This document shows positions 1 through 30,008 of a DNA stretch of 30,008 bases, piece after piece. This DNA is from a virus, in IMG/VR virus record IMGVR_UViG_3300017987_000046, positions 1 through 30,008 of that record; one strand, written 5' to 3'. The notes under the pieces are model-generated. The model was not told where the DNA came from. It ran no database searches and saw only the letters and a program-made list of their open reading frames with translations. Every line of letters starts with the position of its first letter. Position 1 is the first letter of the stretch. The translations under genes and the position numbers were made by a program.

Positions 1-633
<633 letters not shown>

Positions 634-634
<1 letters not shown>

Positions 635-1056
635 TGAGTTTAGCAGAACAATTAGCACAAATATATGCAAAACGTGAAGCATTAAGACGGCAACACAATA
701 CAAAGGGCTATGGTGATGATCCAGAGTACAAGCAAGTCTTTCGTAAGGCCAACCATGCAATTACACAAAAAGAATTGGAATTGCGAGAACAAATACCAAA
801 GGCAACCGCAGAACACTTAAACAGGATCAAAGAGGACCGAATTGATTTTCAATCTAACGATTACGGCGAACAAATCCTATTTCTAAGACAGCTACTTAAT
901 TGCGACTTGACACAAGAGCAAGAAGACAAGGTGTTTCAAGAGTGGGCAATCCTTAAATTCAATCCACCGGAGAATCTACTTGATGCTGTGGAATTACCTT
1001 CTGACGTGAGGTTTTTTAATCCATCTTCTGACGTGAGGTTTTCCGATGGCTTATGA
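634..1056 (+). CDS. Hypothetical protein downstream of tail fibre (140 aa)
   Basis: I do not recognise a family. The start at 634 overlaps the preceding stop codon by one base (TAATG) and has a good Shine-Dalgarno site (AAGGA) five bases upstream, so longer in-frame starts inside the fibre gene are unlikely. The product begins MSLAEQLAQIYAKREALRR, is helical and charged, and ends in a short duplicated peptide, SDVRFFNPSSDVRFSDGL. It may be a small tail or fibre-assembly protein; its position in the fibre operon is the only functional clue. It overlaps the next gene by 11 bases. Confidence 0.75.
998..1042 (+). repeat. Two copies of an 18-bp direct repeat carrying a ribosome-binding site
   Basis: The 18-base sequence at 998-1015 recurs at 1025-1042 with a 27-bp period. 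Each copy contains TGAGG. The second copy serves as the Shine-Dalgarno site for the gene starting at 1046. The repeat duplicates the peptide SDVRF in the upstream protein. Confidence 0.7.
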
Positions 1057-1654
1057 AAATCTTTTAACATATGTGGAAGATGATCCCGCCACTAACTTAA
1101 CTGTGAATACCGCATGGTGTTATTGGAACGGACAAGAGGACGAAGATACTTTTTTAACTCGCGATTTCGGTGCTGGGCATTTTGGAAACTTTGAACACGA
1201 GTTAAAAAATTATACTCACGCTAACACTGAACAGGGTGGTCAAATGTCCTGTTGGGCAGTTGGCACAACTAAGAAAAATCCAAACGATTGGTATAGTGAT
1301 GGCGATGATGGAATTTTACTCAAGGCAACGGAAACTGTTGCTGGCAGATTCTATTTTTTGCAACAAATCCATGATGGTAGCACGACCACGGATCATTGGG
1401 GAGGAAGATCAGATAGTCAGTGGTATGATTTTATAATTACTCGCAGTGGAACAAGTGTTGAGTGCGAAATATATGATGGAGCAAGTTTGGAAGATACATT
1501 AGCGGTTACCGTGCCAAGTGGTGACACATACCGATATGTCTTTGCCGCACAAGGTATTGCGGCAGCAACAGCGAACAGCACAGGATACACAATGAATCTT
1601 GAGTTAAACGAACCCGATCCCGTTCCATTTAATCAGGTAATAGTGGTGGCATAA
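1046..1654 (+). CDS. Putative virion/tail accessory protein, lectin-like beta fold
   Basis: A 202-residue acidic protein rich in aromatic, Gly, Thr and Asp residues (YWNGQEDEDTFLTRDFGAG near the start, WYDFIITRSGTSVECEIYD near residue 130). The alternating beta pattern resembles concanavalin A/LamG-like jelly-roll domains in phage structural proteins, but I cannot point to catalytic residues, so this is a fold guess. It lies in an unbroken, overlapping operon with tail fibre genes: it starts inside the previous gene (TGAGG eight bases before ATG) and its stop overlaps the next start by one base. A role in binding surface glycans would fit the sugar-centred rest of the genome, but is inference. 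Confidence 0.65.
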   Translation: MAYENLLTYVEDDPATNLTVNTAWCYWNGQEDEDTFLTRDFGAGHFGNFEHELKNYTHANTEQGGQMSCWAVGTTKKNPNDWYSDGDDGILLKATETVAGRFYFLQQIHDGSTTTDHWGGRSDSQWYDFIITRSGTSVECEIYDGASLEDTLAVTVPSGDTYRYVFAAQGIAAATANSTGYTMNLELNEPDPVPFNQVIVVA

Positions 1655-1905
1655 TGGCAATAACAGCAACAGGCGGATTTAGGATAACTGGCGCGATCCA
1701 GCAACCGATTGTATCAAACAACCCATTGTCTTTAACGGGTTCACTTTTGGCAACGAGTAGATTATCTGGAGCAATTGCCGCACATTTCAAATTAACGGGA
1801 ACGGTAGCGGCGGCAAGCAAATTAACGGGCGTAATAACAACAGAAAGCAAAGCCAGAGCAACACCTAGCATAAAGAGCAAAGCAAAAGGAACGATTACGG
1901 CATAA
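1654..1905 (+). CDS. Small repeat protein of the tail operon ('LTG' repeats)
   Basis: An 83-residue protein built almost wholly of 10-16-residue imperfect repeats: FRITGAI, LSLTGSL, RLSGAI, KLTGTV, KLTGVI. It starts on the stop codon of the preceding gene (TAATG). Small proteins made of this repeat occur next to fibre genes in many phages; their function is not known to me. The pattern predicts short beta strands stacking into a small solenoid or trimeric beta structure. It ends in a basic, low-complexity tail. It is followed by a 7-base gap with no clear Shine-Dalgarno site for the next gene. Confidence 0.7.
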   Translation: MAITATGGFRITGAIQQPIVSNNPLSLTGSLLATSRLSGAIAAHFKLTGTVAAASKLTGVITTESKARATPSIKSKAKGTITA

Positions 1906-1912
1906 ATAGAAT

Positions 1913-2236
1913 ATGGCAACAGATATTTATTGCATTCCAATCGGAGGTGATGCCCTTGTTGAACTCACGGGGCTTTACGATGAATTAAGCGAATCATACG
2001 TGAATAACGCAACCGCTACCGGTAAGCTCTTGGAGCATGACGCAACGGAGGTAGCTTCATTCAACCTAGCATACAAGGCAGATAGTGATGGAGTCTATCA
2101 GGGGACTATTCCCGGTTCGACCACAACTGACCTGACAGAATATGAACGATACACAATTAGAATTACGGCTACTACCGCAGGTGGCTTGACCTACAAAGAA
2201 GACATTTGCGCAATAGCTCAACGAAGTGAGGAATGA
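1913..2236 (+). CDS. Putative phage structural protein, small beta-sandwich
   Basis: A 107-residue protein with the layout of small Ig-like proteins common before terminase genes: GDALVELTGLYDELSESYVNNATATGKLLE, then LAYKADSDGVYQGTIPG, then YERYTIRITATTAGG. Such proteins are usually annotated only as hypothetical; a structural or head/tail decoration role is likely. The start at 1913 follows an A/T-rich stretch without a visible Shine-Dalgarno site. The stop overlaps the HNH start (ATGA), which implies coupled translation. Confidence 0.7.
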   Translation: MATDIYCIPIGGDALVELTGLYDELSESYVNNATATGKLLEHDATEVASFNLAYKADSDGVYQGTIPGSTTTDLTEYERYTIRITATTAGGLTYKEDICAIAQRSEE

Positions 2237-2529
2237 TGCCTTTCAAGGCCACAACAAATTTACAGAAACAAAAGACCCTTACCCGATCAACAGGCAACAC
2301 CTACTTAAATCGTTCTCGACCTTCTCCGTCCAAACGTGGCTATGATCGGCGGTGGCGAAGGCTCCGTCTTGCGTTCCTCAGAGAAAATCCAATTTGTGCA
2401 AAGTGTGGCAAAGCTGCAAGCGAAGCACACCACATTGTTTCTCGCCGTCAAGGTGGTCCAGACTCCTTTGACAATTTGTTGCCGCTTTGCAAGTCTTGCC
2501 ACAGCAAGGAAACGGCGAGGGGGGCTTGA
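2233..2529 (+). CDS. HNH endonuclease of the packaging module
   Basis: Residues 55-90 form a treble-clef HNH fold: CAKC (55-58), AHHIV (65-69, HH at 66-67 the likely metal/catalytic pair), DNLLPLCKSCH (80-90, with N81 and CxxCH). The family is a short free-standing HNH nuclease encoded beside terminases in HK97-like phages, where it helps the terminase cleave concatemeric DNA at cos or pac ends. The N-terminal 40 residues are basic. GAGGA precedes ATGATG; either ATG (2233 or 2236) could be used, and the first overlaps the previous stop. This gene directly upstream of small and large terminase is the classic order. Confidence 0.9.
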   Translation: MMPFKATTNLQKQKTLTRSTGNTYLNRSRPSPSKRGYDRRWRRLRLAFLRENPICAKCGKAASEAHHIVSRRQGGPDSFDNLLPLCKSCHSKETARGA

Positions 2530-2640
2530 TAGCTACAGCCCCATATCTGTAGACCGAGGGTTTAGCCGTATCAAAAAAACCGCCAAAAAAACTCCCTGGA
2601 GTGCGTAAATATATTGCTGTCATAATAGTTTACTCGAACG

Positions 2641-2674
2641 CCCCCTTTTCCCTTACGGGAAAAGGGGGTTTTTT
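2641..2674 (+). terminator. Rho-independent terminator before small terminase
   Basis: A perfect 12-bp stem (2641-2652 with 2657-2668), loop TTAC, followed by six T. It separates the HNH gene from terS; downstream transcription therefore needs read-through or a promoter close to terS, which I cannot identify. Confidence 0.85.
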
Positions 2675-2687
2675 ACTACATAAATGT

Positions 2688-3146
2688 ATGGGTAGACCAC
2701 CAATTCCAAAAGCGATCAATGATGCTAGGGGTGACCCTGGCAAAAAGAGACGTTATCAAACTGAACCCGTTGCACCCACGGGCAAGCCACTCTGCCCAAA
2801 GCATTTGGGCAGAGTGGCTAAACAAGAATGGAAATCAATTGTTCCTTTGCTGGAGCAGCTTGGAGTGTTGAGCAAGATAGACCGGTCAGCACTGGAAATA
2901 TATTGTTCTGCTTATGGTCGTTACCGCCAAGCACAACAAGAGCTGGAGAAAACCGGTTATGTTTTAACCACCCCAAACGGATTCAAAATGAAATCCCCTT
3001 GGGTTGCAATAATGAACGAAGCCTTGAATCAATGCAAAAGGTTTCTAATTGAATTTGGCTTAACTCCAGCAGCAAGAGCGAAGTTAAGTATTCGTCAAGG
3101 ATCAGACCAAAAAGAAGACATTAAACAATTTATGAAGGGCGGATAA
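2688..3146 (+). CDS. terS: Terminase small subunit (P27-like)
   Basis: A 152-residue protein starting MGRPPIPKAINDARGDPGKK, the signature opening of P27-type small terminases, followed by helices ending in GLTPAARAKLSI, also typical. It binds the packaging start site on phage DNA and loads the large subunit. The open frame extends upstream, but that part spans the terminator hairpin, so the ATG at 2688 is chosen; it has no clear Shine-Dalgarno site and sits 14 bases past the T run. A 16-bp perfect inverted repeat lies inside the gene at 2785-2819. The stop overlaps the next start (TAATG). Confidence 0.88.
   Translation: MGRPPIPKAINDARGDPGKKRRYQTEPVAPTGKPLCPKHLGRVAKQEWKSIVPLLEQLGVLSKIDRSALEIYCSAYGRYRQAQQELEKTGYVLTTPNGFKMKSPWVAIMNEALNQCKRFLIEFGLTPAARAKLSIRQGSDQKEDIKQFMKGG
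2785..2819. repeat. Intragenic hairpin in terS
   Basis: A 16-bp perfect stem (2785-2800 with 2804-2819) with a 3-base loop, translated in frame within the small terminase. Confidence 0.9.
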
Positions 3147-3487
3147 TGGATAATATACCATACATTCTTGACCTGGAGGGTTGCAAAATAAAAGCATATC
3201 TTGATGGAGAAAAAGCGAGTATTGAAATTGACAATAAGCGAATAGACGTAGATACACTAATTGCGAAACTCCACGAATTAGGAATGAGTATCGAACTATA
3301 TGAGCAAATGAACGGCAGGCAACCGGATGAGGAAATCGGATTAGAACCGCAAAATGATGATGATAACGATGTAAACCTATACGACTATAGCAGTATGGTT
3401 CGTAATCTATTCGATGAATTGAAACTAATGGGATGGTCCGATCAACAAGCTTTTGAAATGACCTTACATTTTTTGCACCATGACTAA
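3146..3487 (+). CDS. Hypothetical protein between terminase subunits (113 aa)
   Basis: I do not recognise it. The product is acidic (DDDNDVNLYDY near residue 75) with a beta-rich start (IPYILDLEGCKIKAYLDGEKASIEID) and a helical C-terminus (SMVRNLFDELKLMGWSDQQAFEMTLHFL). It overlaps terS by one base and terL by eight, so it is translationally coupled to both and is probably a packaging accessory. Its calculated acidity could suit a regulator or a DNA mimic, but nothing in the sequence proves that. Confidence 0.7.
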   Translation: MDNIPYILDLEGCKIKAYLDGEKASIEIDNKRIDVDTLIAKLHELGMSIELYEQMNGRQPDEEIGLEPQNDDDNDVNLYDYSSMVRNLFDELKLMGWSDQQAFEMTLHFLHHD

Positions 3488-5117
3488 ACTGGGGAACCTA
3501 AAGGCACAAGCGATTAAGGAAGGTTGGGCAGAATGGATACAAACCCCAAACGATGAAGCGGCATTATTGGAAGGGTGCTATTTCGATCTTACCGCAGCCC
3601 AACACGTCAAAGACTTCTTCTCAAAGTATCTCCGTCATTCAACAGGTAAGTGGGCAGGCCGTCCGTTCCATCTATTGCCGTTCCAATTCGAGAAGATCAT
3701 TGCTCCTCTATTCGGCTGGAAAAACAGGGACGGCAAAAGAAGGTTCCGCCGTGCTTATGTAAGCATGGCAAAGAAAAACGGCAAGACCACATTGGGGGCC
3801 GGAATCATTCTTTACATGCTCTTGGAAGAACCCTCCGCAGAGTGTTATTCAGTTGCCACGACAAGGGATCAAGCGGCTTATGTGTATCGTGAATGCGCCA
3901 AGATGGTAAAGGCAAGCCCACAGCTTCGGTCTATTTTGAAACCGATCAACAGCACAAAGAGCGTAACCTTTGAAGATACCCTTTCATTTTATCGAGCGTT
4001 ATCCAGTGAAGCAAATTCAGCAGAAGGATTAAACGCAAATCTTATCCTCTATGATGAACTACATGCGGCAAAGACTAGGGATTTATTTGATGCGGTAAGG
4101 TATGCAGGCGCAGCAAGGGAACAGCCCCTATTTATTTCCATTACCACAGCAGGCTTTGATAAACACTCTATCTGCTTTGAGCAATACGATTATGCCAAAA
4201 AGGTAGCCGATGGCTTGGAGGATATTTCTTTTTTTTCATACATTGCAGAAGCGGATAAAGAAGATGATTGGAAAAATGAAGACAACACTTGGAAAAAGGC
4301 AAATCCAAGCTGGGGAGTTACGATTGATCCTACACAATTTGAACAGGATTTTTTGGAGGCAGAGAAAAGCCCAACCAAAGAAGCAAGCTTCCGCCGCTAC
4401 CGATTGAATCAATGGACGGCGAGTGAATCACCATTTCTAAAAATGGAAAGGTGGGATGGGTGCGAATATGACAGGGAAGACCTAACCGGTTGTGAGTGCT
4501 TTGGAGGATTGGACCTATCCAGTAGGGTTGATATTACTTCGTTTGTTTTGCTTTTCCCCATCTATGATGGGGAAAAGCTACTGCGGTTTGATGTTCTTCC
4601 CACCTTCTGGATACCGGAGGAAACGGCAAAGGAAAAAGAAAAGGATGGTGTGCCGTATCTAACGTGGATCAATCAAGGATACATTGATACCACCCCTGGC
4701 AATGTGGTGGACCAATCATTTATCCGCAAGCGGATAAATGATTTGGGAGAGCAATACCACATAAAGGAAATTGCTGTTGACGATTGGAACGCCCAAAAAA
4801 TAATGACCGAATTGGACGGGGATGGATTTAGGATAATGAATTTCCGGCAAGGGTTCCGGTCAATGAGTGAACCGACAAAGGATTTAGAAGCTATCGTATT
4901 GGACCGGAAATTAAATCATTACGGCAATCCGGTTTTAAGATGGATGGCACAAAACACCGTGATAGAAACCGATGCAGCCGGAAACATTAAGCCAAGCAAG
5001 AAGAAGAGCAAAAATAAAATAGACGGGATGGTAGCTTTGATTATGGCGTTGGGTTCTGCCAATCTGGATAAGGAATCCGGTAGCGTCTATGATTCGCATG
5101 GTGTTGAGTATTTTTAA
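3480..5117 (+). CDS. terL: Terminase large subunit
   Basis: A 545-residue packaging motor of the HK97-like Terminase_1 type, normal length. ATPase domain: Walker A variant SMAKKNGKTT (95-104, K102), Walker B LILYDELH (188-195, D192/E193). Nuclease domain of RNase H fold: D345 in GGLDLSSR, D434 in AVDDWN and D515 in KIDGMVAL fit the acidic metal ligands. It pumps DNA into the prohead and cuts concatemers, working with TerS, the HNH protein and the portal. It starts eight bases inside the preceding gene. Two perfect hairpins lie inside it (4550-4578 and 4714-4743). Confidence 0.96.
   Translation: MTKLGNLKAQAIKEGWAEWIQTPNDEAALLEGCYFDLTAAQHVKDFFSKYLRHSTGKWAGRPFHLLPFQFEKIIAPLFGWKNRDGKRRFRRAYVSMAKKNGKTTLGAGIILYMLLEEPSAECYSVATTRDQAAYVYRECAKMVKASPQLRSILKPINSTKSVTFEDTLSFYRALSSEANSAEGLNANLILYDELHAAKTRDLFDAVRYAGAAREQPLFISITTAGFDKHSICFEQYDYAKKVADGLEDISFFSYIAEADKEDDWKNEDNTWKKANPSWGVTIDPTQFEQDFLEAEKSPTKEASFRRYRLNQWTASESPFLKMERWDGCEYDREDLTGCECFGGLDLSSRVDITSFVLLFPIYDGEKLLRFDVLPTFWIPEETAKEKEKDGVPYLTWINQGYIDTTPGNVVDQSFIRKRINDLGEQYHIKEIAVDDWNAQKIMTELDGDGFRIMNFRQGFRSMSEPTKDLEAIVLDRKLNHYGNPVLRWMAQNTVIETDAAGNIKPSKKKSKNKIDGMVALIMALGSANLDKESGSVYDSHGVEYF
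4550..4578. repeat. Intragenic hairpin in terL (first)
   Basis: A 13-bp perfect stem (4550-4562 with 4566-4578), loop TAT, inside the terminase nuclease domain coding region. Confidence 0.88.
4714..4743. repeat. Intragenic hairpin in terL (second)
   Basis: A perfect inverted repeat of 14 bp (4714-4727 with 4730-4743), about 13 bp once a 4-base loop is allowed. Confidence 0.85.
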
Positions 5118-5139
5118 TCCTATTGGTCCTACATAGGGT

Positions 5140-6666
5140 ATGGGATTATTTGATTTATTTAGGAAGAAGGAACACCGCAGTATTGAAAATCCTTCTGTTC
5201 CATTGCGTGCCGCCGACATAGTATCATTTTCTGCCAATCTTTCTAATGATGCAGGTGTTGATGTTACCCACGATACAGCAATGAAGGTTGCTACCTATAA
5301 TGCTTGCGTAAGGCGGATTAGCTTCGATTTAGGATTACTGCCCTTCCACGTTTACCGCAAGACCGATCAGGGAAGAGAAAGAGCCACAGCCCACCCAAAC
5401 TATGGTTTACTCCATGATACACCAAATGAATATATGACCTCACAGGTTTTTCGTGAATGTGTGTCGGCACATATTTTGAGGTATGGCAATGGCTATGCCT
5501 ACATTGAAAAGCAGGGGGAAAGGGCAACCGGTCTATATCCACTCTTGCCGACAAGGACCCGAGCAATTAGAGAAAAGGGAGCGATCTACTACGTTACCAT
5601 CCTGGCTAATGGCAAGGCAGAAACACTCACTGCCGATCAGGTTCTACACTTTCCAGGTCTATCATTTGATGGTCTGAGGGGGCGTAGTGTCTTAGAAGAA
5701 GCGGCGGACGTAATGGGGGTAGCGATTGCTGCCGATCAGTTTGCAGCCAAGTTCTTTGCGAATGGGGCGCAGTTGCGGGGCTACCTCACGTATCCTGGCA
5801 AGTTATCACCGGATGCAAAGCAAAACTTGAAAGACAGCTTCGCACAATATCAGGGTGTAAGCAATGCGCATGGAACACCGCTCTTTGAAAATGGTTTGGA
5901 ATTAAAAGAGGTTGGGGTCCCGCCCGAACAGGCGCAATTCTTAGAAACGAGGGTTCATGCTGGCAGAGACGTAGCCAAATTATTTTTAATGCCACCGCAT
6001 AAGGTTGGAGACCTCGAAAGAGCCACGTTCTCAAACATTGAACATCAAGCCATTGAATATGTCCAATCTACTCTAATGCGATGGATCAAAGGGTTTGAAA
6101 ACGAAGTAAACAGGAAGCTATTTTGGGAAACGGAAAAAGGCGAATACTACGCTGAAATGTCCGTAGATGGCTTATTGCGTGGCGATCAAAAGACACGTTA
6201 TGAGAATTACATGAAAGGCATTCAGGGCGGTTGGCTGTCCGTTAATCACATTAAACAACTTGAAAATATGAACACAATAGAGGGGGGCGATGTTCATCTA
6301 TCTCCGTTAAATATGGTTGACGCAAGCAAGCGGGAAGAGGAAGACAAAAGGAAATTGGACCCGATCTTTCAGGATGCAATCAGACGTTTATTGACCAAAG
6401 AAAGAAATGCAATTAGAAGGGCATTGAAAAAAGAAGAAAACTCATTCGCCCTATGGGCGAATGAGTTTTACCAGAATCATCGTAATCTGGTGAAGCAAAC
6501 ATTTCTTCCAATTGTGGAAGCAATGGGAGAAACAACAGAGTATTTAGAAATGCTGGTTGATGCCCACATACGGGAAAGTAAAGAATCAATAGAAGGCATT
6601 ACAGACGTAGCTGAATTACGATGGCACACTCGAACACAAAAGAGGTTAGACGATTATGGAAATTGA
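5140..6666 (+). CDS. Portal protein, HK97 family
   Basis: A 508-residue portal, longer than the usual about 400 because of a charged helical C-terminal extension (residues about 400-508). Family marks: TYNACVRRISFDLGLLPFHVYRK near residue 50, YGNGYAYIEK, LHFPGLSFDGLRGRSVLEEA, and PHKVGDLERATFSNIEHQAIEYV. The dodecameric ring sits at the head vertex, docks the terminase and later the connectors. The ATG at 5140 lies 22 bases after terL with only a weak TAGGG site. A 15-bp hairpin at 6437-6469 falls in the C-terminal extension. It overlaps the protease start by 11 bases. Confidence 0.95.
   Translation: MGLFDLFRKKEHRSIENPSVPLRAADIVSFSANLSNDAGVDVTHDTAMKVATYNACVRRISFDLGLLPFHVYRKTDQGRERATAHPNYGLLHDTPNEYMTSQVFRECVSAHILRYGNGYAYIEKQGERATGLYPLLPTRTRAIREKGAIYYVTILANGKAETLTADQVLHFPGLSFDGLRGRSVLEEAADVMGVAIAADQFAAKFFANGAQLRGYLTYPGKLSPDAKQNLKDSFAQYQGVSNAHGTPLFENGLELKEVGVPPEQAQFLETRVHAGRDVAKLFLMPPHKVGDLERATFSNIEHQAIEYVQSTLMRWIKGFENEVNRKLFWETEKGEYYAEMSVDGLLRGDQKTRYENYMKGIQGGWLSVNHIKQLENMNTIEGGDVHLSPLNMVDASKREEEDKRKLDPIFQDAIRRLLTKERNAIRRALKKEENSFALWANEFYQNHRNLVKQTFLPIVEAMGETTEYLEMLVDAHIRESKESIEGITDVAELRWHTRTQKRLDDYGN
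6437..6469. repeat. Intragenic hairpin in portal gene
   Basis: A 15-bp perfect stem (6437-6451 with 6455-6469), loop TAT, with four flanking A and four T that make it look like a terminator although it is translated. Confidence 0.9.
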
Positions 6667-7291
6667 AAAACGATTTTTAGAAGCACGAGAAATCCGAATT
6701 GAAAAAGTGGACGAAAAGCCACACCTTACCGGTTATGCTCTACCTTTTAATACTCTATCGCAGGATTTTGGTGGATGGCGGGAGCGGTTTATTCCTTCTG
6801 CCTTTGATAATTGGCTTGACGGAAATAATGATATACGGGCAATATCACAACACGATTCCGCCTATCCACTAGCCAGAACAGAAAAGGATACTCTCCAAGT
6901 GTGGACGGATGAAATCGGTCTGCGGTTTGATATGAGTTTGCCGAATACCACATTTGCGCATGATTTAATCGCCAGCATTGAGCATGGCGATATAGAGGGT
7001 ATGTCTATAGGGTTCATTGCCAAAGAGGATCGGTGGACAAGTGAAGGCGGTATTGATATTCGGGAAGTAACCGAAGCGATCCTAGATCATATCTCGCCGG
7101 TTACGAGTCCTGCCTATAAGGCAACAAGTGTAGCGGTTCGATCAAAAGAAGCATACGATGAATTTAAGAAAAGCCAGCAACCGGAAGAGAAACCGGAGAA
7201 AAATGAAACCGAAACGCCTCTATTAAATATGGCAAGCTTAAAGCAAATCCAGAAAGAGGCAGAACATAAACAACCTAGTCCTAATCAATAA
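6656..7291 (+). CDS. Prohead maturation protease (HK97 gp4-like, U35 family)
   Basis: A 211-residue protein with family motifs: LTGYALPFNTLSQDFGGWRE, FDNWL, AISQHDSAYPLART (His66 the likely catalytic His), and GDIEGMSIGF (Ser117 the likely nucleophile). It cleaves the capsid delta domain and itself during maturation. The C-terminal 40 residues are charged and disordered. The start overlaps the portal end by 11 bases. The 3' end probably overlaps the start of the following glycosyltransferase by 26 bases. The capsid gene, normally next, is displaced by two glycosyltransferases. Confidence 0.93.
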   Translation: MEIEKRFLEAREIRIEKVDEKPHLTGYALPFNTLSQDFGGWRERFIPSAFDNWLDGNNDIRAISQHDSAYPLARTEKDTLQVWTDEIGLRFDMSLPNTTFAHDLIASIEHGDIEGMSIGFIAKEDRWTSEGGIDIREVTEAILDHISPVTSPAYKATSVAVRSKEAYDEFKKSQQPEEKPEKNETETPLLNMASLKQIQKEAEHKQPSPNQ

Positions 7292-8168
7292 TAGAGCGCC
7301 TGGCGATTGTCTCGTAATGGAGATGGCAATTCATTGTCTTCACACCACCTATCCAGGCACATTTACAACTTCGGTCGTGTGTGGTTATCCAGAAATCTTT
7401 TTACATAACCCATACGTTACCGGTGATTATACCGGACGAGAAATTGAAATGGATTATGTCGAATTGCTCTATTCTAGCAGAAAACACAATCTACCGTTCA
7501 GTCATTCCTACGTGGTCGCAATAGAAGGCGAAATAGGATTACCGATAGACATAACCTGCAACCGTCCACATATCTATTTGAGCAGGGAAGACATTAAACC
7601 AATCATAGAAGGTCCCTACATTGTATTCTCGGCAGGGATTAAGGACGACATACCGCTAAAACAATGGCCGTATTATCAAGAGGTTGTGGATTATTTCCAG
7701 AAGCGGATTAAGTGTGTTCAGATCGGTTTGCCGGAACACAACGGCAAACCGATCAACGGAGCGGTCAACTTGATCGGTAAGACGAATATCCGGCAACTTT
7801 TTCAATTATGCTACCGCGCTGTAGCTGGTCTAGGACCGGTTACGTTCCTACAGCACATTTGCGCCTCTTTTCAGGTTCCATACTTCTGCCTTGTGGGAGG
7901 CAGAGAAAGCCCAACATGGTGTGGTAATTATCCACTGCAACACACCTTCCACACCGTTGGGGCTTTGTCCTGTTGCGAGAAAGGCCCTTGTCTTGCCAAG
8001 AGACCCGAACGAAGGAACGACAATAACCCAGACGACCGGAGACTATGCCAGCAACCGGTAAATGGTCTGGGGAAGTGTATGCGGATGATTGACCCAGAAC
8101 AAGTAATTAGGAGCATTGAAAATGTTATCAATCGTTGTCCCTCTCTACAAAAGCAGGAAGCAGGTTAG
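7266..8168 (+). CDS. GT9-like (heptosyltransferase-like) glycosyltransferase, apparent ATA start
   Basis: A GT-B-fold enzyme resembling ADP-heptose:LPS heptosyltransferases, likely transferring a sugar from an NDP donor. The frame carries NNRAPGDCLVMEMAIHCLH, the APGD phosphate/nucleotide loop expected at the N-terminus, then NRPHIYLS, VFSAGIKDDIPLKQWPYYQEV, LIGKTNIRQLFQLCYRAVAGLGPVTFLQHICASF and YFCLVGGRE. The first ATG is at 7317, after APGD, so using it would delete the motif. At 7266 an ATA codon preceded by AAGAGG gives MNNLVLINNRAPGD, exactly a beta strand plus loop, so I set the start there (300 aa). If ATA is not used the product begins at 7317 (283 aa). The C-terminus has a Cys-rich segment (CCEKGPC). 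Confidence 0.75.
   Translation: MNNLVLINNRAPGDCLVMEMAIHCLHTTYPGTFTTSVVCGYPEIFLHNPYVTGDYTGREIEMDYVELLYSSRKHNLPFSHSYVVAIEGEIGLPIDITCNRPHIYLSREDIKPIIEGPYIVFSAGIKDDIPLKQWPYYQEVVDYFQKRIKCVQIGLPEHNGKPINGAVNLIGKTNIRQLFQLCYRAVAGLGPVTFLQHICASFQVPYFCLVGGRESPTWCGNYPLQHTFHTVGALSCCEKGPCLAKRPERRNDNNPDDRRLCQQPVNGLGKCMRMIDPEQVIRSIENVINRCPSLQKQEAG
7721..7754. repeat. Intragenic hairpin in GT9-like gene
   Basis: A 13-bp perfect stem (7721-7733 with 7742-7754) and an 8-base loop. Confidence 0.85.
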
Positions 8169-8889
8169 ACGGCAAATCCAGAGTTGGGTGAAGACCACCC
8201 CACACGAAATAATCTATGTGGATGATTGCTGCCCACAGCAATCATATCAGGTAATCAATGAAGCGTGGAAGAAAAAACCCTTTCGGGTTCCCTACCGGAT
8301 TATCAGAAGCAAAAGGAATCTTGGCTTTGGTCAAGCTTGTAATCTTGGAGCGATACGGGCAAGCCACAACGAACACCTTTTGTTTTTGAATGCAGATACA
8401 ATGGTTCAAGCCGGATGGCTTGAACCATTGTTTAATTTAATCGAATCAGACCGGTTTGTAGGAGTGGTGGGAAATTGTCAATTGTTGAATGATACCAATA
8501 TTATTCTATCACTGGGGAGTGAATGGGACGGGGTAGCATTTCGACATATTGGCTTTACTCTTCACAATGGGAAACGATTGCAGCAACCTTACACCCTTTC
8601 TACTTTACCGGATGAATTAAAAAAACCGCAACAGGTCCAAATGGTCAATGCGTGCTGTCTGCTTATCCATCGGGCATTATTCGTTTACCTTAATGGTTTT
8701 GATCGGGGATATAGGATCGGCTATTGGGAAGATGCTGATTTGTGTATGAGGGTCAGAGAATTGGGATTTAAGATTATGGTTCATCCTGATTCGGTTATCC
8801 GCCATTTTCCCGGCCATGCGGGAAAATGGCAACACGAATTTGTAGATGATAATGCTAGATTATTCAGGAGCAGATGGATAGATAAGTAA
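8122..8889 (+). CDS. GT2-family glycosyltransferase
   Basis: A 255-residue GT-A enzyme: LSIVVPLYKSRKQV (2-15), IIYVDDCC (30-37) and RNLGFGQACNLGAIRA (65-80) are the nucleotide-sugar site; FLNADT (88-93, D92) is the DXD equivalent for the metal; YWEDADLCMRVRELGFKI (201-218) carries the usual acceptor-side ED motif. It resembles rhamnosyltransferase-type enzymes; the real sugar is unknown. The ATG at 8122 has AGGAG eight bases upstream, better than the TTG at 8116. It overlaps the GT9-like gene by 47 bases, so the two are co-translated. A hairpin sits at 8398-8431. Confidence 0.9.
   Translation: MLSIVVPLYKSRKQVRRQIQSWVKTTPHEIIYVDDCCPQQSYQVINEAWKKKPFRVPYRIIRSKRNLGFGQACNLGAIRASHNEHLLFLNADTMVQAGWLEPLFNLIESDRFVGVVGNCQLLNDTNIILSLGSEWDGVAFRHIGFTLHNGKRLQQPYTLSTLPDELKKPQQVQMVNACCLLIHRALFVYLNGFDRGYRIGYWEDADLCMRVRELGFKIMVHPDSVIRHFPGHAGKWQHEFVDDNARLFRSRWIDK
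8398..8431. repeat. Intragenic hairpin in GT2 gene
   Basis: A 15-bp perfect stem (8398-8412 with 8417-8431), loop GGAT, directly after the codons for the metal-binding NAD motif. Confidence 0.88.
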
Positions 8890-8923
8890 GGGGTTGGGGA
8901 AACACCTCTTATATTAGGTATAG

Positions 8924-8959
8924 CCCACTTCCCGCCGTTGGCGGGAAGTGGGTTTTTTT
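8924..8959 (+). terminator. Terminator between glycosyltransferases and capsid gene
   Basis: A 13-bp perfect stem (8924-8936 with 8940-8952), loop GTT, then seven T. It isolates capsid expression from the upstream glycosyltransferases and implies a separate capsid promoter in 8960-9060, which I could not pin down. Confidence 0.9.
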
Positions 8960-8968
8960 CATGCGCAA

Positions 8969-9072
8969 ATTTATTGTCTCACTTCTAAATATATTTGGAG
9001 ACCAAATCTTCGGAGCCGTTGCTGACCAGTTGAGTCCCAAACAACTAACTTTAGAAATAGGAGACAATAAAT
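8969..9072 (+). promoter_or_regulatory. Structured 5' leader of the major capsid gene
   Basis: Bases 8969-8980 pair with 9061-9072 (12 bp, reaching into the start codon). A second helix pairs 8983-8989 with 9050-9056 (7 bp). Inside, 8993-8998 pairs with 9002-9007 (loop AGA) and 9028-9032 pairs with 9042-9046. The result is a long closing stem with two inner hairpins. The Shine-Dalgarno AGGAGA (9059-9064) lies partly in the closing stem. This could control translation or protect the mRNA end. Confidence 0.6.
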
Positions 9073-10315
9073 GTCTTGGATCAATAAAAAAGAAAAAGCA
9101 GAACAACGAGCCAAGTTAGTAGAAGATGCTGGCAAGTTGTTAAAGGTGGCTCACTCTGAAAACCGTGAACTTACCAAAGAGGAAAATGAACAATTTGAAA
9201 AGCTGCATCAAGATGCAGACAAATTGTATGATGAAATCAGAACAATCCAAAAACAAGAGAAAGCCGAAAAGTCTTTAGAAGAAAGAATCGGCAAAGAAGA
9301 TGTAGAGACACCGGAGAAGAAAGACGGTGTATCTACCAGAGCATTTAGCAAATGGATTAGGCACGGCAACGAAGGTTTGACACCGGAAGAAAGAACTTCT
9401 TTGAATAACTTTCAATTGGAAATGCGGACAGTTTCCGGTTTGTCTTCCGAGACCGATTCAAGCGGCGGTTACTTCGTGGCTGAAGATTTTGCGAACACCT
9501 ATGTAGAGAAGCTAAAGGCATTTGGCGGTATTCGTGAAGCTGGTGCTACGGTGTTGGTTACCACTACCGGCTCTGACTTACCTGTTCCCAGCTTGGATGA
9601 TACTTCCAATACCGGCGAACTCACGGCCGAAAATTCGGCAGTAACAGACGATAGCACCTATGATCCTACATTTGGTTCTGTCACACTCCAAGCCTATATG
9701 TATGATTCAAAGGTAGTTCGTTGCCCATTACAGCTTCTACAGGATTCAGCATTTCCGGTAGAGTCCTGGCTTGCTGATATGCTGGCTACTCGTATTGGTA
9801 GAATCACCAATACGCATTTCACAACTGGAACAGGATCAGGCCAGGTAAGGGGCGTAGTAACTGCTTCCACTCTTGGAACTACCGCAGCTAGCGCAACGGC
9901 AGTAACGTATAACGAAATCTTGGCTCTGAAACACGCTGTCGATCCTGCCTACAGAGCTACAGCCAAATTTATGTTTAATGATACTACTCTATTGGCTGTG
10001 AAGAAATTGACGGACGGCAACGGTAATCCTTTATGGAATAGAGGCGATGTAAGCAAAGAGCAACCGCCAACTATTGATGGCAATTCTTACGTTATCAATC
10101 AAGATATGGCGGATATTGGATCGGCTGCGAAGCCAATCCTTTATGGTGATTTCTCTTACTATTGGGTAAGGGACGTTTCGGCTGTTCAAATGCTTAGACT
10201 TGTTGAAAGATATGCGGAATATCTGCAAGTTGGTTTCTTGTCATTCAGTAGGCATGACGGCGATTTGGTGAATAGCTCCGCTATCAAATACCTGTTAAAC
10301 GCCACCTCGGCGTAA
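9071..10315 (+). CDS. Major capsid protein, HK97 fold
   Basis: A 414-residue coat precursor. Residues 1 to about 118 form a charged coiled-coil scaffold (delta domain). The coat begins near RTVSGLSSETDSSGGYFVAEDF (119-140), the expected cleavage region for the protease. Later motifs AYMYDSKVVRCPLQLLQDS, FTTGTGSGQVRGVV and YGDFSYYWVRD are typical of the family. It forms the icosahedral shell. The ATG has a strong AGGAGA site, but that site is held in a predicted leader stem. Terminators on both sides (8924-8959 and 10343-10376) make it a separate transcription unit, as expected for the most abundant virion protein. Confidence 0.95.
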   Translation: MSWINKKEKAEQRAKLVEDAGKLLKVAHSENRELTKEENEQFEKLHQDADKLYDEIRTIQKQEKAEKSLEERIGKEDVETPEKKDGVSTRAFSKWIRHGNEGLTPEERTSLNNFQLEMRTVSGLSSETDSSGGYFVAEDFANTYVEKLKAFGGIREAGATVLVTTTGSDLPVPSLDDTSNTGELTAENSAVTDDSTYDPTFGSVTLQAYMYDSKVVRCPLQLLQDSAFPVESWLADMLATRIGRITNTHFTTGTGSGQVRGVVTASTLGTTAASATAVTYNEILALKHAVDPAYRATAKFMFNDTTLLAVKKLTDGNGNPLWNRGDVSKEQPPTIDGNSYVINQDMADIGSAAKPILYGDFSYYWVRDVSAVQMLRLVERYAEYLQVGFLSFSRHDGDLVNSSAIKYLLNATSA

Positions 10316-10342
10316 ATGTATGATGACCTCGTTTTTTTACTG

Positions 10343-10376
10343 CCCTTTTTCCCCTCGCGGGGAAAAAGGGTTTTTT
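10343..10376 (+). terminator. Terminator after the capsid gene
   Basis: A 12-bp perfect stem (10343-10354 with 10359-10370), loop TCGC, followed by six T. Confidence 0.9.
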
Positions 10377-10392
10377 ATTTATACATACAAGT

Positions 10393-10596
10393 ATGAAGAA
10401 ATACAAGTTCATTGAATCAATTGCAAGCCCTACGTGGTCGTATCGTGTTGGGCAAGTTGTGGAAGAAAAGAATATTCCTTCCGACATTCTAGCGATTATC
10501 AAAGGTGGTGGTCTTGCCGTTGAAATAGCAACCGCAGAACCGGAGGTAGAAACAACGGCAAGAAAGAGCAGAAGGAAGAAAGTAAATGGGAACTAA
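10393..10596 (+). CDS. Small hypothetical protein between capsid and connector (67 aa)
   Basis: Basic C-terminus (ARKSRRKKVNGN) after a compact N-terminal part, FIESIASPTWSYRVGQVVEEKNIPSDILAIIKGGGLAVEI. Small proteins with a 'VGQVV...I...GLA' pattern are common directly after HK97 capsid genes and probably help head completion; the exact role is not known to me. The start follows the capsid terminator by 17 bases and lacks a clear Shine-Dalgarno site. It overlaps the connector gene by 11 bases. Confidence 0.75.
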   Translation: MKKYKFIESIASPTWSYRVGQVVEEKNIPSDILAIIKGGGLAVEIATAEPEVETTARKSRRKKVNGN

Positions 10597-11158
10597 TCTA
10601 ATTACTCCACCTACTTTGCTCCCGGTGGAAGTGTGCGAACAAAAGGACCATTGCGGAGTGGATGGAACGGATCAAGATAATCTAATTCAATCCTGCATTA
10701 AAGACGCTACTGACTATGTTCAACGGGCAAGTGGAAGGCAGTTAATGACAGCCACTTACCGCAAATCACTTGATGAATTTCCCGATGAAATCATCCTAGA
10801 CCATCCACCGCTACAGAGCATTACCACAATTACCTATACCGATACAGATGGCGAAAGCCAAACATTAGACGCAAGTGATTATCAGGTTGATACGCATAGC
10901 ATTAAAGGAAAAGTTGTTCCGGCATACGGAACAACTTTTCCGAATACCAGAGCGATCCCTAATGCGGTTCAGGTGACATACGTTTGCGGCTACACAAGCC
11001 GATCTAATGTTCCTGATGCTGCGAAGCGGGCTATCAGGTTTCTTGCAGCGCATTACTTTGAGAACCGGGAAGCGGTAGTTACAGGCACGATTACAAGCAC
11101 CATCCCGCTTGCTGTGGATAGTCTGATTGCCTCCATTTCGATACCGGAGGTGATATGA
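10586..11158 (+). CDS. Head-tail connector, HK97 gp6-like
   Basis: A 190-residue helical adaptor that sits under the portal. Motifs: TPPTLLPVEVCEQ, DNLIQSCIKDATDYVQRASGRQLMTATY, LDHPPLQSITTITY, VQVTYVCGY and VPDAAKRAIRFLAAHYFENRE. These match the gp6/gp15 connector family in order and length. It overlaps the previous gene by 11 bases and the next by four (ATGA). A perfect 15-bp hairpin lies inside at 10907-10941. Confidence 0.9.
   Translation: MGTNLITPPTLLPVEVCEQKDHCGVDGTDQDNLIQSCIKDATDYVQRASGRQLMTATYRKSLDEFPDEIILDHPPLQSITTITYTDTDGESQTLDASDYQVDTHSIKGKVVPAYGTTFPNTRAIPNAVQVTYVCGYTSRSNVPDAAKRAIRFLAAHYFENREAVVTGTITSTIPLAVDSLIASISIPEVI
10907..10941. repeat. Intragenic hairpin in connector gene
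   Basis: A 15-bp perfect stem (10907-10921 with 10927-10941) with a 5-base loop. Unlike most others here, the purine-rich arm comes first. Confidence 0.88.
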
Positions 11159-11475
11159 GGGCGGGAAGGTTACGGCATAGAGTGATTATCCAAGAGCCTA
11201 CAGCAGGCACACCGGATGCGTTCAATGAGTCCACCGATACGTGGTCAACTTTCGCAACGGTGTGGGCAGAAGTAAAACCTTTGAACGCAAACGAGAATAT
11301 CAGGAATGAACAGGTGGTTATGGATGCTACGCACATCATTACTATTCGCCACCTGTCCGGCATTACTCCCGATATGCGTATCAGCTTTGACAGCAGGACA
11401 TTTAATATTTCGTCAATTATCAATGTTTTTGAACGGAACAAAGAAATACAATTGGTCTGTAAAGAGGAAGTATGA
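11155..11475 (+). CDS. Head-tail joining (adaptor) protein
   Basis: A 106-residue protein starting MRAGRLRHRVIIQEPT, the hallmark opening of SPP1 gp16/HK97 stopper-type joining proteins (Phage_H_T_join). It continues with WSTFATVWAEVKPL and HIITIRHLSGITPDMRISF. It closes the connector channel and links head to tail. ATGA overlap with the connector and four-base overlap with the following gene indicate tight coupling. Confidence 0.92.
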   Translation: MRAGRLRHRVIIQEPTAGTPDAFNESTDTWSTFATVWAEVKPLNANENIRNEQVVMDATHIITIRHLSGITPDMRISFDSRTFNISSIINVFERNKEIQLVCKEEV

Positions 11476-11915
11476 TTGACATTAAGGTAAAAGGGCAAAG
11501 AAGATTACTGCGGAAGTTTAATCGGTTGCCTAGTCGGGTTCAAAAAAGAGTGCTGCGCCAAGCGGTGAAGGCGGCAGGAAAACCGGTAATCAAAGCAGCA
11601 AGAGCCAAATGCCCAACCGAAAGCAAGCTGTTAAAGAAATCAATCGGTAGCAAGGTCAAGGTGTATCGGACTAGTGGAACCATAGTTTTAATAATTGGAC
11701 CCAGAACGAATTATTCTGGCGAATTTGAGGGGAAGAAAAGAAATCCGAAAAATTATGCTCATTTGGTGCATGATGGCTTTACAACACGAGACGGCAGATT
11801 TGTTAAGGGAACCCCCTTTCTAAAGGCGGCCCACAAAGAGCAAAAGAATCAGGCAATCGCCATAATGAAAACGAAGTTGAGGGACGGAGTAACCAAAGCT
11901 TGGAAGGAAAGATAA
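11472..11915 (+). CDS. Tail-completion protein, HK97 gp10-like
   Basis: A 147-residue basic protein: IDIKVKGQRRLLRKFNRLPSRVQKRVLRQAVKAAGKPV, then ARAKCPTESKLLKKSI and HLVHDGFTTRDGRFVKGTPFLKAAH. The late YAHLVHDG and GTPFLKAA motifs are diagnostic of the HK97 gp10 family that terminates the tail tube. It lies in the usual order between the joining protein and the DUF3168-like protein. Confidence 0.92.
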   Translation: MIDIKVKGQRRLLRKFNRLPSRVQKRVLRQAVKAAGKPVIKAARAKCPTESKLLKKSIGSKVKVYRTSGTIVLIIGPRTNYSGEFEGKKRNPKNYAHLVHDGFTTRDGRFVKGTPFLKAAHKEQKNQAIAIMKTKLRDGVTKAWKER

Positions 11916-11922
11916 ATACAGC

Positions 11923-12333
11923 ATGATTAAAAAGGGGCTTATTACATTACTAGAAGCAGATAACGACATTACCACGATTGTCTCTACTCGCATCTATGTA
12001 GATCGAATACCGCAAAGCGGCTCTTCTCCTTGTGTGGTCTTATCCACGAGCGGAACCGAAAGAGTCTGGAGCAATGACGGACCCACCGGCATTCCCACAG
12101 CTTCAATAGAAATTGATTGCTTTTCTGAAACGTATTTACAAGCAATCACCATTGCCGATGAAATCCGGCTTTGTTTGGACGGCTACACCGGATCGGTAGG
12201 AAGCCAGACTATTCACGCTTGCTTTTTAGAAAATCAGGTTGACCTATCCGACAACGTGGAACCTGGAACGGATATAGCCGTCTACCGGATACGTCTTTCT
12301 TTTGCCGTCCATTTCGTGGAAGCCACTTCATAA
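11923..12333 (+). CDS. Tail terminator-like protein (DUF3168)
   Basis: A 136-residue protein with the DUF3168 pattern: MIKKGLITLLEADNDITTIV, RIYVDRIPQSGSSPCVVLS, TASIEIDCFSETYLQAITIADEIRLCLDGY, and a final IAVYRIRLSFAVHF strand. These proteins resemble lambda gpU-type tail terminators. The gap to the upstream gene is seven bases and the ATG at 11923 has no strong Shine-Dalgarno site, so coupling to the upstream gene is likely. Confidence 0.88.
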   Translation: MIKKGLITLLEADNDITTIVSTRIYVDRIPQSGSSPCVVLSTSGTERVWSNDGPTGIPTASIEIDCFSETYLQAITIADEIRLCLDGYTGSVGSQTIHACFLENQVDLSDNVEPGTDIAVYRIRLSFAVHFVEATS

Positions 12334-12343
12334 AAATTCATCC

Positions 12344-12383
12344 TACCTCACTAAATAGAGTAGACCATTTATTTAGTGAGGTA
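12344..12383 (+). promoter_or_regulatory. Hairpin enclosing the ribosome-binding site of the tail tube gene
   Basis: A perfect 13-bp stem (12344-12356 with 12371-12383) with a 14-base loop ends five bases before the ATG at 12389. The only Shine-Dalgarno match, TGAGG at 12377-12381, is inside the right arm, so the fold would hide it. The stem is A/T-rich and has no T run right after it, so it is not a good terminator. Confidence 0.7.
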
Positions 12384-12388
12384 TTTTA

Positions 12389-12799
12389 ATGGCTTCTGAC
12401 GGAATGAAAGGATTTGGAACAACGATCAAATATGCGGCTGTGGGAGTCACCCCAGACACTTTAATCGCCCAAGTGATGGACGTTTCTGGTCCTAGTATAG
12501 CGGTAGATGATGTAGAAATAACGAACAATGACTCACCTTCTGAATACAAAGAATATGTCCCCGGCTTGAAAGACGGCGGGGAAGTTAGCTTTGACATTAT
12601 CTATGAAGAGAGTCAATGTAGCACTCTATACGGCCTAGTAGGCACAAAAAAGGATTGGAGAATTACAAAGCCAGATAATAGTTATATTGGTTTTACTGGC
12701 TACATCAAGGGATTAGGGGACGAAACCCCTATGAATGATGCTGTGAAGAACAGCATTACAATTAAAATAACCGGCGCTCCAACCTTTACTAGTGCGTAA
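12389..12799 (+). CDS. Major tail tube protein
   Basis: A 136-residue protein with the order expected of siphovirus tube proteins: MKGFGTTIKYAAVGVTPDTLIAQVMDVSGPSIAVDDVEITNNDSP, then LKDGGEVSFDIIYEES, YIGFTGYIKGLGDETPMNDAVKNSITIKITGAPTF. The 'DVEITN' and 'NDAVKNSITIKITG' parts are typical of lambda gpV-N/HK97 tube proteins. It polymerises as hexameric rings around the tape measure. It sits between tail completion and chaperone genes and its Shine-Dalgarno site is inside a hairpin. Confidence 0.9.
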   Translation: MASDGMKGFGTTIKYAAVGVTPDTLIAQVMDVSGPSIAVDDVEITNNDSPSEYKEYVPGLKDGGEVSFDIIYEESQCSTLYGLVGTKKDWRITKPDNSYIGFTGYIKGLGDETPMNDAVKNSITIKITGAPTFTSA

Positions 12800-12801
12800 T
12801 T

Positions 12802-13164
12802 ATGGCGTTAAAAGATAAGATTCTCAATTGTGATGATTTGAAAAAAGAAACACTCCGCATAGATCAATGGGGTGTCTCTGTTGTGGTCCGTGAATTGAAC
12901 GCTAAAGAGCGGTCATGGGTTTTTGAAATCCTGGAAAAATACAAGAATGACCCGCTTGCGATCAAAGAAATGGATGCAAAGGTAGCTATCAAATGCCTCT
13001 TGGATGAAGAGGGTTCACCGGTCTTTGAGGAAAAAGACCTTCCCGAACTACTCAAGAAATCCGGTCAAGTTATCTCTGATGTTCTTGACGTTGTTTGGCG
13101 CTTGTCTGGGTTTGACGATAAAAAAAAAGACTCACCACAGAGCAACGATTCAAATTTAGATTAG
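12802..13164 (+). CDS. Tail assembly chaperone, short form (gpG analogue)
   Basis: A 120-residue protein directly after the tube gene, starting MALKDKILNCDDLKKETLRIDQWGVSVVVRELNAKERSWVFEI, which matches tail chaperone N-domains. It binds the tape measure and recruits tube subunits during tail assembly and is absent from the virion in known systems. Its last 11 residues are read beyond a run of nine A (13120-13128), where a fraction of ribosomes are expected to shift to -1 and make the long form. Confidence 0.88.
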   Translation: MALKDKILNCDDLKKETLRIDQWGVSVVVRELNAKERSWVFEILEKYKNDPLAIKEMDAKVAIKCLLDEEGSPVFEEKDLPELLKKSGQVISDVLDVVWRLSGFDDKKKDSPQSNDSNLD

Positions 13165-13442
13165 CTCGTGTTCTCAAAATGACCGTTGCCGAATTGGATA
13201 ACCGGATGGGATCAAGCGAGTATCAGCAATGGATGGAGTATCTCTCCGCAGAACCTACCTTAGAAGAGAGAACCGATATTCAAGCAGCTACAATCGCTAC
13301 AGCAATATACCGAAGTGTCGGGGCAAAGGTGGACATAAATAAATTCCTTCCACGATATGAGACAGACGGCTTAGATCGGGAATATCCAACACAAGAGGAA
13401 CTAAGCGATAAGCTGGAAAACATATTTGGTAAGTTTAATTAA
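12802..13442 (+). CDS. Tail assembly chaperone, long form by -1 frameshift (gpGT analogue)
   Basis: The zero frame is read from 12802 to 13128 (109 codons). A -1 slip on A AAA AAA at 13122-13128 continues as RLTTEQRFKFRLARVLKMTV, AELDNRMGSSEYQQWMEYLS to the stop at 13442, giving about 213 residues. The second part is the canonical gpT-like domain and has no good independent start: the only nearby ATG (13179) lies inside the conserved region and lacks a Shine-Dalgarno site. The long form connects tape measure and tube in other siphoviruses. Confidence 0.85.
13122..13128 (+). other. Programmed -1 ribosomal frameshift site
   Basis: The slippery heptamer A AAA AAA is in the correct phase for a -1 shift and is followed by G, within an uninterrupted run of nine A. 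The -1 frame is open from here to 13442. A different recoding (such as -2 or +1) would not reach that frame. Confidence 0.85.
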
Positions 13443-13474
13443 GCCCCTTTTCGCCTTTAGGCGAAAAGGGGCTT
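13441..13474 (+). terminator. Hairpin after tail chaperone genes
   Basis: A 15-bp perfect stem (13441-13455 with 13460-13474), loop TTTA, beginning in the chaperone stop codon. The following stretch is only moderately T-rich (TTCTCTCTTCT), so termination may be partial. Confidence 0.75.
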
Positions 13475-13492
13475 CTCTCTTCTATATACCTT

Positions 13493-15367
13493 ATGGCATC
13501 AATCGCAAATTTATCAGTTATCTTAACAGCGAATACCACAAAGTTTTCAAACGCTTTTAAGAAGCAAACGAAAACGATAAACCTTTTCGGCTCCTCCGTT
13601 TCTTCTCTTGTTACAAGGTTGGCAAGCATTACCGGTGCAATCAAACTTGGGCAAATGGTCCACGAAGTAGATACAGCAATGCATTCATCCCTGGCAATCA
13701 TGGGAGACGTATCGGAGCAAATGAAGACCCAAATGATTGGGGTGGCAAATGAAATCGCTAAGGGAACACGATACAGCACCGCAGAAGCAGCGAAAGCATA
13801 TTACTACTTGGCATCGGCTGGTCTATCGGCGGCACAATCAATCAAGTCTCTTTCAACGGTAGCCACCTTTGCACAAGCGGGTATGTTCGACCTTTCAACG
13901 GCAACGGACCTTCTCACAGATACCCAAATGGCTATGGGTTTGGCATCGAAAGATACCTATGAAAATCTTTGGAGAATGAAACGTGTGGGCGATGTTTTGG
14001 TGAAAGCCAACGTCTTATCAAATGCAAGTGTTCAACAATTCTCGGAATCATTGACCAACAAGGCCGCCGCATCGGCGGTTAGATTCGGGCAGAGTATTGA
14101 ACAAGCAACCGCAGTTTTAGCGGCCTTTGCTTCACGGGGTATTAAAGGAGCCGATGCAGGAACACAATACGATATTATCCTTCGCAACCTTTCAATTAAG
14201 GCAAACGAAAATGCAGTGGCATTTAAGGCGGCGGGTGTAGAAGTTTATGATTCGGCAGGCAAGTTCCGTTTCTTGGGTGATATTGTTGCCGACTTAGAAC
14301 AATCATTAGAAGGTCTAAGCGACCAACAGAAGGTAAGCCAGTTAATGGCTATGGGATTTACTGCTAAAACCATTTCCTCAACAAGCGCTCTTATGGGTAT
14401 GTCCGGTGCAATAACGGATTACCATAATAAATTGCAGGATGCTAAGGGGACAATGGAAGAGGTATCAGAAAAGCAATTGCCGGAAATTACCAAAGGATGG
14501 GAGCGGCTGAAAGCGGCAGCTACCGAAACCGGAGGCATTCTGAATAACACGCTAAATGCTATGGGGCAGGTAATGACCATTGCCGGTCAAGTGTTGGGCG
14601 GCGGTCCAAAGTCTTTGGGATCATTGACCTCTTTGAGAAAAGAAGAAAAGCAGAAAGCGAAAGAACTATTTGAGAAGGGATTAAAACCGGAAGAGGTGGC
14701 GAAGGAGTTGGGTCTTCCGATAAAAGAAATTGCGGGGCAGCTACGCACGATATGGGATAAGGTTGATGTTAAAAAAGCACCTGAACCACCAAAGGCGTTA
14801 ATATCGGAAGACGTAATTAGCAATTTGGAGCAAGCTGAAAAGAAGATTGATAGCGTGAAATCAAAAGTCTATACGCTCACGGATGTATTAAATGGATTTG
14901 GTGTGTCAAATGACAAGCTAAGCCGGTTGGGTGATATTGGAAAACGATTTATGGAAGGTGCTGCGGATGCCTACACAAAAGCAAAAGAAAAGCAAAACGA
15001 ACATAATAAACTGATGGAACATTATCAGGACAGGGCAAAGAGAATATTCGACCAAACCCGAACACCACTTGAAAAGTTCAATTCCACAATGGACGAGTTG
15101 AATAACTTGCTGCAAATGGGTGAAATTTCTTGGGACACATACGGCAGAGCAAAGAAAGCAGCATTAGAACAATTAGATGCGGGTGGTCCGACCGGTGGTC
15201 CGCAAATGTTGGAAGCAGGTAGCGCCGCGGCACAAAGGTTTGTGTATATGCAGCAAAGAGGCGGCAATACCGTAGAAGATCGGCAGTTATCGGTCCAACA
15301 GGAAATAGCCACAAATACACTAACAATAGCAACAAGATTAAAAAGTTCTGAATACGATCTAGATTAA
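13493..15367 (+). CDS. Tail tape measure protein
   Basis: A 624-residue protein with a TP901-type tape measure core: VHEVDTAMHSSLAIMGDVS, ANEIAKGTRYSTAEAAKAYYYLASAGLSAAQS, LLTDTQMAMGL, VGDVLVKANVLSNASVQQFSESL and AAFASRGIKGADAGTQYD. The C-terminal half is a charged coiled coil. Its length sets tail length; at about 1.5 angstrom per residue this predicts a tail near 90 nm. It follows the chaperone pair, as usual. No peptidase or lysozyme domain is visible, unlike some larger tape measures. The start has no clear Shine-Dalgarno site. Confidence 0.93.
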   Translation: MASIANLSVILTANTTKFSNAFKKQTKTINLFGSSVSSLVTRLASITGAIKLGQMVHEVDTAMHSSLAIMGDVSEQMKTQMIGVANEIAKGTRYSTAEAAKAYYYLASAGLSAAQSIKSLSTVATFAQAGMFDLSTATDLLTDTQMAMGLASKDTYENLWRMKRVGDVLVKANVLSNASVQQFSESLTNKAAASAVRFGQSIEQATAVLAAFASRGIKGADAGTQYDIILRNLSIKANENAVAFKAAGVEVYDSAGKFRFLGDIVADLEQSLEGLSDQQKVSQLMAMGFTAKTISSTSALMGMSGAITDYHNKLQDAKGTMEEVSEKQLPEITKGWERLKAAATETGGILNNTLNAMGQVMTIAGQVLGGGPKSLGSLTSLRKEEKQKAKELFEKGLKPEEVAKELGLPIKEIAGQLRTIWDKVDVKKAPEPPKALISEDVISNLEQAEKKIDSVKSKVYTLTDVLNGFGVSNDKLSRLGDIGKRFMEGAADAYTKAKEKQNEHNKLMEHYQDRAKRIFDQTRTPLEKFNSTMDELNNLLQMGEISWDTYGRAKKAALEQLDAGGPTGGPQMLEAGSAAAQRFVYMQQRGGNTVEDRQLSVQQEIATNTLTIATRLKSSEYDLD

Positions 15368-15375
15368 GGGGGCTT

Positions 15376-16218
15376 ATGGCGGTTACCAGTGTAAATGAAC
15401 GCTTCCAAAGCAGGAGCAGCAATCACACAGCAGAAGAGGCGACACACACAAGGGTTTTTATTGTTCAATGTAATTCCGTATCCGATGGAACAGCCACAGC
15501 AATTAACGCTGTGGGTGTTCCCGCTCTGGGTGATGTACATGATATAGACGTAGATGCTTACGCAAAATCCAAATCTTGTCAACCTTTGGATTCTCAAAAG
15601 TATGTCTTCATTGTAAACGTGGAATATTCGGATGAGTATTTTGACTCGCCATTGAACAAACCTACCGAAATTACCTGGAGCAGTAGCGAAGCAACAGAAC
15701 AAATGTTTGAGGATTTGAGCGATCCGGTTGAACGTGTTCTCAACTCAGCGGGTGAGCCTTTCGACCAATTGGTCGAAAGGGATAGTTCGGAGTTGATGGC
15801 TACGGTGGTTAGAAATCAAGCCACGTTTGATACAAATGTTTTTAGTTATGTGAATACGATCAACGATGACGATTTCACATTAGACGCACAGACAATACCG
15901 AAAGGATGCGCCAAGATGGGACCAATTTCCATTTCTCCGTGGAAGCAAGAGCATGGAATAGATTACAGGATATATACGTATCCAATCAAGTTCAAAGCAG
16001 GCACGGACCCCTGGAAAAAAAGGGTGTTGGATTATGGCTATGAAGAGTTAGACGGAGAAGGGGGACGAAAGCCAATCGTGAATCAAGATGGAATCAAGGT
16101 CAAAAAACCGTGGCCTTTGGATCACGGATCAGCAAAAGAAAACGCAACGGATGAACCCGCAGAATTAGAATTTGTCGCCTATGAGGAAAAAGACTTTTCA
16201 GTTTTTAGTTTTACTTAA
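15376..16218 (+). CDS. Putative distal tail/baseplate protein (280 aa)
   Basis: Placed directly after the tape measure, where siphoviruses encode the distal tail protein. The sequence starts MAVTSVNERFQSRSSNHTAEEATHTRVFIVQCN, has a middle part reading FDSPLNKPTEITWSSSEATEQ, and a C-terminal half reading IDYRIYTYPIKFKAGTDPWKKRVLDYGYEEL. I recall similar proteins of unknown name after tape measures in planctomycete-type prophages; a Dit-like role is inferred from position. A good Shine-Dalgarno site (AAGGGGG) lies just before the ATG. It contains a 24-base perfect palindrome at 15757-15780. Confidence 0.7.
   Translation: MAVTSVNERFQSRSSNHTAEEATHTRVFIVQCNSVSDGTATAINAVGVPALGDVHDIDVDAYAKSKSCQPLDSQKYVFIVNVEYSDEYFDSPLNKPTEITWSSSEATEQMFEDLSDPVERVLNSAGEPFDQLVERDSSELMATVVRNQATFDTNVFSYVNTINDDDFTLDAQTIPKGCAKMGPISISPWKQEHGIDYRIYTYPIKFKAGTDPWKKRVLDYGYEELDGEGGRKPIVNQDGIKVKKPWPLDHGSAKENATDEPAELEFVAYEEKDFSVFSFT
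15757..15780. repeat. Intragenic palindrome in distal-tail candidate
   Basis: A 24-base perfect palindrome: 10-bp arms around AATT. Confidence 0.88.
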
Positions 16219-17810
16219 TGGGATACTCGAAAGAAGCCAGAACAAAAATATCAAATGTTGTAAAACGTGTAGATGGAATGCCATACACTACGGCTGGAGG
16301 TTTGCTTTCAGACGGAAAAGGAAATGAAGAGCCAACACTGTGGGCAAAGATTACAAGCCCTCCAAATAGCGAAGGAGACTATTGCTGGAAGAAACAAATC
16401 CCCGATGGTGATGGTGGTTTTGAGGATGACCCCGCCGATATAACAGGCAAAAGAAATGCAAGGGAAGTGAACGATTATAGAGGGGCAAAAGATTACATTG
16501 TTCGCCTCTATTCAATTGGATATGACGGCAACGGCGATCAAAGATGGGTGTTTAATTTTTGTTGTGAGGATGAATCAAGTTCTTCCCCTAGCAGTCCTTC
16601 GAGTCCAAGCAGCCCTAGCAGCCCTAGCAGTCCTTCGAGTCCAAGCAGCCCTAGCAGCCCTAGCAGTCCTTCGAGTCCAAGCAGCCCTAGCAGTCCTTCG
16701 AGTCCAAGCAGCCCTAGCAGTCCTTCGAGTCCAAGCAGCCCTAGCAGTCCTTCGGAATCTTCACCAAGCGAAAGCAGCCCCTCTGAATCTTCACCCTCTG
16801 AGGGTTCGCCCTCTCCGTCTGTGTCCGGTTCACCTTCAGCACCCTCTGAATCAGAATCAGAAGAGACAACAAGCATAGTAGTTGTCTCAAGCATTGCCTG
16901 TGCTGATGGCACCTTGACCGCTACTCGAATCAGTTTGAATTTTCAAAATGGTCTATTTGTCGGAAGTTCTGCGGCGGGAGAACAAACCTGTGATATGTGC
17001 GATTGCAGCGCTAGTAGCGGCGGTTGCCCGCCACCATTTTGGGAAGGGCTACAAGCCCTTCCCAAAATGGGAACAAAGAAAATAGATGTGGTTATACCAT
17101 TAGGCGTTCAATCGGCATGGGGCAGCAATGAGGAGTTACGATATTGCTTGCGTTCGCTAGAAAAATACTTTGTTGATTTGGGTAACGTCTATATCGTAAC
17201 CGACACACCACCGGAATGGATAAGCGGTCAAGTAATTGTAATTGAATTGGGCGATAAACACAAAAGAAATAAAGACGCAAATCTAATCGACAAAGTATTA
17301 TTGGCTTGCAAGCAACCGCAAATCTCCGATCCATTTGTACGGGGTGCTGATGATTATCTTCTGTTGAAACCGGTAGGAATAAATAATATCCTGCCCACCT
17401 ACACAAAAGCATTAGATGGAAATGCGGGAGGAAGTAGAAATAATAAATGGTATCGCAGATTAAACAACACCTACCATTTCGTCAAGGAACAAGGTTGTAA
17501 AAATCCAAAGAACTTTGACACTCATTCTTTCGCACCTGTGCGAAAGAATGAGTTTATTCAAATTGTCGAAAAAGCAGATTATGCGAAAACAGGAATGTGT
17601 ATCAATTCGCTTTATTACAATTTGTCCGATCAACACGCAATGCCGCTAGAAAGTAAGGTGTCATTGACCCAACCTATCCATGACGTGGAACAGATTAGAC
17701 ATTTATTCAAAAACCACACGTTCTTAAATACAAACGGCAAAGGTTTGACTCTTGCAGCCAAGCAAGTAATTCAAGAGTTCCTACCGGAAAAAAGCAGGTT
17801 TGAAATATGA
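16218..17810 (+). CDS. Tail protein fused to a Stealth-like sugar-phosphate transferase domain
   Basis: A 530-residue multidomain protein. Residues 1-117: structural N-domain (MGYSKEARTKISNVVKRVDG to WVFNFCC). 124-179: Ser-Pro-Ser repeats. 180-215: Ser/Glu/Pro-rich. 216-275: beta domain (TTSIVVVSSIACADGTLTAT) with a Cys-rich end (CDMCDC). 284-530: KKIDVVIPLGVQSAWGSNEELRYCLRSLEKYF, VYIVTDTPPEW and DPFVRGADDYLLLKPV match conserved regions 1 and 2 of Stealth-type proteins, which transfer hexose-1-phosphate in capsule synthesis. No stop separates the halves; a 17-bp hairpin (17034-17070) marks the boundary and its right arm contains an in-frame ATG (17067, M284), a possible internal start. The start overlaps the previous stop; no Shine-Dalgarno site is seen. 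Confidence 0.8.
   Translation: MGYSKEARTKISNVVKRVDGMPYTTAGGLLSDGKGNEEPTLWAKITSPPNSEGDYCWKKQIPDGDGGFEDDPADITGKRNAREVNDYRGAKDYIVRLYSIGYDGNGDQRWVFNFCCEDESSSSPSSPSSPSSPSSPSSPSSPSSPSSPSSPSSPSSPSSPSSPSSPSSPSSPSSPSSPSESSPSESSPSESSPSEGSPSPSVSGSPSAPSESESEETTSIVVVSSIACADGTLTATRISLNFQNGLFVGSSAAGEQTCDMCDCSASSGGCPPPFWEGLQALPKMGTKKIDVVIPLGVQSAWGSNEELRYCLRSLEKYFVDLGNVYIVTDTPPEWISGQVIVIELGDKHKRNKDANLIDKVLLACKQPQISDPFVRGADDYLLLKPVGINNILPTYTKALDGNAGGSRNNKWYRRLNNTYHFVKEQGCKNPKNFDTHSFAPVRKNEFIQIVEKADYAKTGMCINSLYYNLSDQHAMPLESKVSLTQPIHDVEQIRHLFKNHTFLNTNGKGLTLAAKQVIQEFLPEKSRFEI
16587..16754 (+). repeat. 27-bp tandem repeats coding (Ser-Ser-Pro)n
   Basis: Five full 27-bp units (16587-16613, 16623-16649, 16659-16685, 16686-16712, 16713-16739), with 9-bp part-units between the first three and a truncated unit at the end. 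All keep frame, so gain or loss of units changes linker length only. Confidence 0.88.
17034..17070. repeat. Hairpin at the fusion boundary of the tail/transferase gene
   Basis: A 17-bp perfect stem (17034-17050 with 17054-17070), loop ACA. It lies between the Cys-rich end of the tail domain and the first strand of the transferase domain; the right arm contains ATG. Confidence 0.9.
17520..17553. repeat. Intragenic hairpin in the transferase domain
   Basis: A perfect inverted repeat of 16 bp (17520-17535 with 17538-17553) with only two central bases, so about 15 bp when folded. Confidence 0.87.
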
Positions 17811-18490
17811 TTACCATCGGGACGGGATGGAGCCATAAGACCTACAGACAAATCGGAACCTACACCGCAGAAATAAACGAAGCATACGCAAAGGAAAACG
17901 GCTACAGCTTCGTTTCCTTTTCGCCTTACAAATCGGTGTGGAGTCCGAGGGTTCCACAAATGACCGAATACCAGCGACACATGGAAAAGGTAGCACTATG
18001 TCTTAAACACCTGCCAGATTGCAAGTGGATGGTCTGGATAGATGCTGATGCGTGCTTTATCGCCAACGGCATAGAAGAATACCTTGACGATCAGTATTAC
18101 TTAATCCTGCAAAGCGGTGAAAAACAATCAAGATTTGTGAATACCGGTCTATTCTTCCTTCGCAATTGCCAACAAAGCTTTGACCTGTTGGACGAAATGA
18201 ATGATGTCTCTTTACCCGAATTGGCAAAATGGCAGCAGAGACACCGCAAGCGCTGGAAGGATCAAAGCGCCTACTATGTCGCATTAAGCAAGAAGCCAAA
18301 CCTACAAACTGGAATTAAGAAGCACAAGTATGGTAAGTTGTGGTCCAGACCAGAACACTTAAATCATTTTTCGCCTGTGGCAATTCATGCCAACAGGCGA
18401 AAAAGATCCCGGACACTACCACGTAGATTAAGAACATTAAGGGAAGCAATTGAAAGAACAGACCAAAGCAGCGCATCGGAGATTGAATGA
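17807..18490 (+). CDS. GT34-like glycosyltransferase
   Basis: A 227-residue GT-A enzyme resembling galactosyl/mannosyltransferases of the GMA12/MNN10 group. It opens MITIGTGWSHKTYRQIGTYTAEINEAYAKENGYSF, followed by MEKVALCLKHLPDCKWMVWIDADACFIANGIEEYL, where DADA is the metal-binding DXD motif, and FVNTGLFFLRNCQQS. The basic C-terminal tail is unlike the rest. The start overlaps the previous stop (ATGA). The gene overlaps the downstream methyltransferase by 41 bases if that gene starts at 18450. It contains a hairpin at 18367-18404. Confidence 0.87.
   Translation: MITIGTGWSHKTYRQIGTYTAEINEAYAKENGYSFVSFSPYKSVWSPRVPQMTEYQRHMEKVALCLKHLPDCKWMVWIDADACFIANGIEEYLDDQYYLILQSGEKQSRFVNTGLFFLRNCQQSFDLLDEMNDVSLPELAKWQQRHRKRWKDQSAYYVALSKKPNLQTGIKKHKYGKLWSRPEHLNHFSPVAIHANRRKRSRTLPRRLRTLREAIERTDQSSASEIE
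18367..18404. repeat. Intragenic hairpin in GT34-like gene
   Basis: A 12-bp stem (18367-18378 with 18393-18404) continued by 4 bp after a one-base bulge, closing a 5-base loop. Confidence 0.82.
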
Positions 18491-19025
18491 TAATCTATTT
18501 CACACCCGGTATTTTATCGGCAAAGGTATTGATGTAGGTGGCAAACCCGATCCATTAGGACAATATGTTTTTGTGTTTGCTGGTATGGAATCATGCGATA
18601 CATGGGATTTAGAACAGGGAGACGGGCAATATTTAACAGGTATTCCTGATTGCTCCTATGATTTCCTTCATTCTTCTCATTGCTTGGAACACTTGAAAAA
18701 TCCTGAGATAGCTTTAGAGAATTGGATCAGGGTGGTGAAGCCAAATGGTTTTTTGATTATAACCGTTCCAGATGAGGATATGTATGAATTTCCAAAGTTC
18801 AAACGATTCAACAAAAAGCACCGGTGGTCTTTTACGATTTACAAGAAACAAAGTTGGTGCGCCAAGTCAATAAATATATTGGATTTGGTCGTAAGGTTTT
18901 CAGACTTGATCGAACCCGAGAGAATTAGTTTAATTCGGGATTTCTACAATCCAAAAAAGAAGACCGATCAGACAAGAGGCAATGCCGAATGTGCAATTGA
19001 ATTTATATGGCGGCGAAAGAAATAA
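18450..19025 (+). CDS. SAM-dependent methyltransferase (class I)
   Basis: A 191-residue protein with the Methyltransf_11-like order: FIGKGIDVGGKPDP near residue 25 (motif I, SAM binding), WDLEQGDGQYLTGIPDCSYDFLHSSHCLEHLKNP (motifs II-IV), IRVVKPNGFLIITVPDED (post-motif strand). In a glycosyltransferase cluster the likely acceptor is a sugar hydroxyl. No ATG is available near the N-terminus; TTG at 18450, with AAGGGA five bases upstream, is the best start. A TTG at 18483 is an alternative. It overlaps the following gene by 19 bases. Confidence 0.85.
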   Translation: MKEQTKAAHRRLNDNLFHTRYFIGKGIDVGGKPDPLGQYVFVFAGMESCDTWDLEQGDGQYLTGIPDCSYDFLHSSHCLEHLKNPEIALENWIRVVKPNGFLIITVPDEDMYEFPKFKRFNKKHRWSFTIYKKQSWCAKSINILDLVVRFSDLIEPERISLIRDFYNPKKKTDQTRGNAECAIEFIWRRKK

Positions 19026-19756
19026 TCTTTGCCGGTCCCTGGATCGGTGAATTTGGATGGGAATTGTTTTGCTGGCAATCTTACTTACGTAAGATTGCCA
19101 GCCAATACGATGTTATTGTTTCTTCTCGACAAGATAGAGAATACCTTTATCGTGATTTCTGCAAGGAGTTCTTTCCCTTTATCGTGAATGGTAGACCCGA
19201 TGCTTGGAAATGTCGAGGATTCAGACAAAAAGAATTAAGGGCTGAATTATGGAGGTCATTTTCTGATTGTCAAATTATAAAACCGCAAAAAATGAAAGGT
19301 CCACAACTCCACCGGAAATATGGTCAAGCCAATCCTGCTTTGAAATACGATTATTTGATTCATGCCAGGAGCAGGAACCACCGCAAAGAAGCGAATTGGT
19401 CTATTAAGAATTGGATGAAATTAGTTAAACGTCTGAAAGGTAGGATTGCCAGTGTTGGGAGTAGCGGGCAAAGCTTCCTTGTTCCCGGAACGAAAGACTT
19501 GCGGGGAATTGAACTTGAGAATCTGGCTAACATTTGCGCCAGTAGCCGTTTAATACTTGGACCTAGTAGCGGACCTCTTCATTTTGCGGCTCTATGTGGG
19601 TGTCCTGTGCTTGCTTGGAGCGGATTGCATAGGAGCAAGAGAAGGTATCTCCGATCCTGGAACCCGTTTCAGGCACCTGCATATTGCTACAATGATGAAG
19701 GATGGACCCCATCGGTTGAAAAGGTGTTGCAAATTGTGGAGACAATGCAGCTATGA
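19007..19756 (+). CDS. GT9-like glycosyltransferase (second)
   Basis: A 249-residue GT-B protein. IFAGPWIGEFGWELFCWQSYLRKIA is the N-terminal strand-loop; YDYLIHARSRNHRKEANW opens the C-domain; LENLANICASSRLILGPSSGPLHFAALCGCPVLAWSG is the nucleotide-binding signature of heptosyltransferase-like enzymes (GPSSGPLHFAA). It is short for the family, so the acceptor domain is compact. Donor and acceptor are unknown. ATG at 19007 overlaps the methyltransferase end. The stop overlaps the sulfotransferase start by four bases. A hairpin sits at 19071-19102. Confidence 0.87.
   Translation: MAAKEIIFAGPWIGEFGWELFCWQSYLRKIASQYDVIVSSRQDREYLYRDFCKEFFPFIVNGRPDAWKCRGFRQKELRAELWRSFSDCQIIKPQKMKGPQLHRKYGQANPALKYDYLIHARSRNHRKEANWSIKNWMKLVKRLKGRIASVGSSGQSFLVPGTKDLRGIELENLANICASSRLILGPSSGPLHFAALCGCPVLAWSGLHRSKRRYLRSWNPFQAPAYCYNDEGWTPSVEKVLQIVETMQL
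19071..19102. repeat. Intragenic hairpin in second GT9-like gene
   Basis: A 14-bp perfect stem (19071-19084 with 19089-19102), loop TTAC. Confidence 0.87.
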
Positions 19757-20265
19757 AAATCTTTTGTATCGGAATGAACAAGACCGGAACCACAAGTCTT
19801 CATTCTGCATTTTTCTATCTTGGATATCGTTCAATTCATAATCGGAGACGAGCAAGTAGAAGAATTAAAAGAGCGATTCAAAAAGGTAAGCCGCTACTGA
19901 CCTACCTGAATAATTACGACACCTATACCGATGATCCCTTCTACAGATTTTTTGTGACTCTGGATTTGGAGAATCCTGGCAGTAAATTTATTTTGAACGT
20001 GCGAAAAAAAAGAAGCTGGATCAAATCACGAATAAGACACTGCAAAAGGAAAAGGAAGCCAAGAGACATAGCAACCCAAAAGCTCTGGGTCAAGCAAAGA
20101 GCCGAACATCACGCCAAAGTGTTTGAATATTTCGCAGACAGACCAGATGATTTACTGGTTCTCAATATTTGTAGTGGTGACGGATGGGATAAGCTATGTC
20201 CCTTTTTGGACAAGCCGATACCGGAGATACCTTTCCCGTGGCGTAATAAATCAAGACGTAGGTGA
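19753..20265 (+). CDS. Sulfotransferase family protein
   Basis: A 170-residue protein opening MKIFCIGMNKTGTTSLHSAF; GMNKTGTTSL (7-16) is the 5'-phosphosulfate-binding loop of PAPS-dependent sulfotransferases. RFFVTLDLENPGSKFILNVRKKRSWIKS gives the second conserved region, with the 3'-phosphate-binding Arg/Ser element. It is shorter than most (about 200-250). It should move a sulfuryl group from PAPS to a glycan hydroxyl; PAPS must come from the host. The ATGA overlap with the upstream glycosyltransferase shows co-translation. It runs tail-to-tail into the minus-strand GT2 gene, overlapping it by 15 bases. Confidence 0.88.
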   Translation: MKIFCIGMNKTGTTSLHSAFFYLGYRSIHNRRRASRRIKRAIQKGKPLLTYLNNYDTYTDDPFYRFFVTLDLENPGSKFILNVRKKRSWIKSRIRHCKRKRKPRDIATQKLWVKQRAEHHAKVFEYFADRPDDLLVLNICSGDGWDKLCPFLDKPIPEIPFPWRNKSRRR

Positions 20266-21015
20266 ATTAAAATATTCTTCTATCTCTTTTGTATCTAATC
20301 CTAATTCTTTCCAGCCGATCAAATAGTTTCTGTAGGTGTCTTTTGTTTTTGGGACGGGTCCACTCCGACCGAACCGGTGTAGATACCGGAGGAACGGCAA
20401 ACAAAGAACCTTTCTTCCCGCTTGTCTCCACTTGTGGTGGATATACCCCTCTTCGCCGCCGAAACCCCGAAAGGCAGGATTAAGACCCAGCCAAGCATCC
20501 CGCCGACAGGACCACAGCCCCATGCCCGCCGCATGTATCTCAAAGGGTAGCCCGTCTGGATCGGCTCCACGTTGATCGGCTCCCCACTCACCATACATAC
20601 GCTTGCTGCCCCATCCCGGCTCCAAATGCGTGGAGTAGGCCGTCATATCGTCCGATACCAGTACCCCATGCAATAGATTAGGGGTGGTCGGATTGGACCC
20701 GTAGTAATCAACCAGCTTGGCAATTGCTTCTGGAGCGATCAAGACGTGAGAATCAACGATTAGGACGTAGGGTGTGGTGGCATGACGATAGACCTGTTCC
20801 CTTACACTTGTTCCGATCTTATCGGTATATGGGACATACTTTGCCCCGATTGATCGAATAAACTCACGGGTTCTTTTTCCCTGTCTCGTGTTGGGCGAAT
20901 TATCTATTACAATGATTTCGGGTTGAATTTCAGGATGGTAAAAACGTATTGCCTCAATTGTAAAAAACACCCCCGAATAATCATTAAAAACCGCCATCCC
21001 TATTGTAATGTTTAT
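20251..21015 (-). CDS. GT2-family glycosyltransferase, apparent ATA start
   Basis: The sequence INITIGMAVFNDYSGVFFTIEAIRFYHPE, then IIVIDNSPN and YVLIVDSHVLIAPEAIAKL (DSH in the DXD position) and HAAGMGLWSCRRDAWLGLNPAFRGFGGEEGYIHHKWRQAGRKV identify a GT-A/GT2 enzyme. The family normally starts with M-x-(I/V)-T-I-G-M-A. At 21015-21013 the codon in that place is ATA, overlapping the TAA of the upstream gene as ATAA. The open frame runs further up to a TTG at 21081 with no Shine-Dalgarno site; the first ATG (GMAVF) lies inside the first strand. I set the start at ATA (254 aa). It is the only cassette gene on the minus strand, so it may be expressed with the early genes. Confidence 0.75.
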   Translation of the reverse strand: MNITIGMAVFNDYSGVFFTIEAIRFYHPEIQPEIIVIDNSPNTRQGKRTREFIRSIGAKYVPYTDKIGTSVREQVYRHATTPYVLIVDSHVLIAPEAIAKLVDYYGSNPTTPNLLHGVLVSDDMTAYSTHLEPGWGSKRMYGEWGADQRGADPDGLPFEIHAAGMGLWSCRRDAWLGLNPAFRGFGGEEGYIHHKWRQAGRKVLCLPFLRYLHRFGRSGPVPKTKDTYRNYLIGWKELGLDTKEIEEYFNSPTS

Positions 21016-21269
21016 TGTCTCGGATCCCCTAATTCGCACAACTCCAAATCGTGTATATCGCAACAATGTGCTAATGCCCAACGAATTGCTAGCGGCATAT
21101 GACTATCAATATTCACACATAATTGATTGTCGTGCAACTCAACAGCCAAGTCGCCACACTTGCAATAATAGCTTACAAGACTCTCGTTATCTATTGCTGG
21201 CATTGGTTCGTAATCGCTTAAGATTTGATGCAAATCGGTTAATATAGATACTAGTTGTTTTTGGTTCAT
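21012..21269 (-). CDS. Small hypothetical protein (85 aa)
   Basis: I do not recognise the family. It begins MNQKQLVSILTDLHQILSDYEPMPAIDNESLV and contains Cys-rich parts (YYCKCGDLAVELHDNQLCVNID, AHCCDIHDLELCELGD). The ATG at 21269 has AAAGGA seven bases upstream, so the longer open frame to 21572 is not used. It is divergent from the small plus-strand gene at 21325. A TATAAT-like box lies upstream on this strand. Its stop overlaps the apparent start of the GT2 gene. Confidence 0.7.
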   Translation of the reverse strand: MNQKQLVSILTDLHQILSDYEPMPAIDNESLVSYYCKCGDLAVELHDNQLCVNIDSHMPLAIRWALAHCCDIHDLELCELGDPRQ

Positions 21270-21287
21270 TTGTTTTTCCTTTAACTT

Positions 21288-21293
21288 ATTATA
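21288..21293 (-). promoter_or_regulatory. Possible -10 box in divergent promoter region
   Basis: TATAAT on the minus strand, 19 bases before the minus-strand ATG. The -35 region is weak (no TTGACA-like hexamer at 16-18 bp). The 55-bp gap between the divergent small genes presumably holds both promoters. Confidence 0.45.
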
Positions 21294-21324
21294 GTAGTAT
21301 ACCAAAAGCAAGTAACAAACACAA

Positions 21325-21546
21325 ATGGATAAATACCTTATGGAATTAGAAGAAGCAAGCATAGAACAGATTATCCACGAATTGCGATCCCGACCCCTCC
21401 GGTTCGCCTTTGTCGCGATTGAGGGAATGGCAGACGGATCGGATGGATGGGTCAAATGGTCCGAGGATATGACAACAGAAGAAGCATCATATTTTTTAGA
21501 CAAGGGCAGCGAATACTTGATGTGGCTCAATGATGATTGGAAATAA
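21325..21546 (+). CDS. Small hypothetical protein (73 aa)
   Basis: An acidic protein: MDKYLMELEEASIEQIIHELRSRPLRFAFVAIEGMADGSDGWVKWSEDMTTEEASYFLDKG. The second half reads as a strand-helix pair. I do not recognise its role. Evidence that it is real: sensible composition, divergent placement from another small gene, and a strong terminator that starts in its stop codon. No Shine-Dalgarno site is visible; the leader is A/C-rich (CAAACACAA). Confidence 0.7.
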   Translation: MDKYLMELEEASIEQIIHELRSRPLRFAFVAIEGMADGSDGWVKWSEDMTTEEASYFLDKGSEYLMWLNDDWK

Positions 21547-21580
21547 AAACCCTTTGCCGCTTGTCGCGGCAAAGGGTTTT
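21546..21580 (+). terminator. Terminator after small plus-strand gene
   Basis: A 15-bp perfect stem (21546-21560 with 21566-21580), 5-base loop, ending in TTTT. Confidence 0.85.
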
Positions 21581-21627
21581 ATCCCACCGGTCTTAATTAA
21601 ATTAGATTTTGTCTCGTGCCGGTCGGG

Positions 21628-21662
21628 AAAAACCCCTTTCGCGCCGATTGGCGCGAAAGGGG
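21628..21662 (-). terminator. Terminator of the minus-strand ATPase gene
   Basis: A 13-bp perfect stem (21633-21645 with 21650-21662), loop of four. Read on the minus strand it is followed by TTTTT, and it lies nine bases past the ATPase stop codon. Confidence 0.8.
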
Positions 21663-21670
21663 CGTTCTCT

Positions 21671-22564
21671 TTACAACCCCTTCGGCTTTTTGCCTGGATG
21701 TTGTAGTTTAATTCTTGCTGCGCTTTCCAAACTAATTTCTAATTGCCCCTCTTCTTTTAATTTCTTTTTCACATCGTAATAGGTGCTGCGCCCTTGACCG
21801 GTCAAGGCGAAAAACTCTTCCACTCTTTCGGCTTCCGTTTTGAATCGCTTATCATTGGTCAACACCCGAACCATTGATTTTGCATCGTCTACCATGTGGC
21901 GCTGCATTAACATCTTTCGCCAGTCGGTCCCTGCTGCCTTACGATTAGCCGCTCGCATATATGCCCGTACAGATAGATCATCCATAAGGTGGATGCGCTT
22001 ACCGATCCACTTGAAAATCTCGTTGTCCCAAAAGAATTGGGATGCTATCTTGTGAATTTCCAGGTTTGTAAAATTTACATAGACAAATTCTGAGCGATCC
22101 AAAATCGCCTCAAATTCGTGTGAGGCACCGAACACGAATTTGTTACAAATAATGGCTACATTACCGGTAAGATAATAGGATTGCGGGATACCATCTAATT
22201 TTGGAGTTGCTGTCTCCCAACTAGGTGACCTTTTGGATGGCGATTCTGTGATTTGCCGGATAAATCGCTTACCATTTAACTCCTCATAGACTGTCTCTGC
22301 ATCGTCCATCACGACATTTTGCCGACAAATCCCCTGATTTTCCATCGCTAGCCGTCCAAGTTTCTTATATGCCTCCAGCGCCGACAACCTACCGCCTTTT
22401 AGATGGATGGTATTATTGTCTAACCGCTTTTCAAAAGCGTAGGATTTTGATAATCCGGGACGACCTACCACAATTAAGCACCGGTAAGCACCGCGAAACC
22501 ACGGGTCAACAAACTCCCTCTCAAATTCTTCTAGCGTTCTCACTTCTTCCACATTTTTGTACAT
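21671..22564 (-). CDS. AAA+-type P-loop ATPase, putative helicase loader/replication ATPase
   Basis: A 297-residue protein. CLIVVGRPGLSKSYAFE has a Walker A variant (G34 to K40-S41, with SKS in place of the usual GKS), NVVMDDAE (83-90) is Walker B, and VAIICNK (137-142) resembles a sensor-1 strand. A C-terminal winged-helix-like part follows (VEEFFALTGQGRSTYYDVKKKLKEEGQ). This fits a DNA-replication or plasmid-type ATPase that loads a helicase, but no partner helicase is encoded here. The ATG at 22564 has AAGGAG before it; the frame also extends to 22600 inside a hairpin and that start is rejected. Confidence 0.75.
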   Translation of the reverse strand: MYKNVEEVRTLEEFEREFVDPWFRGAYRCLIVVGRPGLSKSYAFEKRLDNNTIHLKGGRLSALEAYKKLGRLAMENQGICRQNVVMDDAETVYEELNGKRFIRQITESPSKRSPSWETATPKLDGIPQSYYLTGNVAIICNKFVFGASHEFEAILDRSEFVYVNFTNLEIHKIASQFFWDNEIFKWIGKRIHLMDDLSVRAYMRAANRKAAGTDWRKMLMQRHMVDDAKSMVRVLTNDKRFKTEAERVEEFFALTGQGRSTYYDVKKKLKEEGQLEISLESAARIKLQHPGKKPKGL

Positions 22565-22587
22565 GTACACTCCTTCCGTTGGGTTGT

Positions 22588-22636
22588 GGGAGCGGTCCAA
22601 AATCCGCCACCTTTGCGGATTTTGGACCGCGCTCCC
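22588..22636. repeat. Large hairpin upstream of the ATPase gene
   Basis: A 16-bp perfect stem (22592-22607 with 22615-22630) with a 7-base loop, which can be lengthened past a small bulge by GGGA/TCCC. It lies in the leader between two minus-strand genes and could end or attenuate transcription before the ATPase gene, or stabilise its mRNA. Confidence 0.85.
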
Positions 22637-22640
22637 CCCC

Positions 22641-22668
22641 CATTAGTGGCTAAACCTTGATCGGCGCG
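22641..22668 (-). repeat. Repeated intergenic motif, copy 1
   Basis: On the minus strand: GCGCCGATCAAG, a short variable part with TTT, then CACTAATG. It recurs at 23622-23648. Both copies are in non-coding DNA of the minus-strand operon. Confidence 0.6.
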
Positions 22669-22686
22669 GTGGCACTAAGCCTTGCC

Positions 22687-22914
22687 CTACCATGTCCAAC
22701 CGTCTTCTATTAAATCATCTTCCTCAATTATGTTGGGCATAAATAGATCATCAGGCAACTCTAAATCAAAAAGTCTGTCCCATGCCTCCTCAATTGTTAT
22801 GCCCTCGTGGACGCAACACACCTTCCATTTCCAACCGTTCTCGGCGAGGACTCGCAACAGCGTCCCCATCTCAGATGGGGACGCACAATGTTCTCTCATC
22901 CAAAAATGAACCAT
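22687..22914 (-). CDS. Small hypothetical protein (75 aa)
   Basis: MVHFWMREHCASPSEMGTLLRVLAENGWKWKVCCVHEG followed by an acidic C-terminal half (DLELPDDLFMPNIIEEDDLIEDGWTW). I do not recognise it. A strong Shine-Dalgarno site (AAGGAGA) precedes the ATG, and it sits 11 bases after the DUF1281-like gene, so both share a transcript. The acidic tail could bind nucleic-acid-binding proteins; no firm function. A hairpin lies inside at 22860-22884. Confidence 0.75.
   Translation of the reverse strand: MVHFWMREHCASPSEMGTLLRVLAENGWKWKVCCVHEGITIEEAWDRLFDLELPDDLFMPNIIEEDDLIEDGWTW
22860..22884. repeat. Intragenic palindrome in small minus-strand gene
   Basis: 12-bp arms (22860-22871 with 22873-22884) around a single base; about 11 bp fold with a 3-base loop. 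Confidence 0.87.
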
Positions 22915-22925
22915 TGGTTTCTCCT

Positions 22926-23447
22926 TCAGCTTTGCGTTTCCTTACTTGGTCGGCATACGCCATTGGAGTCAATATAGCAGGTAGTACCATACTCAGGTAC
23001 CGGGAAACCTCCCCTGTCGCCATTGTAGTGATACGTTCGATCTCGGATTACCCACTCAGCTCTTACCTCAAAAACGCCCTTGAATCCATACTCCCCCTCC
23101 CAATACTTCAGAAGAAATGTGAGCTGTGGATACTGCCGCGATAGCTCAACAATGATCGGTTCGGGCGGTCTCCATATCGTATCAAACCAGATTTTCGCCT
23201 TCTTGTCGGTTGCGTTGTTCCCCAAAAAAGACCTGGCAGCGTTCCACTTTACACCCCAGTGTGCGTCTTCGTAGTTATTCTTTTGCGTCCCAACCCGCCA
23301 CTTATACCAATCCACGTTGGCGGGCGTTGGTGCAATCCTTTCAAAATCAATGTAACATGGTCCATCCTTATTAGGCTCGCCCCTTATTGCCGCAAGGCAA
23401 GACATAACACCACCCCTTCCACGAATTGTCAATTCGTTTTCACACAT
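22926..23447 (-). CDS. YubB/DUF1281-like protein
   Basis: A 173-residue protein with the family pattern: MCENELTIRGRGGVMSCLAAIRGE, FERIAPTPANVDWYKWRVGTQ, HWGVKWNAA, KIWFDTIWRPPEPIIVELSRQYPQLTFLLKYWEGEYGFKGVF. These ferredoxin-like-fold proteins are common on plasmids and phages; biochemical function is not established to my knowledge. AAGGAG precedes the ATG at 23447. A promoter (TTGTAT, 17 bp, TATATT) lies directly upstream. It is the first gene of the minus-strand early operon. Confidence 0.8.
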   Translation of the reverse strand: MCENELTIRGRGGVMSCLAAIRGEPNKDGPCYIDFERIAPTPANVDWYKWRVGTQKNNYEDAHWGVKWNAARSFLGNNATDKKAKIWFDTIWRPPEPIIVELSRQYPQLTFLLKYWEGEYGFKGVFEVRAEWVIRDRTYHYNGDRGGFPVPEYGTTCYIDSNGVCRPSKETQS

Positions 23448-23470
23448 TTGTTTTTCTCCTTGTACCTGTC

Positions 23471-23499
23471 AATATATCACAACCGCCAACACGATACAA
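23471..23499 (-). promoter_or_regulatory. Promoter of the minus-strand early operon
   Basis: TTGTAT at 23499-23494 and TATATT at 23476-23471 with a 17-bp spacer. The start would fall just before the Shine-Dalgarno site, leaving a very short leader. The -10 is good, the -35 weak. Confidence 0.5.
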
Positions 23500-23621
23500 G
23501 ATCGCAATAAAGGCTCCCTTTATCCATTTGAAAAAGTTTTGTTCGACCACCTCTAAAGCCAAAGTTGAAGCCAAACGCATATAATTAAGCGAGAGACATT
23601 TACAGCCTGACCCACACCCCT

Positions 23622-23648
23622 CATTAGTGTTAAAAACTTGATCGGCGC
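23622..23648 (-). repeat. Repeated intergenic motif, copy 2
   Basis: Matches 22641-22668: the blocks CATTAGTG and CTTGATCGGCGC (plus strand) are identical and the short spacer keeps an AAA core. Confidence 0.6.
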
Positions 23649-23724
23649 AGGCGGTTTTGCCAATCGGTTCAGGATGAAAAAACGATAAATCAATTGCCCA
23701 ATAAATATTATATTGGCAATATTT

Positions 23725-23746
23725 TTGCCCGTAACGATACGGGCAA
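23725..23746. repeat. Short hairpin in the early intergenic region
   Basis: A 9-bp perfect stem (23725-23733 with 23738-23746), loop ACGA. Confidence 0.7.
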
Positions 23747-23785
23747 TTCCCATCCAAAAATCGCGGCGGAAACTTCACAATTACC

Positions 23786-23814
23786 TTGATTTTTCCGCCC
23801 GTTTTCTTTATAAC
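23786..23814 (+). promoter_or_regulatory. Promoter of the HTH/DCL operon
   Basis: TTGATT (23786-23791), 17-bp spacer, TATAAC (23809-23814), 32 bases before the ATG at 23847. Both boxes are close to the sigma-70 consensus. Confidence 0.6.
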
Positions 23815-23846
23815 GTTACTAATATACCTTATTGGAGGATTTACCA

Positions 23847-24080
23847 ATGAATAAAAAAGAACGTATAGAGCAGGGTTATTTTACCGGGCGCGAGGTCTCC
23901 CGGATGCTTCACTTGTCGCACTGGATGTGGGATTACCATCGACAATACTTGCCGCAACCTGAACAACGAATTAAAGGGCATAAGAGGCGGTTCTATACGG
24001 CAAGACAATTGCCGACAATTAAGAAGTATTTCGAGGAACATAAATTGAATGCCCATTATCCCGATCCGGTAGGGATGTGA
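23847..24080 (+). CDS. MerR/excisionase-like helix-turn-helix protein
   Basis: A 77-residue basic protein. GYFTGREVSRMLHLSHWMWDYHRQYLPQPEQRIKGHKRRFYTARQLPTIKKYF has the layout of a MerR-type winged helix: recognition helix, then a wing with basic residues, then an aromatic-anchored helix. Such small proteins act as excisionases (recombination directionality factors) or as repressors. GGAGG sits eight bases before the ATG at 23847; an upstream in-frame TTG is rejected. It is the first gene after a good promoter and is coupled to the next gene (TGATG). Its partner could be the serine recombinase, 3.4 kb away. Confidence 0.72.
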   Translation: MNKKERIEQGYFTGREVSRMLHLSHWMWDYHRQYLPQPEQRIKGHKRRFYTARQLPTIKKYFEEHKLNAHYPDPVGM

Positions 24081-24772
24081 TGCCACGGTACGAATACACA
24101 ATTAACGGAAGATATTTTGGTTCAAAGAAGGCGGTAATTGAATTTGTGCGGGAGAATATCCACAGCAAATACAAGGACCATGAGGCAATATCGGAACCAC
24201 ACCTAACATTTATGGTCGCTCTATTACGCCACCATCCGTGGAGCGATCAGAAGATCGGCGCTGGTGTTCGCAAGATGTGGGTTGCACCAACGAAGCAATA
24301 CCAAACCCGATGCTTCTGGTTGGAACGGATAGACGGAACTAAGACCGATTTCAGTTTTCGCCAGTGTCTTGAGCTACCATCCGAAATACGAGATTTCAAG
24401 CAAGCATGTCGGCAGGCGGTAGCACCATTTGTAATTGATCTTAAAAGGCGGTTCTTCCAGAACCGCCTATCGCCTTTGTGTCCGATCCTCCATATTCCGA
24501 TGACCCTTGAAACCTCGCACGTAGATCATACGCCACCAAATACCTTTGAACGAATTGTAGAAGACTTCGTTGGGCAACGTAGCGTAAACGTAAAAACAAT
24601 TGCCTTACTGGAGCATGGTGACGGCTGTATAGGCAACCGGTTTGCGGACAAGAAGTTTGAAAAGGATTGGATAGACTTCCACAATAGCAGAGCGGAATTG
24701 AGAGTAATTAGTGTAAAGGCAAATTTAAGCCCCTTTCCCGCCAATGGCGGGAAAGGGGCTGAAAGCAAATAA
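24080..24772 (+). CDS. DCL-domain (DUF3223) protein with HNH-like C-terminal part
   Basis: A 230-residue protein. Residues 1-100 match the DCL/DUF3223 pattern: TINGRYFGSKKAVIEFVRENI, HLTFMVALLRHHPWSDQKIGAGVRKMWV, CFWLERIDGTKTDFSFRQCLE. Plant DCL acts in plastid rRNA processing; bacterial copies often adjoin HNH-like nucleases. Here residues about 133-170 read LCPILHIPMTLETSHVDHTPPNTFERIVEDFV, an HNH-like core (HVDH, then P-N-T-F). A nucleic-acid nuclease role is likely. ATG at 24080 overlaps the prior stop; GTG at 24077 is possible. Its last 15 codons lie in a terminator-like hairpin (ends SPFPANGGKGAESK). Confidence 0.78.
   Translation: MPRYEYTINGRYFGSKKAVIEFVRENIHSKYKDHEAISEPHLTFMVALLRHHPWSDQKIGAGVRKMWVAPTKQYQTRCFWLERIDGTKTDFSFRQCLELPSEIRDFKQACRQAVAPFVIDLKRRFFQNRLSPLCPILHIPMTLETSHVDHTPPNTFERIVEDFVGQRSVNVKTIALLEHGDGCIGNRFADKKFEKDWIDFHNSRAELRVISVKANLSPFPANGGKGAESK
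24446..24468. repeat. Intragenic hairpin in DCL/HNH gene
   Basis: A 10-bp perfect stem (24446-24455 with 24459-24468), loop TCC, between the DCL part and the HNH-like part. Confidence 0.82.
24728..24760 (+). terminator. Hairpin encoding the C-terminus of the DCL/HNH protein
   Basis: A 15-bp perfect stem (24728-24742 with 24746-24760), loop AAT. No T run follows. It is translated as SPFPANGGKGA just before the stop at 24770-24772. Confidence 0.7.
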
Positions 24773-24809
24773 AAGAGAGATATGCCCCAGTTACGTGAGG
24801 CGATTAAAT

Positions 24810-24944
24810 ATGTCTATTAGTATTATAGTTGAACCTAATAAAAAAATCAACGCCAGCCGGGCAATCGCGCAGCCATCGATAAGAGTAGTGTTGATCTGGT
24901 GGGATAGTGATAAAGAAGCCCTCATTTTCCCAGCGGGAAAATGA
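24810..24944 (+). CDS. Possible small protein (44 aa)
   Basis: MSISIIVEPNKKINASRAIAQ then PSIRVVLIWWDSDKEALIFPAGK. TGAGG lies eight bases upstream of the ATG. The stop codon is inside a 14-bp hairpin, the same 'hairpin encodes the last residues' layout as in the preceding gene, which slightly supports a real gene. No known family; expression is unproved. Confidence 0.4.
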   Translation: MSISIIVEPNKKINASRAIAQPSIRVVLIWWDSDKEALIFPAGK

Positions 24945-24948
24945 GGGC
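24918..24948 (+). terminator. Hairpin after the possible small gene
   Basis: A 14-bp perfect stem (24918-24931 with 24935-24948), loop AGC, with no T run. Confidence 0.7.
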
Positions 24949-24958
24949 AGAAAGGTTA

Positions 24959-25047
24959 GTGCGGTAAAAAATGATAACTCGAAAAAACTGCCAGCACCTA
25001 ATGTGCGGTAAAAATAATTTGAACTTCGTAAACTGCCAGCAACTAAC
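24959..25047 (+). repeat. Two 44-45-bp direct repeats upstream of the replication gene
   Basis: Copy 1 24959-25002, copy 2 25003-25047, head to tail. Shared blocks are GTGCGGTAAAAA at the start and AAACTGCCAGCA at the end; the middles differ. They look like protein-binding sites in a replication or regulatory region. Confidence 0.7.
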
Positions 25048-25329
25048 ACCGGAGGTAAGTATAACATATTTGTCACTGGAGCGCAAGGCTAAAATACCGG
25101 AAGGGTTCGATAAGAAAGACCATTTGCCCGATGGGCAAATGGGGCAAAGAAATTCGATCTGCGAAGCAGCAATCGTAATTAAAAACCCCCGCAGGGATTT
25201 TTTTACAATTATTATTATTATTATAAAAATCTTTAGGTTTATTTTTATTATAATTAGGGGCTTGGGTTGTTCGTTACCTAAGTCGTTACAGGGAACATAC
25301 TTTACGTCAATTTATTGTAGTGTTTTTGC
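25048..25329. other. Non-coding region with AT-rich tract, candidate origin
   Basis: A perfect GGAGG at 25051-25055 has no ATG behind it. A 10-bp hairpin lies at 25120-25142, a weak terminator-like element at 25181-25204, and a strongly A/T-rich tract at 25199-25256 (ATT repeats). An open frame from 24971 to 25411 crosses all of this but reads as low-complexity (IIIIII) and repeats. I favour an origin/leader over a gene. Confidence 0.55.
25120..25142. repeat. Hairpin in the candidate origin region
   Basis: A 10-bp perfect stem (25120-25129 with 25133-25142), loop GAT. Confidence 0.82.
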
Positions 25330-25392
25330 GCGCAAGGAGTGGACAAAACAGCGCAAGGAGTGGACAAAACAGCGCAAGGAGTGGACAAAACA
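25330..25392 (+). repeat. Three tandem 21-bp iterons before the replication gene
   Basis: Three exact copies of a 21-bp unit (starts 25330, 25351, 25372) and a partial fourth (GCACAAGA). Each unit contains AAGGAG followed by TGGACAAAAC. Direct repeats of two helical turns next to a Rep-like gene and an AT-rich tract are typical iterons. The repeated AAGGAG could also attract ribosomes. Confidence 0.85.
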
Positions 25393-25413
25393 GCACAAGA
25401 AAAGAGGTTAATA

Positions 25414-26280
25414 ATGTTAAGAGACGAGCTTAAAAATCAGATACGCTACTACAATGTGCCATATCCTAGACCGGGAGGGCAGTTGCTCCTATCGCACGCT
25501 ATATTGTATGGTGCCTGTTATTATCAGCGCAGTTACCGGAGAACCTTGCGATGGCTGTCAATATTGACCGGTCTATCAACAGGACGATTAGGGCAATTGT
25601 CCGACACATTGGTTGAGGTTGGGCTGTTGGGCAATGATTACAGGCACCTAATAAGAGACGGCTTTTTTCTGGATTCGCCAAAGGGAATGTTGTGCAAATG
25701 GAAATATTTTACGTATTATCCTCCGAGCGAATACAGCAAGGAAATTGCTAAGAAATGTAATTATGAAGCGGTTACCTTCCATGCGTTATATTCATTTTGC
25801 GTTTGCTACAATGCAGCAAAGCGAATTGATAATAGATTTATTTCTAATCTGTTCAATCTTGATGTGCGCACGGTGGTCAAATACCTTGACCTATTAGAGG
25901 ATCGGCAGTTTATTGAGTTGTACCGAAGGGATGGGAGATTTGCTGTTGGAAGATATGACCCAAACCTAGACTATTTCCAATTGCAGGCAAACAAGGATGA
26001 TGAAGAGCAAGTTGGCGGATTTGATTTGGGAAAACCGGAAGAATTAGATGAAGTAGAAAAGGAAGTGGAGCCAATAATAACGGGCCAACAGTTAGAGAAG
26101 GGACGCAAAGCGGAGCTATTTGATAGGAGAGGAGACCATTTAACGATGTTTCCGCAATTGCGGAGGATACCAAAAGAGCAACGGGAAGTGTTTTTGATGG
26201 AACGGCTTGACCTATCGGAGGTTGAATTTAATCGTGACGTATTGCGGTGGGTCGAGAAATGCCAGAATGGTAGCAGTTAA
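25414..26280 (+). CDS. Putative replication initiator with two winged-helix domains
   Basis: A 288-residue protein. Residues about 38-70 (YRRTLRWLSILTGLSTGRLGQLSDTLVEVGLL) and about 145-180 (RFISNLFNLDVRTVVKYLDLLEDRQFIELYRRDGRFAVG) read as winged-helix DNA-binding units in tandem, as in plasmid Rep and phage DnaD/O-like initiators. A long acidic linker (EELDEVEKEVEP) and a helical C-terminus follow, suited to contact a helicase or loader such as the AAA+ protein at 21671-22564. ATG at 25414 has GAGG six bases upstream; a GTG at 25339 in frame would put the iterons inside the gene. No direct family match is recalled, so function rests on fold and context. Confidence 0.7.
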   Translation: MLRDELKNQIRYYNVPYPRPGGQLLLSHAILYGACYYQRSYRRTLRWLSILTGLSTGRLGQLSDTLVEVGLLGNDYRHLIRDGFFLDSPKGMLCKWKYFTYYPPSEYSKEIAKKCNYEAVTFHALYSFCVCYNAAKRIDNRFISNLFNLDVRTVVKYLDLLEDRQFIELYRRDGRFAVGRYDPNLDYFQLQANKDDEEQVGGFDLGKPEELDEVEKEVEPIITGQQLEKGRKAELFDRRGDHLTMFPQLRRIPKEQREVFLMERLDLSEVEFNRDVLRWVEKCQNGSS

Positions 26281-26326
26281 TCCACCGGATACGGTTAAGA
26301 AGAGAGGAGCGGCAAATTAGGGATTA

Positions 26327-26527
26327 CTAGGGCGTTTCAGCCCCCTTCCCGCCGTTGGCGGGAAGGGGGCTTCTTTTCGTCTGCCTTTTAATTATCTGGT
26401 CGATTTGATCCCGCATTAGGTCAAGCCACTCTTGCGTGTCTTGCAAGTACGCGATGAAGGGAGGCAAGTGTTCGGGCGGGATTTCGTCAAGCATTTTACC
26501 GAAATCGTCAAGCCATTGTAGTTTCAT
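26327..26527 (-). CDS. Small hypothetical protein (66 aa)
   Basis: MKLQWLDDFGKMLDEIPPEHLPPFIAYLQDTQEWLDLMRDQIDQII is a helical, acidic protein, then a basic tail ending SPLPANGGKGAETP that is encoded by a terminator hairpin. GAGG lies seven bases before the ATG at 26527, so a longer in-frame start at 26563 is rejected. Family unknown. It lies downstream of the secreted-protein gene on the same strand. Confidence 0.65.
   Translation of the reverse strand: MKLQWLDDFGKMLDEIPPEHLPPFIAYLQDTQEWLDLMRDQIDQIIKRQTKRSPLPANGGKGAETP
26340..26378 (+). terminator. Terminator after the replication gene
   Basis: A 14-bp perfect stem (26340-26353 with 26357-26370), loop GTT, then TTCTTTTC. It also encodes the C-terminus of the minus-strand gene beginning at 26527. 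Confidence 0.8.
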
Positions 26528-26601
26528 TTGAACGCCTCTTCTAGTGCCGTTGTCCAATCTCAAGCCATTGCTTTGGTGTCATTGCGGAGACTCCAAGCCC
26601 C

Positions 26602-27027
26602 TTATCGGCGGTTAAAGGTTGTGGGTTCCGGTGGTGTGGTGGTCCCATCCGTAAAGAACTTATGGCAGGTCATTTCCCCCTTGAATCGCAGTATGTAGAT
26701 AATGTGGTGTTTGGGGTCAATCATCAGTAAGGTGGTAGCGTCCACATCATAGAGGAGTCTATCGGAGTAGATTTTTTTTCCATGCCGAACCACAACGGAA
26801 TTATTCCTTTGAAAGTTGATACTGGTCTGACCGGATTTCCACGTTGATCCTGCCAAGCGTTTGGATAGTGGCTCTTGTTCCCGTTGCTGTCTTGCTCGTT
26901 TCTGTTCATAAAGGTATCGCTGCCCTTGTGCGGATCGGGGATCAATCATTTGCGGGCGCTGTGCTTGTGCGGAGACAACCGGCAACAGGACCAGAGCAAC
27001 CGATAGTACCGATAGTAAGGTTTTCAT
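26602..27027 (-). CDS. Secreted or periplasmic protein with signal peptide (141 aa)
   Basis: MKTLLSVLSVALVLLPVVSAQA is a textbook Sec signal peptide (Lys, 15-residue hydrophobic core, AQA cleavage site near residue 22). The mature part begins QRPQMIDPRSAQGQRYLYEQKRARQQREQ (basic, helical), then a beta-rich domain: GSTWKSGQTSINFQRNNSVVVRHGKKIYSDRLLYDVDATTLLMIDPKHHIIYILRFKGEM. GAGAGG precedes the ATG at 27027. It is read away from the recombinase, a usual place for lysogenic conversion ('moron') genes; action in the host envelope, for example superinfection exclusion, is inference. Confidence 0.78.
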   Translation of the reverse strand: MKTLLSVLSVALVLLPVVSAQAQRPQMIDPRSAQGQRYLYEQKRARQQREQEPLSKRLAGSTWKSGQTSINFQRNNSVVVRHGKKIYSDRLLYDVDATTLLMIDPKHHIIYILRFKGEMTCHKFFTDGTTTPPEPTTFNRR

Positions 27028-27086
27028 TTGCTTACCTCTCTTGGGTTTGGGGTGGTTCAGTCTGATTATCGCACAGTCCGCCGATT

Positions 27087-27131
27087 CCATCTATACCGCC
27101 AGAGGGGGATCATACCGCTAAAAATAGATGG
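27087..27131. promoter_or_regulatory. Operator-like repeats in the divergent region
   Basis: An 8-bp inverted repeat CCATCTAT (27087-27094) / ATAGATGG (27124-27131) encloses two direct repeats ATACCGC (27093-27099 and 27112-27118). It lies between the secreted-protein gene and the recombinase promoter, so it may be a binding site shared by both. Confidence 0.45.
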
Positions 27132-27141
27132 AAGAAACCGC

Positions 27142-27171
27142 TTGACAAGTGTAGGTTAGTTAGTGTAGCAT
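27142..27171 (+). promoter_or_regulatory. Promoter of the serine recombinase gene
   Basis: A perfect TTGACA (27142-27147), 18-bp spacer, TAGCAT (27166-27171). The left arms of both inverted repeats overlap or touch this promoter. Confidence 0.65.
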
Positions 27172-27222
27172 AGGTTCCAGTGTTGATCTTTCTAACCTAC
27201 AGGTGTAGAATACACTGGAACC
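27150..27222. other. Interleaved inverted repeats: candidate attP or operator
   Basis: Repeat A: TGTAGGTTAG (27150-27159) with CTAACCTACA (27192-27201). Repeat B: GGTTCCAGTGT (27173-27183) with ACACTGGAACC (27212-27222). Arms alternate A-B-A'-B' at about 20-bp steps. Large serine integrases recombine at attP sites of about 40-50 bp with imperfect dyads, often next to the gene. Autorepressor operators are the alternative. Confidence 0.55.
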
Positions 27223-27243
27223 CGTGAAACAAGGGAGAAAACA

Positions 27244-28809
27244 ATGTGCAAGGCAATTTCCTATGTTCGGTGGAGTCACCCCACCCAAACGGAGGGGGAT
27301 AGTTTACAGAGACAACAGGACGATTTTACGACCTTCTGCGCGGCTCACAAGCTGACCCCTTGCGACATGACCTATGTAGATGCGGGGGTATCCGGTTGGA
27401 CCGGATTGAACTTGGAAGGGCAACTCGGCGAAATCCTCAAAGCGATCAAAGGGGGGACGATTGAAAAGGGGACCGTGCTGGTTGTAGAACAGCTTGACCG
27501 GTTGACCCGTGAAGATATTGACATTGCTATGGGGCTTCTGGGGAAAATCCTCCGAGCGGGTGTCCCTATCGGTCACGTTCGATCAGGTCGAATACTGACC
27601 AAAGAGGATTTGCGGGGCTTTGGGGTCATGAACCTTGTTACAGAGTTGATCCTTGCGAACGAGGAAAGCAACAAGAAATCAGAGCGGGTCAAACACGCTA
27701 TCAAATCCCATCGGCAACGGGCAAGGGAAGGAAAAATCTGGACAAGTAAAGGACCGGCGTGGTTGGAGTTGAGTGAAGATCGGACCAAATGGATTGTAAA
27801 GAAGGAAGAGGCGGCAAAGGTCAAATATATTTACAAGTTGTCCATTGCGGGTAGTATGGGATTTGAGGCAATCGTAAAGAAATTAAATGCAGAGGGTATC
27901 AAGCCAATAGGCAAAAAAGGATGGTCAAGGAATTATGTCCGATCAATCTTGCGGGATAAGCGGGTATTGGGAGAATATCAGCCAACAATTAAAACCGGTA
28001 AGAATACCCGCAAACCAGAAGGGGAACCGATCCAAGATTATTATGTTCGCATTATTGACGATAACACCTACTACAAAGCACAAGCACAAATTGACGGCAG
28101 AAGGCGGCATAGAGGACCGGTTAGCAAATTTGTCAACCTCTTCTCCGGTCTGGTATATGACAAGGCAACAAAATCAACAATGTGGCTTGCCACCAAACCG
28201 CAACGGGATGGATCAAAAGATAAATCACTTTACCCCAGCGCAGCAATACAAGGCAATGGTGATTATTGGTCGCTTTCAATGAGCAAATTGGAGCCGTGCT
28301 TACTTACGGTGGTGTGGGAGTGTGAATTAGATTCCAAGCCCTCCCCAGATAGGGATACGTTGGACGGGTTGAAAGCAAAGCGGGAAACATTGCTGAACAA
28401 GATAGAGCAAGCTACTAGAACCATTGCAGACCATCCCGATTTTGCTTCTGCCTTGAACATTGTTAGACAGCTTGAAACCGATAAAACTAATTTGGATGGT
28501 GAAATAGAGCAATTGGAAGCCAAGATAGCAGACAACCCAGAAGACACTTTGGCTTCTGCAAAATCGGCTATTGTGGCTCTTGCTACAGCAAAGGAAGAGG
28601 ATAAGAAGGAATTGCGGTTAGCGATCAGGGCAAAACTGCGGTCTCTTATCGAGAGAATTGATTTAACAAAACAGGCAAATGGTACGATTAAGAGTGAAAT
28701 TATTTTCAAGGTTGGAGAAACCCGAACGGTAAGACTTGATGGGGAATGCTTCTGGATCGGCAAGAAGTGTTTTTATGTGGATTCCAATTTAAGGGAATTG
28801 ATAAAGTAG
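27244..28809 (+). CDS. Large serine recombinase (integrase)
   Basis: A 521-residue protein. Residues 6-24 (SYVRWSHPTQTEGDSLQRQ) hold the catalytic Ser11 and Arg9; VVEQLDRLTRE carries the active-site Asp-Arg pair. A recombinase domain follows (KYIYKLSIAGSMGFEAIVKKLNAEGIKP...WSRNYVRSILRDKRVLGEYQP). The usual zinc-ribbon position reads FSGLVYDKATKSTMW without the CxxC pairs, so the ribbon is degenerate. A coiled coil lies near residues 375-435. It should integrate the circle into the host chromosome without a host factor; excision needs a directionality factor (perhaps the HTH protein at 23847). AGGGAGA precedes the ATG. Confidence 0.92.
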   Translation: MCKAISYVRWSHPTQTEGDSLQRQQDDFTTFCAAHKLTPCDMTYVDAGVSGWTGLNLEGQLGEILKAIKGGTIEKGTVLVVEQLDRLTREDIDIAMGLLGKILRAGVPIGHVRSGRILTKEDLRGFGVMNLVTELILANEESNKKSERVKHAIKSHRQRAREGKIWTSKGPAWLELSEDRTKWIVKKEEAAKVKYIYKLSIAGSMGFEAIVKKLNAEGIKPIGKKGWSRNYVRSILRDKRVLGEYQPTIKTGKNTRKPEGEPIQDYYVRIIDDNTYYKAQAQIDGRRRHRGPVSKFVNLFSGLVYDKATKSTMWLATKPQRDGSKDKSLYPSAAIQGNGDYWSLSMSKLEPCLLTVVWECELDSKPSPDRDTLDGLKAKRETLLNKIEQATRTIADHPDFASALNIVRQLETDKTNLDGEIEQLEAKIADNPEDTLASAKSAIVALATAKEEDKKELRLAIRAKLRSLIERIDLTKQANGTIKSEIIFKVGETRTVRLDGECFWIGKKCFYVDSNLRELIK

Positions 28810-28817
28810 ATTCGGGC

Positions 28818-28859
28818 AAAACCCCCCTTCCCGCCGTTGGCGGGAAGGGGGGTTTTTTT
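28818..28859 (+). terminator. Terminator after the serine recombinase
   Basis: An 18-bp perfect stem (28818-28835 with 28839-28856) with loop GTT and a run of seven T. It is the longest perfect stem in the window, and its AAAA flank makes it effective on the opposite strand too, where a convergent gene ends at 28883. Confidence 0.92.
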
Positions 28860-28882
28860 ATTTAATATTATATCATTATGCT

Positions 28883-29146
28883 CTAAAGGTGTTCTGGGTC
28901 AGATTTCTTTTTTGGTGAATATTTCTTTGTGCTATCTTGTGTTTTTTTGGCTTCTCGGGCCTTTTTCAGGCGGTTCCTGTTTGCTTCTCTTTGCTCTTCT
29001 GTTAATTGCCTTCTTTTGTAATTGGGATTCTTTCCCAATCTAAAGGGATAGAGTGGGCAGTCTGTTATTTGGCAAAGTTTAACTTCTTTCTTGTTATCCC
29101 CAGAGCATTCAAGACAATTAGATCTGATTGCTTTTATAGGTGTCAT
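28883..29146 (-). CDS. Small Cys-rich phage protein (87 aa)
   Basis: MTPIKAIRSNCLECSGDNKKEVKLCQITDCPLYPFRLGKNP is a widely shared short phage motif with four to five Cys (CLEC ... C ... C), probably a zinc-binding knuckle, followed by a very basic tail (QREANRNRLKKAREAKKTQDS). The role is unknown to me; nucleic-acid binding is likely from charge. A near-perfect Shine-Dalgarno site (AAGGAGG) precedes the ATG at 29146. A TTGACA lies upstream on this strand with a weak -10 (TAAGGT, 18-bp spacer). It is divergent from the collagen-like gene. Confidence 0.8.
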   Translation of the reverse strand: MTPIKAIRSNCLECSGDNKKEVKLCQITDCPLYPFRLGKNPNYKRRQLTEEQREANRNRLKKAREAKKTQDSTKKYSPKKKSDPEHL

Positions 29147-29207
29147 TGTTATTTCCTCCTTTCGATCACCTTACCACAATCAGTTATACAATGTCAAGCA
29201 TAAATAA

Positions 29208-30008
<801 letters not shown>

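Follow-up and report, generated by a model that had tools for sequence, protein, structure and literature searches.

The window analysed here is the whole of a virus record (IMG/VR record IMGVR_UViG_3300017987_000046, 30,008 nt), in which eight sugar-active enzymes that are predicted to be soluble occupy two separate sites among the structural genes of a phage genome. Positions below are those of the window.

Within the record: head genes, from terminase to capsid, with connectors
Within the record: major tail protein and tape measure protein
Within the record: large integrase of the serine type
7317..8168, plus strand: GT9-like glycosyltransferase (GT-9a) between the prohead protease and the major capsid protein (Pfam PF01075, E 2e-4, just below cut-off)
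8116..8889, plus strand: GT2 glycosyltransferase before the capsid gene (PF00535, E 1e-17)
16218..16562, plus strand: first 115 residues of a tail-module protein, forming its N-terminal domain (32% identity with the N-terminus of the L156 counterpart; L156 is a sister phage)
16563..16900 (end approximate), plus strand: Ser/Pro-rich linker (SPSSPSSPS...), candidate O-glycan acceptor (sequence; S/T-tract scan)
17067..17810, plus strand: transferase-like domain resembling Stealth CR2, in frame downstream of the linker (PF11380; phrog_7999)
17807..18490, plus strand: GT34 glycosyltransferase with a DxD motif, WIDADA (PF05637 Glyco_transf_34, E 1.5e-7)
18450..19025, plus strand: SAM-dependent methyltransferase, TTG start after AAGGGAAG (PF08241 Methyltransf_11, E 3e-9)
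19007..19756, plus strand: GT9-fold glycosyltransferase of the WIGEFGWE family (GT-9b), 249 aa (AF2 model, pLDDT 88.9; Foldseek)
19753..20265, plus strand: predicted PAPS-dependent sulfotransferase, Sulfotransfer_4, 170 aa (PF17784, E 2.2e-28)
20251..21039 (start approximate), minus strand: convergent GT2 glycosyltransferase with a DSH motif (PF00535 Glycos_transf_2, E 1.5e-7, above cut-off)
29211..30008, plus strand: tail fibre of collagen-like repeats, almost every triplet of which contains Thr (phrog_6320 tail fiber, E 1e-37)

Counted from these coordinates, the glycan enzymes take up about 5.5 kb of the 30 kb, or about 18% of the record. Successive genes from the one encoding the Stealth-like domain through the sulfotransferase overlap by 4, 41, 19 and 4 bp, and a further 15 bp are shared with the convergent GT2 gene, for which we propose a GTG start at 21039 following GGAG where the ORF list gives a TTG at 21081. 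The open reading frames and Pfam matches thus bear out the arrangement in the initial annotation, which comprised a Stealth-like domain, four overlapping plus-strand genes, a convergent GT2 gene and a pair of enzymes encoded ahead of the capsid gene. The cassette genes continue the tail module and lie away from the integrase, whose presence suggests that the phage is temperate. No membrane segments, flippase, polymerase, nucleotide-sugar gene or Gtr-like membrane transferase are apparent in the cassette, and the lack of membrane segments supports a cytosolic location for the enzymes. Recent acquisition is not indicated by codon usage, which places the cassette genes inside or close to the range of the core genes except for the minus-strand GT2 gene, at about 2.4 SD lower.

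An open frame matching the collagen-like fibre also runs in at positions 2-634, so that the fibre frame leaves the record at both ends and the record was probably cut inside the collagen-like repeat; joined directly, the two ends put the fibre in different frames. A second viral contig (L015) differs from the window by one mismatch over 16,714 bp spanning positions 2493-19206. The region through the first part of the GT9-fold gene has therefore been seen twice, and the rest of that gene, the sulfotransferase gene and the minus-strand GT2 gene are present in one record only. Scans of contigs for the GT34 gene, for the Stealth-like domain and for the N-terminal part of the tail-module protein matched only this near-identical copy, and beyond the window and L015 the full combination of enzymes was found nowhere in the contig scans. 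A scan of genome contigs with a capsid profile, made in search of the host, returned distant relatives only (the best 80 are 30-35% identical); these are mainly prophages of Bacillota and Spirochaetes, and none of them has the glycan genes in common with the window.

The enzyme assignments given at first reading hold, with qualification for the GT9-like proteins. The GT34 gene exceeds the Pfam threshold (PF05637, 31.9 bits against a cut-off of 23), possesses the DxD motif and matches xyloglucan xylosyltransferase 5 (E 1.8e-4). The methyltransferase, at about 180-190 aa, belongs to class I according to Pfam (PF08241, 37.8 bits against 21.2). Among the GT2 enzymes, the minus-strand protein matched nothing in the PDB by sequence, and the one encoded at 8116..8889, which also has a weak GtrB-like PHROG match (E 3e-4), has polypeptide GalNAc-transferases as most of its nearest solved structures (GALNT4, E 1.3e-11), a sequence similarity that may be that of GT2 enzymes in general. 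GT-9b falls below the Pfam cut-off (PF01075 Glyco_transf_9, E 0.04, 13.6 bits against 22) and is accordingly described here as having the GT9 fold and not as a member of the GT9 family. Its predicted structure has as top Foldseek matches TibC, with the best E-value, the GT9 protein 3tov and WaaC, and scores Z 17.3 to 3tov and WaaF over 222-230 residues, while the next groups score mostly Z 10-11 (a plant NDH subunit reaches 13.7). Twenty-four viral relatives that are 32-42% identical align with GT-9b and have the WIGEFGWE motif. TibC is a GT9-fold protein-serine heptosyltransferase that adds heptose onto serines of an autotransporter, and by analogy with it protein O-glycosylation is plausible for the modelled fold of GT-9b.

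The sulfotransferase is real and its predicted active site is intact. It scores 100 bits against PF17784 (curated cut-off 22.8), and the predicted PAPS site retains the P-loop K10-T-G-T-T-S15 together with D60, R84 and S92; the last three residues are invariant in eight viral sequences, and the site residues align with those of solved enzymes. Seven viral relatives align over the full length, most of them with a K/R-T-G-T-x-S P-loop, and the GDGWDKLC block is kept. The structural model (pLDDT 88.2) scores Z 17.1 to SgdX2, 16.5 to Cpz8 with PAP, about 15 to the schistosome sulfotransferases and 11.5 to tyrosylprotein sulfotransferases (TPST). In the profile alignment D60 pairs with Asp91 of SmSULT, a residue number obtained by counting with a two-residue tag assumed; the SmSULT aspartate hydrogen-bonds the accepting hydroxyl in crystal structures (PMC4618941). 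Loss of the PAPS-binding function on structural modelling had been named beforehand as an outcome that would speak against the module, and the model instead keeps the P-loop, the 3'-phosphate Arg and Ser and the catalytic Asp. As far as structure titles and PMC4618941 go, Sulfotransfer_4 enzymes of solved structure act on small molecules, and a sugar acceptor for the phage enzyme is therefore suggested by its neighbouring genes only.

Sulfation genes had been described as rare in phages, which is true in part. A tblastn search with three different queries of this sulfotransferase family matched nothing in 50,697 phage records; relatives are nevertheless encoded at 12 viral-contig loci, some of which duplicate each other, and sulfotransferases in virome contigs and virus genomes have been reported earlier (PMC10829341, PMC8290583, PMC12285232), as have some in genomes related to OM43 phages, the function of which those authors call unclear (PMC10580990). 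Sulfotransfer_2 proteins occur in three viral records, in one of which (L004) the gene adjoins a Sulfotransfer_4 gene. A Sulfotransfer_4 gene together with a GT9-like gene was found in 0 of 42 records, but no control genome gave a match either, so that this count has no bearing on whether the two co-occur.

The cassette follows directly on the gene for the tail-module protein (16218-17810), in which the N-terminal domain, the Ser/Pro-rich linker and a putative transferase domain are joined in one frame. The initial annotation compared the last of these with Stealth proteins. The resemblance is confirmed for CR2, which PF11380 matches below cut-off (E 4.3e-7, 30.5 bits against 39.4), and the domain also falls in phrog_7999 (E 5e-21). 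Since CR2 is the only one of the regions CR1-CR4 present, the label 'Stealth' is dropped. Standalone relatives of the domain are found in Mycobacterium and Gordonia phages, and in Mycobacterium phages such as Boilgate the domain stands alone directly upstream of the terminase gene. The collagen-like fibre, whose longest run of repeats counts 43 triplets and 42 Thr, is a possible second O-glycan acceptor.

Very many perfect hairpins are present in the phage genome, many of them within genes. A short sequence common to several of these hairpins was the means by which the sister phage L156 was reached. The L156 record (18.9 kb, perhaps a fragment) shares the head and tail genes of the window, the head genes being in the same order, and has an integrase that is 30% identical. 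In L156 the capsid gene comes immediately after the protease gene, whereas the window has the GT9-like and GT2 genes in between. At the tail position L156 encodes a 254-aa protein that has only its first ~115 residues in common with 16218-17810, and no Ser linker, glycosyltransferase, cassette or other glycan gene was recognised in its 18.9-kb record. From this comparison the glycan genes of the window appear to have been inserted at two sites, and the C-terminus, here linker and transferase domain, appears to have been replaced. The tail module of another relative, L161, ends in a linker protein with about 18 consecutive Thr, and the gene preceding that one shows 24% identity. Next comes a 620-aa protein that contains a GT2 domain. 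The nearest solved sequences to that domain are polypeptide GalNAc-transferases, the same as for the GT2 enzyme before the capsid gene of the window.

Seven viral contigs carry a gene of the 19007 type followed directly by a large gene with a domain of the 7317 type. Ser/Thr-rich linkers are found in large ORFs of 5 of these 7 contigs, compared with 0 of 18 contigs with one GT9-type gene (that of the 19007 type) and 0 of 18 capsid relatives. In four of the five the linkers are long poly-Ser or Ser-rich repeats and in the fifth a short Ser-rich stretch, and they lie a few genes away. The association (Fisher p 0.0004, or p 0.003 with the four clear cases alone) is a lead and not proof, since the test was chosen after the data were seen and the seven contigs represent about four related lineages. 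In the window the two GT9 types are 11 kb apart, unlike in the paired contigs, and the window likewise has a Ser-Pro linker and a Thr-rich fibre.

That the locus is one glycan module, as first proposed, holds up. We hold with modest confidence that it is an accessory module for glycosylating the virion of the phage itself, the tail being the most likely target, and comparison with related phages suggests that Ser/Thr-rich stretches of the tail proteins are coated with a modified sugar. Virion decoration is the best fit of the three roles put forward initially because the genes continue the tail module, a tail-module protein carries a glycosyltransferase domain as a fusion, and Ser-rich proteins in tail modules have relatives of both GT9-like genes next to them; mimicry of a host glycan has nothing in its support, and alteration of the host surface lacks a membrane component. 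Also counting in favour of virion decoration are the intact predicted folds of the sulfotransferase and the GT9-fold enzyme, the TibC match of GT-9b, the GalNAc-transferase neighbours of the GT2 enzyme at 8116-8889, the absence of linker, glycosyltransferase and cassette from L156, and the poly-Thr protein and GalNAc-transferase-like GT2 of L161. In the mechanism we propose, the enzymes would be made late in infection along with the tail genes. One or more glycosyltransferases would start an O-linked sugar on Ser/Thr residues of the 16218-17810 linker, the Thr-rich fibre or both, and the remaining ones would extend it. The methyltransferase and sulfotransferase would then cap the sugar with groups taken from SAM and PAPS of the host. 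Through the fusion, one transferase would stay beside its acceptor, and the glycan might modulate adsorption or protect the tail against proteases and other kinds of attack. A bolder version, for some phages of this type, in which the product is a mucin-like, sulfated and methylated O-glycan on tail Ser/Thr linkers and some tail-module proteins glycosylate the adjacent linker of their own chain via a fused transferase domain, is tentative and on present evidence doubtful.

Alternatively, a methylated, sulfated sugar could be placed on the surface polysaccharide of the lysogen or on a lipid-linked precursor of it, thereby excluding other phages or hiding a receptor. The large serine integrase points in this direction, since it suggests a temperate phage; the temperate lifestyle appears to count against virion decoration, as changes to the host surface are also common in temperate phages. 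Enzymes of the GT2 and GT9 types often take part in making surface polysaccharides, and cytosolic glycosyltransferases can use lipid-linked precursors of the host. O-antigen conversion by gtr genes, however, involves a membrane flippase and a membrane transferase, and the cassette encodes neither of these, nor a polymerase or any protein with a transmembrane segment. The genes moreover extend the tail module, at a distance from the integrase, and a tail-module protein carries one of the transferases as a fusion, all of which makes an altered host surface unlikely, if the best of the alternatives.

A role inside the infected cell, where the enzymes would alter host proteins or small molecules and the sulfotransferase would, like Cpz8 and SmSULT, have a small-molecule substrate, is improbable. 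The enzymes look cytosolic and the nearest solved sulfotransferase relatives use small molecules, but such a role would explain neither the tail fusion nor the Ser-rich linkers by the GT9 pair nor why the genes lie in the late region. That the cassette is a horizontally acquired and partly decayed cluster of little effect is very unlikely. Several domains are indeed short, among them the sulfotransferase and the methyltransferase, yet all frames are open, active-site residues are kept, codon usage fits the core genes with the one exception given above, and L015 differs by a single base over the shared part. Least credible is modification of the bases of the phage DNA by the glycosyltransferases and sulfotransferase. 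Such a role has been suggested for genes of these kinds in general (PMC10829341), but no gene for base hydroxylation, thymidylate-synthase-like enzyme or nucleotide kinase was recognised among the profiled genes of the window, and DNA modification was set aside.

Sulfotransferases in viral contigs and glycosylation of phage virions have each been reported already; a search of the openly available literature gave no match for the combined gene set. Virome surveys list sulfotransferases among 'auxiliary metabolic genes', and their role is described as unclear (PMC10580990). The locus gives one such viral sulfotransferase a concrete place, with glycosyltransferases in a tail module, beside candidate linkers, and absent from the sister phage. 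If virion decoration is correct, sulfotransferase genes of this kind would move from host metabolism to decoration of the virion, phages would possess sulfated virion glycans, and Ser/Thr-rich tail linkers beside paired GT9-type genes would be a simple predictor across viral contigs.

The window shares the presence of phage glycosyltransferase genes with known systems for glycosylation of phage virions. The mycobacteriophages Che8, Corndog and Myrna encode glycosyltransferases that act on their capsid and tail-tube proteins (Freeman et al. 2023, as cited in PMC12363180 and PMC11256854). As far as these papers describe them, those systems have glycosyltransferases only, whereas the predicted system of the window adds a methyltransferase, a sulfotransferase and a transferase-tail fusion. 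The phage sulfotransferase resembles Cpz8, SgdX2 and the schistosome SULT-OR in fold, P-loop, 3'-phosphate site and catalytic Asp, but these act on small molecules and the phage protein is shorter and encoded among glycosyltransferases. Stealth proteins have the CR2-like region in common with the phage domain, which carries CR2 alone and is fused to a tail-module protein. TibC and the BAHT autotransporter heptosyltransferases, which are a precedent for protein-serine O-glycosylation, share the GT9 fold with GT-9b, though identity is about 12-16% and the phage enzyme is smaller. BclA, the collagen-like exosporium glycoprotein of the bacterial spore coat, combines Thr-rich G-X-Y repeats with glycosyltransferase genes and methylated sugars. 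The window is like it in having such repeats together with glycosyltransferase genes, but BclA belongs to a spore coat, whereas the putative glycosylation described here is that of a phage.

Dense perfect hairpins characterize the window. With a stem of at least 11, a loop of at most 12 and no mismatch as criteria, a scan of the whole window returned 26 hairpins, versus none in three Markov shuffles, and 15 of these 26 are intragenic. Examples are:

2785-2819, hairpin
4550-4578, hairpin
6437-6469, hairpin
17034-17070, hairpin
17520-17553, hairpin
19071-19102, hairpin
28818-28856, hairpin

The arms tend to be C/T-rich on the left and G/A-rich on the right. When stems of at least 12 are counted, the density is 0.8 per kb, approximately four times that of the highest unrelated locus compared (at most 0.18 per kb among those loci, with a median of 0). 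The hairpin at 17034-17070, which has a perfect 17-bp stem, lies at the exact boundary between the tail-like and Stealth-like halves of one gene, and the internal ATG of the Stealth-like half (17067) falls within it.

The collagen-like fibre frame (29211-30008 and 2-634) is interrupted by both record ends, which suggests that the window genome is circularly permuted or circular and was broken within the collagen-like repeat.

Elsewhere, phage ORFs adjoining glycosyltransferase genes carry very long poly-Ser tracts, with SSSSSSSSI repeats extending over hundreds of residues, in three viral contigs:

L063, 11204-14044, poly-Ser tract ORF
L066, 11234-14707, poly-Ser tract ORF
L064, 11581-14259, poly-Ser tract ORF

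A 527-kb viral contig (L003, G044) holds four Sulfotransfer_2 matches and one Sulfotransfer_4 gene in a single record.

The sister phage L156 was located through the exact hairpin core CTTCCCGCCGTTGGCGGGAAG. Its tail module (6807-13045) is on the strand opposite the head module, an arrangement that differs from that of the window. L156 has a high hairpin density in common with the window, with 13 hairpins in 18.9 kb, and these also occur within genes:

L156, 776-804, hairpin in terS
L156, 3494-3523, hairpin in the portal gene
L156, 3991-4020, hairpin in the portal gene

Dense hairpins could be characteristic of the lineage that includes the window phage and L156, or of that lineage's host.
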